From a virus, in the IMG/VR virus record IMGVR_UViG_3300032053_000078, positions 1-60,386 of that record: a stretch of 60,386 nt of DNA. One strand, given 5' to 3'. Shown piece after piece: positions 1 to 60,386 of the stretch. How positions within the stretch are numbered: the first letter of the stretch is position 1; each line of letters opens with the position of its first letter. The notes beneath the pieces are model-generated. The model ran no database searches and had not been told where the DNA came from. It saw nothing but the letters and a program-made list of their open reading frames with translations. Both the position numbers and the translations under genes were made by a program.

Positions 1-86
1 ATGAGTCCGGTGACGACGGGGATGATCGACCCGCCGATGAAGGAGTAGACGAGCGGGTCGATGTTGAGAGCAGCACTGGCGGACAT
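1..86 (-). CDS. Partial small membrane protein, holin-like (N-terminus only)
   Basis: Only the first 28 codons are in the window. The ATG (86-84) follows a good ribosome binding site, GAGGAGG, 4 nt upstream. After a short polar start, the visible residues (FIGGSIIPVVTGL and neighbours) form the beginning of a hydrophobic segment with glycines and a proline. Small proteins of this kind at the end of an actinophage tail and lysis region are often holins, but the gene is cut by the window edge, so the role is inference. It is probably the last gene of the unit driven by the promoter at 1181-1209. Confidence 0.45.
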   Translation of the reverse strand, partial: MSASAALNIDPLVYSFIGGSIIPVVTGL

Positions 87-125
87 GGGTCCTCCTCGTT
101 GTGTCGTGAGTTCGACACGTCGACG

Positions 126-956
126 CTACTGCTGGCACCCGACAAGTTCGGGGACCGGGAGGAACTCGTCCTTCACCCGGTACCGGGTGACTTCCCTGTC
201 AAACCATGACCCGTAATGGTGGGAGTGGGCGACGATCTCGACTTCGACGGTGACCCCGGGGTTGAGCTTCGCGATCGCGGTGCCGAGCATCTTGCTGAGC
301 CTGCGGGCTTCGCTGGTCGAGTAGCCGTACTGGGAAACTTCGGGGACCTCGAACCGTTCGCCGGTGCTGAGGTCGCGGAACAGGACCCGGCTGTACGACG
401 CACCGGTGAAGTTGACTTTGCCGTCGGACCAGACAGCGACCGGGTCGTTGGCTTTGCGGGTGGCGGCAGCTTTGCGGGCCGCTTCGACACGCTTCGGGTT
501 CGACGCTTTCACCGGCTTCGACCCGGGGTCGGACCGTTGAACTTTGCGTGCGTCCATCTCGTCCTGCAACCGGGATGCGATTTCGCCGCCGAGGAACTCG
601 TCGACCATGTCGACGTACAGCTCGCAGAACTGCCAGCCGTGCCCGGCCCAAGTGTCACCGGTGTTCGCATAGTTCTGCGACGTCGCGCAGTGCGCCAGTT
701 CGTGAATGACCACCCACCGCTTGCGAGCTGGAGCGGAGATCCTGATGAGGCCCTTGCCGTAAGCAATGCCACCTCGACCCGCGCTTGTGCCGACGGCGAC
801 TTCGATCAGACCCCGGTCCTGCCAGAACTCTGACCGCATGATCTGGTTGGCGTAGCGGACCGTCTCGTCATGGGTGGCGAACTCGACGGGGGTGTGACCG
901 TGGGCCGCCCACTCGGCGGCGTACACCTTGCTCCGTTGGTAGTCGCGGGCTTTCAT
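126..956 (-). CDS. SprT-like zinc metallopeptidase (HELAH motif)
   Basis: The 276-residue protein has a zincin motif: His85, Glu86 and His89 in VVIHELAHC, followed by His106 in the stretch WAGHGWQF as a likely third zinc ligand. The spacing and sequence resemble the actinobacterial TIGR04338-type and SprT-like metallohydrolases. The second half is basic, then beta-rich, and unassigned. The start ATG overlaps the TGA of the 64-residue gene upstream (ATGA), so the two are probably translationally coupled. No signal peptide is seen, so a cytoplasmic role is likelier than cell-wall lysis. The family assignment is from memory; the HExxH motif is directly visible. Confidence 0.75.
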   Translation of the reverse strand: MKARDYQRSKVYAAEWAAHGHTPVEFATHDETVRYANQIMRSEFWQDRGLIEVAVGTSAGRGGIAYGKGLIRISAPARKRWVVIHELAHCATSQNYANTGDTWAGHGWQFCELYVDMVDEFLGGEIASRLQDEMDARKVQRSDPGSKPVKASNPKRVEAARKAAATRKANDPVAVWSDGKVNFTGASYSRVLFRDLSTGERFEVPEVSQYGYSTSEARRLSKMLGTAIAKLNPGVTVEVEIVAHSHHYGSWFDREVTRYRVKDEFLPVPELVGCQQ

Positions 957-1147
957 GCCTGCGCCTTGATGTCGGTGCTACCGAACGCTGACCCGGGGTT
1001 GACGACCCGCTGGTCGACGCCGTGGGCGGCGATGTTGGCGAGGGCCTGAGCGGTGGCTGCGGCCTTCGTGGTGAACGGGCCGTTCTGAACGATGCGGCCT
1101 GAACGGTCGGTGTAGCGGACGATCCAACGTCGGCGGGGAATGGTCAT
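953..1147 (-). CDS. Small basic protein, 64 aa, unknown function
   Basis: ATG at 1147 follows the leader AAGGAGCACCACCC, which recurs before other early-type genes of this phage. The product starts with MTIPRRRWIVRY and is short and basic, with an alanine-rich middle (KAAATAQALANIAAHG). I do not recognise it. It is the first gene after a clear minus-strand promoter (1181-1209) and ends in an ATGA overlap with the zinc peptidase gene. An upstream in-frame extension to 1195 would cross the promoter and is rejected. Confidence 0.75.
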   Translation of the reverse strand: MTIPRRRWIVRYTDRSGRIVQNGPFTTKAAATAQALANIAAHGVDQRVVNPGSAFGSTDIKAQA

Positions 1148-1180
1148 GGGTGGTGCTCCTTGTGTCTCTCCTACACCATT

Positions 1181-1209
1181 AGTGTAGCACGGCACACTAC
1201 AGTTATCAA
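1181..1209 (-). promoter_or_regulatory. Sigma70-type promoter with overlapping inverted repeat
   Basis: On the minus strand the -35 TTGATA (1209-1204) and -10 TACACT (1186-1181) are separated by exactly 17 bp. An inverted repeat CTACAC-N5-GTGTAG (1171-1187) covers the -10 and the expected transcription start near 1174. The same repeat occupies the same position in the promoter at 20501-20529, so it is a candidate operator. It drives 953-1147 and probably 126-956 and the holin-like gene. Confidence 0.7.
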
Positions 1210-1266
1210 GTAGGGATTTCGTTGGAAGTCAGGTGACACTTGGGATCTTCGCCCCATAACTGGGGG

Positions 1267-1295
1267 TTGTGTATCGTGACGAACTACGGTATAAT
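1267..1295 (+). promoter_or_regulatory. Plus-strand sigma70-type promoter
   Basis: TTGTGT (1267-1272), a 17-bp spacer and a perfect TATAAT (1290-1295). The spacer begins ATCGTGA, as in several minus-strand promoters of this window. It is divergent from the promoter at 1181-1209 and drives the two plus-strand genes. The expected start near 1302 leaves a leader of about 20 nt before ATG 1323. Confidence 0.75.
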
Positions 1296-1322
1296 GAAGG
1301 TGTGAGAGAAGTGACCACCACC

Positions 1323-1835
1323 ATGACCACCACCACCGACACCGTCACCATCAAGATCCCGAGAGCGTTCTACGACGACCACATCGACCGGGACTGCGGC
1401 CAGACCGGCCGCATCGTCCACCGGACGAAGGCGCTCTACACCGTCGAGCTGGACGCCGAAGCCTTCGCCGACCTCAAGTCGGACGCTGACTACTACAGCA
1501 CCCCGGCCGACTTCGACCGGTACATGTTCGGACTCTGCATGTCGGCCGCAGCGACCGCCCGTCGGCTCGCCGAGGTGGACCGACCCGCCGAGGTGGACCG
1601 GCCCGCAGAGGTGGCAACCGACGCCCCCGACATTCGTGCCGCAGCGTTCGCCGCATACAGGGCAGCAGATGACACGCCCGGCGGTGGTAACGCCGGGGCG
1701 ATGCTCAGTGTGATCGTCGAGGCGTTCGAGGTGACCCCGGACAGGCGACGCCCGACAGTGTGGGCTGATGGGTGGAACGCTGACCGTTTCGCCCGAGAGT
1801 TCGACACCAACCTCCCCGACGAGAACTTCCTCTAA
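1323..1835 (+). CDS. Hypothetical protein, 170 aa
   Basis: One of only two plus-strand genes outside the intein region. I chose ATG 1323 because the promoter's TATAAT ends at 1295 and the GAGAGAAG purine run precedes this ATG; the in-frame ATG at 1269 lies upstream of the transcription start. The N-terminal 70 residues (VTIKIPRAFYDDHIDRD onward) resemble hypothetical proteins of actinobacterial plasmids and phages, from memory. Residues near 95-110 hold a short tandem repeat, AEVDRP twice and then AEV. Function unknown. Promoter and position suggest an early gene. Confidence 0.7.
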   Translation: MTTTTDTVTIKIPRAFYDDHIDRDCGQTGRIVHRTKALYTVELDAEAFADLKSDADYYSTPADFDRYMFGLCMSAAATARRLAEVDRPAEVDRPAEVATDAPDIRAAAFAAYRAADDTPGGGNAGAMLSVIVEAFEVTPDRRRPTVWADGWNADRFAREFDTNLPDENFL

Positions 1836-1858
1836 CCACAACCACAAGGAGCACCACC

Positions 1859-2161
1859 ATCAACACCTCCACCTACCCCATCAAGATCAAGGCCAGCGCC
1901 CACGTCATCGGCTTCTGGCAAGGCTCCGAGGAGGGATCGTACGAGAACCTCGACGGAGCGAGCACCGAGACCCCGCATGTGTTCGAGATCCTCACCCGGC
2001 ACCGCACCGTCATCGAGATCCGCAACGACGCCGAGGCGCTCACCGTCTTGAAGTCCGCCGACTATCAAGGCGAAGGCGGGATATGGGATGAGGACCACCC
2101 AACCCATCGGGCCATCGACCGGATCGCAGATCAGATCCTCGGTCACGACATGGCACAGTGA
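1859..2161 (+). CDS. Hypothetical protein, 100 aa, apparent ATC start
   Basis: The reading frame is open from ATC at 1859 to TGA at 2161. The sequence just before it, AAGGAGCACCACC, is exactly the leader that stands before ATG in other genes here, so translation most likely begins at this ATC codon. The first normal start in frame is GTG 1979, which has no ribosome binding site and would remove 40 residues. The product starts INTSTYPIKIKASAHVIGFW and is otherwise unrecognised. It follows the 170-residue gene by 23 nt and is probably cotranscribed. A sequencing error in ATG is the alternative. Confidence 0.65.
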   Translation: MNTSTYPIKIKASAHVIGFWQGSEEGSYENLDGASTETPHVFEILTRHRTVIEIRNDAEALTVLKSADYQGEGGIWDEDHPTHRAIDRIADQILGHDMAQ

Positions 2162-2174
2162 GACCGGGTCGACG

Positions 2175-2414
2175 TCAACCAACTGACGCCGCGTCGAGAG
2201 CCGCGATCAACCGCACCCACCCGACACCGGTCAACCTCTCCGGTTCGTTCGCCCGGAACCACCCCAACATTTCGGTGACCGCACCAACCAGCTCGCCCAC
2301 CACGTCCGGCTCAACGGCCCGGCGTTTCGCTTTCGTCGTCGACCCGTATGACCCGACAACGGTCGCACCCGGAAACGCTTTCGCCAACGCCGCCGCTAAC
2401 TCGTCAGCCGTCAT
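2175..2414 (-). CDS. Hypothetical protein, 79 aa
   Basis: Starts MTADELAAALAKAF at ATG 2414, overlapping the TGA (2406-2404) of the gene upstream by 11 nt. Helical N-terminus, then a short basic segment with a repeated Gly-Ser and Lys-Arg character. Not recognised. It is the last gene of a minus-strand unit and converges with the plus-strand gene ending at 2161, only 13 nt away. Confidence 0.6.
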   Translation of the reverse strand: MTADELAAALAKAFPGATVVGSYGSTTKAKRRAVEPDVVGELVGAVTEMLGWFRANEPERLTGVGWVRLIAALDAASVG

Positions 2415-2583
2415 GGCGGTGCTTGTCGTTCGACTTGAACACCCCCTCGCGATGCGCCCACTCGTGCGTACCCCACATCCGATCGGTGTCCATCACGTCA
2501 ACATGAGACCGGGTGAACCCGTGGTCGACGACGAGATGCTCACACATCGCCGCCCACCCGTACGGAAACGGGATCGCCTTCAC
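2404..2583 (-). CDS. Small His-rich protein, 59 aa, possible zinc binder
   Basis: I place the start at GTG 2583, where GTGA overlaps the stop of the 163-residue gene; longer ORF starts would run deep into that gene. The product contains HLVVDHGF, THEWAHREG and KHRH, a His and Asp pattern like small actinophage proteins thought to bind metal (memory, low specificity). No cysteines. Function unknown. It sits between two overlapping small genes and is probably coupled to both. Confidence 0.65.
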   Translation of the reverse strand: MKAIPFPYGWAAMCEHLVVDHGFTRSHVDVMDTDRMWGTHEWAHREGVFKSNDKHRHDG

Positions 2584-3071
2584 AGGTCCATACCTGTGAC
2601 CTGACGTAGCCCTTTTACGAGCGTCTGTTGCGCGGACAGTCGGGCTTGCACCGCGTACAACGCCTTCCCGCATGAGTCCGCGGCGGCCGCGCAGATCAGG
2701 TACGTCCGGTACAACTCCTCACCCGGGACACCCCGCGCCGACGTCGCCAGCTTCGCCGTCGCCAACCTCACGTCCTCCGACGTCCGTTCCCCCTGATTCG
2801 CCACCCGCAGGATCGTCCGATCGCGATGCTCCTCCCACTCGGCTTTCGCCCGGGCCGCGTTCTCGGTCAGATCCGCGTAGTCGACGACCAGCTCCCCGAG
2901 GTGTGTGTCGCACGCCAAGATGCGCCGTTCGACTTCCATGAGCGTCGGGATGTCCGGCAACATTTCGCCGGTCTCACGGTCGACGTTCGCCCCCGGCTTA
3001 CGGACCCGACGGTCGACGTGGCGGGCCGGGACCGCGGCGTCGCGTTCAGCTTGCGATGGTTCAGCTACCAT
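2580..3071 (-). CDS. Helical hypothetical protein, 163 aa
   Basis: ATG 3071 has no convincing ribosome binding site but is preceded, 6 nt away, by TATACT (3083-3078), so a leaderless mRNA is likely. Residues 40-160 are mostly alpha-helical with charged heptad-like patterns (AARAKAEWEEHRDRTIL). Proteins of similar look are common, unnamed members of actinophage genomes. It heads the overlapping set 3071 to 2175. Confidence 0.7.
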   Translation of the reverse strand: MVAEPSQAERDAAVPARHVDRRVRKPGANVDRETGEMLPDIPTLMEVERRILACDTHLGELVVDYADLTENAARAKAEWEEHRDRTILRVANQGERTSEDVRLATAKLATSARGVPGEELYRTYLICAAAADSCGKALYAVQARLSAQQTLVKGLRQVTGMDL

Positions 3072-3077
3072 CCGCCA

Positions 3078-3083
3078 AGTATA
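3078..3083 (-). promoter_or_regulatory. -10 box (TATACT) for a leaderless start at 3071
   Basis: TATACT is followed after 6 nt (TGGCGG) by the ATG at 3071, so transcription would begin at about the start codon. The -35 region is weak (ATGGTC at 17 bp). A CGTAGCGTGA element lies upstream, shared with the promoters at 26659 and 55924. Confidence 0.5.
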
Positions 3084-3091
3084 GGCTCACG

Positions 3092-3256
3092 CTACGACCT
3101 GACCATCGGAAGGTGCGCCCGGAGTTCGTTGAGGTCAGTCCGCATGTCAGCGACCTCCCACTGCAACTCGCGGATCATCTTCAACAGGGCGTTCGACCGC
3201 TCCAAAGCCACACGAGCGATGTCGGGTTCAGTCTTGCGTTGGCGGCGGTTGGACAT
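3092..3256 (-). CDS. Small coiled-coil protein, 54 aa
   Basis: The C-terminal 40 residues have a heptad pattern (RSNALLKMIRELQWEVADM) and look like one helix. I chose ATG 3256 because GGAAGG lies at good spacing; ATG 3262 and an earlier codon at 3280 are also in frame. It overlaps the end of the membrane/coiled-coil gene upstream by 29 nt. Function unknown; small helical partners are common near actinophage lysis genes. Confidence 0.55.
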   Translation of the reverse strand: MSNRRQRKTEPDIARVALERSNALLKMIRELQWEVADMRTDLNELRAHLPMVRS

Positions 3257-3515
3257 ATCCATAACCTTCCCACGGGTCACCGCCCAAGGAGCGGACCCGT
3301 CCTCGCATGTCGTTGAGTTCGATTCGTAGATTGTGGATTTCGCTGCCGAGCCGCTCGACTTCGTGCGTCAAGTTGTCGACCACAAGATCCGACGCTGTGA
3401 CGTACAGCGCCTTCACTTCCTCGGAGTTCTTTGACCTGTTACCCCACCATGCTATGAGCGCGACAACGATCGCTCCCACCGCCGCACCGACAATGGTTGC
3501 CAAAGAAAGGTTCAA
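3228..3515 (-). CDS. Single-pass membrane protein with coiled coil, 95 aa
   Basis: One clear transmembrane segment at residues 5-23 (TIVGAAVGAIVVALIAW) is followed by a coiled coil rich in Glu, Leu and Asn (DNLTHEVERLGSEIHNLRI). The start is TTG 3515, giving a TTGA overlap with the stop of the gene upstream. Topology like this suits a spanin- or holin-like accessory lysis protein, but nothing specific identifies it. It forms a pair with the three-helix membrane protein upstream. Confidence 0.65.
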   Translation of the reverse strand: MNLSLATIVGAAVGAIVVALIAWWGNRSKNSEEVKALYVTASDLVVDNLTHEVERLGSEIHNLRIELNDMRGRVRSLGGDPWEGYGYVQPPPTQD

Positions 3516-3850
3516 TCTTCACCGCCTTTCAGGATGTCCTCTGCCTTCTTGTGCTCGCGTAGCACCGACCACGCGAACGCCATCCACGGCGGACCCCACC
3601 ACACGACCAGACCGAACCCCAACATGAACGACGACCACGCACCGGGCAGCAACCAGTCAGTGAGCCGCGCAGCGTACGCGGGGATGTAGAACACGCTCAA
3701 CGCGGCCATCGAGAGGAAGATCCCCCGCAACCGGCCGGTCGTCACCCTCGACGCCCGGAAGCTCATCACCCCGCTGGCAGCGACCCCGAGGACAGTCAAG
3801 ATGATGACCGTCCGGTCAACCACAGACATCGGGGCGAGATGAACAAACAC
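3512..3850 (-). CDS. Three-helix membrane protein, possible holin, 112 aa
   Basis: Three hydrophobic segments are visible: VIILTVLGVAASGVMSF, GIFLSMAALSVFYIPAYAA and a third around SSFMLGFGLVVWW. The last 20 residues are charged. GTG 3850 is chosen because GGTGAGG lies 6 nt before it; GTG 3883 and ATG 3829 are alternatives. Size and topology fit a multi-pass phage holin or membrane accessory protein, directly coupled (TTGA) to a second membrane protein. The role is inference. Confidence 0.6.
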   Translation of the reverse strand: MFVHLAPMSVVDRTVIILTVLGVAASGVMSFRASRVTTGRLRGIFLSMAALSVFYIPAYAARLTDWLLPGAWSSFMLGFGLVVWWGPPWMAFAWSVLREHKKAEDILKGGED

Positions 3851-3918
3851 GGCGAACCTCACCCGGGGACTGCCGGGGTTCACAGGTTACCGGGCGGACC
3901 TCGACGTCAAGTGGAGGG

Positions 3919-4113
3919 TCACAGAACCGGGACGAGGATTGAACCTGCGACCAATCCGGGTACCGACGTACCGGTCCACCACGCCATCTCCCCCGCCCGC
4001 AACCCGTCCATCGCGATCGTTGTCCGCGCCCGCAGCAGCAGACCGTCAGCGTCGCCAACCAGAATCGGATGATCCCGGTCCAACACCCGCTTCGACGAAC
4101 CGCAACACCCCAT
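3919..4113 (-). CDS. Small MGCCG-type protein, 64 aa
   Basis: Starts MGCCGSSKRVLDRDHPILV. The MGCCG(S/N)S beginning is shared with the unrelated-looking 64-residue gene at 26680-26874, and both sit next to structural genes. The two cysteines at positions 3-4 could bind metal or be modified. The rest is a short beta-rich protein of unknown function. Eight nucleotides separate it from the gene upstream. Confidence 0.55.
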   Translation of the reverse strand: MGCCGSSKRVLDRDHPILVGDADGLLLRARTTIAMDGLRAGEMAWWTGTSVPGLVAGSILVPVL

Positions 4114-4121
4114 CAGACGCT

Positions 4122-4409
4122 CTAGGTGTCCGTAGGAGCGTCGTCGCCGTCCGAGGTGGTAACGGTGCCCGGGTCGTCCTCGACAGCCAGAGAGACCGCA
4201 GGGGCGTCCGATACGGCCGGGTAAACGTCAGGGAGGGGAACCGGGGTGTACGGCCGGTACTCCTCGACGATCGGTTCAGTCAACGACCGCACCACCGGGA
4301 CGAGAACGCCTTGCCCGATCAGCACCGCCGTACGCGGGCTGTCCGGCCACGCCTTCACCGCGTTGCGGGGCTGGCCGGGAAGGTTGATCGTGGCGCGGTA
4401 CTCGTTCAT
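4122..4409 (-). CDS. Hypothetical tail-region protein, 95 aa
   Basis: ATG 4409 gives a product starting MNEYRATINLPGQPRNAV, with a Pro-rich middle (EEYRPYTPVPLPDVYP) and an acidic end (TTSDGDDAPTDT). It is preceded by TACGGT 7 nt before the ATG, so it may have a leaderless transcript. It overlaps the end of the glycosyltransferase ORF by 134 nt, unusually long for this genome. Function unknown. Confidence 0.6.
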   Translation of the reverse strand: MNEYRATINLPGQPRNAVKAWPDSPRTAVLIGQGVLVPVVRSLTEPIVEEYRPYTPVPLPDVYPAVSDAPAVSLAVEDDPGTVTTSDGDDAPTDT

Positions 4410-5049
4410 GGAACCCACCGTACCCCGACGGCCCAGCCTCCCGCCTCGCCTTCGCCTCCGCCGCCGCCAACTCCTCAACCGCAACATTTCGTTTCGCCGC
4501 CGTCTGCCACAGATGCACAGCGATCGCCGGTGCCCCCGACGGCACATGCCTCCCCAAAGCGTCAACCGGGATCACCCGAGGTTCACGACCGACCCCGTCA
4601 CCGTTGCAACGATCCAACAGCCGCGCCCCCGACACGTCAGCCGACACCAGATCCGACGGTCCCGCCGCCGCGATCGACGCCAACGCCTCAGCGAGAAACG
4701 GGTGACCCGCCGGGAACGCCAACGCGCAACCCTCACGGCGGCCTCGCAGCTCCGCCGTCCAGATTTCATGGGGGACCGAACCGAACAGGTTGTCCAACGG
4801 AACCACATCAGAGTCCAACCACAACCCCCCGTACTCGTGAAGCAACCAGTACCGAATGATGTTCGACCGGTGCCGCACCTCATCAACCGGACGGACTTGG
4901 CTCACGTCGACCGGGATGTCGGCGACCTCGTCAACCGTCCACTCCTTCACGATCGACTCCGGGTGCATGTTGCGGACCGCCATCCCGATCAACTCCGCGA
5001 CCGACGACGGTTCACCCTCCCAGTAACGGTGGATCGTCGGGGTTCCCAT
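4276..5049 (-). CDS. Glycosyltransferase with DXD motif (GT32-like)
   Basis: The region around residue 75 reads YGGLWLDSDVVPLDNLFG, the DXD nucleotide-sugar/metal site of the Gly_transf_sug (GT32-like) family, with the family's preceding R..IIRYWLLHEYGG helix. The N-terminal PTIHRYWEG also fits (usual form IPxxIHxxW). The start ATG 5049 shares one base with the upstream TGA (TGATG). Likely role: sugar addition to a virion protein, since it sits at the end of the tail genes. The last 45 residues lie in the overlap with 4122-4409 and look less natural, so the true C-terminus is uncertain. Confidence 0.75.
   Translation of the reverse strand: MGTPTIHRYWEGEPSSVAELIGMAVRNMHPESIVKEWTVDEVADIPVDVSQVRPVDEVRHRSNIIRYWLLHEYGGLWLDSDVVPLDNLFGSVPHEIWTAELRGRREGCALAFPAGHPFLAEALASIAAAGPSDLVSADVSGARLLDRCNGDGVGREPRVIPVDALGRHVPSGAPAIAVHLWQTAAKRNVAVEELAAAEAKARREAGPSGYGGFHERVPRHDQPSRPAPQRGEGVAGQPAYGGADRARRSRPGGAVVD
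4417..4422 (-). promoter_or_regulatory. -10-like box (TACGGT) before the start at 4409
   Basis: TACGGT ends 7 nt before ATG 4409, the spacing expected for a leaderless transcript. The same hexamer is the -10 of the stronger promoter at 24994-25022. No good -35 is visible, and it lies inside the glycosyltransferase ORF. Confidence 0.3.
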
Positions 5050-6386
5050 CAGCTCCCTCCGGGGGTGAGGCACTGATCCATCGTGGCGACAGGGGCGATC
5101 CAGTGGATCGAACCGCTCGCGCCTTCGGGGGTCGCGTACCCTAGCGTGCTGGCGTTCGTGCGACCCAAGGTGACACCCGCGGCAGTCCCATGTTGAGTGC
5201 GGACCACGAACCGGTCACCCGTGTTCATCGGGACGATCCCGCTGAGCACCGATGTCCCTTCAAGGTCGCTGTGAGCACTGAACGCACAGTTGTTGACGAA
5301 CGCACCGGCTGACGTGAACACCGAACCCGTAAAATAGAGTTCCGGGCCGTCGATCCGCTTCATCCTCATGTTGCTCTTGTACGAGTCGTTGTGGCCGTCG
5401 GCCGGTGCGGTGGTGACCACCCCGAGCGGTGCGCCCGTCGCGTCCATCGCCCAACAACTCAACGTGTGACCGGGTTGGAACCAGTTGAACGCCGAGATGT
5501 GAACGGACCCGTACCCCGCAGAGTTGAACGTCACGACACCCTCAGCTTGAAACGTGGCGTAAAGCGCCCCGGCTGCGTCGCGTTCTTCCATCCACACCCA
5601 TATCGAATCGGCCACGTTCGTCGCGAAGAACTGGATCGAAGCGGTCACCTCCATGAACCCGTACGACCTGTGCATGATGCGACCCAAGGTGGGGGTGTTG
5701 GTGTCATGGTCGAAGTTGTCGTAGTCGAACACGTTGTCCTCGAAGTCCCACAGGATCTCCGCCGGTGCCACGTTGTTCAACTGGGTGGCGTTCTGCGGCC
5801 GGATCAGCTCAGCCGCGTAGTACGGGTAGCCGTACGAGTACGGGATTTCAATGTTGTAGGAGTAGATCCCCGCCGGGCCTGCCACCAAAGCCGACGGCGA
5901 CACCGTCGCCCCGCCAGCCTCAATCTCCGAACAACACCACTGCACCGTGTATGACGGTCCGAGGACTCCGCTCCCGGCGGTAGCACCGGGGGCGACCTGC
6001 GTGGAACAGTTCACACCGGTGTCACCGGGGCTGACCTGATTGAGTCCCCCGAACGAACCGCGAGCCAGCGGGATACCACCGCGCGACGGGGTGCCGATGA
6101 TATACGCCCCATGCGGTTTGTCGAAGATCACAGCGACCCGCATCCCCGACGTCAACGACGCCCCCATCAGCGACGCCACCGTGACCGAATGACCCGTCGG
6201 GTCGCCGTCCATCGCCACGTCACAGAACGGGACAGCCGACGTCGCCGTAGCAACAATGTTCGTCACCGTCCCGAACTGGATGAAGTCCGTCGGCGCTTCC
6301 CGAGACGTCTTTTCGAGGATCGCCCGGGCGATCGTCGGTATGTCACCAAACGTCAGCGGCGCGTCATCGTTGTTGTCACCCAGCAC
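5049..6386 (-). CDS. Minor tail / baseplate protein with OB-like N-terminus
   Basis: 445 residues. Residues 35-105 (GTVTNIVATATSAVPFCDV to KPHGAYIIGTP) have the pattern of the small OB-fold found in phage baseplate spike proteins: a value-carrying beta barrel ending in a 'yiiGtp' strand. The rest is aromatic- and glycine-rich beta sequence resembling receptor-binding tips. The start is GTG 6386 with AGGGAGGG about 8 nt upstream, overlapping the upstream hub gene by 11 nt. It belongs to the minor-tail cluster after the tape measure. Receptor binding is inference. Confidence 0.65.
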   Translation of the reverse strand: MLGDNNDDAPLTFGDIPTIARAILEKTSREAPTDFIQFGTVTNIVATATSAVPFCDVAMDGDPTGHSVTVASLMGASLTSGMRVAVIFDKPHGAYIIGTPSRGGIPLARGSFGGLNQVSPGDTGVNCSTQVAPGATAGSGVLGPSYTVQWCCSEIEAGGATVSPSALVAGPAGIYSYNIEIPYSYGYPYYAAELIRPQNATQLNNVAPAEILWDFEDNVFDYDNFDHDTNTPTLGRIMHRSYGFMEVTASIQFFATNVADSIWVWMEERDAAGALYATFQAEGVVTFNSAGYGSVHISAFNWFQPGHTLSCWAMDATGAPLGVVTTAPADGHNDSYKSNMRMKRIDGPELYFTGSVFTSAGAFVNNCAFSAHSDLEGTSVLSGIVPMNTGDRFVVRTQHGTAAGVTLGRTNASTLGYATPEGASGSIHWIAPVATMDQCLTPGGS

Positions 6387-7452
6387 GATCGAACCCTCCC
6401 TGAGTCAACGTATGCGAATGGGAACCGCCCGGCGACAACTTCAAGTTCCAACCGGTCTCCCGGTACATCTCGCCGTCCCATTCGACCGTCTGGAATATGT
6501 CGTGACGCGGATCGGCGAACCCGTCGAACTGCACGTTCTTGTACCCCGACCCCGCCGCCGCGGCTTTGGTCGTCGCCATCTGCTGCGCCTGTTCCGTCGA
6601 GTTGATCCCCTGCGCCCGTTCCACGTCGACCACCTCGAACCGGCGGTTCTGAACACTGAACGGCAACCTCGCGTCCACCTCGGCAGCAGCGGAGATTTCG
6701 CCCTGCGACGGACCTGAGCACGTCACGATGTAGACGTTCGGGGCGGACAACAGGTCGTCATGCTCGACGATGGTGTCGCGAACGACCCGCGAGTTCGTCG
6801 ACGAATACACATGGTCGGGTGGGTCCGACGCCATGTCCGGCGGTTGACGAAGGATGAGGTACCCGTTGTTGTCGAAGTACGGGGGCAACCACCCCGCCAG
6901 CTTCGACAAGTCAGTCAGGATCTTCAACCGTGACTCCCCCGCCGCCCACACCACCGGGTCGGCCACGGTCGCCTGTGAACCCCACGGCAACACAACACTC
7001 GTGATCCGAACCTCACCCAAGAGTTCCTCGACCGCAGGGAGAATCCAACCCCGCTGCCCGATCCCGAACGTCTGCCGGGTGCCCTGATCCAGAATCGCGT
7101 CCTGATCGGTCATCGTCGTGTCCAGCGTCGAGACGTACGTCCCCCGGTGCAACGTCGACCCGGTGAACACGAACACCCCCATCGGCCACTCGGTCCCATC
7201 CTCCAAGATCCACGACGGTTTGATCCTGTTCGCGAACGGGTCGATGTCCCGCAACGTCTGAGGGTCCAACCGGAAACCCGACAGTTCACGTTTCGCTGTC
7301 CCCGACGTGTTCACCGAGATCGACTCGGCAGCCAACGGGACCACGTTCCCGATGACGACAAGGTCACGGTCGACAACCTCGAACCGGACCGTCGACGCGA
7401 CCTGCCCGATCCCGGGGTCCAAGTCGAGCAGAGCGTTACGCGGGACAGCCAT
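6376..7452 (-). CDS. Tail hub-like / minor tail protein, 358 aa
   Basis: ATG 7452 (MAVPRNALLDLDPG) forms TGATG with the upstream stop. The sequence has features of tail-hub (gp27/gpD-like) proteins: a first beta domain (VVDRDLVVIGNVVPLAA), a long middle segment with an aspartate-rich helix, and WLPPYFDNNGYLILRQPP, which resembles the hub motif in which a field of 'dGrL' follows a tight turn. Position after the tape measure and before the spike-like protein supports a hub role. No enzymatic motif is seen. Confidence 0.6.
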   Translation of the reverse strand: MAVPRNALLDLDPGIGQVASTVRFEVVDRDLVVIGNVVPLAAESISVNTSGTAKRELSGFRLDPQTLRDIDPFANRIKPSWILEDGTEWPMGVFVFTGSTLHRGTYVSTLDTTMTDQDAILDQGTRQTFGIGQRGWILPAVEELLGEVRITSVVLPWGSQATVADPVVWAAGESRLKILTDLSKLAGWLPPYFDNNGYLILRQPPDMASDPPDHVYSSTNSRVVRDTIVEHDDLLSAPNVYIVTCSGPSQGEISAAAEVDARLPFSVQNRRFEVVDVERAQGINSTEQAQQMATTKAAAAGSGYKNVQFDGFADPRHDIFQTVEWDGEMYRETGWNLKLSPGGSHSHTLTQGGFDRAG

Positions 7453-8321
7453 CAGTGCCTCCGATACGGGCCGGTACCGGGAACCCACGGCGGCAACGGC
7501 ACCACGATTTCAGTTGGGTTCGGCGGCAACGGGTTCACTGGCGGCTGATACGGGTGGACCGGGTTCGCCGGTTCGTTCGACCCGGTCGACACCCCACCGA
7601 ACGACGGACCCGAAGCGATCGCGGTCGAGTCGGGGACGCGCAAACCCAAGTCGTAGAACGGTTGTTGGATCATCGCCCATGAGATGTAGTCACCCGAGCT
7701 GGGTGCGACGGTCGGGATCATGAACTCCTGGGCCTGAGCGCCGACCGTCGTGATCGGACGTTGCATCTGAACTATCTGACCGGACACCGCCGTAGAGTTC
7801 GTGGCAACGTAACTCCACGTCGCCGAGGGCTTCAACCAGTCCGGGGTGAGCACGTTCTGATAGAACGTGGCGAGAAGAATCCCGGTCGCCAACGACGTGT
7901 ACGCCTTTACTTTCGGGATGCTGCTGTAGCCCGATCCAGAGCCGACGGTGACGAGGTTGGGCGAGAGGTATGACTGGAGCTGGGCGGCACCGGCGATCTG
8001 AGCGGAGATCCACGACCACCCCGCAGCGGTCACACCCTGAGATGTGACGTTCAGAATGGTTGCCGTTCCGATTTGGCGGGGAGAGAATATGCACGAGAAC
8101 ATCGCCGACGGTGACGGTGCCCCGAGGGTCTTGGTTTGATACGACGTCGGAACAACCGGGTACCCATCGAACGCGAACGTCGGGAGCGTCGTCTGATCCG
8201 ACCCGGTAACAAACACCGTGACCTGCAACATCTGAGTCGTGACCAACCCCGTGACCGACGCTTGGCTGCTCGGCGTCGTTATGTCAAAGATGGAGCTGCC
8301 ACCGAAGTACGACGCGGCCAT
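7452..8321 (-). CDS. Minor tail protein with Pro-rich C-terminus, 289 aa
   Basis: Starts MAASYFGGSSIFD. Thr-, Ser- and Val-rich beta protein whose residues 245-289 are proline-rich (HPYQPPVNPLPPNPTE). No domain recognised. It sits between two other minor tail genes and ends in TGATG with the hub gene. Probably a tail-tip or fibre component. Confidence 0.55.
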   Translation of the reverse strand: MAASYFGGSSIFDITTPSSQASVTGLVTTQMLQVTVFVTGSDQTTLPTFAFDGYPVVPTSYQTKTLGAPSPSAMFSCIFSPRQIGTATILNVTSQGVTAAGWSWISAQIAGAAQLQSYLSPNLVTVGSGSGYSSIPKVKAYTSLATGILLATFYQNVLTPDWLKPSATWSYVATNSTAVSGQIVQMQRPITTVGAQAQEFMIPTVAPSSGDYISWAMIQQPFYDLGLRVPDSTAIASGPSFGGVSTGSNEPANPVHPYQPPVNPLPPNPTEIVVPLPPWVPGTGPYRRH

Positions 8322-8322
8322 G

Positions 8323-8778
8323 TCAGTAGAACCCGGCCGGGCACGTCAACCCGATCGACACCGCCCCCGTCGTCGGAAGAACGAACGTCGCAGCCACACC
8401 CAACCCCGCGGTGTATTGGCATGGCATCGCCACCACAATCTGAGACGTCGCGTCAGCGCCAGAGTCCCGAACCAACACCAACCACGCAGCGACCTGCGCC
8501 CCCGCGAGAATCCCGAACGCCGGGTCCGTAGCGTCGTACACGATCTTGCCGCCCGTCCCGAACTGATTCGTCGGCAACGTCGTCGTCTTAGTCTTACCGC
8601 CAGTAGCGACCCTCGCGTACCCGCCGCCAGCCAACTCGTTCGTGATCGTCGAAGCGAACGTCGACGTCTGCGGGTCCGGCGTCCACGCCGACGTCGTCAA
8701 CCACCACTTGAAGTTCAACCCGGTCCAGTCGTCAAGGACCTTCTCCACACCCGTCGGGAACAAGATGCCGCCGCTCAC
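8323..8778 (-). CDS. Small minor tail protein, paralogue of 11493-11924
   Basis: 151 residues. It shares with the 143-residue gene at 11493-11924 the pattern Y-D-x-T-D-P-x-F-G-x-LAxG followed by a strand with LVLxR and an Ala/Thr-rich end. The two flank the large FN3-containing tail protein, so a duplication within the tail-tip cluster is likely. Overlaps the upstream gene by 4 nt. Confidence 0.6.
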   Translation of the reverse strand: MSGGILFPTGVEKVLDDWTGLNFKWWLTTSAWTPDPQTSTFASTITNELAGGGYARVATGGKTKTTTLPTNQFGTGGKIVYDATDPAFGILAGAQVAAWLVLVRDSGADATSQIVVAMPCQYTAGLGVAATFVLPTTGAVSIGLTCPAGFY

Positions 8779-11492
8779 GACGCCGGGGTCACAGACGAAT
8801 CAGGGGACGACGGCACATCAGTCACTTCGGTCACCTCAACATCCATCGTGTACGCACCGAACCCCCCCGAGCGTTCCGACCCGTGCTGAGTCCACTCAGC
8901 GGTCGGGGTCTTGACATACGCGAAGAACCGGTTGCCCGACTCGTTCTTCACACACACATACGACAGGCCAGCCCGGCAGATCGCTTTCAACGGGTCGAAC
9001 ACATCAGGGCCGAACCCGGTCGCGTTGTCGCAACCCGGGCCGCACGGCATCCGACCGGCCCGCACCCGTAGCTTCGACTTGAACTCGACACCACGGTCCT
9101 CCAACTCGCGGAACACAATCTGATAGTTCCGGTTGTGCGGTTGGAACACCTGCTCGTTCGACGGGAAGTCGAACGCCCGAGACTCGGCGAGGTCCTGATA
9201 GAACACCGTCAACAACGGGGACTCGTTCGACGTGAACATCAACCCCGGGTTCCCGGTCATCGGGACCGTCGCCGACACCGTCGCCGACCAGTCCGACGAG
9301 GTGCCGTCATCACGGATCAACCTGATCCGGTAGTACGCCAACGTGTTGCACATCGACTCGTAGTCGTCGAACCCGCCGATGGTTTGCGTCGTAATCAACG
9401 CGATCCGATGCCACGTCCCAGTCAACGAATCGTTCCGTTGGATTTCATACGCCAAGAACGCCCCGCACTCGACGGTCGTCACCGGCGTCCACGTCAACCA
9501 GATATGCGAGATCGAACACACCTCGACATCAGCGACAGCGGCGAACCCTGCCGGGGCGGACGGAACCGTCGACAGGTTCACCGCGGCAACAACGCTGCCC
9601 GGCTCGCCCGGTGTCGCCCACCCGAACTGTTGCATCATCGGATCGGAGAACGTCAGCTTGTCGACCCCACCACCCCACCCGGCCGCGGCGTTCGTCCCCG
9701 CCGGTGGCCCGTACGGTTGCGGTTCGTACCCCGAGTTCACACACTGGACGAGCCACCCCTGATTCGCGGCGGCGGTCGACCGGATGTCGAAGTAATACTG
9801 GGTGCCCGCCACCAGAGCGAACGTCGCGCCCGATGTGCGGACACCGACCGTCTGCCAACGGTGCGTCGGCGACACAAGGTCGGTCACCGCGATCGTCGCG
9901 GTGCCGCCCATCTGCACGTCGTCAGAACGCCGTTTGATCTGAATGGTGAGGTTGCCGTCGGTTGTCCCCGCCACCGTAGCGAGGAGGACTCTGATCCAAC
10001 CGTACGAGTCCGACACCGGGGCGGTGAACTCCTGTTGCATCGACAGCAACGTGTTGACCGGGCTGTTGTTGAACCACTCGCCCATGTCGGGCCACGCATC
10101 CGAACCGTTCAAGTCGGAGACAGTCCCGTACGGTTGAGAGTCCGCCGATACACCGCCAGCGGATTTCACCAACGACACCGCCGGTGTCAACCCTGACTCG
10201 ATGCCGATGTCGAGAACCCGCCGGTTCGCACCGTCGAGCGTCACCCCGTCACCCAACGCCCCGGTCCGAGTGGACGACCCGACGCCGAGCGGCCCGGTGA
10301 ACTGCGACCAGAACGGCGGCCCCTCCGTCAACAACGACTCCGTCAGGTCTCCCGGGTTCTCCGTTGAGATCGTCGCTATACCGAACGACGTCGACGACGT
10401 CCGGGTGTCGAGACGGAACACGAACAGGTACTTGTGGCCCCGCGAAAGTTGAAGGTTCCCCACAGCCCCGGTTTGGGTGTTCCGCAAAGTGAACTGCATC
10501 CACCCCTGACGGCACACCGTCCCGCCCTTCATCCCCGGGAACATTGTCGCCGGTGTGATCGCAGCCATCACCAACCGTGGGTCAACCGCTGCCGACTCGA
10601 CCTGCAAGTGGGCTTGGAGGATCAACCCCAAGTTGTTCGCCGACCCGGTCGGGTCCAAGTGCCAACCCAACCCTGACGCCGGAGCGGCCGCGGCGGTGTC
10701 GAACTGGTCGATGTCGGCGGGGGTCCACGGCAACCCGTTCGACGGGTTCACATACCAGTCGAAATAGAGTTCGACGACCCCTTGGTCGGCGGAGAAGCTG
10801 ATCGGGTCACCAAAGTATCTCGTGCTGTTCACCCATATGAACGGGGTGATCGTCACCGGCCCGAACGGGTCGTAGTCGATGAGTTGCTGAACCCAGTAAT
10901 GGGTGCGGACCCGGGTGATCCACTTGCCCGCCATCGACCCGGCGGTACCGACGTGACCGACGATCAGGTCGTACCCGGCCCCGAAAAAGCTGAAGATGGT
11001 GGCGTCGTTGCCGATCGTTTGGAGTGTGTTCAACGACCACGCCCGCGGAGTGAGGACCGTCGAGTCCAACGCCAGATACCGGCCGTAGACCGCACCGAGC
11101 GACGGGTTCCAACCATTGAAGTCACCCCACGCCCCCGACGTCCACCCCTGCGGCCCGTTGAAGATGTCGATACCCGGGACGTACGTCGTCCATGTCAACG
11201 CTGTCAACGGAGGGTTCGCTGCGGTGATGTCGTACACCTCCAACGACACCGTCTGGTTCCCAACCCAACACGCCACCCACGGCCACACCTGAGAGATCAG
11301 ATCGTTCGTGTCCGCTTCCAACGCGATCCCGATGGCGTTCTGCTCCGAGTCGATCCAACTGATCGACGCCACACTCGGGAACCAACCCAACCCCAACGTG
11401 CAAGGCGAGTTCGACCCGTAGTTCGGTAACGTCCCCGCACCGAACAACGCCGGGGCATGAACCCCGACATGCACATAGGAAACCGCGGTCAC
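8775..11492 (-). CDS. Large minor tail protein with fibronectin III-like domain
   Basis: 905 residues, mostly beta. Residues about 640-745 (LSTVPSAPAGFAAVADVEV through YYRIRLIRDDG to SATVSATVP) match a fibronectin type III domain. Upstream are two jelly-roll-like carbohydrate-binding-type segments with repeated 'TGxQYYFDIR'-style strands. Actinophage tail-tip proteins with FN3 domains are common. The C-terminal 150 residues (ELEDRGVEFKSKLRVRAG, then a CGPGC pair) resemble phage tail-tip attachment regions. It probably forms part of the tail tip or side fibres. Confidence 0.65.
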   Translation of the reverse strand: MTAVSYVHVGVHAPALFGAGTLPNYGSNSPCTLGLGWFPSVASISWIDSEQNAIGIALEADTNDLISQVWPWVACWVGNQTVSLEVYDITAANPPLTALTWTTYVPGIDIFNGPQGWTSGAWGDFNGWNPSLGAVYGRYLALDSTVLTPRAWSLNTLQTIGNDATIFSFFGAGYDLIVGHVGTAGSMAGKWITRVRTHYWVQQLIDYDPFGPVTITPFIWVNSTRYFGDPISFSADQGVVELYFDWYVNPSNGLPWTPADIDQFDTAAAAPASGLGWHLDPTGSANNLGLILQAHLQVESAAVDPRLVMAAITPATMFPGMKGGTVCRQGWMQFTLRNTQTGAVGNLQLSRGHKYLFVFRLDTRTSSTSFGIATISTENPGDLTESLLTEGPPFWSQFTGPLGVGSSTRTGALGDGVTLDGANRRVLDIGIESGLTPAVSLVKSAGGVSADSQPYGTVSDLNGSDAWPDMGEWFNNSPVNTLLSMQQEFTAPVSDSYGWIRVLLATVAGTTDGNLTIQIKRRSDDVQMGGTATIAVTDLVSPTHRWQTVGVRTSGATFALVAGTQYYFDIRSTAAANQGWLVQCVNSGYEPQPYGPPAGTNAAAGWGGGVDKLTFSDPMMQQFGWATPGEPGSVVAAVNLSTVPSAPAGFAAVADVEVCSISHIWLTWTPVTTVECGAFLAYEIQRNDSLTGTWHRIALITTQTIGGFDDYESMCNTLAYYRIRLIRDDGTSSDWSATVSATVPMTGNPGLMFTSNESPLLTVFYQDLAESRAFDFPSNEQVFQPHNRNYQIVFRELEDRGVEFKSKLRVRAGRMPCGPGCDNATGFGPDVFDPLKAICRAGLSYVCVKNESGNRFFAYVKTPTAEWTQHGSERSGGFGAYTMDVEVTEVTDVPSSPDSSVTPAS

Positions 11493-11924
11493 TTACGCCC
11501 CCTGATCGTTGTAAAGCACCCCGAGAGCGTCGAACGTGATCGGGAACGGGACACCTGCCGTCGCCACCGAACTGATCGGGTAGTACGCGATCAAGATGCT
11601 GTCAGCATCAACGGTGACGAACCGGAACAACACCAACGCCGTGACCGTCTCACCCGCCGCGAGATTTGGTGCGCCGAACGACGGGTCGGTGCAGTCGTAA
11701 GTGATCCGATCCAACGTGTCGTCGATCGTGCGGGTCTTGCCACCCAACGTCTGCCGAGCGTACGTCGCGACCGTCACCTCGTTCGACGCCGGAACAAGAT
11801 CCGACACGAAGTCGTGATCCCGGTTCACGACATACCCGGTGCCCTTCAACAACATCACCTTGTACGTCGACGTCGTGAACGCCGCCATCTCGTCCAGACC
11901 CCGGTTGTAGACGGTCGTTGCCAT
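11493..11924 (-). CDS. Small minor tail protein, 143 aa
   Basis: Starts MATTVYNRGLDEMAAF at ATG 11924 with GAGGAGAG just upstream. Contains the shared YDCTDPSFG motif also found in the 8323-8778 protein. It is the first gene after the tape measure gene, separated by 68 nt. Likely tail-tip component. Confidence 0.65.
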   Translation of the reverse strand: MATTVYNRGLDEMAAFTTSTYKVMLLKGTGYVVNRDHDFVSDLVPASNEVTVATYARQTLGGKTRTIDDTLDRITYDCTDPSFGAPNLAAGETVTALVLFRFVTVDADSILIAYYPISSVATAGVPFPITFDALGVLYNDQGA

Positions 11925-11992
11925 GTCTCTCCTCGTCGACCAGCCGGTCCGCCGCCACTCTAGCCCCGCCCAACATCACCCCCGAGGGAACG

Positions 11993-14900
11993 TCACGCAG
12001 CCCGCACCGAGTTTTTCAACCGCAACTTCCGCACAGCCGCCTCCCCCGCCGCGACACCCACAGTGTTCCCGAGGGTCTTGGCCCACAGATCATCGGTCCC
12101 CGGCGGCGGTTCCACCACCACGTTGATGACCACACTGTCACCGTTGGCGTTGACACCCGCACGACCCGCCGCGCCCGGAGCGGCTTCCCCCCGAGCGATC
12201 TGAGCGGCAGCCTTCGCCTCTCCGGCTTGCTTCGCCTTGTCCGCTGACAGAGCTTCCTTGTCCTGCTTCTCCTTCAACGCCTTGTCCTGCGCGATCTGCT
12301 GAGCCGCAGTGGTCAGGTCCTTCTTAGTCTGAGCGTCAGCCGCCTTCTGCGCTGCCGCCTTCGCTTTCGCGTCGGCCTTCAACTGCTTGTTACCCGACGC
12401 GATCCCACTGCCCGCTGCCGCCTTCGCTTGCGCCAGACCGGCGGCCTTAGCGTCGTCGATGCGTTTCTTGTTGGCCGCCTCGATCTTGGCCTGCCTCGCC
12501 GCTTCGTTATCCGCCGCACCCGGCTTCTTCTTCTTGGGGTCGAGCTGTGCCTGCAAAAGCTTGATCTGTCGCTCGATCGCGTTCGCCGCTTGGGCGTTCT
12601 TCGGAGTCTGCGCTTTGAGATCCCTGATCTGCTTCTGAATCGCGGCCTGCTGAGCTTTGTGGAGCTTCGCAGCGTCATCCTTCGCTTTCTTCGCTGCGGC
12701 CTCCTTCTCGTCGATCGACATTTCATCGAGACTTTTCTTCTTCGACTTGGGCTTCGGCTTGTCATCCTCCGCGGCCTCCTTCCTTGCGCCCTTCTTCTTC
12801 GGTGCCTTCTTCTTGTCGACCTTGTCAGCCACATCCTTCTCGGCCTCCGAGCCGCCTTTGAGGAGTTCGATGTTGACACCCGGGATCTTGTTGACCTGCT
12901 CGATGATCCAGTTCACCGCGTCGATCAAACCCTCTTTCAATCCCTCCCACATGCCCTTCGCGGCGCTACCGATCTTGGCTCCAACCCCGGTGAAGAACGA
13001 CAAGAGACCGGAGATGATGGTGTCCGCCTGTTCAACAAGCCAGTCGAACCCGTCTCCCATCCACTCGACCAGCAACCCACCAAGGTCGCCGAGCCAACCG
13101 ACGATCTCCATTGGCAACCCGCCCAACCAAACAGTGAGGTCGAGCAGCGCCGACGGGCCTTCGGTGACAAGCCACACGATCGCGTCCCAAAACCACTGGA
13201 ACAACGTCGCGCCAAGGTCGCCGAGCCAGCCGAGGATTTGGAGTTCCAAACTGCCAACCCATATTGCGAGATTGACAATGATCCCGGGTAGCGAGGTTGT
13301 CAACCAATCGAACCCGGCTTTGGCCCAACCCCACAACAGACTGCCAAGGTCACCCAACCAGCCGCCGATCTTGGTGCCAAGACTTGTGAACCAGTTATAC
13401 AAACCGACGACAGCGGTGTCGAGAGTCTTGATCGCCCAGTCGAACGCGTCGTACAACCACCCCCCGATCTCGTAGCCGAGAAACCCGAGACCACCGATAA
13501 TCAACCCCGGGATAGCCGCTATTCCGAGGAGGACGAACGCGATGATCTCGCCCCAGTTGTTGCCGAGCCAATCCCATCCGGCCTTCATCCAATCGAACAA
13601 CACCGAACCAAGGTCGCCCAACCAGCCGACGATTTTCATGGGGATGCTGATGAGGAACGACGCGAGACCGACGAGCATCCCCGGCATCGAAGTCACCAAC
13701 CAGACGAACCCGTCAGCGAGCCAGCCGACCAACGTCAACCCGATGTTGCCCAACCAACCAAGGATCTTCACGTCCAACCCGATGATGAACGACGCGAGAT
13801 CCACGATCATCCCGGGAAGGTTCGTGACCAACCAGACGAACCCGTCGAGAAGCCAACCAACCAACGTCAACCCGATGTTGCCCAACCAACCGAGGATCTT
13901 CGCGTCGATCCCGATGATGAACGAAGCGAGGTCGCCAAGCATCCCGGGAAGGTTCGCGACCAACCAGTCGAACCCGGTCGTCACCCAACCGACGAGCGTC
14001 GCCCCGATCGGACCGAGCCAATCGACCAGCTTCCCCGGCAACGCCACGAAAAACGCCTTGACCGACGCGACGATCCCGGGGAACGCAGCGGCGAGAGCGT
14101 TGAAAGCGTCGACCACCCACTTGATGAGGTCCGGCCCGAACTTGTTGCCGAGGTAACCCACCAGCAGCAACGGGAGACCACCCATCAAAGTGAGTACGCC
14201 GCCGATCACGACCTTCCAGTTGTCCGACACCCACTGCCACGCCGACTTCATCCACCCGAGCAGCATCACGCCAAGGTCACCGAGCCAGCCGGGTATCTTC
14301 AACACGAAGTCCAGAAACATTTGACCGGCAGCCGCGAGCAGCCCGGGGCCGTTCGCCACCAGCCAGTTGACGCCCTCCATGATCCAGCCGCCGAGGTTCG
14401 AGCTGAACGAAACCACGTTGTCCCATATCCCAGCCAACGCGTCACCGATAGCGTCACCGATCGCTGCAAGCGCAGCGCCGATCGCCGCAAGGTCGAAACT
14501 GCTGATGGCGTCCCACAGGTCAGCGAACAACCCGGCGGCGCGCTTCACCACCGGGATGATCGTGTCGTTCACCACGGCTGACAGATAATCGAACGCGGCG
14601 ATCAGCCCGTCTTTGACGGCCCTCACCACCGCATCGACGGCGTCTTGGAACCACTTGAAGTGGGTGTATGCCTTCTTGAAAGCGACGATCACCAAAGCCA
14701 CACCGGCCGCGATCGCTACGAACGGGGCCGCAGCCAACAACGCCGCTCCGACGAGACCGATCAGCGAAGAAGTGATCCAGACAATCAACCCGGCGAGCGC
14801 CCCGAGAGCGGCGAGGATCGTCGGGCCAGTGAGGATCGCCAACACTGTCGCCACCCCAGCGAACACCGCTTCGGGGTTCGCCGCTACAAACGTCTTGACC

Positions 14901-16603
14901 GCGCCGACAACAGTGTCGAACACAGATTTGATCGCGTCGCGCACCGGTTGGAGCGCGGCCCACAAGTCGGTCGCCGCCTGCCCGATGCCCTGTAGGAACT
15001 GCACGATCTCGAACCCGAGCTTCACCTGTCCGATCGACTTGAAGAAAGCGACGATCGCCCACATCGGACCCATCCCTGCGTCCAACGCTTCCGACGCCTT
15101 CTTGAACGCCGTGCGGATCTCGTCGAACACCACCCACACCGGGTGAGCGATCACGAGGAACGCGTTGAACGCGTCAGATAGGACGCCGCCGACGAGCTTC
15201 GCTATCGCTGCGACCGGGGCCATGACAGCTTGAACCGCCACCCCCAACCCGGCGAACACAGCCGACGCGATCGGTTCGACCACGTTCTTCAACTGGTGAG
15301 TCATCACTGTGAGCTTCGAGTGCCAGTTCGACGCCGCCGCCGCAGCAGCGTTGATCGTGTCACCTCCGCTCTGGATGACCTTTGTCGTCTCCTGATATTG
15401 CAACCCGTTAGCGAGGATCGCCGCAGCAATCTTCGGTCCGGCCATCGGCCCAAAGTTGGCGTTCGCCATCTTGACTGCCGCTTCGTCTGACGTTTTCCCA
15501 GCTTCCTTTACCGCTGCCGAGATTTGATCCCACCGCTCGCGAGTTGATTGACCCGGGGGTGCTTCGCGGGCGACTTTCATCAGCGCCCGCTGCATGACCA
15601 TGCCCTTCAACCCGACCTTCGTCAGGCCGCCAATGATCGCCGAGGTCTCGTCGATGGCGAACCCGGACGCCTTGAACGTCGGCCCCACTTGCTTCATCTG
15701 CGACAGCAGATCGTTGGTCGTCACGCCCGTAATCTGCGAGACCCGTTGGAACTTGTTGAGCTGTTCCTCTTGGTCCTTCGTCGCCACCCGGAAGTTGTTG
15801 AAGATTTGAGTGGCCTTCTCGACCGTACCCGACACGCTGTCCTTGTTGATGCGGGCCATCTTGATGAGCTGGAGGCCGAGATCCTGCGCTCCCTCACCAG
15901 TCAGATTGAGGCGTTGCTTCAGCGTGACCAGCGTCCCCGAGACTTCCTCCAGCGACGCTGGGGTCTTGGCGAACAGGTCCTTAGTCGCCTCCTCCAAGCC
16001 TTTCAGCTCAGTGCCGGTCGCCCCCGCCCCGACACGCGCCTTTAGAAAGGCTCCCTCGTATTCCTCGCCCAACTCAGGGAGAAACTCGACAACGGATTTC
16101 AACGCCTCGATCGCTAGTTCGACGCCCGCTTCAATCCCGTCGGCAAGCAACGTCCCTAAAGCGACCGAGGTGATTATGTCGGCAAGCCCCGAAACGTGCT
16201 CACCACCTTCGAGTTCGAGATCAGCCAACGACGCCTTCGCAGTGTCGACACCGTCGTCGATGGCTGTCAACGAATCGGCGGCCTGTTCCGCCCCCGAAGC
16301 GATCGCGTCAGCGATCCCATCAGCGCCCTCGCCGACGCTCTCCAACGAGGCAGACATCTCGTCAGACGCCGCCGACACCGAGTCCGCAGCCGACGTAGCA
16401 GCCGTAGAGATAGCGTCCTCCAACGCCGACCCGATGTCTCCCGCGCTTGCCTCCATCGCGCTTGACATGTCCCCGGCAGCGGCGTTCACCGCCGACACGG
16501 CATCGTTGAGCGCGGGGCCGAGTGCCGCTTCGAGCATCGAAGCGAACTGCTCGAAGTCCGGTTCGATCGTTACCGACGCCGAACCGACTACGTCATCAGC
16601 CAT
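11993..16603 (-). CDS. Tape measure protein
   Basis: At 1536 residues it is the longest tail gene and lies directly after the chaperones and neck protein. Residues 170-330 (KARVGAGATGTELKGLEEA to GLTKVGLKGMVMQRALMKV) match the conserved TP901-type tape measure core. The middle holds many hydrophobic helices and repeated GWLGD/GWLGN modules (about residues 770-1200). Residues 1270-1480 are Lys/Ala/Glu-rich and coiled-coil-like. It sets tail length and is probably ejected with the DNA. ATG 16603 is 1 nt after the stop of the neck gene. Confidence 0.92.
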   Translation of the reverse strand: MADDVVGSASVTIEPDFEQFASMLEAALGPALNDAVSAVNAAAGDMSSAMEASAGDIGSALEDAISTAATSAADSVSAASDEMSASLESVGEGADGIADAIASGAEQAADSLTAIDDGVDTAKASLADLELEGGEHVSGLADIITSVALGTLLADGIEAGVELAIEALKSVVEFLPELGEEYEGAFLKARVGAGATGTELKGLEEATKDLFAKTPASLEEVSGTLVTLKQRLNLTGEGAQDLGLQLIKMARINKDSVSGTVEKATQIFNNFRVATKDQEEQLNKFQRVSQITGVTTNDLLSQMKQVGPTFKASGFAIDETSAIIGGLTKVGLKGMVMQRALMKVAREAPPGQSTRERWDQISAAVKEAGKTSDEAAVKMANANFGPMAGPKIAAAILANGLQYQETTKVIQSGGDTINAAAAAASNWHSKLTVMTHQLKNVVEPIASAVFAGLGVAVQAVMAPVAAIAKLVGGVLSDAFNAFLVIAHPVWVVFDEIRTAFKKASEALDAGMGPMWAIVAFFKSIGQVKLGFEIVQFLQGIGQAATDLWAALQPVRDAIKSVFDTVVGAVKTFVAANPEAVFAGVATVLAILTGPTILAALGALAGLIVWITSSLIGLVGAALLAAAPFVAIAAGVALVIVAFKKAYTHFKWFQDAVDAVVRAVKDGLIAAFDYLSAVVNDTIIPVVKRAAGLFADLWDAISSFDLAAIGAALAAIGDAIGDALAGIWDNVVSFSSNLGGWIMEGVNWLVANGPGLLAAAGQMFLDFVLKIPGWLGDLGVMLLGWMKSAWQWVSDNWKVVIGGVLTLMGGLPLLLVGYLGNKFGPDLIKWVVDAFNALAAAFPGIVASVKAFFVALPGKLVDWLGPIGATLVGWVTTGFDWLVANLPGMLGDLASFIIGIDAKILGWLGNIGLTLVGWLLDGFVWLVTNLPGMIVDLASFIIGLDVKILGWLGNIGLTLVGWLADGFVWLVTSMPGMLVGLASFLISIPMKIVGWLGDLGSVLFDWMKAGWDWLGNNWGEIIAFVLLGIAAIPGLIIGGLGFLGYEIGGWLYDAFDWAIKTLDTAVVGLYNWFTSLGTKIGGWLGDLGSLLWGWAKAGFDWLTTSLPGIIVNLAIWVGSLELQILGWLGDLGATLFQWFWDAIVWLVTEGPSALLDLTVWLGGLPMEIVGWLGDLGGLLVEWMGDGFDWLVEQADTIISGLLSFFTGVGAKIGSAAKGMWEGLKEGLIDAVNWIIEQVNKIPGVNIELLKGGSEAEKDVADKVDKKKAPKKKGARKEAAEDDKPKPKSKKKSLDEMSIDEKEAAAKKAKDDAAKLHKAQQAAIQKQIRDLKAQTPKNAQAANAIERQIKLLQAQLDPKKKKPGAADNEAARQAKIEAANKKRIDDAKAAGLAQAKAAAGSGIASGNKQLKADAKAKAAAQKAADAQTKKDLTTAAQQIAQDKALKEKQDKEALSADKAKQAGEAKAAAQIARGEAAPGAAGRAGVNANGDSVVINVVVEPPPGTDDLWAKTLGNTVGVAAGEAAVRKLRLKNSVRAA
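13690..13915 (-). repeat. 132-bp direct repeats in the tape measure gene
   Basis: Near-identical DNA at about 13725 and 13857 has a period of 132 bp, encoding 44-residue units such as KILGWLGNIGLTLVGWL. More diverged copies continue on both sides to about 13000 and 14400. Such units are typical of tape measure helices and could change tail length by recombination. Confidence 0.7.
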
Positions 16604-16604
16604 C

Positions 16605-17051
16605 TCAGTCGCCCATCACAGCGTCAAGAGCGTTCCGCAAGAACGGTTGCGCTTCCGTCCCGGGGTGGAACACCGACGACCTCACCTGAAACGCCCCCGC
16701 CGACTCCTGCCAGAACGCCAACGCGTACGCCGGTCGCTTCGGGAAGATCGGATGAGGGTTCGTTCCCTCATGCACGAAGAACGCGTACGGGGCGTTCGCG
16801 ACAACCCGGCCCGTCAACTTCGGGAATGACCCCTCGATACGGGTGTTGATCGAATGTTGAAGCCGCCCGGGTTGACGTTGCGGGGCTGACGACATCGGGT
16901 GAATCGGTTGCGGCGTCGACACCGGGCAGTTGTGAAACGCTGTCGAAGCGACCTCGGAAAGTTGACGTTGCAACCATGCCTGCGCCGCGTCGGCGAGGAC
17001 ACGCTCGAACGCCGACGAGTCCACGTCAAAGGTCACCTCGGCACCAGACAC
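16605..17051 (-). CDS. HK97 gp10-like neck / tail completion protein
   Basis: 148 residues. The C-terminal part reads FVHEGTNPHPI, KRPAYALAFW and HPGTEAQPFLRNAL, the recognisable HK97 gp10-like signature. The start is GTG 17051, 6 nt after TAGCAT, so it may be leaderless; no good ribosome binding site is seen. It lies between the chaperone frames and the tape measure, one position later than in most actinophages. Confidence 0.8.
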   Translation of the reverse strand: MSGAEVTFDVDSSAFERVLADAAQAWLQRQLSEVASTAFHNCPVSTPQPIHPMSSAPQRQPGRLQHSINTRIEGSFPKLTGRVVANAPYAFFVHEGTNPHPIFPKRPAYALAFWQESAGAFQVRSSVFHPGTEAQPFLRNALDAVMGD

Positions 17052-17057
17052 ACGGGG

Positions 17058-17063
17058 ATGCTA
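17058..17063 (-). promoter_or_regulatory. -10-like TAGCAT before the leaderless-type start at 17051
   Basis: TAGCAT is followed after 6 nt by GTG 17051. The surrounding (C)GGGTAGC element occurs twice here (top strand, 17058-17076) and twice before the 19337 gene, which suggests a shared control site. No clear -35. Confidence 0.35.
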
Positions 17064-17069
17064 CCCGGG

Positions 17070-17324
17070 CTACCCCGACGTGGTGATGACTCCTTCGACC
17101 GGGGTGTCGCCCTTCCACCACGACGGAGGGCGGAGGCCCTGCATCGACTCGTGCAGTTCGTCGTCGTGGATTTCAACAGCCTCGCTCGGGCGCAACGCGT
17201 AGTCGAGGTTCTTGCGCTGCTCATTGTCCATGCCGTCAACCATGAGGTAGTAGCACCACGAGAGGAGTTCGCCTGCTTCGAGGTCAGCGAGACGGCGACC
17301 CCGGTCCACCAGACGGCCGTCCAA
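17070..17324 (-). CDS. Tail assembly chaperone, second frame (probable -1 frameshift product)
   Basis: Residues such as DRGRRLADLEAGELLSWCYY and LVDGMDNEQR-type helices match the C-terminal part of actinophage tail assembly chaperones (the 'T' half). The only starts in the frame are poor: TTG 17324 without a ribosome binding site. The frame is open upstream to 17423, overlapping the chaperone gene's end in the -1 frame. It is therefore probably expressed as a -1 frameshift extension of 17354-17845, with the slip between 17357 and 17423. No canonical slippery heptamer is obvious; GGGAC near 17380 is a candidate. Confidence 0.65.
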   Translation of the reverse strand: MDGRLVDRGRRLADLEAGELLSWCYYLMVDGMDNEQRKNLDYALRPSEAVEIHDDELHESMQGLRPPSWWKGDTPVEGVITTSG

Positions 17325-17353
17325 CTCGACCGCGTGTTGGGCCGCCCAACCAG

Positions 17354-17845
17354 CTATTCCGAAGCAGGTTCGGTAGGGCGTCCCGTGATCTCTGTCATCA
17401 TCTCGCCGACCAGTTCCATGAGGTCAGCCATCTCCAACGGTGGGTCGGTGTCCTCAGACCACTCGATGAACCGGTCCCGGTCCTCCGCCGCGATCAACTT
17501 GGTGATGACGTCACTGATCTTCACGAGCGCCTTCGACTGCTTGACGAAGTCGGTCTCAGCGTTCGCCGACGTGATGTCAGCCTGCGCCTTCGAGAGCTGC
17601 ATCAGCAACATCCCGGGGACCTTCGACCGCAAAGCGAACACCTCGCCACGCGTTTTCAGTACCGGTGAGCCGCCGTCCTCGTTTGCCGCTGCCTCAGCGA
17701 CGATCACGTCGACCGACGCGATTTCATCCGGCGGAGGACCAGTCGAGCCGCTGCCAGTAGACGCAGCGTCGAGAACGTCGTCGCTCTCAGGGACCATCCC
17801 GGTCTGCACCTCATCGTCGGGAATCATCCCAGTCTCAACCGGCAT
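17354..17845 (-). CDS. Tail assembly chaperone (first frame)
   Basis: 163 residues, acidic first half, then the helical core RSKVPGMLLMQLSKAQAD and the DRDRFIEWSED region typical of actinophage tail assembly chaperones. ATG 17845 follows GGAGGAGG at 8 nt. Its 3' end overlaps an open -1 frame that continues into the second chaperone part. Located just before the neck and tape measure genes, the usual place. Confidence 0.75.
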   Translation of the reverse strand: MPVETGMIPDDEVQTGMVPESDDVLDAASTGSGSTGPPPDEIASVDVIVAEAAANEDGGSPVLKTRGEVFALRSKVPGMLLMQLSKAQADITSANAETDFVKQSKALVKISDVITKLIAAEDRDRFIEWSEDTDPPLEMADLMELVGEMMTEITGRPTEPASE

Positions 17846-17931
17846 AGCGGCCTCCTCCTATTGCGTATCGGCCGAAACTACCACGATGTGATTCGCTGTC
17901 CACCCGAACCTTCACCGCCGCGAAACGCAGA

Positions 17932-18459
17932 TCAGATGCAGCACGGTGCCATTTCAAGTTCGACGTGGAGCGTCCACCCGGCGCAGCCGCCCTTGGGCGA
18001 GATCGGGTCCATTGTGCCTATACGCGCCTTCAACGGTTCACCACCGAACGTGGTCCCGTCATACCCCGAGAGGTCACCCATGATGCAACAGAACAACTTG
18101 ATCGCATCCATCTCCAAGTTCGCCGCTGCAATGTCGGACTCCGACGATGGCGGGAACGGTTTGTACGCCGAGTCCTTCAACGTCGGCCAGCACGGCCGGT
18201 ACAACCGGATGGCGACCTTCGCTACCGGGACCAGCTCCCCGCAGTTTGTGGGGCCACCCCACGCCCCCGGGAACCCTTTGGTTGCGTGGATCGACTCCAA
18301 CCAGACGTACAGGCCGTCGCAACAATCGGCGGGGGGAGCGCCGTGGTACAACCCCGACTCGGCGGGGGCACCGGTAGGGGTGTCAGTGAGGCACGCGATT
18401 GAGACGTCCAACAACCGGGTCAGCATCGACGGCAGGTAGCTGACGTCTTGGATTGTCAT
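17932..18459 (-). CDS. Head-tail connector / tail terminator-like protein, 175 aa
   Basis: ATG 18459 (MTIQDVSYLPSML) overlaps the adaptor gene's stop (ATGA). The protein is cysteine-rich, with ADCCDGLYVWL, FCCIMGD and CAGWT segments, as is often seen in actinophage connector proteins. Its place directly after the head-tail adaptor points to a stopper or tail terminator. The specific assignment is inference from order. Confidence 0.6.
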   Translation of the reverse strand: MTIQDVSYLPSMLTRLLDVSIACLTDTPTGAPAESGLYHGAPPADCCDGLYVWLESIHATKGFPGAWGGPTNCGELVPVAKVAIRLYRPCWPTLKDSAYKPFPPSSESDIAAANLEMDAIKLFCCIMGDLSGYDGTTFGGEPLKARIGTMDPISPKGGCAGWTLHVELEMAPCCI

Positions 18460-19337
18460 GTGAACTCTCTGTATTGCGGCGACTTGTCCATTCGTCGAAC
18501 CGTTGACCGTCGCGGGATCTTGCCCGGGTTGACCGACGCCAACCACAGGTCAACCTCATAGATCCCAACCCGGCCACCTTCGTCGAGGAACGTCAACGGG
18601 TCAGCGAACGACATGGAGATCCCCTCACGGGTGACCGTTTGGAGACGCTGCGGGAGGACGCACCCGTCGGCGTTGCACATGAACTTCGCGATTTCACAAG
18701 CGAACCGTGCCGTCGCTGACAGCCCCGACTGGTCAGGTATCCGACCGTACGAGTACGTCACCTGCCAAGTCCCGTCCTTCGACCCGTCGTTCGGGGCGAG
18801 ACCGTACGGGGCGGAACTGACAGCCCGGTTCTGAGTGCAAGGCCACTGCAACCCGTCGAAGCGAACCAACCGGCGGTACTGCTCGACGCCGTACAACGTC
18901 GGGTCGAAGATTTCACCGTCGATCACGACTTGGGTGACGCTCCCGACCGGCATCGGGAGGAGGACCGATGGCAAGTTGCACTGCCCGGCGCAACACGAGT
19001 TGAAGTCGAACCATTCGCCGTCGATCCGGTATGGCTGATTCGGGAACGCCCACCCACCGGCAGCGGCGTTCCACAACGAGTACGTCCACCCGCCCATCGG
19101 CCACTGCAACCATGCGTCGCCGCCGCAGCCGCAACCGTCGCCGTAACACGGGCGCACCGTGCGCGAGCAGATCCCCGGGTACTGCCGTCCCGACAGACGG
19201 AACAGGATGTTCGTTGCCATGTCCACAGCCTGTTGAAGCTCGGTAGCGTTCGGCGGGTCAGCCAACCCTGAGCAGCACGCTTGGACGTCGGCCGGGGTGA
19301 TCCAGTCACCGCAAACACCGGAGGTAGGGGCAGCCAC
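18456..19337 (-). CDS. Head-to-tail adaptor
   Basis: 293 residues. The N-terminus (ITPADVQACCSGLADPPN, LFRLSGRQYPGICSRTVRPC) is the characteristic actinophage head-tail adaptor pattern, with a helix set followed by a Cys-rich insertion (GDGCGCGGD). Start GTG 19337 lies 6 nt after TAGCAT, so a leaderless transcript is possible. The gene opens the tail module after a terminator-like hairpin and the inserted early block. Confidence 0.85.
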   Translation of the reverse strand: MAAPTSGVCGDWITPADVQACCSGLADPPNATELQQAVDMATNILFRLSGRQYPGICSRTVRPCYGDGCGCGGDAWLQWPMGGWTYSLWNAAAGGWAFPNQPYRIDGEWFDFNSCCAGQCNLPSVLLPMPVGSVTQVVIDGEIFDPTLYGVEQYRRLVRFDGLQWPCTQNRAVSSAPYGLAPNDGSKDGTWQVTYSYGRIPDQSGLSATARFACEIAKFMCNADGCVLPQRLQTVTREGISMSFADPLTFLDEGGRVGIYEVDLWLASVNPGKIPRRSTVRRMDKSPQYREFT

Positions 19338-19343
19338 GCGGCG

Positions 19344-19349
19344 ATGCTA
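19344..19349 (-). promoter_or_regulatory. -10-like TAGCAT before the adaptor gene
   Basis: TAGCAT is separated by 6 nt from GTG 19337, identical in geometry to the site before 17051. The sequence GGGGTAGCATC is nearly the same at both genes. No good -35, so a phage-specific factor or a non-promoter role is possible. Confidence 0.35.
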
Positions 19350-19375
19350 CCCCGCCGTGCCGCCGGGTTCGGGGT
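19349..19375 (-). terminator. Possible hairpin at the end of the early-gene block
   Basis: ACCCCG (19349-19354) can pair with CGGGGT (19370-19375) over a 15-nt GC-rich loop, just after the stop at 19391. There is no U-run. Weak evidence, and it overlaps the -10-like box of the next gene. Confidence 0.3.
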
Positions 19376-19390
19376 TGCTACCCGGTCATT

Positions 19391-19657
19391 TCACGACCAC
19401 GGTTCGGGATGGGCGCACGCCTCACAAGCGCGCATCGTTGTGGTCGAGTGACCGCCGTACCCGGGGTCGAACGGATCGGAGACAGGTTCAACCGGGCCAA
19501 CCGTTGAACACAGGTCGCACGACGCGACCCAACGCAACAGCGACGGGTCCCCCTGATGGATCTCGATGGCCTCGTCGAGGTCGTCGACCCATCGGGCACC
19601 TTCGGTTGGGTCAGCGAACTTGTAGGCGACAGCGCCTTTCGGTGGTGGGGTTGTCAT
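19391..19657 (-). CDS. Small zinc-ribbon protein, 88 aa
   Basis: Starts MTTPPPKGAVAYKF at ATG 19657 (ATGA overlap). Two CxxC pairs, SCDLCSTVG and ACEACAHPE, frame a 30-residue segment, as in a zinc ribbon. Its N-terminus resembles that of the next upstream gene (MTTPPPVGFVPY), so the two share a leader sequence or are partial duplicates. Last gene of the unit from promoter 20501-20529. Function unknown. Confidence 0.65.
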   Translation of the reverse strand: MTTPPPKGAVAYKFADPTEGARWVDDLDEAIEIHQGDPSLLRWVASCDLCSTVGPVEPVSDPFDPGYGGHSTTTMRACEACAHPEPWS

Positions 19658-19983
19658 TCTTGCTTTCCTTCCCGGTTGGCGAGTTCTGCTTTCCGGCTGG
19701 CGAGTTCTTCCGGGCTGTGGTGTGGCGGCCACGGCTTCTCGGTGTTGGCGACGATCCAGTCGATCGCCTCTTGGCGTTTGGCGAACTTCGGTCCCATCAC
19801 ATCGGGTTGCCCGGTGTAGGTGAGCCACGCCGACCATTGCCCGTCGGGCATCCGTCTTGCTGTGCCGAGGTCGCTGTCGCGCTTCCACCCGGCGAACGAC
19901 AGGACAAGCCACGCCGCTTGATCGCCGCGGCCGAGGCGTTTGAGTGTGTAGGGAACGAAACCTACTGGCGGTGGAGTTGTCAT
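19654..19983 (-). CDS. Hypothetical protein, 109 aa
   Basis: Starts MTTPPPVGFVPYTLKRLG at ATG 19983, 2 nt after the upstream stop. A beta-rich first half with WLVLSFAGWKRDSD and WSAWLTYTGQP, then a helical, charged tail (EELASRKAELANRE). Not recognised. The MTTPPP start is shared with the following gene. Confidence 0.65.
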   Translation of the reverse strand: MTTPPPVGFVPYTLKRLGRGDQAAWLVLSFAGWKRDSDLGTARRMPDGQWSAWLTYTGQPDVMGPKFAKRQEAIDWIVANTEKPWPPHHSPEELASRKAELANREGKQE

Positions 19984-19985
19984 GG

Positions 19986-20309
19986 TCACACCTCGTTCGC
20001 GTTCGACCAGCATGACCGGCACACTTCGAGGTACTCGGCGGGTTCTTCCATCGTCTGCCGCCGGACCTGTTCCGACGTGAGGGTGTCGGCCTTGACGTCA
20101 GCGCCGCACACCTCGCACTCGCCGTACTCGACGATCTCCAACTCGCCACCCCACATCGGGGCGGGGCTGTGGTCGTCGTCGTCGAAGTCGACGAAGATCC
20201 ACTGGCCTCCGACGTCGTCGCGGACGGAGTCGACGATCCCGGTCTTGCCGTGAGTCGTCGTGTGGGTTGCGGTGACAAGGATGTGGTCGCCCACATAGAA
20301 CTTGCTCAT
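19986..20309 (-). CDS. KOW-like plus zinc-ribbon small protein, 107 aa
   Basis: Residues 1-55 (KFYVGDHILVTATHTTTHGK, TGIVDSVRDD) look like a small SH3/KOW-type barrel. Residues 65-100 carry CEVCGADV and CRSCW, a zinc ribbon. ATG 20309 overlaps the upstream stop (ATGA). A nucleic-acid-binding role is plausible but unproven. Confidence 0.65.
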   Translation of the reverse strand: MSKFYVGDHILVTATHTTTHGKTGIVDSVRDDVGGQWIFVDFDDDDHSPAPMWGGELEIVEYGECEVCGADVKADTLTSEQVRRQTMEEPAEYLEVCRSCWSNANEV

Positions 20310-20467
20310 GCCTTCGCCTCCTGATCCGAGATGATCGACACCATGTAGCCGAGGTATTCCAGATTGGAGCGGAGCACGATGGCGTCCTTGATGGTGAGTC
20401 CGGCGCGGACCTTGGTCAGATCGTTGGCGTCGGTGTAACAAACTTTGTAAGTCGGGGTGGTGGTCAT
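20306..20467 (-). CDS. Small protein, 53 aa, first gene of an early unit
   Basis: ATG 20467 is preceded by the conserved leader AAGGAGCACCACC. Product: MTTTPTYKVCYTDANDLTKV and a short helix-strand end. Too short for the usual ORF cut-off if the upstream extension is ignored, but promoter, leader and ATGA coupling to the next gene make it convincing. Function unknown. Confidence 0.7.
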   Translation of the reverse strand: MTTTPTYKVCYTDANDLTKVRAGLTIKDAIVLRSNLEYLGYMVSIISDQEAKA

Positions 20468-20500
20468 GGTGGTGCTCCTTCTTCCTTGCCCTACACCTAA

Positions 20501-20529
20501 AGTGTAGCACCACGCACTACGATAAGCAA
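20501..20529 (-). promoter_or_regulatory. Sigma70-type promoter with CTACAC-N5-GTGTAG operator
   Basis: TTGCTT (20529-20524), 17-bp spacer, TACACT (20506-20501). The inverted repeat CTACAC-N5-GTGTAG at 20491-20507 overlaps the -10 and start site exactly as at 1171-1187. Drives four coupled small genes down to 19391. Confidence 0.7.
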
Positions 20530-20534
20530 CCCCG

Positions 20535-20738
20535 TTAGTCCTCGGGCAACCGCAACGACTCCGCCAACTCCGCGATCCTCGCCCGCATCGCATCACCCGA
20601 GATATGCCGCGGAACCTTCCCCGACAAGATGTCCTCCGCCTGCTCCGGCGTCCACCCCACCCGCACCAACGCCGACGCCACACACCCCGGCTCGCACTCG
20701 TCATCCGGCCCGACGCCGCAACCCGCACAGGATTTCAT
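20535..20738 (-). CDS. Small Cys-rich protein, 67 aa
   Basis: I chose ATG 20738 (MKSCAGCGVGPDDECEPGCV) because GGGGGGC precedes it; a longer ORF from 20807 would cross the inverted repeat. Cysteines at CxxC, C and C in the first 20 residues suggest a zinc site; the rest is helical (TPEQAEDILSGKVP). Its start codon lies inside a TGAAATC motif. Confidence 0.6.
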   Translation of the reverse strand: MKSCAGCGVGPDDECEPGCVASALVRVGWTPEQAEDILSGKVPRHISGDAMRARIAELAESLRLPED

Positions 20739-20755
20739 CGTGCCCCCCAACGAAC

Positions 20756-20821
20756 CGGACGGCCAGCGGTGCGACCCTCCAGAGCACCACCCCGAGAGAG
20801 GACACATTCACTGGCCGTCCG
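20756..20821. repeat. 11-bp perfect inverted repeat with 44-nt loop
   Basis: CGGACGGCCAG (20756-20766) and its exact complement (20811-20821) lie in the gap between the SSB gene and the 67-residue gene. As RNA it would form a long hairpin just before the ribosome binding site of the downstream gene. It could be a terminator, a translational control element or a protein site. Confidence 0.55.
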
Positions 20822-20841
20822 AACCCTGAGCATAGCCACGC

Positions 20842-21378
20842 TCACCGCAGCAACCGTTCCGGGTACGACCCGAAGATCCCGGGCTGCCAATCAGCAGCCG
20901 ACACCACAAACGGCTCCTCCGCTGGGAGGTGCGCTGTCCGAGCCGCCGCCGAACGCGGTGCCGGAGCTGCCGGTCCCGTGTCGAAGTCCGGTTCCCGACC
21001 GAACGACCCGCCGCCCACCTTCTCGTTCCGGGTGATCGCCGCGGTCGCCCACTTCAAGTCAGCGCCAACCGCTTCCGCGACCAACTCAACCTTCGACCGG
21101 TTCCCACCAGACTCCTTGTCCTCCCACGTCTGCTGATCCAACCGGCCCATCACGATCACCCGGTTCCCTTTCGACAACGTCTCAGCCACGTTCTCACCGA
21201 GCTTGCCCCAAGCGATCACATCGAAGAACGACACCTTCTCCTCCCACTCGTCGCCCTTCTGCCAACGCCGGTTCACCGCCAACCCAAACTTCGCCAACGC
21301 CATCCCCGTCGGGGTAAACGCCAACTCCGGGTCTCTGGTCACGTTCCCCACGATGGTCACACAGTTGTCAATCGCCAC
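20842..21378 (-). CDS. ssb: Single-stranded DNA-binding protein
   Basis: Residues 1-105 are a clear SSB OB-fold: NCVTIVGNVTRDPEL, LAKFGLAVNRRW, VSFFDVIAWGKLGENVAE and GNRVIVMGRLDQQTWED. The C-terminal tail is Gly/Pro/Ala-rich but lacks the usual acidic DDDIPF end (it ends in ERLLR), so contacts with host SSB partners may differ. GTG 21378 overlaps the HIRAN gene's end. Likely replication or recombination role. Confidence 0.93.
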   Translation of the reverse strand: MAIDNCVTIVGNVTRDPELAFTPTGMALAKFGLAVNRRWQKGDEWEEKVSFFDVIAWGKLGENVAETLSKGNRVIVMGRLDQQTWEDKESGGNRSKVELVAEAVGADLKWATAAITRNEKVGGGSFGREPDFDTGPAAPAPRSAAARTAHLPAEEPFVVSAADWQPGIFGSYPERLLR

Positions 21379-21787
21379 GAGTGGCCTGCCTTTCGTTGTC
21401 GAATGTCACCAAGATTTCAAGCCCCGGCTTGTCGAGATGTTCAGGGTCAACCAGCACAGCGGACACCGCCGCCGTTGCCGCCGACCCGCCGTCGATGCGA
21501 GGTGCCCACCGGGCGGCCAGATCCTTCGGGACGTGACCGACGAACCCGTGACGACCCAACAGCGGAACATGAACCTCGATCGCGTTAGCGTCGTACTCGT
21601 TGTCAGGGTTGCGGACCAGCAGCACCGCAGGCATCACCGGGGTCTCGTCGAGATCGTCGAACGACGACGCCGACTTGATCGCCTCAACCCGAGACGCCTC
21701 CACAGCATCAGCAACAGCGAGCAGCGTGGCCGGGTACCCGGGGCGGAACGTCAACCCCACAACCTTCACCGACTGGGCGTCGGTCAC
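21368..21787 (-). CDS. HIRAN-domain protein
   Basis: 139 residues that are essentially one HIRAN domain: VVGLTFRPGYPATLLAV, then LLVRNPDNEYDANAIEVHV and RHGFVGHVPKDLA, the family's 'N.yD..Ai.V' and 'vGyvp' landmarks. HIRAN domains recognise DNA 3' ends in Rad5-type helicases; a free-standing phage copy next to SSB suggests a recombination or replication-end function. Start GTG 21787 (GTGA overlap). Confidence 0.82.
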   Translation of the reverse strand: MTDAQSVKVVGLTFRPGYPATLLAVADAVEASRVEAIKSASSFDDLDETPVMPAVLLVRNPDNEYDANAIEVHVPLLGRHGFVGHVPKDLAARWAPRIDGGSAATAAVSAVLVDPEHLDKPGLEILVTFDNERQATRGD

Positions 21788-22731
21788 TGGTCGACCTCCA
21801 ACCAGCCGAGCACAGCGAACACCGTTTCCTCATCCCACTCGCGAGGATCGGACTTCCCGTCAACCCCCAAAGATTTCAGAAACGCCGCGTACAACTTTGC
21901 TTCCTCAGCGGTCAGCCCTGCGGCCAACTCGATCAGCGTGTCGACCCGTTCCGCCAGACCAGATGTCTCACCGGCAGACGATTCGGCGACCGGGGGTTGC
22001 GCCCCCAACACCACCGCCTGATCCACCAACATTCGGGCATCAGCCTCAGTCGCAGGTTTCGTCACCCTCAACCCGTTCGACTTCGCCCACGCCGTCAACT
22101 CAACCGACCGGGAACCCAACCCGTTGATCTCTTTCCGCAGCTCCGACAGCGTCGCGTCCGACGGCGGGAGCAGCGACGGGTCGGCGTCGGTCACGTCGGC
22201 CTCGACCACCGAACTGTCCGAAACCTCAGAGTCAGGGGCGTTGCTGTCATCAGCGGATGTCGCTTCGGGGTCGCGCTTCCCCGCCGCTTCCAACGCCCTC
22301 TCCGGTTGCGCCGCAGCGATCGCCACCTGAGACGTACCCGCGCCGATCGCCCGGATCTCAGCGTCACGTTGACGCCACACCACCAGCGCCTTCAAGTCGG
22401 TCATGTCGTCGGGGTACCCGGCGCGCTTCAACGCCCGCCCCAACGCTTTCGTGCAAAGAATGTTCCACTTGTCCGACAGGTGGTCGAGCGAAGCGTCGCC
22501 GCCGCGCAACTTCGACTCGACCGGCTTGTAACCGACCACCGGGCGACGACCGGACCCCTCGGGGAAGTTGATCGTCGCCACACAGAACTGGCCTCCGCCG
22601 CCGACCTTGGCTGGGATGCCCAGCTCCGACCCGGGTGCCTCGTGGAAGTCGACCCACGCCCCCGGATGATCGTCCAAGGCGAGACCCCATCGGAGACCCG
22701 GGCTTGCGTACGTCGGACTAAGAGCAGCCAT
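21784..22731 (-). CDS. Phage DNA-metabolism-associated protein, 315 aa, unknown
   Basis: ATG 22731 (MAALSPTYASPGLRWG) has GTGGAG at 6 nt; the TTG at 22755 is weaker. Residues 80-120 (DKWNILCTKALGRALKRAG) form a conserved-looking block that I remember from other actinophage genes without a name. The middle is acidic and disordered; the C-terminus is helical. It is coupled to HIRAN and SSB, so a role with single-stranded DNA is likely but not shown. Confidence 0.65.
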   Translation of the reverse strand: MAALSPTYASPGLRWGLALDDHPGAWVDFHEAPGSELGIPAKVGGGGQFCVATINFPEGSGRRPVVGYKPVESKLRGGDASLDHLSDKWNILCTKALGRALKRAGYPDDMTDLKALVVWRQRDAEIRAIGAGTSQVAIAAAQPERALEAAGKRDPEATSADDSNAPDSEVSDSSVVEADVTDADPSLLPPSDATLSELRKEINGLGSRSVELTAWAKSNGLRVTKPATEADARMLVDQAVVLGAQPPVAESSAGETSGLAERVDTLIELAAGLTAEEAKLYAAFLKSLGVDGKSDPREWDEETVFAVLGWLEVDQ

Positions 22732-22769
22732 CAGGATCTCCACTCGATTCGGCAACTAAGGCAACTACT

Positions 22770-22798
22770 ACTGTAGCAGTTCACACGACAGATGTCGT
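22770..22798 (-). promoter_or_regulatory. Promoter for the SSB/HIRAN unit
   Basis: ACGACA (22798-22793), 17-bp spacer, TACAGT (22775-22770). The -35 is imperfect. The -10 matches that of the promoter at 55924-55952. A GCAACTA direct repeat follows the -10. Confidence 0.5.
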
Positions 22799-22805
22799 CA
22801 GGATT

Positions 22806-23258
22806 TCATCGGGTGACGACGTGGACGTACACCCGTTCCTTGCACAACGGGTCGGCCAACCGGGGGGCGTCGCCGGGGTTCCCGGCGAGCAACGCCTTCA
22901 CCAACCATCCGGCGTCACGCAACCCGACCAGCGCCGCGACCAACGCCCGATCCCGGGCGGCGACGGAGACCAAGTCAGGAGCCGACGGCCACGCGGTCTG
23001 CGGTAACCCCAACCGGTCAGCGTCCGCAGCAGCCAAAGCCGCAGCGCCGCGACCAGCAGTGTGCATCACGAGACAACCTTGCGGGAGAGCCGCCACAGCA
23101 GCCCTCAGCGCCTCCCATTCAGCTTCGGCTTCTTCCCGCCGCACAGCGACGACAGCGGCCAGCTCGTAGGGCACAGGGCTGCCGTCAGGCATCGTGGACG
23201 GATCAGCCCACCAGTCCGGGCCGTCGACGACAACAGCGGTCAACCGTTCCTCGGTCAC
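22806..23258 (-). CDS. Possible SLOG / DUF2493-like protein, 150 aa
   Basis: The central region LPQGCLVMHTAGRGAAALA, RLGLPQTAWP and AARDRALVAALV resembles the nucleotide-binding core of YspA/DUF2493 SLOG proteins (usual pattern: VvhGgArGaD, lGipv..yPadW, RN..M). The first glycine pair is altered. Start GTG 23258 (GTGA overlap). Its TGA stop is part of a TGAAATC motif. Family link is tentative. Confidence 0.5.
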   Translation of the reverse strand: MTEERLTAVVVDGPDWWADPSTMPDGSPVPYELAAVVAVRREEAEAEWEALRAAVAALPQGCLVMHTAGRGAAALAAADADRLGLPQTAWPSAPDLVSVAARDRALVAALVGLRDAGWLVKALLAGNPGDAPRLADPLCKERVYVHVVTR

Positions 23259-23434
23259 TCCCGCCCAGCCCGGATTTCAGCGTCCCACTTCGCGACGTAC
23301 GCAGCCTCCTCGATCTTGCGGTCGGGATGGTTGTCGAACGCCCGGGCCGCCTGCTCTACCCGGCACCGGTCAGCGATCGACAGGTTCGGCAGGAGACGGA
23401 CCACACTGGCGCGCTTCTTCTGCTCGTAGTTCAC
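23255..23434 (-). CDS. Small protein, 59 aa
   Basis: GTG 23434 follows GGAGGAGGTGAC, an excellent ribosome binding site, so the longer ORF to 23590 is rejected. Product NYEQKKRASVVRLLPNLSI and a helical charged end. GTGA overlaps at both ends couple it to its neighbours. Function unknown. Confidence 0.65.
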   Translation of the reverse strand: MNYEQKKRASVVRLLPNLSIADRCRVEQAARAFDNHPDRKIEEAAYVAKWDAEIRAGRE

Positions 23435-23598
23435 GTCACCTCCTCCGGCCAGATACCGGAGAACGCCGCCGAACGGACCTCCGCTTTCACCAGCTCTGCT
23501 TTGACCTCGGCCAGCTCCGCTTTGAGCCGCTTGATCTCCGCGTGCTGAACATGCAACTTCGCGGTGGCTTCCTCCGCCACCCGTTGCCAACCATCCAT
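23431..23598 (-). CDS. Very small coiled-coil protein, 55 aa
   Basis: A short gene read directly from the sequence: ATG 23598 (MDGWQRVAEEATAKLHVQ) through a heptad stretch KRLKAELAEVKAELVKAEV to TGA 23431. Lies 1 nt after the upstream stop and forms a GTGA overlap with the next start. One long helix, probably oligomeric. Function unknown. Confidence 0.6.
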   Translation of the reverse strand: MDGWQRVAEEATAKLHVQHAEIKRLKAELAEVKAELVKAEVRSAAFSGIWPEEVT

Positions 23599-23599
23599 G

Positions 23600-23842
23600 T
23601 CATGCTTCCTTTCGGTGGGCGCGGGCGATTGCCTCGCGGAACTGTGTCTTGCGTGCGACCGCCAACGAGTCGGCGGTGAGCTTCGGGGGATTCGGGGCGA
23701 GGAAGTCGAACAGCGCCACCAGCGGTGCCGTCATGTTCGTCTCGCTGAGCAAACCCGGGTCGACGATCTGCTGCCAGTAGAACCGGCCCGGGGTGCTCCA
23801 ACGGAGGTTGAGGATCGGGTAACCGTCGGTGTCCATCGTCAT
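23600..23842 (-). CDS. Hypothetical protein, 80 aa
   Basis: MTMDTDGYPILNLRWSTPG start at ATG 23842, with AAAGGGGC upstream and an ATGA overlap with the preceding gene. Two aromatic strands then a helical end (FREAIARAHRKEA). Not recognised. Confidence 0.6.
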   Translation of the reverse strand: MTMDTDGYPILNLRWSTPGRFYWQQIVDPGLLSETNMTAPLVALFDFLAPNPPKLTADSLAVARKTQFREAIARAHRKEA

Positions 23843-24573
23843 GCCCCTTTCCGGCAGGTCGGGCCGATCCCGAGCTGGCGTGAGATTTCATCGGTCAGGT
23901 GGCGGTTGCAGTGCGAGCAACGACCGATCTCTTGACCGTACAACTGGGCTGCGGCTTCGACCCCGGCCTCGACGATCCGGTCGAGGATCGAGCGGACCCG
24001 GGCGAAGTCCCGAATCGGTGAGTCGGGGTGACCGCCGACGACCATCTTCAGGAAGGTGCGACCGGCCCACTTGCCTTTCTCGGGGCGGTCGACCCGGACG
24101 AACAGCAGGTCGTTATGGCCGCCCGAAGCGACGGCGTAGTAGCCCTCGGGGACGTCGGGGAGTGGGCCACCGGGTGACGGTGTGCGAGGTGCGGCGGCGG
24201 CTTTGGTGACCCGGTGCAGGACTGAGCCGTCGCGGGCGGTCCCGGCGTCGGAGGTGATGACCGCCTCGACGGTGTCACCCGATGCCTTCGTGATCGTGAT
24301 GGTGTCGCCGACGTCCTTGCCGGGGGGGCCGGTGACCAGCCACTCGCCGTCGTACTTGATCCAACGGAAGTTCGGGTCGGCAGCTTTCGCTGCGGCGAGG
24401 ATTTCAGCGATGGCAGCCGAGGCGTCGTTCGAGCTGAACTCGGCGATTGCGGCGGCGGTGTAGTCCTGCGCTGCGGCGAACTCGGGGTTGTCGGCGATCA
24501 GCTTCGTCAGGAACGCGGCCTGCCGCGGGGAGATGGGTCGTCCTTGTGGGATGTGGATTGTGGTGGTGCTCAT
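23839..24573 (-). CDS. DUF6011-like protein with C-terminal zinc motif, 244 aa
   Basis: The C-terminus GRCSHCNRHLTDEISRQLG followed by IGPTCRKG is the cysteine pattern of DUF6011-type actinobacterial/phage proteins (memory). The N-terminal 45 residues (ISPRQAAFLTKLIADNPEF) are also typical. The middle carries a beta domain binding unknown ligand. The ATG at 24573 is 6 nt after TATGAT, with no ribosome binding site, so the mRNA is probably leaderless. Confidence 0.7.
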   Translation of the reverse strand: MSTTTIHIPQGRPISPRQAAFLTKLIADNPEFAAAQDYTAAAIAEFSSNDASAAIAEILAAAKAADPNFRWIKYDGEWLVTGPPGKDVGDTITITKASGDTVEAVITSDAGTARDGSVLHRVTKAAAAPRTPSPGGPLPDVPEGYYAVASGGHNDLLFVRVDRPEKGKWAGRTFLKMVVGGHPDSPIRDFARVRSILDRIVEAGVEAAAQLYGQEIGRCSHCNRHLTDEISRQLGIGPTCRKGA

Positions 24574-24579
24574 ATGTTC

Positions 24580-24608
24580 ATCATAACGTCTAGCCTCACG
24601 ATACGCAA
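24580..24608 (-). promoter_or_regulatory. Promoter producing a leaderless mRNA (start 24573)
   Basis: TTGCGT (24608-24603), 17-bp spacer starting ATCGTGA, TATGAT (24585-24580), then GAACAT and ATG. The predicted transcription start coincides with the start codon. Confidence 0.75.
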
Positions 24609-24615
24609 CCCCGGA

Positions 24616-24987
24616 TCAGGAACCGCCTTCCGCCCGCCCCGCCAACAGCGCAGTCCCCCCCGGGACGTGCTTCCACAACTTGTTCGCCGCCACGATCTCA
24701 GGGAACCCCAACTCCAACCGGGCAAGGTTCGCCTCGTCGAGGAAGATGCACGCGTCGAAGATCCGGTCCAACCCCGACCCCGGCGGATACCCACCTTCAC
24801 GGGCGAACTTGTGCAACGCCTGATTCGCCGTCTTGGTCGAGATCAGGTTCAACCACAACGCCGCCTTCCGCCCCATCTCAGCGTCGACCCGCCCGTCAAG
24901 GTGGACAGCGACGCCTTTCCCCTCATCGACCAGCGAGAGGCTTTGGTCGTCGAGCACTTTGAGCCGGTACAACGGGATCGAGTTCAT
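24616..24987 (-). CDS. Hypothetical protein, 123 aa
   Basis: ATG 24987 (MNSIPLYRLKVLDDQSLSL) is 6 nt after TACGGT and also has GGTGGGG before it, so either leaderless or led initiation is possible. The longer ORF to 25125 would cross the promoter. Helical middle (KAALWLNLISTKTANQALH) and LARLELGFPEIVAANKLW near the end. Not recognised. Confidence 0.65.
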   Translation of the reverse strand: MNSIPLYRLKVLDDQSLSLVDEGKGVAVHLDGRVDAEMGRKAALWLNLISTKTANQALHKFAREGGYPPGSGLDRIFDACIFLDEANLARLELGFPEIVAANKLWKHVPGGTALLAGRAEGGS

Positions 24988-24993
24988 CACCCC

Positions 24994-25022
24994 ACCGTAG
25001 GGAATGACCTCGCGATACACAA
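24994..25022 (-). promoter_or_regulatory. Promoter before 24987
   Basis: TTGTGT (25022-25017), 17-bp spacer starting ATCGCGA, TACGGT (24999-24994), then 6 nt to ATG 24987. Confidence 0.65.
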
Positions 25023-25031
25023 CGTCGGATT

Positions 25032-25775
25032 TCAAGAAAGCGGAGGACGCCTCAACACATGGAGATACGACACGTTCTGCCGGGCGTGCTGCTGGGTCGA
25101 CGGCGTCCGACCCACACCACCACACTCAACGCACTTCACCCAGTTCTCGTCCAGCGCGAACCCGCCGCACCTGCCGCACTTGCGGGTCCGAGGTGGCTGC
25201 GGTCGAACCGACCCAAGGAACACGAACCAGTCCTCCAACCGAAACCCGAAGTCCAACGCCGCTTCCAACGCCAGATACGAGCCGGGGAACAACTTGCCGG
25301 AGCTGACATAGTTCGCCGTCTTGGCAAGCAAGATCCCGCCCGGGCGCAACACCCGCCACGACTCCTGCAACCCGCCTTCGATCATTTCAGCCAACGCCTT
25401 CGGCGACCCCGGCGCATCCTTCAACCCGTACCGCCCGTTGAACTCCTCCAACGTCGACGTACCCCTGCCGCCAACACTCACATACGGCGGGTCGAACGCG
25501 ACAGCGTCGAAGCACCCGTCGCCGTGAGGGAGCTGACGGAAGTCGACGCCGTCACCGTCGATGTCGTGGCAGACCAACTCGTTCGGCTGCCAGTCACGCC
25601 ACCACACCCCTTTGCCGTACGTCGGGTCCAACACCCGGTCCTCCGGGCGGAGGAACCCGAGCGGGACGACACCGCGGGCGATCAGTTCAGCGTTCGACCG
25701 CCACGGGCGAACCCCAACCCCGTCGGGATACCACAGGCCGGTCGCGGTGATGGTCGGGGCGTCGAGGTCGGTCAC
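25032..25775 (-). CDS. DNA methyltransferase (DPPY) with zinc-ribbon insertion
   Basis: A SAM-dependent N6-adenine or N4-cytosine methyltransferase: motif I region VLDPTYGKGVWW (residues 48-59), catalytic FDPPYVS (94-100), and a later WRVLRPGGILLAKT strand typical of class I enzymes. Residues about 198-222 add a CGRCGGF...CVECGG zinc ribbon. No restriction gene is nearby, so an orphan protective or regulatory methylase is likely. GTG 25775 has GGGGGG upstream. The TGA stop lies in a TGAAATC motif. Confidence 0.88.
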   Translation of the reverse strand: MTDLDAPTITATGLWYPDGVGVRPWRSNAELIARGVVPLGFLRPEDRVLDPTYGKGVWWRDWQPNELVCHDIDGDGVDFRQLPHGDGCFDAVAFDPPYVSVGGRGTSTLEEFNGRYGLKDAPGSPKALAEMIEGGLQESWRVLRPGGILLAKTANYVSSGKLFPGSYLALEAALDFGFRLEDWFVFLGSVRPQPPRTRKCGRCGGFALDENWVKCVECGGVGRTPSTQQHARQNVSYLHVLRRPPLS

Positions 25776-25787
25776 CCCCCGAGACTG

Positions 25788-25985
25788 TCACCAAACACGC
25801 GAGCCGCGCACGACGAACGCCCCGGGCTGTTCCACGATCGGTTCAACGGCGACAACACGAAAGTTCCGCCACACCTTGCCGGGGGGGTAACGGTCGGGTT
25901 CCATCGTGACGAACAATGCTTTCGCCCGGCCGTTGCGGATCACCTGCAACAGCGCCGCCCGCTTCTGTTCGGTTGGGTCGGTCAC
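25788..25985 (-). CDS. Hypothetical protein, 65 aa
   Basis: Starts at GTG 25985 (GTGA overlap): MTDPTEQKRAALLQVIRNG. Helix followed by beta strands (ALFVTMEPD, NFRVVAVEP, FVVRGSRVW). Not recognised; sits between a Cys-rich small protein and the methyltransferase. Confidence 0.6.
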   Translation of the reverse strand: MTDPTEQKRAALLQVIRNGRAKALFVTMEPDRYPPGKVWRNFRVVAVEPIVEQPGAFVVRGSRVW

Positions 25986-26305
25986 CCTTCGAGGCGTTCA
26001 AGGTAAGCGGCCTCAGCCTCGTCGATCCACGAGCGTTCGGTGTACGCGGGGCCGTCGCACTTGTGGCCGACGCAAGTGCGCTCACCAGCAGGGACCGGGA
26101 GACCGCAGCGACCGTCGATGCGACCGTCCTCGGTCCAAACCCACACCAGCTCCGAGCAGAGGATCGGTTCGACCTCTCCGTCGTGGAGGTGGGCGACACG
26201 GTTGCCAGCGTCGTCGACCGTCTCGAACTTGACGCCTTGACTGGCGTGATCGGAGAGGATGCCGTGGTTCCAGTCCTGACCGTACATTCCTACGAGTGCT
26301 TTCAT
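25982..26305 (-). CDS. Small Cys-containing protein, 107 aa
   Basis: ATG 26305 is preceded by AGGAGCACCACC plus ACA, a variant of the conserved leader, so the ORF extension to 26410 is rejected. Product MKALVGMYGQDWNHGILSD, then a region with four cysteines (LCSELVW, GRCGLP, RTCVGHKC) that could bind zinc. Driven by promoter 26659-26687 through a long leader. Function unknown. Confidence 0.65.
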   Translation of the reverse strand: MKALVGMYGQDWNHGILSDHASQGVKFETVDDAGNRVAHLHDGEVEPILCSELVWVWTEDGRIDGRCGLPVPAGERTCVGHKCDGPAYTERSWIDEAEAAYLERLEG

Positions 26306-26652
26306 TGTGGTGGTGCTCCTGATTCGCTGTCGGATCTGTTGTCTGCACGAGTGCCTTGATCGAGTTCGGGCCGGGATTTCAGCTTCCCCTACCTTCCCCC
26401 TTCGATGCACCTCCGGGTTACTCTCGGTTCTTCCTACTCGCCCGTTCTCCGCGTTCGCTCACCTACTTGACCCATCCATCCACCACCCTTCGTTCAGGGG
26501 TCGCCCGGCCGCTAAACCGGGGCGTGATCGTTAGCCGTCAGGGGTGGCTTCGTTTGGCGGGCTTGATGGCTCCTCCGCGGTCCCGAACTCTATCGAGACG
26601 CTCGTGCCGATTTCGTTGACCCGACTCCTTCCTGCGGGGGGCTTTCCCCTAC
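26306..26652 (-). promoter_or_regulatory. Long transcribed leader, copy B
   Basis: About 345 nt lie between the expected transcription start (near 26652) and ATG 26305, without a convincing gene. It begins with a strong hairpin (TTCCTG and GGGG pairing with CCCC and CAGGAA), then AAGGAG. The 5' end and a later block (26426-26462) resemble the leader at 56038-56301. A 29-codon frame ends at TAA 26531 but would need a GTC start. Possible regulatory RNA or attenuator. Confidence 0.45.
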
Positions 26653-26658
26653 AGGAAC

Positions 26659-26687
26659 ATTGTATCACGCCACGCTACGTTAGACAA
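26659..26687 (-). promoter_or_regulatory. Promoter of leader B
   Basis: TTGTCT (26687-26682), 17-bp spacer AACGTAGCGTGGCGTGA, TACAAT (26664-26659). The -35 overlaps the stop of the 26680-26874 gene. The spacer shares AACGTAGCGTG with the promoter at 55924-55952. Confidence 0.7.
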
Positions 26688-26874
26688 CGGTGTTTGTGTT
26701 CAGGTTCAGCCGCTTCGTCACAACCTTGAACGACGGCCCGAAGAACTCCGCACGCACCCGAGCCTCATGGAACGACGGCCACAGCTCAACCTGCTGACCC
26801 ACATCGTTCTGCACCGAGAACACCAACGTCGTGTTCAACCGGGCCGACCCATCCGAGTTACCGCAGCAGCCCAT
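26680..26874 (-). CDS. Small MGCCG-type protein, 64 aa
   Basis: Starts MGCCGNSDGSARLNTTLVF; shares the MGCCG(S/N)S opening with 3919-4113. The rest (VELWPSFHEARVRAEFFG, LNLNTNTVV) is beta-rich. ATG 26874 follows TAGGCT by 6 nt. Its TAA stop lies within the next promoter. Located after the major tail gene; may be a small virion or tail-assembly protein. Confidence 0.6.
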   Translation of the reverse strand: MGCCGNSDGSARLNTTLVFSVQNDVGQQVELWPSFHEARVRAEFFGPSFKVVTKRLNLNTNTVV

Positions 26875-26880
26875 CGTCGA

Positions 26881-26886
26881 AGCCTA
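26881..26886 (-). promoter_or_regulatory. -10-like TAGGCT before 26874
   Basis: TAGGCT, then 6 nt, then ATG 26874. A weak -35 (TTCCCG) lies at 17 bp. Fits the leaderless pattern seen elsewhere in the window. Confidence 0.35.
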
Positions 26887-26949
26887 GACGCGACACCGGC
26901 CCCCGGGAAGGAGTCCGAAGGGGCCGATGTCAGCGGGATGAGCGTCAGC

Positions 26950-26969
26950 GGTGGGACGGACCGCCCACC
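26950..26969 (-). terminator. Hairpin after the major tail gene
   Basis: GGTGGG (26950-26955) pairs with CCCACC (26964-26969) around an 8-nt loop, 17 nt beyond the TAG stop at 26986. No U-run, as is common in actinobacteria. Probably separates late structural transcription from the early block. Confidence 0.5.
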
Positions 26970-26985
26970 CCGCGAGTGAGATGGG

Positions 26986-27786
26986 CTAGCTGGCGTTGCT
27001 GACCCCGACGTACGCACAATCTTCGAGCGGATCGGGAAGCGTGGCAACGGTCTGCCATGCCATCGGGCCGCCCGCCTGAATGGCGGTCTGATCGGCGAGA
27101 GTCCAAGCATCAGCAGCGATGCCGTTCGGGAGCACCGGACCAGCGACACCGGTCGGCGTGCCAGCCGGGTCACCACCACCGGGAGTCCACGACGGGAACG
27201 TCGCAGCGGGCCACGACGGGAAGAAGTTGGGGTTGTTCTCCGCGTACCCGGACAGCTCGAACGTGAGCGCATCCTCGTACTTGAACGACACGTCCCCGGT
27301 GATCTCCCAGTTCTTCGTCGTCGAGAGAAGCCACTGGACGTACACCGCGGACCCGGCACCGCCAACGCCGCACTGCGCCCGGTTGGCGTTCTTCGACCAC
27401 ACCTCGATCATCTTCGGGTCGGGAGCGACAGCCGACTTCGACTCGCGAAGCACAGCGCCCTTGAAGTCGCCTGCGGTCGTCGAGTGGAGCAGCGTCGTGT
27501 CGAGCAGCATCTCCAACGCCGTCAGAGGAACACCGCAAAGCATCAGCTTCACGTCGAACCCGAGGAGACGAGGGATGTCCTTGTCACGGATGCAGATTTG
27601 CCCGGCGGCGTTCTTCATCGTGATGTTCGCGCCGTCCTCAGTGTCGGGCGACATGGACATCTCGGTGAACGCAGCGAACTGGATGCGACTGTTGGGGACC
27701 AGCGGGTCAAGAGGGACCCCGCACTCGTTGAGGCGCGTGATACGAACTGCCACGCCTCGGATTGACTGTGGGCAGGAATACGCCAC
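26986..27786 (-). CDS. Major tail protein
   Basis: 266 residues with the actinophage major tail pattern: VRITRLNECGVPLDP at the start, NAAGQICIRDKDIPRLL, FDVKLMLCGVPLTALEML, and a C-terminal NFFPSWPAATFPSW and ending DCAYVGVSNAS. GTG 27786 has GGGAGG at 7 nt. Here it lies upstream of the adaptor and connector genes, opposite to the usual order, with the early block between. Confidence 0.8.
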   Translation of the reverse strand: MAYSCPQSIRGVAVRITRLNECGVPLDPLVPNSRIQFAAFTEMSMSPDTEDGANITMKNAAGQICIRDKDIPRLLGFDVKLMLCGVPLTALEMLLDTTLLHSTTAGDFKGAVLRESKSAVAPDPKMIEVWSKNANRAQCGVGGAGSAVYVQWLLSTTKNWEITGDVSFKYEDALTFELSGYAENNPNFFPSWPAATFPSWTPGGGDPAGTPTGVAGPVLPNGIAADAWTLADQTAIQAGGPMAWQTVATLPDPLEDCAYVGVSNAS

Positions 27787-27871
27787 GATGTGCCTCCCGG
27801 TTCAGGGGTAACTTCTTTGGACGCCGATGACGCTACCGGCGGCCCCCCACTGATTCGCGGATACTCGACGG

Positions 27872-28915
27872 TCAAATCGGGGCCGGTGTCGTCCTCGGGA
27901 ACGACGCCACATTTCGTCGTGGCACACGCGGCCTCCCGACAGCTTCGAGGATCGCAGCGACCGCAGCGGCCGCCGGGTCCGCCACCGCTGGGAACACCCG
28001 CGCCAAACGCTCCTCCGCCCCGGGCCACGGGACCGTCGCCAACGCTGCACCGACCGCCGCGGACAGCCCGGCCGGTTCGATGATCCGCGGGCCGACATCG
28101 GCAGCGTCCCAAAAGCGGAGACCGTGCTCGATCTCAGGTCGGCACGCAGGCCAGTCCAACACAACGACCGGGCCACGAACCGCTGCGAACTCGAACAGGG
28201 TCGAGCTGTTGTCGCAGCAGTAAACGTGCGCCCGGGCCAGAACCTCGTCGAACTCGCGGACCGGTTCGATGCCCATGTCGGTGTACGCCGCTTTCAGATC
28301 CGACCACGCCCGAGGGTGGCCGTGCCCCAAGATTTCATACCGGCCCGACGCCGCCAACTTCGCGAGCGCCGCAACCCAATGCGACCATCCCGTCCCCGAC
28401 TCCGGTGCCAGCATCACAGGCCAATGGAACCCGAACGCCACCACAGGCCGCTCAGATGCCGCAGGAGCCGCCGGGATCGTCTGGAGGTGAGCTAGACGCG
28501 GGGAGCCGATAACGACGGTGAGAGCGTCAGGGTACGTCTCCCGGTTCGGTCCCGCCGCGTACCCGTTCGGACACAGGAACGCCAGAACCCCGTGACGGCC
28601 GTCCCCACCCGCGTACGCCGGGTTCCCCGCAGCAGCACGGTTGTCCGGGTCCCCCCGGTACGACTGGCCGCACCCGTGCTCCATGAGGATCGCGTGACCG
28701 CCGACGCGTCGCAGGTCGTCGAACCCTGCGACGAGCACAGCGTTGTCGGTCTGCGGGAGGTTCTCGATCGGCAACGACCCCGGCAGCGACGCCCGGATCG
28801 GAGCCGCCAGAAACGAGTCACCCCGGATTTCAGTCGGCAACGCCCGCCACACCGGCAGCAGATGGGCCAGATAATGCGGGTGCGATGCCGCCAGATCAAC
28901 TCTCAGAGTGCCCAC
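27872..28915 (-). CDS. GT-B glycosyltransferase / glycerophosphotransferase-like
   Basis: 347 residues. The N-terminal half has ILMEHGCGQSYRG; the C-terminal half has YEILGHGHPRAW, ARAHVYCCDNSSTLFEFAA and GPVVVLDWP, the layout of CDP-glycerol glycerophosphotransferase-type GT-B enzymes in which a conserved 'D.S....E' loop binds the nucleotide. GTG 28915 overlaps the preceding LamG-like gene by 13 nt. Glycosylation of capsid or tail proteins is known in actinophages, so decoration of neighbouring virion proteins is likely. Confidence 0.72.
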   Translation of the reverse strand: MGTLRVDLAASHPHYLAHLLPVWRALPTEIRGDSFLAAPIRASLPGSLPIENLPQTDNAVLVAGFDDLRRVGGHAILMEHGCGQSYRGDPDNRAAAGNPAYAGGDGRHGVLAFLCPNGYAAGPNRETYPDALTVVIGSPRLAHLQTIPAAPAASERPVVAFGFHWPVMLAPESGTGWSHWVAALAKLAASGRYEILGHGHPRAWSDLKAAYTDMGIEPVREFDEVLARAHVYCCDNSSTLFEFAAVRGPVVVLDWPACRPEIEHGLRFWDAADVGPRIIEPAGLSAAVGAALATVPWPGAEERLARVFPAVADPAAAAVAAILEAVGRPRVPRRNVASFPRTTPAPI

Positions 28916-29886
28916 TTGTCCCGAAGATAGGTCACCAGCTTGTCGCGGTTCGCCTCAGTCGCGTTCGCCCCTGTGACGATCACGACCTCAGCCATCTCAC
29001 CGGTCCACATTCCGACCGGGGTACCAGCGTTGTTCGCCCCCGCCCCGATGTAGAGGAAGTTCTTGGCAACCGCCGACACTGTCACTGCACCGGGGTTGTT
29101 GTTCGACCCCTTCGTTCCATTGTCCAACTGAAGCGTTGCACGCGACAACTTCACAGCGTTACCCGGGTCGGCGACCACCGACGACACATGCCACGAGTTG
29201 TCCATCACCGGGGGACCGGCACTGTTGATACGGATAGGCCCATCAGGCCAGTCGCCGCCGCCCTGCACCACATAGGACAAGTTCCCACTGCCACGGTTCA
29301 GGAGCAACGCCCCGTTCTGCCCGACGTTCTGGTCGATGTTGCCCATCAGATAGTTGTTGCCGGTCATCTTGGCGGCCATGCAGATGATGTATTTCGTTGT
29401 GCCGTCGTGGAGGAACGTCCACGCCCCCGCCGCTGAGCAATAGCAGTTCGTCACATGAGAGAACACGTTGTGGCCGTTGCGGGTCGACAACAGATACGTC
29501 GGCCGTTCACCGCCCGACGCCACAAAGTTCCGGGCGTTCAACGACTTGTCCGCCCACCCGACAACAAAGTTCCCGGGCTGAGCCAACGTCACCGTCGAAG
29601 CGTCAGCCGCGTCCAACCACAACAACGGGGCCAACGACCGCGGGGTGAACAACCCCCCAGCAGCGACGCCGACCCCGGGAGCTTTGATCGAACCGCCACG
29701 CGGTCGACCCGACAACGCCGCCCGAGCAGCGGCCGCCTTCGCCGCAGCCGCCTGCTTCGCAGCTCTCGCCGCCGCAGCAGCCGCAGCCGCGTCAGCCTTC
29801 TTCTGCGCCTTCGTCCTGACAGTAGGAGTCGGGGACTTCGTCGGCGCTTTGACCGGTGTTTGACCCGGGACTAAGCGGTCGGCCAT
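28903..29886 (-). CDS. LamG-like virion surface protein
   Basis: ATG 29886 (MADRLVPGQTPVKAP). Residues 20-70 are Lys/Ala-rich and probably extended or helical. Residues 95-327 form a concanavalin/LamG-like domain: PLLWLDAADASTV, VVGWADKSLNARNF, FLYIGAGANN and WTGEMAEVVIVTG. Such domains are frequent in surface decoration or adhesion proteins of virions. It follows the structural gene downstream of the capsid protein. Confidence 0.65.
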   Translation of the reverse strand: MADRLVPGQTPVKAPTKSPTPTVRTKAQKKADAAAAAAAARAAKQAAAAKAAAARAALSGRPRGGSIKAPGVGVAAGGLFTPRSLAPLLWLDAADASTVTLAQPGNFVVGWADKSLNARNFVASGGERPTYLLSTRNGHNVFSHVTNCYCSAAGAWTFLHDGTTKYIICMAAKMTGNNYLMGNIDQNVGQNGALLLNRGSGNLSYVVQGGGDWPDGPIRINSAGPPVMDNSWHVSSVVADPGNAVKLSRATLQLDNGTKGSNNNPGAVTVSAVAKNFLYIGAGANNAGTPVGMWTGEMAEVVIVTGANATEANRDKLVTYLRDKWAL

Positions 29887-31058
29887 GTGAACGCATCCGC
29901 GATCGACGCCTTGATGTAGAAGTGGCAGCACCCATCCCACGTCGCCGACATCGTCGCCTCAGCGATCAACTCGACCGTGTTCGTCGACCGGTCGATCGAC
30001 GCCCCGTTGTTCGGGTCGATCACTTGGATTTCACCAACCCGCACGTCAATCATCGACGTCGCGTACGCGTACTCGATGCCGTCAGCGACAACCGAGCCAC
30101 CCGCCGTAGCCGTCAACGTCAACGCGCCACCAGTGATGAGCGTCGAATCCTTCGACACCGTCACCACCTGACGGGCGAACCGCCCGCCCCAAGTGCAAAC
30201 CACCGGGGCAGCACCCAAGATCCCACCAGTGCAAACCACATCACCGACATCGACGATCGTCAACGCCTCCAACGCCGTCTGAACGGTCGCCGCCGAAGCG
30301 TTCCACACGATCGGCGCTGTCGTTTCCAGATCACCCGAGATCGGATCGGTCACCGTTATCGTGAACGACCCGCCCGTCCCAGCCTCAGTCAACGTCGTCG
30401 TAGCGTTCACCGCGGGGGCACCACCGTTGTACCCGGAACCGGCGATCACATAGTTACCGAACCCGTCGCGCAGGTTCCCGTCGCCGTCCTCGAACACCGC
30501 GTAACCCATCTGCCACATCGACACCAACGCCGGGGACGCGTGGATCACACCCGACGTGTCGCCAAGGCACGCCCTCAGCTTCTTCTGGAGGACCGCCAAC
30601 GCACCCGGCCACGGGTACGCGTTCGCCAACGTCGAAGCGTTCACCGCCAACGGGGACGTCAGATACAGGTTCGACCATGCGTTCTGGAGGTTGATGTCGC
30701 CCGACCACAACTCCTGCTCCAACTCCTGCCCGCCCGCCTTCTTCAACGCGTCGAGCGCCGCCGCCTCATACTCGCCGAGGTCGCCGCCAGTACCAAACGT
30801 CGAACACCGAAACGGTGCGTACACCGTGATCGGAACAGCGGTCACCGTCGACGACCCGGTGCCATGCTCCTTCAACTCACCAGAGCACGGCCCCCACCGG
30901 AACGCAGACAGACACGACCCCCACGTCGGGAAGTGATACCCCAACTCCCAATGCTCGTCGGGGGTGTCGATCGGGTCGAACGTGGAAAGCAACGTCCCGA
31001 TCGGCGGAAGGAAGTCCGTCGGTTGCGAGACTTCGAGAGTCGGGAACGGGTTAGCCAT
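29871..31058 (-). CDS. Virion structural protein downstream of the capsid gene
   Basis: ATG 31058 (MANPFPTLEVSQPTDFLPP). Residues 80-215 (VYAPFRCSTFG, LEQELWSGDI, GVIHASPALVS) resemble a conserved but unnamed protein coded after the capsid gene in many actinophages. Residues 230-330 look like an inserted Ig-like domain (GGSFTITVTDP, TAPIVWNASAATVQTALEAL). The C-terminal SATWDGCCHFYIKASI returns to the first domain. TACGAT lies 7 nt before the ATG. Confidence 0.65.
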   Translation of the reverse strand: MANPFPTLEVSQPTDFLPPIGTLLSTFDPIDTPDEHWELGYHFPTWGSCLSAFRWGPCSGELKEHGTGSSTVTAVPITVYAPFRCSTFGTGGDLGEYEAAALDALKKAGGQELEQELWSGDINLQNAWSNLYLTSPLAVNASTLANAYPWPGALAVLQKKLRACLGDTSGVIHASPALVSMWQMGYAVFEDGDGNLRDGFGNYVIAGSGYNGGAPAVNATTTLTEAGTGGSFTITVTDPISGDLETTAPIVWNASAATVQTALEALTIVDVGDVVCTGGILGAAPVVCTWGGRFARQVVTVSKDSTLITGGALTLTATAGGSVVADGIEYAYATSMIDVRVGEIQVIDPNNGASIDRSTNTVELIAEATMSATWDGCCHFYIKASIADAFTWPTA

Positions 31059-31065
31059 GCGGGCG

Positions 31066-31071
31066 ATCGTA
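31066..31071 (-). promoter_or_regulatory. -10-like TACGAT before 31058
   Basis: TACGAT is followed after 7 nt by ATG 31058, directly after the terminator of the capsid gene. A leaderless restart of transcription would make sense here. -35 weak. Confidence 0.35.
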
Positions 31072-31135
31072 CTCCCCCCGCCCGCCCGACTGGTTGACCG
31101 TCGCACCGGATTTCAACCGAACCCCAAACGCGGAA

Positions 31136-31159
31136 GAACCCGGCCCGAAGGCCGGGTTC
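31136..31159 (-). terminator. Strong terminator hairpin after the capsid gene
   Basis: A perfect 10-bp stem (GAACCCGGCC/GGCCGGGTTC) closed by a TTCG tetraloop on the RNA strand, 37 nt after the capsid stop. Followed by a short CTTCC run, not a U-tract. The clearest terminator in the structural region. Confidence 0.8.
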
Positions 31160-31196
31160 CCCCACAACGTCACCCCCCGAAACTGGGAGGGTCAGA

Positions 31197-33155
31197 TTAG
31201 GAAGCGCACACCAGAGCGGTGATCGGTGCCGGACCCGAACCGTCAGGGCAGAGGGTCAGATCAAGTCGGACCGACTCGACGCCAACCTTGCAGACCTGCA
31301 CCCACTCCTCGGAGAACATCTGGAGATCGTTCTGCGAGTTGAGAGTCGAGTCACGCACGATGCCGACGTCGAGGGTTCCGCCGTCGAGACGAATCCAAGT
31401 ACCGGGGGCGTACATGTACGCACGGTAGACCGTCGGCCACGGGTTCAGACCACCAGCAGCCTGAGCTGCCTGCTGGGCGTTCGTCGAACCGTAGGTCGTG
31501 GCGTAATCGAAGTACCACGTCACGTTCAGGTTCATCGCTGCCATCATCTCGTTGCCGACCGTGAACGGGTTGGCGTTCAGGAAGCCGAGACCCATGTGGA
31601 GGTCGTTGACCATGTCCGCCTTCACGAACGAAGCCATCGTGTCGGGAAGCAGCACGTCAACGACGCTGTCGACCGGCATGTGGTTCCGCTTGCGGTAAGC
31701 GTGCGCAGCCTGCGACAGAGCGAACACCGTGCCACGAGCAGCGCCGTACGGCGGGGTGGTGGTCACAGCAGTCGAGCCGGTCTGGATGGCGTCGAGGTAG
31801 CTGATCTCCTTCGTCTGCGCCGCCGAGATCGCGAGGTGATCCAAGAACACCTCGATCTGCTCGGGGAACGTGCGGTACTGAAGGTTCCCGAACGTCGCGC
31901 ACGCCGACACCGCATCGACCTGACACTCAACGATCGCTGAGCACGTCAGGTGGACACAGGGCTTCGGAGCGGTCGTCCCGGCCGGGGTCTGGTTCGTGTA
32001 CCCGGCGAGGTCCTGAGTGTTCGTTGTGACGCGAACGCCAGTCGAAGCCTCAGTCCATGCCGGAGGTGTGATGTACCGGACACCACCACGAGGGGCACCG
32101 ACAGTGGGCAGAGCACCCTCGATCGGCGACTGGGCCTCGGCGACGTTGAACACGTCGTAGTTCGGGGTGAGCGGAGCGCAGTTGCCACCCGATGCGACAA
32201 GGGCTTCGCCCTGCTGTGTCGCACGCTGGATGATCGACAGGTTCTCCTCGTGACCCGAACCGAGCACCTCGTCGGCGCTGAAGTTCGCCCTCGCCGAAGC
32301 GAGGATGATCGGCTCGTACGCCGTCGTGTTCGACAGACGAGAGAGCTGGCTGTGCTTCTGTGAGATCAGCTCGGCCAGCCTGCGCCGGTCGATCTGCTCC
32401 CCCTTGGAAGTTGCAGACACGATGCCCGAGTCAGCGAACGTCGCGAGCGCACGGCGTGGGCCGGACTCCCGTCGTGCTGGCGCAAAGGCACTGGGCCGTG
32501 CGGTGGAAAGGGCGGCAACCGGATCGGCCACGGCCTCGGGTGAACTGATTTCGTCGGCCACAGCCGCCTCCTCGTGTGTGTCGTCGGCCGTGGGCACGGC
32601 CTCTGGATCTGACGGAACACGGCCCTTTGCGGGGTCGTGGGGGATTGCCAACTCGACGGCACCGTCGGCCGCGAGTTCGGACGCCTCGACAGCGTCCCCT
32701 TCAACTTCCTCAACTGCGGTTTCCTCAGTTGCAACTTCCGCAACCGCCTCAGCCACAACCTCAGCCTCGACCTCAACCTCAGCCACAACCTCAGCCTCAG
32801 CCTCATCTGACAGCGTTACCGTGCCCTCGGGATCGGCGGCCATGAGGATTTCAGCCTCACCACCTTCGGTCTCCGGTGACTCGACAGCCTCCTCGTTGGC
32901 GATTGCGCCACCGATCTTGTCCAGCGCCGACTGGGCACGCTCTTGGCGGCCCATCGTCGCTTCCTCACGCAACGCCATCTCATCAACGACACTCTGGTAC
33001 TGAGTCGCGAGAGTCTCCAATGATGCAAGAGCGGCGTCGTCTGTCGCAGCCGTCTCACGCAACGCTTCGGCTGCCGTCTGGATGTTGGCAGCGAGGGCGT
33101 TGAGGTCATCATCAGAAAGCGGAGTGAGGTCCTCGGGGATCGTGATGTCGCTCAT
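31197..33155 (-). CDS. Major capsid protein with fused N-terminal scaffold domain
   Basis: 652 residues. Residues 1-260 are helical, then acidic and low-complexity (repeated EAEVVAEV and ATEETAVEEVEG), typical of a delta/scaffolding domain removed by the maturation protease. Residues 270-652 form the HK97-type capsid domain, with FPEQIEVFLDHLAISAAQT, VVDVLLPDTMASFVKADM and DLQMFSEEWVQVCKVG. ATG 33155 has GGGAGG at 6 nt. Followed by a strong terminator. Encoded far from the portal because of the effector genes. Confidence 0.9.
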   Translation of the reverse strand: MSDITIPEDLTPLSDDDLNALAANIQTAAEALRETAATDDAALASLETLATQYQSVVDEMALREEATMGRQERAQSALDKIGGAIANEEAVESPETEGGEAEILMAADPEGTVTLSDEAEAEVVAEVEVEAEVVAEAVAEVATEETAVEEVEGDAVEASELAADGAVELAIPHDPAKGRVPSDPEAVPTADDTHEEAAVADEISSPEAVADPVAALSTARPSAFAPARRESGPRRALATFADSGIVSATSKGEQIDRRRLAELISQKHSQLSRLSNTTAYEPIILASARANFSADEVLGSGHEENLSIIQRATQQGEALVASGGNCAPLTPNYDVFNVAEAQSPIEGALPTVGAPRGGVRYITPPAWTEASTGVRVTTNTQDLAGYTNQTPAGTTAPKPCVHLTCSAIVECQVDAVSACATFGNLQYRTFPEQIEVFLDHLAISAAQTKEISYLDAIQTGSTAVTTTPPYGAARGTVFALSQAAHAYRKRNHMPVDSVVDVLLPDTMASFVKADMVNDLHMGLGFLNANPFTVGNEMMAAMNLNVTWYFDYATTYGSTNAQQAAQAAGGLNPWPTVYRAYMYAPGTWIRLDGGTLDVGIVRDSTLNSQNDLQMFSEEWVQVCKVGVESVRLDLTLCPDGSGPAPITALVCAS

Positions 33156-33292
33156 ATGCTTCCTCCCAATCATGGTTCTCGTAGGTACTGGTACTGCGGA
33201 ACCAAGCTGGGCTTGAGACCGTTAGCCCCGCTGGGCGGGACCTTGGGCCGAAGTTTCGCGCACTGTACGACCAGATCGAGGGACCCTCGCTG

Positions 33293-33766
33293 CTACTTCA
33301 ATGGGATACCTGTCGATGGGTGCTGCGCCGATGACAGTTCCGCCTCGATTTCAGCGAGCGTCTGAGGGTCAATCGGGGCGACCAACGGGTCGCCCGCCGC
33401 TTGCGCCCGCTCGAACTGTTCGGCCATCGAGTTGCCCGACGGTGCAGCAGGCGGGCGCGACAGATCGGCCTCAACCAACGGTGCCGCGGTCGAAATGATC
33501 GGGCCGATCCCGGGGTACTCACCCAAAGCCTCAACCGGGACAGGTTCAGCGGTCGCCGCCGCCTGCATCAACGGTGACACCGCCGACGGAACGACCGGAA
33601 TCGGGGCCGCCGCCGCTTTCACATCCGCGTACATCTGGATCGCGTCGCCGCCGGTCAACCGGGAGAACGCCCAACACGCTCCCTCGATCGTGTTCTGCTG
33701 GGCGTCACCGTGAGTGGCGTAGAGATCGGCGAGTATCGCGAGTTCGTCCGTCAAGTCGAAGTGCAT
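33293..33766 (-). CDS. Hypothetical protein before the capsid gene, 157 aa
   Basis: MHFDLTDELAILADLYATH start, a helical first 50 residues, then an Ala/Pro-rich region ending in ASLPHG-like low complexity (PPAAPSGNSMAEQ). ATG 33766 follows TAACCT by 6 nt. Not recognised. The 137 bp before the capsid start hold a 13-bp palindrome at 33277-33289 but no clear promoter. Confidence 0.6.
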   Translation of the reverse strand: MHFDLTDELAILADLYATHGDAQQNTIEGACWAFSRLTGGDAIQMYADVKAAAAPIPVVPSAVSPLMQAAATAEPVPVEALGEYPGIGPIISTAAPLVEADLSRPPAAPSGNSMAEQFERAQAAGDPLVAPIDPQTLAEIEAELSSAQHPSTGIPLK

Positions 33767-33772
33767 CGACCG

Positions 33773-33778
33773 AGGTTA
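33773..33778 (-). promoter_or_regulatory. -10-like TAACCT before 33766
   Basis: TAACCT, then 6 nt, then ATG 33766: leaderless geometry. -35 not convincing. Confidence 0.35.
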
Positions 33779-33795
33779 CAACTAGCCGGGTGCGC

Positions 33796-34020
33796 TCAGG
33801 CCGGGGCTTCAGTCGGAGCGGGAGGCAACGTCGCTAGTGCCGTCTCGTACAACGCCCGATCCTCCTCGGTCATCTTCTCCGGTGAACCGGCGTCCATCAT
33901 CCGCCCCAACGCTGGCATCTTCTCATCGCCGGGCATGAAGGCGAACGTGATCGAGTTGGCGATCTGCGCCATGTGGCGTGACCACGCCACCTCCGCTTGC
34001 AGCTCACTCATGTCGCTCAA
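33796..34020 (-). CDS. Small helical protein, 74 aa
   Basis: TTG 34020 has AGTAGGTG upstream; ATG 34011 is the alternative. Product includes ELQAEVAWSRHMAQIANS and a C-terminal PPAPTEAPA. Not recognised. Lies between the last effector gene and the capsid cluster. Confidence 0.55.
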   Translation of the reverse strand: MSDMSELQAEVAWSRHMAQIANSITFAFMPGDEKMPALGRMMDAGSPEKMTEEDRALYETALATLPPAPTEAPA

Positions 34021-34081
34021 CTGTTCACCTACTCAACTTTCATCGCGGTCGGATGGCCGCTCTCACATCATACAGGTCAAC

Positions 34082-35305
34082 TCAGATTTGCGGGCCTGAC
34101 TCGGGGGCACCGAACACCAACAAGGCAGCTTCGAGCCGCTTCGCCCGGGAGTCCAGTTCGCTTTGATCTTCGGGCCACAAGCCGCCCTCCTCCGCCGGGA
34201 TCGTCAACGCCCCACCCGCCGACGCAGCAACCGCCAACGGCTGATCCTGCACAACACGCACCCTGTTCACAACCACCTCACCAGTGCCCTCCTTCCATAC
34301 CCCGGCCTTCTTGTCGGGTCCCGACCTCGGACGTGTCTCCTGTGTCACCGACTCAACCCGGTAACTACCACCAGCGAGGTACTCCTGCGCTTGCACCTTC
34401 AACGGCGAATACAGGACATCCGACAAGCTCGACAGATTCGAGATGTTCACCGCCCGCGGGTTCACAACCTCCAAGATCACATTGTTCGTCGCCGCCTCGG
34501 ACGGCTTCCACCACTTGCCGTCAGTGCGTTGCTCCGCCACATACCCGGCGACCTTGTCCGACGCCGACCATGACCCAAGCGAATCACCGATCACCTGACC
34601 GGGCTGCGGGATTTCATCCATCGCCAACGCCCGGTACAACGTGGCGTCAACCGGTTCCGCCGCGGCGACGAGGTCCAACAACGCCCGAGCGTCGATCTCG
34701 ATGCTGGCCTCCGGTCGACCGGGATCTCCATGAGGGGAAACGAAGCCGCCTCCCCCGAGTATCACGTCGGCAGCGTTACGAACCGGAGCCGAATGGGACT
34801 GCCAGTGCCCAACAGCGTCCGCCACATGTCGCATCTCCGGGTTGGCGTTGCCGACACCCCGGGTGAACGCAACCAACCGATCCTGTGTCGCCTTGTCCAT
34901 CTTGGAATCAGGCGACGGACTCGGAAACGAGTTCAGCGCGGCAGCCAACTCCGAGACCGTCGTCGGGATCTTCGGCATCTCGACCGCCGGAGATTTCGAT
35001 GCCCTCTCCGCCTTCTCCGCGTCAGTCAACTTGTGTGGCCCCGACCCCGGGCCACCAAACTCTCGGCCGAGCAAAGCCGCCAACCGAGCGACTGGTGAGA
35101 CCACTTCAACAGCCGCCGCCTCCGCAGCCAACACCTCGCTCATCCGCCTGACCGCTGCCGCCGTCGCGTCAGGTTCACCGAACTGACGGTCAAGGACAGC
35201 CACTTCTTCGTCGGTCAACCCCCACGGGATTTCATCAGGGAACACCACCGACCCAAAGGTCGGGTCGCCGTTCTCATCGACTGAAACAATGGGTGGTGTT
35301 GTCAT
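34082..35305 (-). CDS. Effector-like protein with ADP-ribosyltransferase-type domain, 407 aa
   Basis: Residues 1-80 are acidic and helical; residue 83 begins the linker FGGPGSGPHKLTDAEKAER. The C-terminal domain reads ATLYRALAMDEIPQPG, SWSASDKVAGYV and AQEYLAGGSYRV, matching the R, S-x-S and E-containing elements of VIP2/ExoS-like ARTs. The protein ends in FGAPESGPQI, a decayed copy of the linker, so it may once have continued into another module. Overlaps the 1067-residue gene by 4 nt. Probable host-directed effector; catalysis not shown. Confidence 0.7.
   Translation of the reverse strand: MTTPPIVSVDENGDPTFGSVVFPDEIPWGLTDEEVAVLDRQFGEPDATAAAVRRMSEVLAAEAAAVEVVSPVARLAALLGREFGGPGSGPHKLTDAEKAERASKSPAVEMPKIPTTVSELAAALNSFPSPSPDSKMDKATQDRLVAFTRGVGNANPEMRHVADAVGHWQSHSAPVRNAADVILGGGGFVSPHGDPGRPEASIEIDARALLDLVAAAEPVDATLYRALAMDEIPQPGQVIGDSLGSWSASDKVAGYVAEQRTDGKWWKPSEAATNNVILEVVNPRAVNISNLSSLSDVLYSPLKVQAQEYLAGGSYRVESVTQETRPRSGPDKKAGVWKEGTGEVVVNRVRVVQDQPLAVAASAGGALTIPAEEGGLWPEDQSELDSRAKRLEAALLVFGAPESGPQI
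34088..34114 (-). repeat. Degenerate linker at a C-terminus
   Basis: Encodes FGAPESGPQ, two changes from the usual FGGPGSGPQ, followed by one residue and the stop. It marks where a further module was probably lost. Confidence 0.6.
35033..35059 (-). repeat. FGGPGSGPH linker in the 407-aa effector
   Basis: Encodes FGGPGSGPH and continues KLTDAEKAER, the 'H-type' linker also found in the MuF fusion and three modules of the 2702-residue protein. Confidence 0.85.
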
Positions 35306-38300
35306 GTCACCAACCCCTCGAACTCTGCGAGTAGCGGATGAAGCGAGGGAGGGAAGCTCTCCCGATCGTACTGAGGGTGTGTGACAGCGGAGAACGTCTC
35401 AGCGAACGCTTCCGAGCGTTGCGTGGCCTGACTCATCCCCGCCGATACCTGTCCCGCCGCGTATGCGCTGACCGCAGCGAACTCGGCGGAGCGCAGATTG
35501 ACGATCATCATACGGATTCGCTCGTGAACCTCGGGTTCCTTCGCTTCCAACTGGGTGTCGACGTGATGTCCGAACTCGTGACGGAAGTTGGCGGACATCG
35601 CTCCGTTCCCCACGAGGTTACGCCCGAACGCCGGGGTTCTCTCATCGAGGTACATCTGGTTGGCGATCTGCTTGTCCGACACGTTGATGCCGATGGTGTC
35701 CATCCTCCCCACATAGATTGCTCCCGCCAAGGCGTCCGAAAGGCTCCCGAGGGGGACAATCGCGCCGACAGGACCGAACCGTTCCACCGCCGCTTGCATC
35801 TTTGGTTCCTTCGCCACCTCGTCGAGCATCCCCGATATTCGAGCGGCCCCACCCGGAGATATTTCCCCCCCAAACCGGTTCAACGCTTTCGTGAACGTGC
35901 GGGTCGCTGCGACCTTCGCCGCTCGAACCTCTCTCGGGTTGTCAGAAAGGAACTTTCTCCCAACGAAGTTTTCGTTCCCCGACCCGTGCCACGAATGAAC
36001 CTCCGGCGGGACTCCTCGCCGTCCTCCCTCCGGGTTGTCTTTCACCCACTTGTCAGCCCGGGCCTTCTCCTCGGCCGCTTTCGCTGGCAACGCCTGAGAC
36101 GCCTGCTGCGCTGCCTGCTTCACAGTAACAACACCCTTCGGGCAGAACATCTTGCCGGTGCCTTTCGCCCGCTCGATCTTGTTACGGGCAATGCTTTCCC
36201 GCCGGGCGGCCTTCTGTTCCTCAGTCCGCGGTCCCTGCGGACCTGATCCTTCACCCCCAAACATTTCAACGCTCAGAGTGGTCGTGAACTCACCGTGCCC
36301 CTGCGGGGGCAACCCCATGTTCTCGGTGTACGACTTCGCCGCGTTCAACGCGTCGACGATGCTCATGTCCAACACGTTCACCGGGAGCGTCAGATCCTTC
36401 CCGGTCTCGAACTTCGCTCCGACCGTTGCCGCCCACCGGTGGTGCCCGTCGAGGATGTACCCGTCGCGTGTCGCGAAGATCGTTCGACCCGTCGACGGAT
36501 CGAACTTCCCAGCCTCGATCTTGTTCGCCATCTTCGCGACCTTCGCCCCGTCCAACTCACGTTGCGACGCCCGCAGATGCGACGCCAACACATCCTTCGT
36601 TTCGACCTTGATGCCCTGATCCCTCAACGACTTCACGAAGTCCTCACCCAACCGCACATACCCCTGAGCGTCCTTCTCCATGCTGTCAGCGGGCGACCCC
36701 GGGATCGGCTTGCCCGAGAGCTGCGGCATTTCAACACGCTTCTCCACGAAAGCGTCAGCGCAGAACACGTTGGTATCAGCGACAGACACCCGGCACAGGT
36801 CAAACGACGGGGCCTCAGCCCCCTTGACCTTTGCTTCGTCGACCATCTCTTTCATCCGGTCAAGCAACGTCGCGACTTCGTCCGGTTGGTTGAGCTGGAC
36901 GTACTTGCCTTCGCTCAACGCCTGCGCTGCGACGTTCACGTTCGGAGTGACGATCGGATCTTTCTCCGTTCCGGTCCCGGTGAACTTCCACATGTCGGCC
37001 TTGCCGCCACCCGACTTCTCGGCCTTGTCGGCCTTGTCGGCTTTCGGCTTGTCGGCTTTGTCGTTGGACTTGCCCTTCCCCGCACCGGCATGGGGATGGC
37101 TTTCCCCGCCTTGCGGGCCGGACCCCGGACCGCCGAACTGTGAGACCCTCAGAGCCTCCCGCAGACGTCGCACCGGCGCTGCCGTCGGGTCCGCTGTGGT
37201 GACATAGCCGTCGGCACCCAACGCCCGTCGCAACGCCATCACGGAGGCCGTCGTCGGGTCCGCTGCTTCCGCCTCGGCGAGCTTCGCGATTTCGTCCATC
37301 GAGTCCGGGGTACGTTTCGCCCAATCGTCGTTCGGCGGTGTGTCGATGTTGACCAACCGGCGAGATCCGACCGCTGCAACCGCCTTCGACCAAGCCGTCA
37401 CGCCCGGGGCCTGCGGGATGATCCCACTCTGGAACGGGGCACCTCCAAGGACCACCAGCTCCGACTCCGACAGGCACCCCGGACCCGTCGACGGCAACGA
37501 GAAGATCCGATCGGCCGGGACGACGTTCACAGCAACAGCCGGGTACACGCCCTCCTTCAAGACACCCCCCTTGTCGAGCGATGACTGAACAGCGAACGAC
37601 TGGGCAACCCGGAAGTCCGTCGACCACGACGACAACGGGTTCGACGTCACCTCAGCCGTCACCCCGTTCGACACAACCCCACCATCAGCGCCGCGTTCAA
37701 CCGGTGTGCCAGCCACAACCCCCGGCCGATCCTCAGTGCCGAACCCTCGGGTCAACACCAACGAATCGACACCCCTCAATGTGTCCTGTGTCTCAGCGTA
37801 CGTCGCCCGCAGATACGACTCGATCGCCGGACCAGACAACGCGATTTCATCCTTCACCTCACGGCGCTGCCAATCCGTCACCAACGCCGACGACGCGTCC
37901 GCCTTACCTCCGAACACCTCCGCCGCGACCTCCTGCATCGCCCACGCCTTCGGGTCATGGTCAGCAGACGAGAACGCCCACCGATCCACATACGCCTGAG
38001 CCATCACCTGCGCCTGAGCATCAACACCTCGCGGGTGTTCCATCTGACGTTGAGCAGCCGCCTTGTCGACAACCACAGCGTTACGTTCAGCCCATTGAGC
38101 GAACTTCGGGTCGGCAGCCATACGAGCGCCCACCGCCCTGACCGCCGCTTCCTTCATCGCCTGACGATCCGCACCCGAATACGGCACACGATCCGCCGAC
38201 CGCTCGCCAAGCGACGGGACCGCTACCCGCATCGCCCGATCAAACAACTTCGACGACTCACCCAAAGCAACCGCTATCTCCGGGGACACATGATGATCCG

Positions 38301-38505
38301 CTGTCATCAACGGAAACGACGGCACCCCAAGCGGCGATGCCTGCACCGGACCATCCGCGTGCTTCTGTGGACCCGACCCCGGACCGCCGAACACCCCGAT
38401 GGCAGCCGCGACCCGGGCCTCTCGCCGGGTACGGATTTCGTCGTAGCCTCGGACCTCCTCGGCAAGAGCGAGCAGCTCACGGGTGGGGGCCAGTAGCGAC
38501 GTCAT
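35302..38505 (-). CDS. Three-module effector polyprotein: ART, ParB-like, zincin (1067 aa)
   Basis: Linkers at residues 39, 457 and 749 divide the protein. Module 1 (about 55-440) looks like an ART: LVLTRGFGTED, SSWSTDFRVAQSFA and ESELVVLGG. Module 2 (470-735) begins with a Lys/Ala-rich tract and holds the ParB/sulfiredoxin-type GYILDGHHRWAA (Asp686). Module 3 (760-1067) is a zincin with FRHEFGHHVD (His976, Glu977, His980) and a distant EAFAETF glutamate helix. ATG or GTG at 38505 overlaps the 2702-residue gene's stop. It shows no transmembrane segment. Inferred to be packaged and delivered. Confidence 0.75.
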   Translation of the reverse strand: MTSLLAPTRELLALAEEVRGYDEIRTRREARVAAAIGVFGGPGSGPQKHADGPVQASPLGVPSFPLMTADHHVSPEIAVALGESSKLFDRAMRVAVPSLGERSADRVPYSGADRQAMKEAAVRAVGARMAADPKFAQWAERNAVVVDKAAAQRQMEHPRGVDAQAQVMAQAYVDRWAFSSADHDPKAWAMQEVAAEVFGGKADASSALVTDWQRREVKDEIALSGPAIESYLRATYAETQDTLRGVDSLVLTRGFGTEDRPGVVAGTPVERGADGGVVSNGVTAEVTSNPLSSWSTDFRVAQSFAVQSSLDKGGVLKEGVYPAVAVNVVPADRIFSLPSTGPGCLSESELVVLGGAPFQSGIIPQAPGVTAWSKAVAAVGSRRLVNIDTPPNDDWAKRTPDSMDEIAKLAEAEAADPTTASVMALRRALGADGYVTTADPTAAPVRRLREALRVSQFGGPGSGPQGGESHPHAGAGKGKSNDKADKPKADKADKAEKSGGGKADMWKFTGTGTEKDPIVTPNVNVAAQALSEGKYVQLNQPDEVATLLDRMKEMVDEAKVKGAEAPSFDLCRVSVADTNVFCADAFVEKRVEMPQLSGKPIPGSPADSMEKDAQGYVRLGEDFVKSLRDQGIKVETKDVLASHLRASQRELDGAKVAKMANKIEAGKFDPSTGRTIFATRDGYILDGHHRWAATVGAKFETGKDLTLPVNVLDMSIVDALNAAKSYTENMGLPPQGHGEFTTTLSVEMFGGEGSGPQGPRTEEQKAARRESIARNKIERAKGTGKMFCPKGVVTVKQAAQQASQALPAKAAEEKARADKWVKDNPEGGRRGVPPEVHSWHGSGNENFVGRKFLSDNPREVRAAKVAATRTFTKALNRFGGEISPGGAARISGMLDEVAKEPKMQAAVERFGPVGAIVPLGSLSDALAGAIYVGRMDTIGINVSDKQIANQMYLDERTPAFGRNLVGNGAMSANFRHEFGHHVDTQLEAKEPEVHERIRMMIVNLRSAEFAAVSAYAAGQVSAGMSQATQRSEAFAETFSAVTHPQYDRESFPPSLHPLLAEFEGLVT
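36235..38391 (-). repeat. Three linkers in the 1067-aa effector
   Basis: Copies at 38365-38391 (FGGPGSGPQ), 37111-37137 (FGGPGSGPQ) and 36235-36261 (FGGEGSGPQ). The last continues GPRTEEQKAARRESIARN, nearly identical to linkers of the 2702-residue protein; the first two continue differently. Confidence 0.85.
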
Positions 38506-41500
38506 CGTTTCCCCACATACTTCTCGACGAGCGCCCCGTAAGCGGCGACCCTGTCAGCGGTGGCGGGGACCCTCGACTGGCTGCCCCCCGAGACGTAAGC
38601 GCCGAACAGCTCGGCAGCCATCTCAGCGGAGTTCTCCGACGCGTACGCCGACGGCGAATCAAACCCGGTGTACCCGGCAGAGTTCGGAACGCTTATCATC
38701 ACCCCGTTCGGGGTGACCTCAGTCAGACCGCCATGCGCCGGGTCAGCGCCAGCCCGGACCATCGCGTGATCGACAAGGTGCCCGTACTCGTGAGTGAACG
38801 TCCCCTTGCCCGACGAGTCGACCAGCAGGCCCTTCATGTCCTCCTCCCGGTTTTTCCCTCCACGATCCCATCTCTCCTCACCGGCCTTCGCTAAAGCGGC
38901 ATCGACGGCCGTCTGATACCCCTCCGCTGTCTTTGATGCCTCCCAAGCGTCAGCGTTGATGTGGATGGCTTGGCTCCCATGCAACTCAGGGTTCGGTCCG
39001 TTGCGGGCGTCGAAACTGCTCGGCACCAACGGGTCGCCGCCCTGAGCGGTCGCATACCCGGTGATCGCGTCGTCACCCGAACCGAAGATCACTCGCACAT
39101 GACCGATCGGGAACCGTTCCGTCAGCTCCTTCATCGTCGCCTCAATCATCGCCCGATCAGCCTCGGGGACCTTGCCCTCCAAAGCGAACGACCCGATCTT
39201 GCCCTCCGGTCGCAAAGCACGCTCAGCCGCAGCCTTCGCTTCCTTGTTCCGGGCGATCGTTTCCCGCCGCGCAGCCTTCTGCTCCTCGGTCCGCGGTCCT
39301 TGCGGACCCGATCCGTCGCCACCAAACATTTCAACGCTCAGAGTGGTCAGAGCGGCACGCATCGAAGCGACCGCCGCCGACGTCGGATCATACGGAGCGA
39401 GTGACGCTTCCTCCTCACCGTCATGGTCCCAACCCGCAGCGACCTCAGCGAGCATCCGCCGACGATCCTCCAACGACGACGCCGAAGCAGCCAACCCGGC
39501 CACAGGGGACAGAACCTTCACCGCGTCCCAACCCGTACCCGACTTCAACGCCTTCTCACCACCCGGCGACGACACCACCTCGAACGGTGTCGGATACCCC
39601 GGGTCGGAACGATCACCTTTCAACCGTGTCCTCATCGACTTGTCCAAGTCCTTCGACTTCGACAACTCATCCAACGCCTTGCCGCTCCCCGCTGCGATCT
39701 TGCGTCCCGAAGCGTCACGCCCGGATTTCATCTCAGGGTTCAACCAGTCATACCCGGCTTTGGCCCACACGGCGCGCCCGTCCATCTCGGCGCGCATCAC
39801 CACCTTGCCGACACCGTTGCCCCGGTACCAGTCCTCCATCCGGTTGTTGAAAGCGGTAGCGAATCCTTTGCCCCGGGCCTCGGGGTCAAGGACCATCCTC
39901 GTCGAATGGGCGACCCGTTCCCCGTTCTCAACCGTGAAGTCACGAACAACCGATCCCACGCGAGTCCCTGACGGGTCAAGGATCTGCGCTTGGAACCGCA
40001 TCTCGACCGGCCCCGGGTGCGGGTCAGCGAACCGTGACCGTTCGTCCGACGGTGGTGCGACCGTGAACCCATCCCCGAACGTGCCTTTCAACGCGTCGAA
40101 CAGTTTGGACGGGTCAGCCTTCACCTCATCAAACGTCGGTCCGCGGCCCGGCACAGCTTCCGGCTTCGGCGCTGTCCCCTTCGCCGCTTGCCGCTCAGCT
40201 TTCTCAGCGTCGGTCAGCTTGTGAGGACCCGACCCCGGGCCACCGAACATTTCACCGCGCAGAGTGGTCAGCGCAGCGAACATAGAAGCGACCGCTGGGG
40301 TGGTCTCGTCGGGGTAACTCGATTCGAGCGACGCTTCTTCCTCGCCGACGTGGTCCCATTCCTTCGCGACTTTCGCCAACGCACCCCACCGTGCGTCCCA
40401 ACTGGTGCCAGACGAAGCCGCCAACGCCTGCCCGCCCTCAGTGTTCAGATGCTTCGCTCCTAGCCACGAAACGTCCCGCAACGCCCGTTCCCCCGCCGGG
40501 AGTTGAACAACCTCATACGGGGTTGGTGCATCAGGGGACGGCCGGTCCCCAAACACGATGGCCGTTGCCATGTCGTTCAGCCGTCCAACCATCTCGGTCG
40601 TCGCCGGGTCTTTGCCGTAGGTGCTCATGTCCTCAGCGATGTTCGCCAGCGTGACGCCATTCTCTCCCGGCATGAAGTCGAACCCAGCTTTGGCCCACAC
40701 GACCGAGCCGCCCTGCGACGTGCCGTTGTTCGCCGCCATCAACTCGATCCGATCCACACCGTTCGCCCGGTACCAGTCCTCCATGTGACTGTTGAAAGCG
40801 GTCCCGAACCCTTTTCCCCGGGCGTCCTCGGTCAGACCCATCATCGAGTTGATCGCGACCAGCTTGCCATCTTCCTTTTCGACGACGCTCCGAACCACCG
40901 TGCCGACTTCGTGGCCTGTCGCGTCGAGGATCTTCCCCGTGAAGCTCAGGTCTTTCTTCCCGTCGTCCCCGGGCGGCAACCAAGACGACCTCGGGCTGAC
41001 CGTGAACCGTCCCTCGCCGAACTGCCCGGCGACGACCTGCTCCAGCAGCCTGTTCCGCTCCGTCATGGATGAAGTCGCCAACAGATCGTCCAGCTTCGGG
41101 ACTTTCGACGGCCCCGGCAGATCCTTCACAACCGGATCAGGCCCCCTCAACACCGGGGCAGGCGCAGCGTCTTTCTTCGACTGCCGTTCGGCCTTCTCGG
41201 CATCAGTCAACTTGTGTGGCCCCGAACCCGGACCCCCAAACATTTCACCGCCAAGCAGAGCCGCCAACCAGTCCGCGGCCGGACCGCCCGCCGGGATCGG
41301 ATCTTCGGGAAACGACGGCGTCGAGTCCTGCACGATGGCCGCCGTGCGGTTGAGGAGCACGGTGCCAGTTGGGACCTTGTACGCGTCCCACCCGTTTGCC
41401 AAAGCGAACCGGCCGACGTCGTTCAGTATCGCCACCGTGCCGACGGCCACCTTCTCCTCCCGGGTCGTCGGCAGGTAGTTCCCCCAGTTATCCACAGGGA

Positions 41501-44500
41501 TGCCCCTCAGCAGGTTGTCCTTGTCTTGGGAATGAAGCTGCTCAACGGACGCCCCTTCACTAATCGCGTCTCGGCCTCCCGCCGCGAACCGGGTGTCCTC
41601 CCTAAAGGACCCCCTGAACACTCCTTCCCGGTTGGCCGAGCCGCCGCTGCGAGATCCCCCGTATGAGACAGCGGTCATGTACGCGGTCTGGCGGCCCATC
41701 AGTTGCCTGTACCCGTCGCCTTCGAGGAAGTCGCTACGCATAGAGGACGCAGCGCAGTACGAACCGTTGCCGTAGACCCCTGTGCCCGGGAAGTAATCAC
41801 CGGTGCGAAACGCCTCGGCGTGTTCCGCCCCCGTGACGTACGCGGTGGTCGTATAGTCACCCGCACGGGAACCTTGCACCCCCCGGTAGAACTCGGATTC
41901 CGGTCGCTCCCCAACCAGCCGATTCATCTCATCCTCTGAAACGACTGTCGGTAGCCCGTCGAACCCCTGAACCGCTGCCAACGCACCCAACATCGAATCA
42001 CCGAACGGGCTGTCACCTTGGGGGCCGTTGGCTAGTTCCGCGAGGTGCCTGTCGGCGGCGACGAGAGCGGCCTCGATGAACGCCGGGTCCTTCATGGTCT
42101 CACGCCAATCGGTGTATTTCGCGGGGACGCGACCCGATGACGGGGCAGCAGCTTTCTCTTTCTCCGCCTTCGCCTTCTCCTCGCGGTTCTTCGCCATCTT
42201 CTCCCGACGCGCAGCCTTCTGCTCCTCAGTCAACCGACCTTGCGGACCCGATCCTTCACCCCCGAACATTTCAACGCTCAGAGTGGTCAACTGGGCGAAC
42301 ATCGAAGCGACCGCTGCTGACGTCGGGTCCGACGGTCGGGACGGCACCGAGTCCTGCACGATCGCAGCGGTTCGGTTCAACAACACCGTCCCCGACGAAA
42401 CCCTCACAGCGTCGTACCCGTTAGCGGCGGCGAACCGGCCCTCGTCCAACAATATGAGCAACGTCCCCAGCGCCTCTTTCTCCTCCCGGGTTGTTGCCTT
42501 GTAGATCCGCGACTCAGGTTCCGTCGTCGGGAGCTTGCTTCTCAACGCCTCTTTGTCCTCCCAGCTCAAACGGGGTTGCTGAGATTGCTGATCGTGGCCC
42601 GCCGGGGCGATGTTCGCGTCGGGGTGGAACGCCCCACGCATCATCCCGTTCGGATCAGGGTTCCCTTTGCTCATCGTGTACGCGTAGGCGTACATGTACG
42701 CGCCCTCACGGTCCCCCAGTCTTGTCCTGTCGGTCACCGCGACGTAAGTGCCGTTCCCGAACACCCCCTTGCCGGGGAAGTAACCGCCGCTCCTGAACTC
42801 CTCAACGAGGTCCGGCCCTCTGACTATTTCGATCTGGCCGTCGGCCCCCCGCACGTTGAAACCCTCATCATCGAGAATGGGGTGATCCTCGACCCCGCGG
42901 AAGAACTCGGCCCTCGGATTCTCAGCGATGACCTTGTCTAGCTCTCCCTCGGATACCACCGTCGGCAACCCGTCGAAGCCCTGCAACTGGGCGATAGCGC
43001 CAAGACTCGGGTCGCCGCGCACGTTTTCCCACTCGCCGGGTTTCCCCTCGACGGGACGCGCAGCACTGAAGTCCAACGGAACCCCACCCGAAGTCTTGGC
43101 CCCCGCCATCTGAGCGAGGTAAGCGTCAGCGGTGATGAGCGCCTCCGCCTTGAACGCCGGGTCCTTGACCGTCTCATGCCAATCGTTGTATTTCGCGGGG
43201 ACGCGACCTGTAGCCGCAGGAGCGGCGACTTTCTCTTTCTCCGCTTTCGCCCGCTCCTCACGGTTCCGGGCGATCGCCTCCCTCCGCGCGGCCTTCTGCT
43301 CCTCGGTTCGCGGTCCCTGCGGACCCGACCCGACGCCACCGAACATTTCACCGCGCAGAGTGGCCGCAGCATCGCCAGACCCAACCGGCGGTGCCCATCG
43401 CGGTTCCGATCCCTGAGCATCCTGCACGATCCCCGCAGTGCGGTTGAGGAGGACAACCCCAACCGGCACCTTGTACGCGTCCCACCCGTTCGCCAGAGCA
43501 AACCGGCCCTCGTCGCTCAATATCAGCGTCGTGCCGACGGCCACCTTCTCCTCGGTCGTTGCCGGTGCGAGCCTCCCCAGCTCATCCCGGGGGATGTCCT
43601 TCAACAGCTCGTTTCGGTCGCTCGGGTGGAAGTAATGTATGCCCCCATTCCCGTACGCATAGTGGTCCCACGGGGCGAACCGGGTGTCCTCACGAAACAC
43701 CCCCCGGAACACACCTGCCGGGTCCTGAACGCCGTCGGAAGATGTGTACGCCCGAGCGGTCTCAAACGCGGCCTGACGACCCATCAACCGTGTCTCCACG
43801 CCGCCCTTCTCGAAGTCCTCCCGTCTGGAGGACGTAGCGCAATACGACCCGTTGCCGTACACGCCTGTCCCCGGGAAGTAATCGCCGGTGCGAAACGCCT
43901 CAGAGTGCTCCCCCGCCGACACCTCAACGGGTTGGTTGCCGACGAACTCAGTCGAACCTTTCACCCCACGGTAGAACTCGGACGCGGGGCGCTCCGCGAC
44001 CAGCCGATCCAGCTCGTCCTCGGACACCACAGTTGGCAACCCGTCGAAGCCCTGCAACTTCGCCAACACACCCAACATCGGGTCGCCTACTACGGGTTCG
44101 ATTCGGCCATCACTGCCTCGTCGCGTCTCCACCGCTAGCTCGTTGGCGGCCGCGATGGCAGCCGCGATGAACGCCGGGTCCTTGACTGTTTGACGCCAAT
44201 CGGTGTATTTCGCGGGGACACGCGGTGACGGTGGGACCGCAGCCTTCTCTTTCTCCTTCGCCTGCTTCTCAGCGCGGTTCTTCGCCATCTTTTCCCGCCG
44301 GGCGGCTTTCTGTTCCTCGGTCAAACGGCCCTGCGGACCTGATCCTTCACCCCCAAAGATTTCAACGCTCAGAGTGGTCAAGGCGGCACGCATCGAAGCG
44401 ACCGCCGCCGACGTCGGATCAACAACGGACAAGAAGTCGTCCATCGGGTTCCGACGCGGCTCGGACGGAACCGAGTCCTGCACAATCGCAGCCGTCCGGT

Positions 44501-46610
44501 TCAACAACACCGTCCCCGACGGGACATTCATCGCGTCGTACCCGTTCATCGCCGCCATCCGCCCGGGGTCGGACATCATCAAGTATGTGCCGAGCCGTTC
44601 CGTCTGGTCGGGGGTCTCCGGTGCGTAGACACCCTCGCTGCCATAGGGGATGTCTCCGATAAGTTCGGTCCTGACGGCGTCGCTCACATGGAAGTCGACC
44701 ACTTCCTGCCTGAAGTCTTGTTCCCCCGGCGCTAAGTGGTCCCACGGCGCGAACCGGGTGCCCTCCCCGAACGCCCCCCGAATCACACCGGCCGGGTCGG
44801 GGTTGCCTTCTCTGTCCGACGCGTACGACTGAGCTTCCCTCCACGCTCCCCTCTGGCTCATGGTGTCGTGCGGCCCACCACCGCCCGATGGCATCGTCGT
44901 CGTTGCCACATAGGTCCCGTTCCCCCATATACCAAGCCCCGGGTACACCTGTCCTGACTTGAAACCCTCGACCAGTTCGCGAACTCTCAGGTCGCGGCTC
45001 TCAAAGGTGCGGCCGTCAGGGGAGATCAGCGTGTCCCTAGCTCCCGTGACACCTCGGAAGAACTGGGACTCAGGTCGCTCAGCTACAACCCGATCGAGTT
45101 CCTCCTTGGAAACGACTGTGGGTAACCCGTCGAACCCTTGGATGGCAAGGATCGCAGCCAACCCGACGTCAGCAGTGGAGTTCTTCCAACCATCCGGTGT
45201 GCGGTCAGACACCTCAACCTTCTCGCTCCCAACCCAGTCGCGGAGCGGCCCAACAGGTTGACTGTTGAGCAACAGGTACGCCTCGACGCGAGCGGCGGCG
45301 GCCTCCTTGAACGCCGGATCTTTCGCCGTCTCACGCCAATCGGTGTATTTCGCCGCTACCCGACCCGACGTCGGAGCATCAGCCTTCCCTGCTTGCCGCT
45401 CAGCTTTCTCAGCGTCGGTCAACTTGTGCGGGCCGCTGCCGGGGCCACCAAACATTTCACCGCGCAGCGAACTGAACATCGCGACGACAGCGGCGGACGT
45501 CGGGTCGGAGATGGACAACGGATCACCAAGCCGCGCGTCTGGCTGGCCCGGGGACGTGTCCTGCACCATCGTCGCGGTGCGGTTGAGCACCACTATCCCC
45601 GTCGGCACGTTGTACGCGTCCCACCCGTTCGCCGCAGCGAACCGGCCCACGTCGTTGAGGACCAACATGGTGCCCCACTTCACCTTGTCCTCCCGGGTCA
45701 CCGGTACGATCCTGTTCATCGCGTCCCGGGGGATTCCCTCTGTCAGCTTCTCCTTAGCGCCGAGCGACAGAAAGAGAGGAGGCTCGTCGGCAGCCCACCA
45801 AGCGATATTCGCTTCGGGGCTGAACGCCCCCCGGAGCAACCCCGCCGGGTCAGTCGGGCCTTGCCTCCCCACCGCCGTATACGCCCTAGCGGAGTTGAAC
45901 GCCACCTCACGGCCCTTCAAGCGCAACTCGTCGGACTCGTTGAAGTTCGGTATCCGACCGGGATTCGCGCAGTACGACCCGTTGCCGTACACCCCCGTCC
46001 CCGGGAACAAGTCACCAGACCGAAACTGCTCAGCGTTGTCCCCCGCCGACACCTTGGCCTGCTTGCCGTCGACGACCTTCTCCCAACCTCGTTCGTCAAC
46101 CTCGATGTGGGACGACACGCCCCGGTAGAACTCGGATTCCGGGTCCTCCGCGACAACCCGATCCAGCTCGTCCTCCGACACCACCGTCGGCAACCCATCG
46201 AACCCCTGTATCGCCAGCAGACCAGCCAGCAAAGGATCACCGCCCGAGGGCAACGCCACATACACCGAGGCTGCCTGCATCTCCAGCATGTTCTCGGCAG
46301 CAGCGAGGGCCAACGACTCGAACGCCGGGTCCCGGGCCAACTTATGCCAGTCGAGATATTTCGCCTCGACCCGACCCGCTGCCGGGGCGGGCACCGCCTT
46401 CTCTTTCTCCGCCTGCTTCGCCTTCTCCTCGCGGTTCTTCGCCATCTTCTCGCGACGCGCAGCCTTCTGCTCCTCAGTCAAGCGACCCTGCGGCCCCGAC
46501 CCGTCACCACCGAACATTTCACGGCCAAGCAGAACAGCGAGATCAGCTACAGCATCAGACGTCGGGTCAACAGCGAACGCCAACTGACCGCGACGCCCGG
46601 TCTTACTCAC
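38502..46610 (-). CDS. Giant eight-module effector polyprotein (2702 aa): five PARP/ART-like, two GNAT, one zincin
   Basis: Linkers at residues 32, 386, 751, 1089, 1448, 1790, 2121 and 2428 introduce eight modules. Modules 1-5 share IQGFDGLPTVVSEDELDR, a (F/Y)YRGV strand, FPGTGVYGNGSYCA and a final strand with VLLNRTAAIVQD; the YGxGxYxA block followed by an Ala-rich A-x-x-Y helix recalls PARP-type ART folds. Modules 6 and 7 are GNAT acetyltransferases (ARGKGFGTAFNSHMEDWYR, ARGKGFATAFNNRMEDWYR, then VWAKAGFDF/VWAKAGYDW). Module 8 is a zincin (FTHEYGHLVDH, His2607, Glu2608, His2611, and ENSAEMAAELFGAY). GTG 46610 overlaps the protease stop by 4 nt. No frameshift is apparent along 8.1 kb. A packaged, possibly cleaved multi-toxin is inferred. 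Confidence 0.8.
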   Translation of the reverse strand: MSKTGRRGQLAFAVDPTSDAVADLAVLLGREMFGGDGSGPQGRLTEEQKAARREKMAKNREEKAKQAEKEKAVPAPAAGRVEAKYLDWHKLARDPAFESLALAAAENMLEMQAASVYVALPSGGDPLLAGLLAIQGFDGLPTVVSEDELDRVVAEDPESEFYRGVSSHIEVDERGWEKVVDGKQAKVSAGDNAEQFRSGDLFPGTGVYGNGSYCANPGRIPNFNESDELRLKGREVAFNSARAYTAVGRQGPTDPAGLLRGAFSPEANIAWWAADEPPLFLSLGAKEKLTEGIPRDAMNRIVPVTREDKVKWGTMLVLNDVGRFAAANGWDAYNVPTGIVVLNRTATMVQDTSPGQPDARLGDPLSISDPTSAAVVAMFSSLRGEMFGGPGSGPHKLTDAEKAERQAGKADAPTSGRVAAKYTDWRETAKDPAFKEAAAARVEAYLLLNSQPVGPLRDWVGSEKVEVSDRTPDGWKNSTADVGLAAILAIQGFDGLPTVVSKEELDRVVAERPESQFFRGVTGARDTLISPDGRTFESRDLRVRELVEGFKSGQVYPGLGIWGNGTYVATTTMPSGGGGPHDTMSQRGAWREAQSYASDREGNPDPAGVIRGAFGEGTRFAPWDHLAPGEQDFRQEVVDFHVSDAVRTELIGDIPYGSEGVYAPETPDQTERLGTYLMMSDPGRMAAMNGYDAMNVPSGTVLLNRTAAIVQDSVPSEPRRNPMDDFLSVVDPTSAAVASMRAALTTLSVEIFGGEGSGPQGRLTEEQKAARREKMAKNRAEKQAKEKEKAAVPPSPRVPAKYTDWRQTVKDPAFIAAAIAAANELAVETRRGSDGRIEPVVGDPMLGVLAKLQGFDGLPTVVSEDELDRLVAERPASEFYRGVKGSTEFVGNQPVEVSAGEHSEAFRTGDYFPGTGVYGNGSYCATSSRREDFEKGGVETRLMGRQAAFETARAYTSSDGVQDPAGVFRGVFREDTRFAPWDHYAYGNGGIHYFHPSDRNELLKDIPRDELGRLAPATTEEKVAVGTTLILSDEGRFALANGWDAYKVPVGVVLLNRTAGIVQDAQGSEPRWAPPVGSGDAAATLRGEMFGGVGSGPQGPRTEEQKAARREAIARNREERAKAEKEKVAAPAATGRVPAKYNDWHETVKDPAFKAEALITADAYLAQMAGAKTSGGVPLDFSAARPVEGKPGEWENVRGDPSLGAIAQLQGFDGLPTVVSEGELDKVIAENPRAEFFRGVEDHPILDDEGFNVRGADGQIEIVRGPDLVEEFRSGGYFPGKGVFGNGTYVAVTDRTRLGDREGAYMYAYAYTMSKGNPDPNGMMRGAFHPDANIAPAGHDQQSQQPRLSWEDKEALRSKLPTTEPESRIYKATTREEKEALGTLLILLDEGRFAAANGYDAVRVSSGTVLLNRTAAIVQDSVPSRPSDPTSAAVASMFAQLTTLSVEMFGGEGSGPQGRLTEEQKAARREKMAKNREEKAKAEKEKAAAPSSGRVPAKYTDWRETMKDPAFIEAALVAADRHLAELANGPQGDSPFGDSMLGALAAVQGFDGLPTVVSEDEMNRLVGERPESEFYRGVQGSRAGDYTTTAYVTGAEHAEAFRTGDYFPGTGVYGNGSYCAASSMRSDFLEGDGYRQLMGRQTAYMTAVSYGGSRSGGSANREGVFRGSFREDTRFAAGGRDAISEGASVEQLHSQDKDNLLRGIPVDNWGNYLPTTREEKVAVGTVAILNDVGRFALANGWDAYKVPTGTVLLNRTAAIVQDSTPSFPEDPIPAGGPAADWLAALLGGEMFGGPGSGPHKLTDAEKAERQSKKDAAPAPVLRGPDPVVKDLPGPSKVPKLDDLLATSSMTERNRLLEQVVAGQFGEGRFTVSPRSSWLPPGDDGKKDLSFTGKILDATGHEVGTVVRSVVEKEDGKLVAINSMMGLTEDARGKGFGTAFNSHMEDWYRANGVDRIELMAANNGTSQGGSVVWAKAGFDFMPGENGVTLANIAEDMSTYGKDPATTEMVGRLNDMATAIVFGDRPSPDAPTPYEVVQLPAGERALRDVSWLGAKHLNTEGGQALAASSGTSWDARWGALAKVAKEWDHVGEEEASLESSYPDETTPAVASMFAALTTLRGEMFGGPGSGPHKLTDAEKAERQAAKGTAPKPEAVPGRGPTFDEVKADPSKLFDALKGTFGDGFTVAPPSDERSRFADPHPGPVEMRFQAQILDPSGTRVGSVVRDFTVENGERVAHSTRMVLDPEARGKGFATAFNNRMEDWYRGNGVGKVVMRAEMDGRAVWAKAGYDWLNPEMKSGRDASGRKIAAGSGKALDELSKSKDLDKSMRTRLKGDRSDPGYPTPFEVVSSPGGEKALKSGTGWDAVKVLSPVAGLAASASSLEDRRRMLAEVAAGWDHDGEEEASLAPYDPTSAAVASMRAALTTLSVEMFGGDGSGPQGPRTEEQKAARRETIARNKEAKAAAERALRPEGKIGSFALEGKVPEADRAMIEATMKELTERFPIGHVRVIFGSGDDAITGYATAQGGDPLVPSSFDARNGPNPELHGSQAIHINADAWEASKTAEGYQTAVDAALAKAGEERWDRGGKNREEDMKGLLVDSSGKGTFTHEYGHLVDHAMVRAGADPAHGGLTEVTPNGVMISVPNSAGYTGFDSPSAYASENSAEMAAELFGAYVSGGSQSRVPATADRVAAYGALVEKYVGKR
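39300..46514 (-). repeat. Eight-copy linker array, spacing about 0.9-1.1 kb
   Basis: Copies at 46488-46514, 45426-45452, 44331-44357, 43317-43343, 42240-42266, 41214-41240, 40221-40247 and 39300-39326. Each encodes FGG(D/P/E/V)GSGP(Q/H), usually after (V/R/G)(E)M. Five Q-type copies continue G(R/P)(L/R)TEEQKAARRE; three H-type copies continue KLTDAEKAERQ. Confidence 0.9.
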
Positions 46611-49600
46611 CCGACGGGGACCGCCGCGCCCCTCCGAGGCCCATCGAGCAACCCAAGGGCAGCAGCGAGACGGGCATCCCGCTCAGTCGAACACGAAGCA
46701 CCCGACGCCCCACCGCAACCACAACCACAGTCCAACCCCAACGCGCTCATCGCGACAGAGGTACGGGCACGACGATCCGCGGCCACATGAGGGGCCATCA
46801 ACACTGAGATCATCGAGTCCTGCTGAGCGAGACGCGCCTGCATTTCAGCCAACTCATCACCCACAGTGCGACGGTCAGGGTTGTGGATAGCGCCAGCAGC
46901 GACCAACGCACCCAGCTCACCGGTAGCGAGATCGACAAGACCCCACGGTTGGAACCGGCCAGCCGACGCTGCGATGCCCTCAACCAAGAACCCCGACGTG
47001 TTCACCGCCAACAAGCTCACCAACCGGCGTTGCCCGCCGATCGGACGCCAATCAGGTGAGATGTCCGACGCCCGGAACCGGCGAACCGTCAACTCGTCAA
47101 CCTCGGGCCGCACACAACCCGCGGCGACAATGCCGTGGTCGTTGGTGTAAAGCCTGACGTCAGCGACAGCGCACCCGGTGTGCGCGTAGAACGCCTGAGC
47201 GTCCGACGCCTGCATCCGAAGATTTGGATGCACGGTGTCCATGATGATCGGACCGACCGACAAGCTCGTCCCCTCAGCAGTGAGGACTGTCTTGCCCGTG
47301 TAGAACGACCGGAAGTCGTTGGACTGCGGAACTTCGACACACACACCGGAGTTCCCGATGTGGCACGTCCCGAACTGGGCGAGCAACCCGTAACACCGGC
47401 CGTCGGCCGACACCGTGAACGGCACCGGGACGTCCATCGGCTGCAACTGGAACCACGCAGCGGGCGGAGCGGCCGCCGCACCACCAGCGGACGCCACCAA
47501 CGCGCCCAGCATGTCGTCGCCAGCGAGCACAACGTCCGCCGGTCGAGTCGACCGGTAGATCGGACCGGAAGCCGAAGCTACCAACGCCTCGGGGGCGTTC
47601 TCTGTTGGACCGAGGAGATACACATGAGCCTCCTGAAACGCGGGGAACGGGGTCAACGTCGCGCCCATCACACGACCACTCACAATCAGTTCCAACACCT
47701 CACCATCACCGAACGCGTGGGCTTCCATCGCCTGATCCCGCGACAGCTCCACACCAGCCGGGTCGGCGAACACCATCTGCACCGAGTCGATGTCGACCGA
47801 GATTCCACGCATCGACTTTTCATCAAGCAACTGGCGGGCAGCCCCACCGGCGTCGTTCGCCGAGAAGTAACCGCGACCGACGATCGACTTGCCGTCACGC
47901 TCAACCTCGACAATCGACCCGCAGATCACAGCGCCCTCATGGCCCGGGGCGTTCACCGTTTGCAACATCAGCGGCACCGGCAACTCACGCCACGTCAACG
48001 ACCCCTCAGAGATCATCCGGTTGTCACCCGAAGGGACACCCTCAACAGTGAGGACCCCTTCCCACTCGTACGGTCGGTCAGGGGTGCTCGCCATCATCTC
48101 TCCCATCGGGGGAACGATCATCGCTCCGCACTCCGAGCAGTGGCCGTCCATCGGTTCCATCACAGCGCCGCACTCGTCGCACATCTCCATGCCGTCGTCG
48201 TCGCCCTCGTCGTCGTCCTCGCGACCCTCAACCTCAACCTCGATCACGACTACAGGGCTGTCGTCACCGTTGAACGCTTCCTCGCGAGCGGCGCGACGGG
48301 CACGCAACCTCGCCCGGATCGCAGCAGCGGTCACAGCGTCCCGCTCAACCGGGTCGGTGGCCTCAGCGACGTCCGCGACCTCCGCAGGGATTTCATCAGT
48401 TGCCACTTCGGTCGCAGCCAACCCCTGAATCGCCGCCGACAACGCCGAATCCACCGCGTCCAAAGCGTTCTCCTCAATCATCGCTTTCGCCGACGCTGAC
48501 ACCTCGCCACCATCGGCTTCCAACGCCTCAACCGCCTGAACGGCAGCGCGTCGACCAAGCTCGATCGCCAAAGCATCATCAGGGATCGACGTGATGTCCA
48601 CAGGCGGAGTCTCAGATGGCATCTCCTCCGCGGTGAACGTCCACCGCTCCCCAGTGAAGTACCAGTTACCCGGGTCAGGCATCGCCGGTTGGCCCGACGG
48701 GGCGGCTTCAGCGACAGCTTGGTCGACAGCCGCCACATGGTCAGCCGCCGCGGCTTCGATCAACGCGTCCCCAGCAGCTTTCGCTTCATCCAACGACGGG
48801 GCTGTCCCGGTGTCGGTACCCGCCGGGATTTCACGAACGCCTCCCGGGTCGTCAGCGATGTGAATGGACACGTCATAGGTGAACTCGGTCTGCTCAGGGT
48901 TCGACGAGATGACGTTCCTCGTTTCCTGCTCAGCGCCCGTAGCGTTCGTCACCGAGCCAACACCGGTATACGACGGCCCGTCGTACTTCGGGTCGTGCCC
49001 TGTCTCAGGTCCCTGCGTGTTTTCGGTCCACTTCATCGGGGTGACCGTCCCGTACCCCGGTGCCGGGCCGTCAGGCAAAGCGCCCTTCGGGTCCTTGCCG
49101 ACAAGCCCCCGGAGACGATCCCCGATCGACGGTTTCTGCTCCGTCCCCGGCAACGTCGCCTGCTTCGGTGACTCCCCACCAGAGTCGCCCTGCTTGTGTG
49201 GACCGGACCCCGGCCCCCCGAACACCTCCAACGCCGCTTCGAGCCGCTCAGCGGACGTCAGCGGTGCCTCCGGGGCGATTTCGAGGATCGGCTCCGGCGC
49301 GACCGGGGGTTTCGCTATCCCGATGAGGTCGAACGCCAACACCTCGTTCCCCCACCGCACTCGCAGCTCGTTGAACGTCAACGACTGGCCGACAACCGAC
49401 GCAGCATCAACAGGCCCGTCAGCCAACGTCACATGCGGCATGAACCCGAGATCGTCCACCGCCGGGAACCCCGCCTCAGCCAACGCCGAACACACCGCGT
49501 GCCGCAACGCTGGCAGCTCCGCACCGTTCACCAACGCGACCGTCGAAGCGTCCGCCGCGCCGAACCAGCCGATCCCACCGATCGACGCTTCGATCGGACG

Positions 49601-50164
49601 GTACTCAGCGCCAAGCAACGCGCACACAGACCCGATCAGACGGCGACCCTCGTCACCCAAGCTCTGAACCGTTCCCAACTTGCACAACGTCACATGCAAA
49701 CCGTCCGCCGCCGCGCCATCACCAACAGCCAACGCAGACTTTTCGAGCGGTGTCGGCTCCAACGACACGATCACCGCGTCAGAGTTCCGGTCGAACGTCT
49801 TGGCGCGGGAAACCCACGAACCTTCCGGGGTGCCCCACTGGATCATGTGGACAGGACCAGCCGGGTTCGACGGCAACTGGTACGAGAAGTTGCCGCCACG
49901 AAGGTTCGCCGCAGCGACAGGGGTGTCCGCGTTTCCCTCCGGTGCCGCCGGGGCCACCGGTTCCCGCGGGGTCCACCCGCCCTCGGGTGGCTCCACCAAC
50001 GGGATTTCATTGGGGATGTCAACAACCGCCCCTTCGGGCATCGCGTCGATCTCAGCGACAAGTGTGTCCCACGTCGCCTTCCACTCGGGCGGACCGCTGA
50101 ACTCGCGTTCGTTCAGGATGTCGGTCAACATCTTCACCATGTCGTCAAACTCTGGAGTAGCCAT
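46607..50164 (-). CDS. Capsid maturation protease fused to 2H phosphoesterase-like and zinc-ribbon domains (1185 aa)
   Basis: Residues 130-290 look like a 2H phosphoesterase: two HVTL motifs (His157, His244). The linker FGGPGSGPHKQ is at 315. Residues 655-680 carry a CDECG...CSECG zinc ribbon. The S78-type prohead protease follows: YEWEGVLTVEGVPSGDNRM, NAPGHEGAVICGSI (His742) and MRGISVDID (Ser789). The C-terminal third (GLLAQFGTCHIGNSGVCVEV, VADVRLYTNDHGIVAAG, RPIGGQRRLVSLLAVN) is the domain that follows the protease in many actinophages. It matures the head by cleaving the scaffold domain of the capsid protein. Confidence 0.85.
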   Translation of the reverse strand: MATPEFDDMVKMLTDILNEREFSGPPEWKATWDTLVAEIDAMPEGAVVDIPNEIPLVEPPEGGWTPREPVAPAAPEGNADTPVAAANLRGGNFSYQLPSNPAGPVHMIQWGTPEGSWVSRAKTFDRNSDAVIVSLEPTPLEKSALAVGDGAAADGLHVTLCKLGTVQSLGDEGRRLIGSVCALLGAEYRPIEASIGGIGWFGAADASTVALVNGAELPALRHAVCSALAEAGFPAVDDLGFMPHVTLADGPVDAASVVGQSLTFNELRVRWGNEVLAFDLIGIAKPPVAPEPILEIAPEAPLTSAERLEAALEVFGGPGSGPHKQGDSGGESPKQATLPGTEQKPSIGDRLRGLVGKDPKGALPDGPAPGYGTVTPMKWTENTQGPETGHDPKYDGPSYTGVGSVTNATGAEQETRNVISSNPEQTEFTYDVSIHIADDPGGVREIPAGTDTGTAPSLDEAKAAGDALIEAAAADHVAAVDQAVAEAAPSGQPAMPDPGNWYFTGERWTFTAEEMPSETPPVDITSIPDDALAIELGRRAAVQAVEALEADGGEVSASAKAMIEENALDAVDSALSAAIQGLAATEVATDEIPAEVADVAEATDPVERDAVTAAAIRARLRARRAAREEAFNGDDSPVVVIEVEVEGREDDDEGDDDGMEMCDECGAVMEPMDGHCSECGAMIVPPMGEMMASTPDRPYEWEGVLTVEGVPSGDNRMISEGSLTWRELPVPLMLQTVNAPGHEGAVICGSIVEVERDGKSIVGRGYFSANDAGGAARQLLDEKSMRGISVDIDSVQMVFADPAGVELSRDQAMEAHAFGDGEVLELIVSGRVMGATLTPFPAFQEAHVYLLGPTENAPEALVASASGPIYRSTRPADVVLAGDDMLGALVASAGGAAAAPPAAWFQLQPMDVPVPFTVSADGRCYGLLAQFGTCHIGNSGVCVEVPQSNDFRSFYTGKTVLTAEGTSLSVGPIIMDTVHPNLRMQASDAQAFYAHTGCAVADVRLYTNDHGIVAAGCVRPEVDELTVRRFRASDISPDWRPIGGQRRLVSLLAVNTSGFLVEGIAASAGRFQPWGLVDLATGELGALVAAGAIHNPDRRTVGDELAEMQARLAQQDSMISVLMAPHVAADRRARTSVAMSALGLDCGCGCGGASGASCSTERDARLAAALGLLDGPRRGAAVPVG
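49196..49222 (-). repeat. FGGPGSGPH linker in the maturation protease
   Basis: Encodes FGGPGSGPH, joining the 2H phosphoesterase-like domain to the rest of the protease. The following residues (KQGDSGGES) differ from the common KLTDAEK continuation. Confidence 0.85.
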
Positions 50165-52881
50165 CAGGCAGTACCTTTCGCCAAGAACGTGCCATACCCG
50201 GCGTCGTCATGGACCGTGAACGGTTGACCGAGCGTCCCCTCACCAAGGAGTTTGGGTTCGCCCCCGGTGCCCGAATCGAACAGTTGAACCGAATCGAACT
50301 TGTCTGCGATCTGCGGAAAGATTCTCGACACCGACGCATGTCCGGCCCGGACAATCGACTCGCCCACGAACCGCCCCTTCTTTTCACCGCGAGCTTCAGC
50401 TCTCGCCACAGCCACATCAGTTGGAGCGGTCACATACAACCCCTTGACCGCAGCGCCCGACGCGCGGGCAGCGTCGATCTTCGCTCCCATCTTCTCCGTT
50501 GAGCTGTCACCCACAGCGTCGACAACAGTGTGGTAACCACCGTCGAGAGCGGCCTGTAGCAACATCGCCGAGACGTCCGACGATTCCTCGTGGACGAACC
50601 CGGCTGCGCCCCGGTCGCCCACCTCGACGAGTTTGTCCATCTCAGGAAGCATGTTCTTGATTTCGTCAGCGTTGACCAACACCGCCTCACGGTTCGCGGT
50701 GCTCGGCATACCGCTCCGCCCCGAAGTCTCGACCGTCGACTTGCCTGCCGCCGGACCGCCGCCAAGGAACGTCACCGACGGTGTCCCGTCAGCCTTGGGT
50801 ACACCTTCAAGGAACGAAGCGATGATCTGAGCGTGGAGAGCTTGACGTTCAGGGGTGTATTTCCCGTTGGCGTCCTTGAAGTCCTTTTGGGTGTCCGAAC
50901 CTTTTGTGCCGCGGATCTCAGCGATCTTCGCTTCGTCGCGAGGGCGACCCTCTTTCCCGGTCGTGCCCTTCAACGACTTCTGCTCGTCGATCACAGCCTT
51001 CCGCTCAGCGCGATCAGCCTTCTCAGCGTCGGTCAACTTGTGTGGCCCCGACCCCGGGCCACCGAACTCTCGAACACCCCAACGGCTGCCGTCAGAGACC
51101 GCCGAAGCTGATTTCGCGTTCACCAAAGTCACCGAATCGGTCCCATCTCGCAGCAGAGCAACGTCCCCGGCAGCGTAGAGGCCGACCCCACGCTTCTGAG
51201 GGACCCTCCCGACCGACAAAGCCTCCGCATCCGCCGTCCCATCACCGCCGTCACCCGGGGTGATGTCGGCCAACGCTCCGCCCTCCTCGTCAGCGGAAGC
51301 CTCACCCTCAACCACACCCTCATCCGGCGAGTCGATCGAGTACGTCACCCAACACTGGCAGTTATGGGCGATCAACCCGTTCGCCCCATACCAGTTGGAA
51401 GCCGTGCCAAGATTGAACACATAGCCCGACCATTGACCCCACTCGATACTGACGACCTCGTCCGCCGCTACCACACCGGCGAGTCCGTCCAGAGCCTCGC
51501 CCGAGATTTCAACGTGTCCCGTTGGACGATCAACCATCGGCTCACCCAAGCCGGGACTGAACTCCGAGGACGGAGCGAAGCCCAACGAACCAGACAAGAA
51601 CGACACCCCGCGTCGGTCGTTGCCGCCCACGCCGCCCGACGCGGAAGCAAGGCCGGGACCAACGAGTTGACGGCCAAAGCCCGGACCCGCGAGCGCACCC
51701 TCCAGTTCGTCGGCTCCCACGAGCATGAACTCCTGCAACGACTTGCTCAACGCGGCCACGTCGGACGTCCGCAAGAGCCGGTCGGTCGATACAACCTCGA
51801 CATCGGTTACCCGTCCGTCGCCGTGGAAGTCCATCGAAGAACCAACAACCCGATGAACGACCCCGGCGTCACGAGCCGCAACGAACACCTCGGAGGCAGG
51901 GTCTCCTTGTATGTGTGGATCAACCCCCGTGATGACCGCCTCGTCAACGAGGCGATAGAGGTGATCGACCGATGGTTGCACCTCGCACGCCGGAACCCAT
52001 CCACGGCCGGTGAGCACTGGGTGGTTCGGGGTAACGGTCAGATCGTGTCCGGCCCGGGTGGACAACCTCACCACCGGACCCGAATAGATCCGCCGGTAAG
52101 CACGCGAGATTTCATCCGCTGACAGCACCGTGTCGGGCAACACGCAGTTGATCGACTCCTCCGGGGGCAACTCCGGGTCCCCCGGGTACATCCCCTCGCC
52201 ACCAGCGAGAACGAACAGTTCGTCGACCGCGACGGTTTGACCGTCAGCGTCCATGTGTGAATCCCGCGAGTTGCGGAACATGCAGTTCCACGTTTTCGTG
52301 CCGACCATCTGGCCCAGCTCAATCATCCCGTGAGCTGCGCCCTCGGAGATCGACGTCGCCGACGACTCACCCATCGCCTCAGCCAACGCGTCGGACAACG
52401 GCCCCGACGTGTCCTCACCCAACCCCAGTTCGTCACCCAAACGGGTCGAATCCCACCCGTCCTCGGACCCCCGGCCCATCAACGTCTCGACACGGTCCGC
52501 CACGATTTCACCACGGTTCGAGAGCATCTGAGCGATCTCGTACCCGATCAACCCGGTCATCGCGAGGATCGCCGCCGACGTGAAGAACCCCGGGCCGCCG
52601 TCCTCCCCGTCGGTAGGGTCAATCTCAGCACCATCGGCGAAGGCGTACGCGGCTTCGGCGGCGATCTCGTCGAAGTAGTCGGCGATCTCACCGTTCATCT
52701 CGTCGAGCCATTCCTGCTGGTCGAACACTTCGCCCGGGACGTCGGGGAAGCTGTCCTCACCGAACGCTTCGAGGTTGTCCGCCATCGAGGCGCGCGTGCG
52801 TTCCGCCGCTGTTTGCACCGCCAGCGCGCCCTGCGCCGCCCAACGCTTCCGGTCCGCCTCGCTGAACGAGAAGATGGGCAT
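50164..52881 (-). CDS. MuF-like minor head protein with intein and C-terminal zeta-toxin-like kinase (905 aa)
   Basis: Residues 1-245 plus 508-520 form an SPP1 gp7/MuF head protein: TWNCMFRNSRDSHMDADG and the terminal ...EESIN-CQCWVTYS motif. A 262-residue intein (Cys246-Asn507) splits that last motif. After the linker near residue 606 comes a zeta-toxin-type kinase: LGGGPAAGKST (Lys714), VNADEIKNMLPE and FVHEESSDVS. Zeta toxins phosphorylate UDP-N-acetylglucosamine or related sugars. The MuF part is a virion component at the portal, so the kinase probably enters the capsid. ATG 52881 lies 2 nt after the portal stop. Confidence 0.85.
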   Translation of the reverse strand: MPIFSFSEADRKRWAAQGALAVQTAAERTRASMADNLEAFGEDSFPDVPGEVFDQQEWLDEMNGEIADYFDEIAAEAAYAFADGAEIDPTDGEDGGPGFFTSAAILAMTGLIGYEIAQMLSNRGEIVADRVETLMGRGSEDGWDSTRLGDELGLGEDTSGPLSDALAEAMGESSATSISEGAAHGMIELGQMVGTKTWNCMFRNSRDSHMDADGQTVAVDELFVLAGGEGMYPGDPELPPEESINCVLPDTVLSADEISRAYRRIYSGPVVRLSTRAGHDLTVTPNHPVLTGRGWVPACEVQPSVDHLYRLVDEAVITGVDPHIQGDPASEVFVAARDAGVVHRVVGSSMDFHGDGRVTDVEVVSTDRLLRTSDVAALSKSLQEFMLVGADELEGALAGPGFGRQLVGPGLASASGGVGGNDRRGVSFLSGSLGFAPSSEFSPGLGEPMVDRPTGHVEISGEALDGLAGVVAADEVVSIEWGQWSGYVFNLGTASNWYGANGLIAHNCQCWVTYSIDSPDEGVVEGEASADEEGGALADITPGDGGDGTADAEALSVGRVPQKRGVGLYAAGDVALLRDGTDSVTLVNAKSASAVSDGSRWGVREFGGPGSGPHKLTDAEKADRAERKAVIDEQKSLKGTTGKEGRPRDEAKIAEIRGTKGSDTQKDFKDANGKYTPERQALHAQIIASFLEGVPKADGTPSVTFLGGGPAAGKSTVETSGRSGMPSTANREAVLVNADEIKNMLPEMDKLVEVGDRGAAGFVHEESSDVSAMLLQAALDGGYHTVVDAVGDSSTEKMGAKIDAARASGAAVKGLYVTAPTDVAVARAEARGEKKGRFVGESIVRAGHASVSRIFPQIADKFDSVQLFDSGTGGEPKLLGEGTLGQPFTVHDDAGYGTFLAKGTA
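51040..51066 (-). repeat. FGGPGSGPH linker between MuF and the kinase
   Basis: Encodes FGGPGSGPH then KLTDAEKADRAERK, the same H-type linker as in the effector polyproteins, joining a virion protein to a toxin-like domain. Confidence 0.88.
51361..52146 (-). mobile_element. Intein in the MuF gene (262 aa)
   Basis: The Hint motifs are canonical. Block A starts at Cys246 (CVLPDTVLSADE); block B is GHDLTVTPNHPVLTG (Thr284, His287); the C-terminal blocks read GYVFNLGTASNWYGANG and LIAHN, with penultimate His506, Asn507 and +1 Cys508. Splicing would restore ESIN-CQCW, the universally conserved MuF C-terminal motif, a typical active-site-like insertion point. The 140-residue middle has no in-frame endonuclease motif; instead the opposite strand carries one across the same DNA. 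Confidence 0.9.
51364..52122 (+). CDS. Putative homing endonuclease antisense to the intein (HTH + Vsr-like EDxHD)
   Basis: A 252-codon plus-strand frame lies wholly inside the intein: it starts 3 bp inside one end and stops 24 bp short of the other. Residues 28-70 are a helix-turn-helix of homing-endonuclease type (LVRRYHTGESVQSLARDF, VSRWTINHRL, then AGTELRGRSEAQR). Residues 118-190 match a Vsr-like/EDxHD nuclease: HEHELLQRLAQRG (Glu122), YNLDIGYPSVAVEVHRR (Asp146, Glu155, His157) and RNEHLGGRVSLYVWINP. No ribosome binding site precedes ATG 51364; TTG at codon 24 is an alternative. Spurious antisense frames are common in GC-rich DNA, but two consecutive family-like domains argue for a real gene. 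Confidence 0.72.
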   Translation: MGDQPVRPIPVGSRAKIEHIARPLTPLDTDDLVRRYHTGESVQSLARDFNVSRWTINHRLTQAGTELRGRSEAQRTRQERHPASVVAAHAARRGSKAGTNELTAKARTRERTLQFVGSHEHELLQRLAQRGHVGRPQEPVGRYNLDIGYPSVAVEVHRRTNNPMNDPGVTSRNEHLGGRVSLYVWINPRDDRLVNEAIEVIDRWLHLARRNPSTAGEHWVVRGNGQIVSGPGGQPHHRTRIDPPVSTRDFIR

Positions 52882-52885
52882 GGTC

Positions 52886-54877
52886 TCAGCTCCGAATCAG
52901 GTCGCCAGCCACCAACGCGGACACGACCAACTCGGTTGGGATCTTGAACCCGTTAGTACCAACCGAAAGGCGGCGGTCCAACGCTGTCACCGCGTACATC
53001 GACAGTTGCTCCGCCAGCTCGGCGGCGGCGACCTCCGCGCTTTGCTGCGCCAGATATGGGTCAGCGCCCTGATCGACCAAAGCGACGCGCAACCAATCCG
53101 CCACCCGGATTTGGAGATCGTTCCAACATCCCGAGAACAGCTCCTCACGACCCAAACCGGCGCGTGTCGCCAGCTCCGAACCGGCGACGGTCAACACCTC
53201 AGACCGTTTCGACCCTCGCAACCGGTCCGCTTCCTCCCGGTCGATACCGTTGAACCGCGAGATCAACCGGTTAGCGGCGCGTTCCAGACCCCGGTCGAGT
53301 TCGCGGTCGGCCGCGGCGAGCAACACACCGAGCACGGTCGGCGACACGTTCGCCAACCTTGGGACGTTCGGCGGTTCGGCACCGCCGGACTGCGGTGGCC
53401 CAATCGCTCCCGGCGGGTCCTGCGCCCCACCCGGCGCGGACTGGCCGGTCTGCCACTTTTCCAATGCGGCGGGCAGATCCTTGTCGTCGGGGTACAGCAA
53501 CGGCAGGATCGCCGGTCCCAACGTCGGCTGAGCGTACAGAAGTCGCTCCAAGGTCCGGCGCTCACGTTCCTCTGTCGACGGCATGTCCGCCTCGTCCAGA
53601 CCGTTCAGGCGAACCCACGCGTCCTCCGACACGATTTCAAGTCCGAACCCGGTCGTGGCGTTGTCCGACAGGTCCGTCTCGGCGGTGATCGGCGTCACAT
53701 CGAGCGCCAACCGGAACCACTCAGTTTCTTCCGGTTCCAACGCCTCGAAGATCGTCAACATCGGCCGCAGGTATGCAGACGAGATGAACCCCACGATGAC
53801 ATCGCCCAACGGGATCACATGCTTCGCGATGAAGTCTGCGTCGACGTTGTACCCCGTCCAGTGGTTCAGGTTCGCTTTCCCGGTCATCACCTCGGGGTTG
53901 ATGTCCAAGCCCGCCGCCAGCCGTTCCAAAGCCTCTTGACGGAGGTCCTTGTAGAGGCCATCGAGGTCGCGTGTCAGGTCGATTCGCCCCATCAGGTCTT
54001 TCGCCGGGTGGTCCTTGATGAACGCCGGGCCGCGCATCAGCAGCGGGACGAGCGATGACGCCGACGTGCGATCCTCGATCGGCGAGTTGATATGTCGGGC
54101 CAGTTCCTCCTCGAACTCGTCACCACCAGTAGCGGGATCGCCGGGGTTCTCAAACTCGTCCGACGGTCCAAACGAAACCTCCCACGGGACGTAGAACAGC
54201 CCGGCGGCGAGACGGGATTTGGCGATCGCGTCGATCACCTGCGTCAACAGCACCAGTTCCCGGCAGATCGGAAGGACGCGCCGCATCGGACAATCAGCGC
54301 GAGCTGAGTACCGTGGGTCGCGGTGGTGGAGGCGAGCGACGTACGCGTCGACGTCGACGTCCGCTTTGCCTTGCGAACCGCCCCACGCGTTGCGTGTGAC
54401 CTTGCCGCCCTTCTCGACTTTCAGCTCCAACGTCGACAGGAACTCCCACAACAGCCCCGCCGAACGCTTGCGTTCGTCAACGATCGGTTGGCCGAACAGG
54501 TAGCACTCCCCTGCGATTTCATAGTTGAGGGCGGCCTGTCGTAGCAGCTCACCTTGGCCGCCTTCGGGTGGCTTGAACGCTGCCAGCACTCTCAACACGC
54601 GGGGATCGTCGGTCTCGACCCATTCGTCGGTGTTCGGGACGCGAACCTCGGGGCGGATGACGCACCGGCCGATCATGTTGGCCTTCAAGTTCAGTGCATA
54701 GCCGACCTCGCCGATGGCTTCGACGAACGAGTACGCGTCCTGTTGCCAGTTCTCTTTCGTGATCGGCGCTTCGATCTCGTCGACCGTTTTCAGCGGGGAC
54801 TCGTGGTTCGACGGGGAGCGCATCACGAAACTGCCCCGCCGGTCAGGTGCTACGACAGTCCGTATCGGTGGGCGCAT
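52886..54877 (-). CDS. Portal protein
   Basis: 663 residues. The core shows SFVEAIGEVGYALNLKANMI near the start, LLRQAALNYEIAGECYLFG, ICRELVLLTQVIDAIAKSR, and the long PEVMTGKANLNHWTGYNVDAD loop typical of actinophage portals. It forms the dodecameric DNA gate at the head vertex. ATG 54877 follows TAGTGT by 6 nt (leaderless geometry) and also has a weak GAGTGG. It directly precedes the MuF gene, the usual order. Confidence 0.92.
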   Translation of the reverse strand: MRPPIRTVVAPDRRGSFVMRSPSNHESPLKTVDEIEAPITKENWQQDAYSFVEAIGEVGYALNLKANMIGRCVIRPEVRVPNTDEWVETDDPRVLRVLAAFKPPEGGQGELLRQAALNYEIAGECYLFGQPIVDERKRSAGLLWEFLSTLELKVEKGGKVTRNAWGGSQGKADVDVDAYVARLHHRDPRYSARADCPMRRVLPICRELVLLTQVIDAIAKSRLAAGLFYVPWEVSFGPSDEFENPGDPATGGDEFEEELARHINSPIEDRTSASSLVPLLMRGPAFIKDHPAKDLMGRIDLTRDLDGLYKDLRQEALERLAAGLDINPEVMTGKANLNHWTGYNVDADFIAKHVIPLGDVIVGFISSAYLRPMLTIFEALEPEETEWFRLALDVTPITAETDLSDNATTGFGLEIVSEDAWVRLNGLDEADMPSTEERERRTLERLLYAQPTLGPAILPLLYPDDKDLPAALEKWQTGQSAPGGAQDPPGAIGPPQSGGAEPPNVPRLANVSPTVLGVLLAAADRELDRGLERAANRLISRFNGIDREEADRLRGSKRSEVLTVAGSELATRAGLGREELFSGCWNDLQIRVADWLRVALVDQGADPYLAQQSAEVAAAELAEQLSMYAVTALDRRLSVGTNGFKIPTELVVSALVAGDLIRS

Positions 54878-54883
54878 CCACTC

Positions 54884-54889
54884 ACACTA
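54884..54889 (-). promoter_or_regulatory. -10-like TAGTGT before the portal gene
   Basis: TAGTGT is followed after 6 nt by ATG 54877. No clear -35. Candidate late start for the structural genes. Confidence 0.35.
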
Positions 54890-54926
54890 GCGAGCGCACC
54901 CCATCGGACCGGGGAGCCAAGTGAGG

Positions 54927-55121
54927 TCAGAACTCCGAGAGCGTCGCCGCCGGGTCCGCCGGGCATGAACAGGTCGACCATTCGCCGGAGGGGAACCCTT
55001 CCACACGGTCGCCACAGCCAGCGCACGTCGCTATGACCGTAAGGCCCGGGGCGGGGATTTCACCACGCTCGAACAGGTCAGCGATTTCAGGGGCATCGGA
55101 GTTGAGGTACGGGTAGCTCAT
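54927..55121 (-). CDS. Small zinc-ribbon protein, 64 aa
   Basis: ATG 55121 (MSYPYLNSDAPEIADLFE) overlaps the upstream stop (ATGA). The second half has CAGCGDR and CSCP, a probable zinc site. Contains two TGAAATC motifs 27 bp apart. Function unknown. Last gene of an early-type unit just before the portal. Confidence 0.65.
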   Translation of the reverse strand: MSYPYLNSDAPEIADLFERGEIPAPGLTVIATCAGCGDRVEGFPSGEWSTCSCPADPAATLSEF

Positions 55122-55363
55122 GCTTTTTCCCATCCGTATTCGGCGGCGTACATCGGGAGGACGTCGACCAGTTCAGTGAGCCGGTTGACCTGCCCGACAC
55201 GTTTCTCACCGGCGAAGATCAGCCAGTGGTAGCGGGGGGTCGGGTTCGACAAGTTCCCGTTGCGCGGGTACGCGTAGCCGACGACACGTTTGCGGATGGT
55301 GACCCCGGCGTAATCGGTGGGTCGGGCTGCCCCGTCGTAGAAGGGGGTGGGTTGGGTGCTCAT
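55118..55363 (-). CDS. Hypothetical protein, 81 aa
   Basis: MSTQPTPFYDGAARPTDYAG start; a compact beta protein (VTIRKRVVGYAYP, HWLIFAGEKRVGQVNRL) with an AAEYGWEKA end. ATGA overlaps at both ends. Not recognised. Confidence 0.65.
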   Translation of the reverse strand: MSTQPTPFYDGAARPTDYAGVTIRKRVVGYAYPRNGNLSNPTPRYHWLIFAGEKRVGQVNRLTELVDVLPMYAAEYGWEKA

Positions 55364-55608
55364 GCTGCGACCAGCTTCGCTCCGGCATGGAGGATGGGGG
55401 CGAGGCTGTATGCGCCGTAGGGGAGGACGTACTCGTACCCGTCGTGGATCTTGATGCCGACGCGGAAGGTCTTGCCGTACTGGGCGAACGTGACGAACTT
55501 CGCGGTCCGGGCGACGACCTCGAAACGGAAGATGCAGTCGTAGTCACCGTGTGAGCGGGTCTCGTACTTCTCTCCAACCTTGAAGGTTGCGATGGCTGCT
55601 TCGTTCAT
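55360..55608 (-). CDS. Hypothetical protein, 82 aa
   Basis: ATG 55608 follows AGGAGCACCACC. Beta-barrel-like sequence (FKVGEKYETRSHGDYDC, FRFEVVARTAKFVTFAQYG). Not recognised. First in the coupled set down to 54927. Confidence 0.65.
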   Translation of the reverse strand: MNEAAIATFKVGEKYETRSHGDYDCIFRFEVVARTAKFVTFAQYGKTFRVGIKIHDGYEYVLPYGAYSLAPILHAGAKLVAA

Positions 55609-55629
55609 GGTGGTGCTCCTCGTGGTCGG

Positions 55630-55887
55630 TCAGTAGTCGAAGTCGGGGTTCTCGGTCAGGACGGTGAACCCGGCGGCGGTGGCTGCCTTGGCGCACTCTG
55701 ACCCGAGAAGGGCGGCGGGATCATCGGCTTCGGCATGGGGGGCGACGGCGTAGCGGGTGTTGGCCCCGGTGAGCTTGCGCCCGCAGTGGGTACACTCGAA
55801 GCCGGTCGGGCCGTAGTGCAGCTTGGCGATGCGAGCTTGGTACTTCGGTCCGTAGAAGAACTCGGTGGTCTCTGCGGTGGTGCTCAT
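55630..55887 (-). CDS. Small zinc-finger-like protein, 85 aa
   Basis: ATG 55887 follows AAGGACCACCACC, a one-base variant of the shared leader; the ORF extension to 55938 would cross the promoter. Residues 24-40 hold CTHCGRKLTG and later SECAKAA, a likely zinc site. Function unknown. Confidence 0.65.
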   Translation of the reverse strand: MSTTAETTEFFYGPKYQARIAKLHYGPTGFECTHCGRKLTGANTRYAVAPHAEADDPAALLGSECAKAATAAGFTVLTENPDFDY

Positions 55888-55923
55888 GGTGGTGGTCCTT
55901 TTGGTGGCTTCTCTCACAACTTC

Positions 55924-55952
55924 ACTGTAGCGGTTCACGCTACGTTATGCAA
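55924..55952 (-). promoter_or_regulatory. Promoter of the 55887-54927 unit
   Basis: TTGCAT (55952-55947), 17-bp spacer AACGTAGCGTGAACCGC, TACAGT (55929-55924). The spacer shares AACGTAGCGTG with 26659-26687. Confidence 0.7.
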
Positions 55953-55978
55953 CCCGGGGAGGCAGTCCCATTTGGTTT

Positions 55979-56037
55979 CGTAAGACATCCCCCACCCACC
56001 GGAGGCTCTTTCACCGCGTGAGAGGGAATGTCTTACG
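55979..56037 (-). repeat. 10-bp inverted repeat closing leader A
   Basis: CGTAAGACAT (55979-55988) pairs exactly with 56028-56037; an inner CTCTxxCAC/GTGAGAG helix is also possible. It lies between leader A and the next promoter, so it may end the leader RNA or terminate transcription. Confidence 0.6.
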
Positions 56038-56301
56038 AAGCCGGATGGGGCTTGGCGGGAACCGGACTTTCGTAGGCTACGGAGCGAGTCGACTCACAGG
56101 GTCAGTCCTCGGTCTTTGGTTGTTCCTACGCTTTCCGACTCCCTCCGAGACTCACCCGGTCAGTTGGCCCGCTGAACCCGGAGGATGGCGGCGAACTGGG
56201 TGGCCGGTGGGCGAACCGGCGGGCGTGGCTTGAACACCCGGCGGGGCTGGCGGTGGAAGATCCTCACGACCCTCCTCCTTCCCGGGGGACCTTCCCCCTG
56301 C
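56038..56301 (-). promoter_or_regulatory. Long transcribed leader, copy A
   Basis: About 260 nt (320 to the next promoter) with one tiny ORF. The 5' hairpin (GGGGG/CCCCC) followed by AAGGAGG, and the block at 56118-56155 ending in GTAGGAACAACC, resemble the leader at 26306-26652. A palindrome, CGTAGCCTACG, lies near 56070. Possible duplicated regulatory RNA, upstream of early genes in both places. Confidence 0.45.
56160..56267 (-). CDS. Leader-encoded peptide, 35 aa
   Basis: GTG 56267 has AAGGAGG at 6 nt and lies about 35 nt after the expected transcription start. Product MRIFHRQPRRVFKPRPP, then PVRPPATQFAAIL and a basic end: very Arg/Pro-rich. It may be a leader peptide that senses translation, or a small binding peptide. 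No homologue recognised and the equivalent frame in copy B is unrelated. Confidence 0.4.
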   Translation of the reverse strand: MRIFHRQPRRVFKPRPPVRPPATQFAAILRVQRAN

Positions 56302-56307
56302 AACTCC

Positions 56308-56336
56308 AATATACCGTAGTTCCTCGCTATACACAA
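56308..56336 (-). promoter_or_regulatory. Promoter of leader A
   Basis: TTGTGT (56336-56331), 17-bp spacer, TATATT (56313-56308). It begins just after the terminator of the upstream gene. Confidence 0.72.
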
Positions 56337-56370
56337 CCTCTATGGGAGGATTTCACCGAAAACGCGAAGA

Positions 56371-56399
56371 AGCCGGACCCCTGTAGGAAGGGTCCGGCT
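56371..56399 (-). terminator. Terminator after the DUF932-like gene
   Basis: A 10-bp stem (AGCCGGACCC/GGGTCCGGCT) with a 9-nt loop, then CTTCTTCGCGTTTTC in the RNA direction. The most classical terminator in the window. Confidence 0.8.
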
Positions 56400-56421
56400 C
56401 CTCCAACCGGAGAACACCACA

Positions 56422-57642
56422 TTATCCGGCGAGCTTGACCGCCAACTCCAACACGTCGAGGGCGGCGTCCTCGAACTCCGCAGCACGATCAGGGTCAGAC
56501 ACACGCTGAGCTGCCGACGTGACCGCCTGCATCAGACCGCCAGCGGTGGACTGACCACCAGAGATGAAGTCGGCGAGGATGAGATCCTGCTCGGACTGGC
56601 TGAAACCGAACTGCTTGGCGACCCGCTCCAGAGTGTCGGTCGGGTTAGTGACTCGCACCCCCGCCTTCACCTCCATCTCGGCCACCTTGGCGTCGACGTA
56701 CTCCTTCGAGCAGAACGACCGGACAGCGTCGGCGGCCTGAGATGAGATCAGCTCCGCGCTGCGACGCTGCGTCTCCCCGGACCACGACACCGCGCCTTCG
56801 TCGAGCTTCGCCCCGAGATGCACACCTCGCAACGCGTCAGCTTTGATCGTGAGACCGTTCCGGCAAGCGAGGACCGTGAGCTGCGGCGTGATCGACCACG
56901 AGCCGTTCCCCGTCTCGGAGTTGCCGATCACGAACCCGGCGAACACCGTCGGGCGGTCATCGGGGCGCAGCCACCCGTGGGACTCCAACGCCAACGCCCG
57001 CTCCGGGGTGGTGTCGTCGAACGGCGACCGGTAGTTGTTCAGCAGGATCGGGGCGAGCGCCGCGATTTCAGGGCACGCGACCTTGACCCGCATCCGACGT
57101 TCCGACAGGTCGACTCCGACGACGTCGAGGTTGACCCCGGCCTCGCGGGCACCAGCGAGAGCCGCGAGCAGGAAGTCGAGGTTGTCGTACGCCGCGAACC
57201 CGTTGGACAGGAACGCCCGGGCCATCCCTTCGCCTCCTTCGGGGGAGAGGAACCCGCGAATCAGGTACTTGCGTTCCGGGTCTGCGTTGAGCCAAGTGTT
57301 GACGTTGGCGTCGAGGAGGCTGGCGTACGGGTTCTCGTCAAGGAAGCTGCCAGCGATGGCTTCGGAGCGCATCCGGCGGAGGTACTTGATGGGGATACCC
57401 AACCGGTCGGCGATGCCGGAGTCGAACACGTCTGTCGGTCGGAGCACCGCGTCACCGTCAGCGACCCCGGCTTCGGTGATGATCTTGTCGCCCGCTCCGT
57501 CGATGACGAGGCTCCCGTCCTTGAACGAGAGGCGGCTGGCTGTGGCGACGTGGTCGAAGCGGAGATCCTGTTGGGATTTCAGCGTCTCGACGAGATCCCC
57601 GAGTGATGCGTTGCGGAGGGTTGTGGTGACTGTGGTTGACAT
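56422..57642 (-). CDS. DUF932-like protein, 406 aa
   Basis: ATG 57642 follows AGAGCACCACC; the ORF extension to 57804 would cross the promoter. The core (LRRMRSEAIAGSFLDENPY, HGWLRPDDRPTVFAGFVIGN, LTVLACRNGLTIKADALRG and VHLGAKLDEG) fits the DUF932/phage-plasmid-like family, which is common near replication and defence genes but without a known reaction. Single gene between its own promoter and terminator. Family from memory. Confidence 0.65.
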   Translation of the reverse strand: MSTTVTTTLRNASLGDLVETLKSQQDLRFDHVATASRLSFKDGSLVIDGAGDKIITEAGVADGDAVLRPTDVFDSGIADRLGIPIKYLRRMRSEAIAGSFLDENPYASLLDANVNTWLNADPERKYLIRGFLSPEGGEGMARAFLSNGFAAYDNLDFLLAALAGAREAGVNLDVVGVDLSERRMRVKVACPEIAALAPILLNNYRSPFDDTTPERALALESHGWLRPDDRPTVFAGFVIGNSETGNGSWSITPQLTVLACRNGLTIKADALRGVHLGAKLDEGAVSWSGETQRRSAELISSQAADAVRSFCSKEYVDAKVAEMEVKAGVRVTNPTDTLERVAKQFGFSQSEQDLILADFISGGQSTAGGLMQAVTSAAQRVSDPDRAAEFEDAALDVLELAVKLAG

Positions 57643-57673
57643 GGTGGTGCTCTTTCGTTTGTGGATTGACGTC

Positions 57674-57702
57674 AAGATACCGCATAGTTGAACGATACGC
57701 AA
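57674..57702 (-). promoter_or_regulatory. Promoter of the DUF932-like gene
   Basis: TTGCGT (57702-57697), 17-bp spacer starting ATCGTTC, TATCTT (57679-57674). Confidence 0.7.
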
Positions 57703-57718
57703 CCTCGGGTTGAGGATT

Positions 57719-58336
57719 TCACACCATTTCGGCCAGAGCCTCAGCCAACTCCCACTTCCGTTCCCCCTCCGGGGCAGATCCGACCGCTTCCACCAACGCT
57801 GCAACCAACGCCGGAAGCTCCGCCCACGACGCCCTCGGCAGATCCGACTCGCGGTTCCACGGGCGGTCCAACAGAATCCCCGACCCGTCGCCGTAATCCT
57901 CCAACGCCAACAACGCCGCCGGGTCGTCGTCGATCAACAGATCGCACTCCACCTCCAACTTCGACGTCGGACCAAGCGACACCGACCGCAGCGGCAACAT
58001 CCAGTCCGCCACCCACCCGTACGTCGAGCACACCACCGCCCGCGACGCCGGACGCGACGACACCCCAACCAGATCACACCCCGAGTCGAACAACGCCATC
58101 AACCCCACCACCGCCTCCGGGTACGGCTCCTGCGTCCTGTACCCCTCCGCCACGGCAAACACCGCCAGATGGTCGTGGAACTCGGGAGACGACACACCAG
58201 ACGCCAACCAGAACTCCCTGACGTCAGGTTCGACGTCGAACATCGGGGAACCACCGACCGACGCCCACCACACCGACCACGCACGCGTAAACGGGTACAT
58301 CACCCCATCAAAGTCAAGGGCCACGCACAGTGTCAC
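57719..58336 (-). CDS. HAD-family 5'-nucleotidase-like protein, 205 aa
   Basis: HAD motif I is VALDFDGVMYPF (Asp8, Asp10), motif II lies in LVGVSSRPAS, and motif IV is LLIDDDPAALL. Size and order suit phage 5'(3')-deoxyribonucleotidases or related nucleotide phosphatases. GTG 58336; no good ribosome binding site, with TACGAT 8 nt upstream. The TGA stop is part of a TGAAATC motif. Substrate unknown. Confidence 0.75.
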   Translation of the reverse strand: MTLCVALDFDGVMYPFTRAWSVWWASVGGSPMFDVEPDVREFWLASGVSSPEFHDHLAVFAVAEGYRTQEPYPEAVVGLMALFDSGCDLVGVSSRPASRAVVCSTYGWVADWMLPLRSVSLGPTSKLEVECDLLIDDDPAALLALEDYGDGSGILLDRPWNRESDLPRASWAELPALVAALVEAVGSAPEGERKWELAEALAEMV

Positions 58337-58372
58337 AGGGCGGGATCGTAGCCTGCGGTCACCGACAAGATT

Positions 58373-58666
58373 TCACAAACAAGCAGGCTCAGCCTTGAAC
58401 GACCGGCACTCGACCACGTTCGGCCCTGAACCCGAACCGATCCACTCCACCGTCCACGCCCCCGACGTCGCCACGTCCACATCGAGATGGAACAACCCGA
58501 CCCCGTCCTGCACCACCACTGGGATCACGTTCGTTGTGATGACCAACGCCGGGTCTTGCACCTTGCACGTCACCACACCCGGGTCGGCAAGCGCCCCCGT
58601 CGACAGATCCGTCGTCGTGAACGACGTCCGAATCCGGGTTCCGGCTGTCACGCTGAACACGCTCAC
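58373..58666 (-). CDS. Small beta-rich virion-associated protein, 97 aa
   Basis: Starts MSVFSVTAGTRIRTSFTTTD at GTG 58666, adjacent to the upstream TAG, with GGAGGTG upstream. Ig-like pattern (VTCKVQDPALVITT, GLFHLDVDVATSGAWTVEW), common in a small actinophage protein near head genes. Stop in a TGAAATC motif. Exact role unknown. Confidence 0.65.
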   Translation of the reverse strand: MSVFSVTAGTRIRTSFTTTDLSTGALADPGVVTCKVQDPALVITTNVIPVVVQDGVGLFHLDVDVATSGAWTVEWIGSGSGPNVVECRSFKAEPACL

Positions 58667-60373
58667 CTAACACCTCCCGAAGTCAACAGAACCGGTGTCT
58701 GCGCTGAGGCTAACGGTAGCCGTGTCACCAGTGAAGGTGATGACACCGGTGTCGGCGGTGAACGTCACCGTCGCACAGCCGACCAGCGGCGGCAACGGGT
58801 TCGTGACCACGACGTTGTCGACCAACCCCAACAGGTCGGTCAGGAACACCGCGATTTCGTTGGCGAGCGAATCGGCCAGATCCTCGACGTCGCCGACGAC
58901 CACATCAACCGTTGCGGTGATGTCGTCGAGACCGCCGAGCGGGTCGTCGATACCGATACCGCGCACCGGGAACACCGTGTCGGTGAGACCGTCGGGGTCG
59001 GTGATCGTCACCGACACCGCGACGACCGGGGTGTCGGTGAGGCCGACCCCGTCGACGACGACGACACCAGCGGAGAACGTGGTCCCGTCGACCAGCCCTT
59101 CGAGGTCGCCGACGAACACCCCGACATCAGCGGTGATGACGTCGAGGAGACCTTCGAGGTCGGTGACCGATACCCCGCCCGCGGCGACCGCTACGTCGGT
59201 GAGGCCCAACAGGTCGCCAGCGGTTGTCGCCGCCGCACCCGAAGTTGTGTCCAGCAGCCCTTCGGTGTCCCCGGCGAACAAGTTGACCGACGCCGTCGCC
59301 GTGTCGACGAGGCCCATCAGGTCGTCGATCGTCGCGCCCAACCCTGTGACCGTCGTGATGTCGTCGAGGAGACCTTCGGGGTCGACGATGATGACGTCCA
59401 CCGCTGCGACGATCCCGTCCAACAACCCCAACAGGTCACCAGACGTCGTTCCGGCCGCACTCGAAGTGGAGTCTGTCAGCCCGGAGGTGTCACCAGCGAA
59501 CGCCCCCGCCGCGGCTTCCAAACTGTCGACCAACCCCATCAGGTCGGTGATCGTCGCGCCCAACCCCAGCACCTCGGTCACGTCGTCGAGGAGACCCAAC
59601 AAGTCGGTGATGATGACGTCCACCGCGACAACGATGTTGTCGACGAGACCCAACAGATCACCGACAGTGGTTCCCGCCCCACCGACCATCGAATCCAACA
59701 GCCCCTCAGTGTCGCCAACAACCGCTCCGACCGCGAAGATTTCACTGTCGACCAGTCCGAGCGGGTCGATCGGGATGACGTCCGCCGCGGCGACCGTCGA
59801 ATCGACAAGCCCTTCAAGGTCCGACACGTTCGCTCCAGCAGCAGGAACCAACGGGTCCAACAGCCCCTCGGTGTCACCGACAACCACACCGACGTCGTTG
59901 ATTTCAGAATCGACCAGTCCGAGCGGGTCGATCGGGATGACGTTCGGTGCGGCGACCGTCGAATCCAGCAGCCCTTCGAGGTCGGAGATCAACGCCCCAG
60001 CGTCGGGGGCCAACGGGTCCAACAGCCCTTCGGTGTCACCGACGACAGCGCCGACATCGCTGATTTGAGTGTCGAGCAGCCCTTCGAGGTCGGTGATGAG
60101 CGCCGCCGCCGCGATCGTGACGTCGTCGACCAGCCCTTCGAGGTCGCCGACGGTGGTCCCACCCGAACTCGACGTCGAATCCAGCAGACCTGATGTGTCC
60201 CCAACGAACGACCCGACATCCGCGATGACTTCGTCGAGCAACCCAAGGTTGTCGGTGATCGTCACCAACTGCGCTATGCCGCCACCACCGCCGGTGGTGT
60301 CTTTCAGGAACGTCCCCGAGGACGACACCTTCAAGTTCTGTGGGTTTGGGCCTTTGAGGTACAGGATGGTCAT
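58667..60373 (-). CDS. Repeat-built fibre-like protein, 568 aa
   Basis: After a short N-terminus (MTILYLKGPNPQNLKV), residues 45-500 consist of roughly 20-residue units of the form VxDxEGLLDxxxxxxG, at least 20 copies. Variants include DPLGLVDS, DTSGLTDS and DLMGLVD. The C-terminus (VTFTADTGVITFTGDTATVS) is beta-rich. The regular Asp and hydrophobic spacing suggests a solenoid or stacked-strand fibre, perhaps calcium-binding. ATG 60373 is at the window's end; neighbours are unknown. Surface fibre is inference. Confidence 0.65.
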   Translation of the reverse strand: MTILYLKGPNPQNLKVSSSGTFLKDTTGGGGGIAQLVTITDNLGLLDEVIADVGSFVGDTSGLLDSTSSSGGTTVGDLEGLVDDVTIAAAALITDLEGLLDTQISDVGAVVGDTEGLLDPLAPDAGALISDLEGLLDSTVAAPNVIPIDPLGLVDSEINDVGVVVGDTEGLLDPLVPAAGANVSDLEGLVDSTVAAADVIPIDPLGLVDSEIFAVGAVVGDTEGLLDSMVGGAGTTVGDLLGLVDNIVVAVDVIITDLLGLLDDVTEVLGLGATITDLMGLVDSLEAAAGAFAGDTSGLTDSTSSAAGTTSGDLLGLLDGIVAAVDVIIVDPEGLLDDITTVTGLGATIDDLMGLVDTATASVNLFAGDTEGLLDTTSGAAATTAGDLLGLTDVAVAAGGVSVTDLEGLLDVITADVGVFVGDLEGLVDGTTFSAGVVVVDGVGLTDTPVVAVSVTITDPDGLTDTVFPVRGIGIDDPLGGLDDITATVDVVVGDVEDLADSLANEIAVFLTDLLGLVDNVVVTNPLPPLVGCATVTFTADTGVITFTGDTATVSLSADTGSVDFGRC

Positions 60374-60386
60374 GGGATCACCCCGT

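What the first reader, a model, noticed from the sequence alone, without database searches (positions are those of the whole stretch)
20842..22731. SSB, free-standing HIRAN and an unknown conserved protein in one unit
HIRAN domains usually belong to large helicases. A stand-alone copy translationally coupled to an SSB and to a 315-residue unknown may form a small recombination or replication-restart module. The SSB lacks the usual acidic tail tip.
Basis: partly seen in the sequence, partly recalled or inferred. Interest (0 to 1): 0.5.

Follow-up and report, generated by a model that had tools for sequence, protein, structure and literature searches.

The report
Predicted phage annealase paired with HIRAN
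A virus of bacteria carries an unnamed protein that looks like a DNA-strand-pairing enzyme and that, in every relative where the next gene could be seen, is followed by a small protein of a kind that grips DNA ends in human cells, which suggests a two-part phage DNA recombination tool.

Summary
In detail: three overlapping minus-strand genes, P315 (21784-22731), stand-alone HIRAN (21368-21787) and SSB (20842-21378), in a 60-kb IMG/VR phage record. P315 has no sequence match in Pfam, PHROGs, PDB or named phages, but a motif search and then a profile gave 40 loci. HIRAN directly follows P315 in 39 of 40; the 40th ends at the P315 stop. The pair spans two clades that share almost no other neighbouring gene. 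AlphaFold models of two divergent members have an alpha-beta-beta-beta-alpha core; phage Sak and human RAD52 are among the best matches of both, lambda Red-beta of one. P315 is most likely a divergent single-strand annealing protein with a dedicated HIRAN partner. The window's clade adds SSB; the other adds a stand-alone SNF2 helicase (17 of 17 virus records checked), resembling a split HLTF. SSBs of 5 of 5 relatives end in D(E/G)(E/D)PF; the window's keeps EEPF but runs on for 21 residues. Fold scores are modest, double-stranded-RNA-binding domains score nearly as high, and no biochemistry was done.

The parts
21784..22731 (-). P315, predicted divergent single-strand annealing protein (315 aa)
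   Evidence: ORF with GTGGAG ribosome site; 40 homologous loci; fold matches
22738..22743 (-). likely ribosome-binding site GTGGAG of P315
   Evidence: read from sequence
22342..22710 (-). N-terminal domain of P315, residues 8-130 (helix, three strands, two helices)
   Evidence: AlphaFold2 with 36-row alignment, pLDDT mostly 90 or more, with a dip at 71-90; matches Sak, RAD52, Red-beta
22414..22458 (-). helix motif, residues 92-106 (LCTKALGRALKRAGY); invariant L92, K95, G98, R99, A100, K102, G105
   Evidence: 36-row alignment; its place against RAD52 148-159 is inferred
22162..22329 (-). low-confidence acidic linker, residues 135-190
   Evidence: block means of pLDDT 40-69
21982..22179 (-). 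P315 residues 185-250, helical part like the SSB-peptide-binding C-terminal domain of Red-beta
   Evidence: 8tfu Z 6.2, 65 aligned, 3.1 A; not repeated in the L041 model
21787..21972 (-). P315 C-terminal helices, residues 254-315
   Evidence: best matches POU-type helical domains Z 5.1, not interpreted
21368..21787 (-). stand-alone HIRAN protein (139 aa)
   Evidence: PF08797 over cut-off; HLTF HIRAN structures E 9e-10 to the family profile
21784..21787 (-). GTGA overlap of P315 stop and HIRAN start
   Evidence: read from sequence
20842..21378 (-). SSB (178 aa), OB fold at 21067-21366
   Evidence: PF00436
20908..20919 (-). internal EEPF motif of SSB (residues 154-157), followed by 21 further residues

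Best explanation
P315 is a divergent phage single-strand annealing protein (SSAP) that works with a dedicated stand-alone HIRAN protein. Proposed working: single-stranded DNA with a 3' end arises at phage DNA ends or stalled forks and is coated by SSB; HIRAN grips the free 3' end; P315 loads there, in the window's clade helped by its Red-beta-like tail domain binding an SSB tail, oligomerises on the strand through the helix carrying R99 and K102, and pairs it with its complement, for end joining, concatemer formation or template switching. In the other clade a separate SNF2 motor may use the same HIRAN in trans for fork reversal. Shown here: gene order and coupling, the P315-HIRAN pairing, two predicted folds, residue conservation, neighbouring gene content. 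Inferred: annealing, oligomerisation, 3'-end binding, P315-HIRAN and P315-SSB contacts.
For: Pairing: HIRAN directly after P315 in 18 of 22 loci of the motif search, the other 4 being cut at P315, and in 39 of 40 loci of the profile searches, the 40th being cut. Reverse search with a HIRAN sub-alignment: 12 of 17 loci have P315 directly upstream; the 5 without are the most distant. Between the two clades, same-strand neighbours shared at blastp 1e-6 are P315 and HIRAN in all 6 members of the window's clade, plus an HTH/DnaD-like gene for L028 and one marginal gene for L054. P315 and HIRAN trees recover the same split (support 0.97 and 0.95; distance correlation 0.89, 0 of 999 permutations as high). 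Fold: best PDB Foldseek row is Sak (E 0.11). VIA, window model: Red-beta tail domain 8tfu Z 6.2 (65 aligned, 3.1 A), Sak 8pq8 Z 5.3 (90, 3.6), RAD52 8rjw Z 4.9 (104, 4.7), Red-beta core 7ujl Z 4.6 (85, 3.0). L041 model: Sak 8pq8 Z 6.8 (87, 3.7), RAD52 8rjw Z 6.4 (81, 3.0), Mgm101 Z 5.4 (83, 2.9). BFVD, window model: of the top 50 rows 17 bear a functional name and 16 of those are RecT, ERF, Bet, Rad52, recombinase, annealing or DNA-repair names. Residues: in 4 RAD52 rows (1 for the window model, 3 for L041) the last aligned pair gives an offset of 54 in window numbering, which would put R99 on R153, K102 on R156 and T94 on T148, three of four RAD52 helix-3 DNA contacts named in PMC9772228 (passages; RAD52 numbering). 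Gap filled: RecT, ERF, Rad52_Rad22 and RecA models hit 0 of 22 virus records. Precedent: Sak4 is stimulated by its neighbouring phage SSB, depending on that SSB's last six residues (PMC5928155, abstract and passages).
Against: All fold scores are below Z 8, where the tool warns of a merely common arrangement. Double-stranded-RNA-binding domains, with the same order of elements, reach 4.5 and 5.8 in the two lists, 0.4 to 1.1 below the best SSAP rows and level with some RAD52 chains; unrelated rows lie among them (Rv2632c Z 5.0 for the window model, phage anti-CBASS Acb4 Z 5.9 for L041). The RAD52 register is not unique: in 5 other RAD52 rows (2 window, 3 L041) the end lies two residues further on (offset 56), which would not match R153/R156 unless a gap falls behind the helix; the fourth contact, K152, is an invariant glycine in the favoured register. 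No sequence match to an SSAP family nor of the profile to a PDB SSAP. The beta-hairpin and helix 1 before the core are absent from both models. The Red-beta tail match appears only for the window model; L041's tail matches Hsp70 lid and BRD ET bundles instead. For L041 only 4 of 7 functionally named BFVD rows are SSAPs. Many loci are close relatives, so 39 of 39 is not 39 independent events, and co-linear genes give correlated trees without working together. The window record has no PF12705 nuclease match.
Confidence: 0.58

Rival explanations
1. P315 is a dsRNA- or dsDNA-binding-domain type protein (alpha-beta-beta-beta-alpha, dsRBD-like) that binds nucleic acid for regulation or counter-defence, and HIRAN is its DNA-reading partner; no strand annealing takes place.
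For: Many dsRBD structures appear in the VIA lists, up to Z 4.5 (window) and 5.8 (L041), with the same element order.
Against: Sak heads the N-domain rows of both models and the best RAD52 chain (4.9, 6.4) is above the best dsRBD (4.5, 5.8), though by little; Sak 8pq8 aligns over 87-90 residues against 60-81 for the rows labelled dsRBD; 16 of 17 functionally named viral rows are recombination or DNA-repair proteins and none a dsRBD; neighbours are SSB, a replication-type HTH gene, helicases and a nuclease.
Confidence: 0.18
2. P315 is a helicase-loader or replication-restart adaptor: it binds ssDNA and SSB and hands DNA to a phage helicase, with HIRAN recognising forks.
For: In many relatives the pair opens a run containing an HTH_36/DnaD-like gene (35 of 40 loci), and a DnaB helicase lies within the flanks in L028 and L044; SNF2 is in 17 of 22 virus records.
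Against: No loader among the listed fold rows, which does not exclude one; the DnaD-like neighbour could already fill that role; no replicative helicase was recognised among the window proteins that were scanned, which were not all of them.
Confidence: 0.12
3. The three genes are ordinary, unrelated early genes that happen to share an operon; P315-HIRAN linkage only reflects common descent of syntenic phages.
For: Within each clade wider gene order is also conserved, so part of the linkage is simple synteny; SSB is not always linked.
Against: Across the two clades almost every other same-strand neighbour differs while P315-HIRAN stays adjacent, although P315 proteins share on average only about 29% identity across clades.
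Confidence: 0.1

Closest known systems
Rad52 superfamily of single-strand annealing proteins (Sak of phage 80-alpha, RAD52, Red-beta, RecT, Erf, Mgm101)
   Same: Predicted helix, three strands, crossing helix; Sak, RAD52 and Mgm101 among the fold rows of both models and Red-beta of the window model; conserved Arg/Lys on the crossing helix; genes near SSB, nuclease or replication genes.
   Different: No detectable sequence similarity to known SSAP families; lacks the N-terminal hairpin and helix 1; paired with a HIRAN gene, a combination not seen in the rows listed by three paper searches.
Sak4 plus cognate phage SSB of HK620 (PMC5928155, abstract and passages seen)
   Same: Phage annealase gene beside an SSB whose C-terminal tail matters; SSB-clade relatives end in D(E/G)(E/D)PF.
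   Different: Sak4 is RecA-like and ATP-dependent; P315 has no Pfam match and no RecA match lies in the record; no HIRAN in the passages seen.
HLTF HIRAN domain and HLTF fork reversal (PMC4666394, passages seen)
   Same: HIRAN profile match E 9e-10; HLTF LQRDPNNPYDKNAIKV aligns to the stretch with the invariant N63 and D66 of the phage family; a purified HIRAN fragment restores fork reversal to HIRAN-less HLTF, so HIRAN can act in trans.
   Different: Here HIRAN is its own gene; the N90 position is variable; the window record has no SNF2 match, though 17 of 22 virus records searched do.
Stand-alone HIRAN genes of named phages (DLP4, RDJL3; phage G gp253 by match)
   Same: Small HIRAN proteins outside helicases.
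   Different: No P315 relative by profile in the 8 named-phage HIRAN loci tested.

Membership tests
Rad52 SSAP superfamily | helix, three-stranded sheet, helix packed across it (elements i-iii of PMC9870868) | tested here: inconclusive
   Element order present in both models; best Sak and RAD52 rows Z 4.9-6.8, close to dsRBD rows; antiparallel pairing not inspected directly.
Rad52 SSAP superfamily | beta-hairpin and helix 1 before the core (variable in PMC9870868, called characteristic in PMC11783212) | tested here: not met
   Both models begin with the helix before the sheet; no hairpin. PMC9870868 (part 1 of 2 read) says Rad59 and SakRad52 lack the hairpin or have it greatly extended. Because of this row P315 is described as SSAP-like, not filed as a proven member.
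Rad52 SSAP superfamily | DNA-contact residues on helix 3 (RAD52 T148, K152, R153, R156) | tested here: inconclusive
   T94 (T/S in 35 of 36), R99 and K102 (36 of 36) would fall on T148, R153, R156, and G98 on K152, in the register of 4 rows; 5 other RAD52 rows end two residues further on.
Rad52 SSAP superfamily | ssDNA binding, ring or filament formation, strand annealing | not testable with these tools
   Needs protein.
Rad52 SSAP superfamily | match to a curated SSAP sequence family (RecT, ERF, Rad52_Rad22) | tested here: not met
   None of them is among the 15 families that any of the 36 members lists at E 10 in Pfam; PMC9870868 notes near-complete absence of sequence alignment between known classes, so this is not decisive.
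Red-beta C-terminal domain (SSB-tail binding) | helical bundle fold like 8tfu/8tg7 | tested here: inconclusive
   Z 6.2 and 6.0, 65 of 70 and 62 of 66 residues; helical bundles score easily and the L041 list did not show it.
HIRAN domain (PF08797) | score over Pfam cut-off | tested here: met
   38.2 bits, cut-off 24.7; relatives 39.2, 43.7, 41.4 bits.
HIRAN domain (PF08797) | HLTF N90/N91 needed for DNA binding | tested here: inconclusive
   N91 position invariant (N63), N90 position variable (D62 in the window) in 14 sequences.
HIRAN domain (PF08797) | binding of ssDNA 3' ends | not testable with these tools
   Needs protein.
Bacterial-type SSB (PF00436) | OB-fold domain over cut-off | tested here: met
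   106 bits, cut-off 26.
Bacterial-type SSB (PF00436) | acidic C-terminal tip ending in PF | tested here: not met
   Window protein ends YPERLLR, with EEPF 21 residues earlier; 5 of 5 SSB-bearing relatives end in D(E/G)(E/D)PF. The tip is common but, from recall, not universal among phage SSBs.
Split HLTF/SNF2 fork remodeller | SNF2 motor in the same genome | tested here: not met
   None in the window record or in 4 other SSB-clade virus records, which may be fragments; present in 17 of 17 virus records of the other clade that were searched.

The most novel reading that the evidence does not exclude
An unrecognised class of phage recombination machine in which a 3'-end-gripping HIRAN protein is the dedicated loader of a new annealase family, and which exists in two builds: annealase + HIRAN + SSB, with a PD-(D/E)XK nuclease in some members, and annealase + HIRAN + stand-alone SNF2 motor, the latter a three-gene phage counterpart of HLTF/SMARCAL1-type fork remodelling.
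Probability: 0.35. Interest if true: 0.8.

Novelty: new variant of a known kind. Interest (0 to 1): 0.6.

Why it matters
HIRAN is known mainly from HLTF-type fork remodellers; what free-standing prokaryotic HIRANs do is open (PMC11090510 calls prokaryotic HIRANs uncharacterised; passage). A fixed pairing with a predicted annealase gives a concrete partner to test. If right, it adds an SSAP family that sequence libraries miss, may offer new parts for recombineering, and suggests that fork-remodelling tool sets exist in phages as separate genes.

Tried and rejected
Led nowhere: single-sequence back-translated searches with P315, HIRAN and the tape-measure protein; motif KWNxLCTKA (0 matches); P315 against phage records (none, one chance row at E 9); two relatives against phage records (none at E 0.1); PDB sequence searches with P315 and its profile (only chance-level or helical, coiled matches); Pfam and PHROG scans of 36 members (no family shared by more than 2); P315 profile over 396 genomes drawn from the phylum of the MAG genome G022 (only G022 itself). 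No SSAP family was seen in the Pfam or PHROG lists, and Red-beta was not in the L041 VIA list; an unlisted family is not excluded.

Considered and rejected: that phage HIRANs in general accompany P315 (8 named-phage HIRAN loci have none; the DaWorst hit H81, E 2, was antisense to the annotated genes); that the small conserved gene I called RusA-like by eye is RusA (Pfam gives nothing, so the name is dropped); that the SSB tail loss is a feature of the module (relatives keep the tip). Not decided: whether the 21-residue SSB extension is real or a sequence error. My note says 22 residues; the count is 21 (corrected).

Rows dropped before counts: alignment A1 used 18 of the 22 motif loci, A2 13 of the 18 HIRAN genes then seen, plus the window; A3 used 35 of 40 loci plus the window (L042, L049, L052, L058, L059 left out as apparent duplicates); 23 of the 40 loci plus the window were given; the trees used 34 loci plus the window.

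Full report
The window is a 60,386-base IMG/VR virus record, searched as a whole as G000. Structural genes recognised by PHROGs include tape measure 11993-16603, head-tail adaptor 18456-19337, major tail protein 26986-27786, major head protein 31197-33173 and portal 52886-54877; the portal's matches among phage records are mostly in actinobacterial phages, at about 25-33% identity in the listed rows. The unit lies on the minus strand, inside a block of small genes between the major tail protein and the head-tail adaptor.

Observation. SSB and HIRAN pass their Pfam cut-offs; P315 matches nothing in Pfam, and in PHROGs only a row at E 0.078.

Finding relatives. Searches with the single sequence failed. 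A guess at the conserved helix, KAxGRALKxAGY, written as a degenerate DNA pattern, matched 22 stretches of viral contigs, and tblastn found a P315 relative in all 22 (worst E 1.3e-17). The alignment then gave 38 viral loci, which largely overlap with the 22, and two in metagenome-assembled genomes titled Actinomycetes and Gemmatimonadetes; the closest, L065, is 62% identical over 314 residues. A 36-row alignment shows 14 invariant columns, among them R14, K69, K95, G98, R99, A100, K102 and G105.

The pair. HIRAN follows P315 directly in 39 of the 40 loci; the 40th is cut off at the P315 stop. By the longest ORF the HIRAN start overlaps the P315 stop or lies at most 8 bases behind it. A reverse search with a HIRAN sub-alignment gave 17 loci: the 12 closest have P315 directly upstream, the 5 most distant do not. 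Eight HIRAN loci of named phages have no P315 by profile. So P315 has HIRAN wherever it can be seen in these loci, and the closer HIRAN relatives have P315, while HIRAN at large does not.

Two builds. Trees of P315 and of HIRAN both split the loci into the same two clades (support 0.97 and 0.95). The window's clade (window, L027, L028, L044, L054, L065) has SSB downstream, and 3 of its 5 virus records carry a PD-(D/E)XK nuclease match. The other clade has no adjacent SSB, has an HTH/DnaD-like gene and other small genes downstream, and carries a stand-alone SNF2 helicase (open frames of about 720-800 residues) in 17 of 17 virus records searched, against 0 of 5 in the window's clade. Of the 17, 5 have an SSB gene elsewhere in the record. 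The SNF2 protein of L039 also has a HARP hit below cut-off (E 2e-4). Same-strand neighbours shared across clades are P315 and HIRAN, apart from one HTH/DnaD-like gene (L028) and one marginal match (L054). Each clade shares descent, so 17 against 5 is one historical difference, not many, and the records may be fragments.

Fold. AlphaFold2 on the window protein (pLDDT 82.6, pTM 0.46) and on the 234-residue relative L041 (77.8, 0.49) gives the same N-terminal domain: helix 11-21, strands 26-33, 48-55 and about 65-70, helix about 85-103, then a further helix. Foldseek's best PDB row for the window model is the Sak annealase (E 0.11). VIA puts the Red-beta tail domain and Sak first for the window model, with RAD52 and the Red-beta core at Z 4.9 and 4.6, and Sak and RAD52 first for L041. 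Double-stranded-RNA-binding domains are 0.4 to 1.1 Z units below the best SSAP rows, and unrelated rows (Rv2632c Z 5.0; Acb4 Z 5.9) lie among them. Among functionally named viral structures in the first 50 rows, 16 of 17 are recombination or DNA-repair proteins for the window model and 4 of 7 for L041. The last aligned pair of 4 RAD52 rows (window 105 with 159; L041 104, i.e. window 108, with 162, three times) would set RAL(K)xxG against RAD52 RALRSFG, so that R99 and K102 meet R153 and R156, DNA contacts of RAD52 (PMC9772228, passages; PMC3823998, passages). Five other RAD52 rows end two residues further on. I favour the first register because the sequence motif fits it, but this is an inference.

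No other annealase or RecA was found in the 22 virus records by Pfam models of RecT, ERF, Rad52_Rad22 and RecA (one ERF match lies on another contig of the MAG genome G022). As records may be fragments this is supportive only.

SSB tail. The 5 SSB-bearing relatives end in DEEPF (4) or DGDPF (1). The window's SSB has LPAEEPF at residues 151-157 and then 21 more residues. Because the P315 tail domain resembles the Red-beta domain solved with an SSB C-terminal peptide (8tfu, 8tg7, titles), an SSB-tail dock is a natural model for this clade, with Sak4 and its SSB as a tested precedent (PMC5928155, abstract and passages). In the window itself the buried EEPF predicts a weakened dock to its own SSB unless the extension is a sequence error or is removed.

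Mechanism. Most likely P315 is an annealase whose partner HIRAN gives it a preference for 3' ends. HLTF's HIRAN binds ssDNA, loses this with N90/N91 changed, and works when supplied as a separate fragment (PMC4666394, passages); the N91 position and the D three residues on are invariant in 14 phage HIRANs. That HLTF's HIRAN binds 3' ends in particular is recalled, not read here. Steps shown: gene pairing, fold predictions, conservation, gene content. Steps inferred: all biochemistry.

Novelty. Three literature searches with HIRAN and phage or annealing terms showed no paper on a HIRAN-annealase pair in the rows listed, judging by titles and starts of abstracts; I saw passages of four of those papers. 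A structural survey of SSAPs (PMC11783212, passages) predicts many unrecognised SSAPs and does not mention HIRAN in its main text. I rate this a new variant of a known kind: annealase modules are known; this family and this partner are not, as far as these searches reach.

Noticed in passing
window 50164-52881, 46607-50164, 38502-46610: Very large adjoining proteins with a zeta-toxin domain plus a sub-cut-off intein-splicing hit, a 2'-5' RNA ligase domain, and a GNAT domain in a 2,702-residue protein, reminiscent of phage polyvalent proteins.
   Followed up: no
window 19654-26410: A block of small genes (methyltransferase-like, DUF6011 protein, P315, HIRAN, SSB) sits between the major tail protein and the head-tail adaptor; L065 and L027 have relatives of several of these and of the flanking structural genes.
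   Followed up: partly
L026:3875-4231: Bacillus phage G gp253 is a stand-alone HIRAN protein lying between genes annotated as DNA gyrase B and A subunits.
   Followed up: no
L039:11878-14106 and the SNF2-clade records: A stand-alone SNF2 helicase accompanies P315-HIRAN in 17 of 17 virus records of that clade searched; the L039 protein has a weak HARP hit.
   Followed up: partly
L039:9087-9674 and equivalents in most SNF2-clade loci: A conserved gene of about 180-209 residues directly after HIRAN, without a convincing Pfam match.
   Followed up: no
window 20908-20919: SSB carries an internal EEPF motif followed by 21 residues, where relatives stop; real extension or sequence error undecided.
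   Followed up: partly
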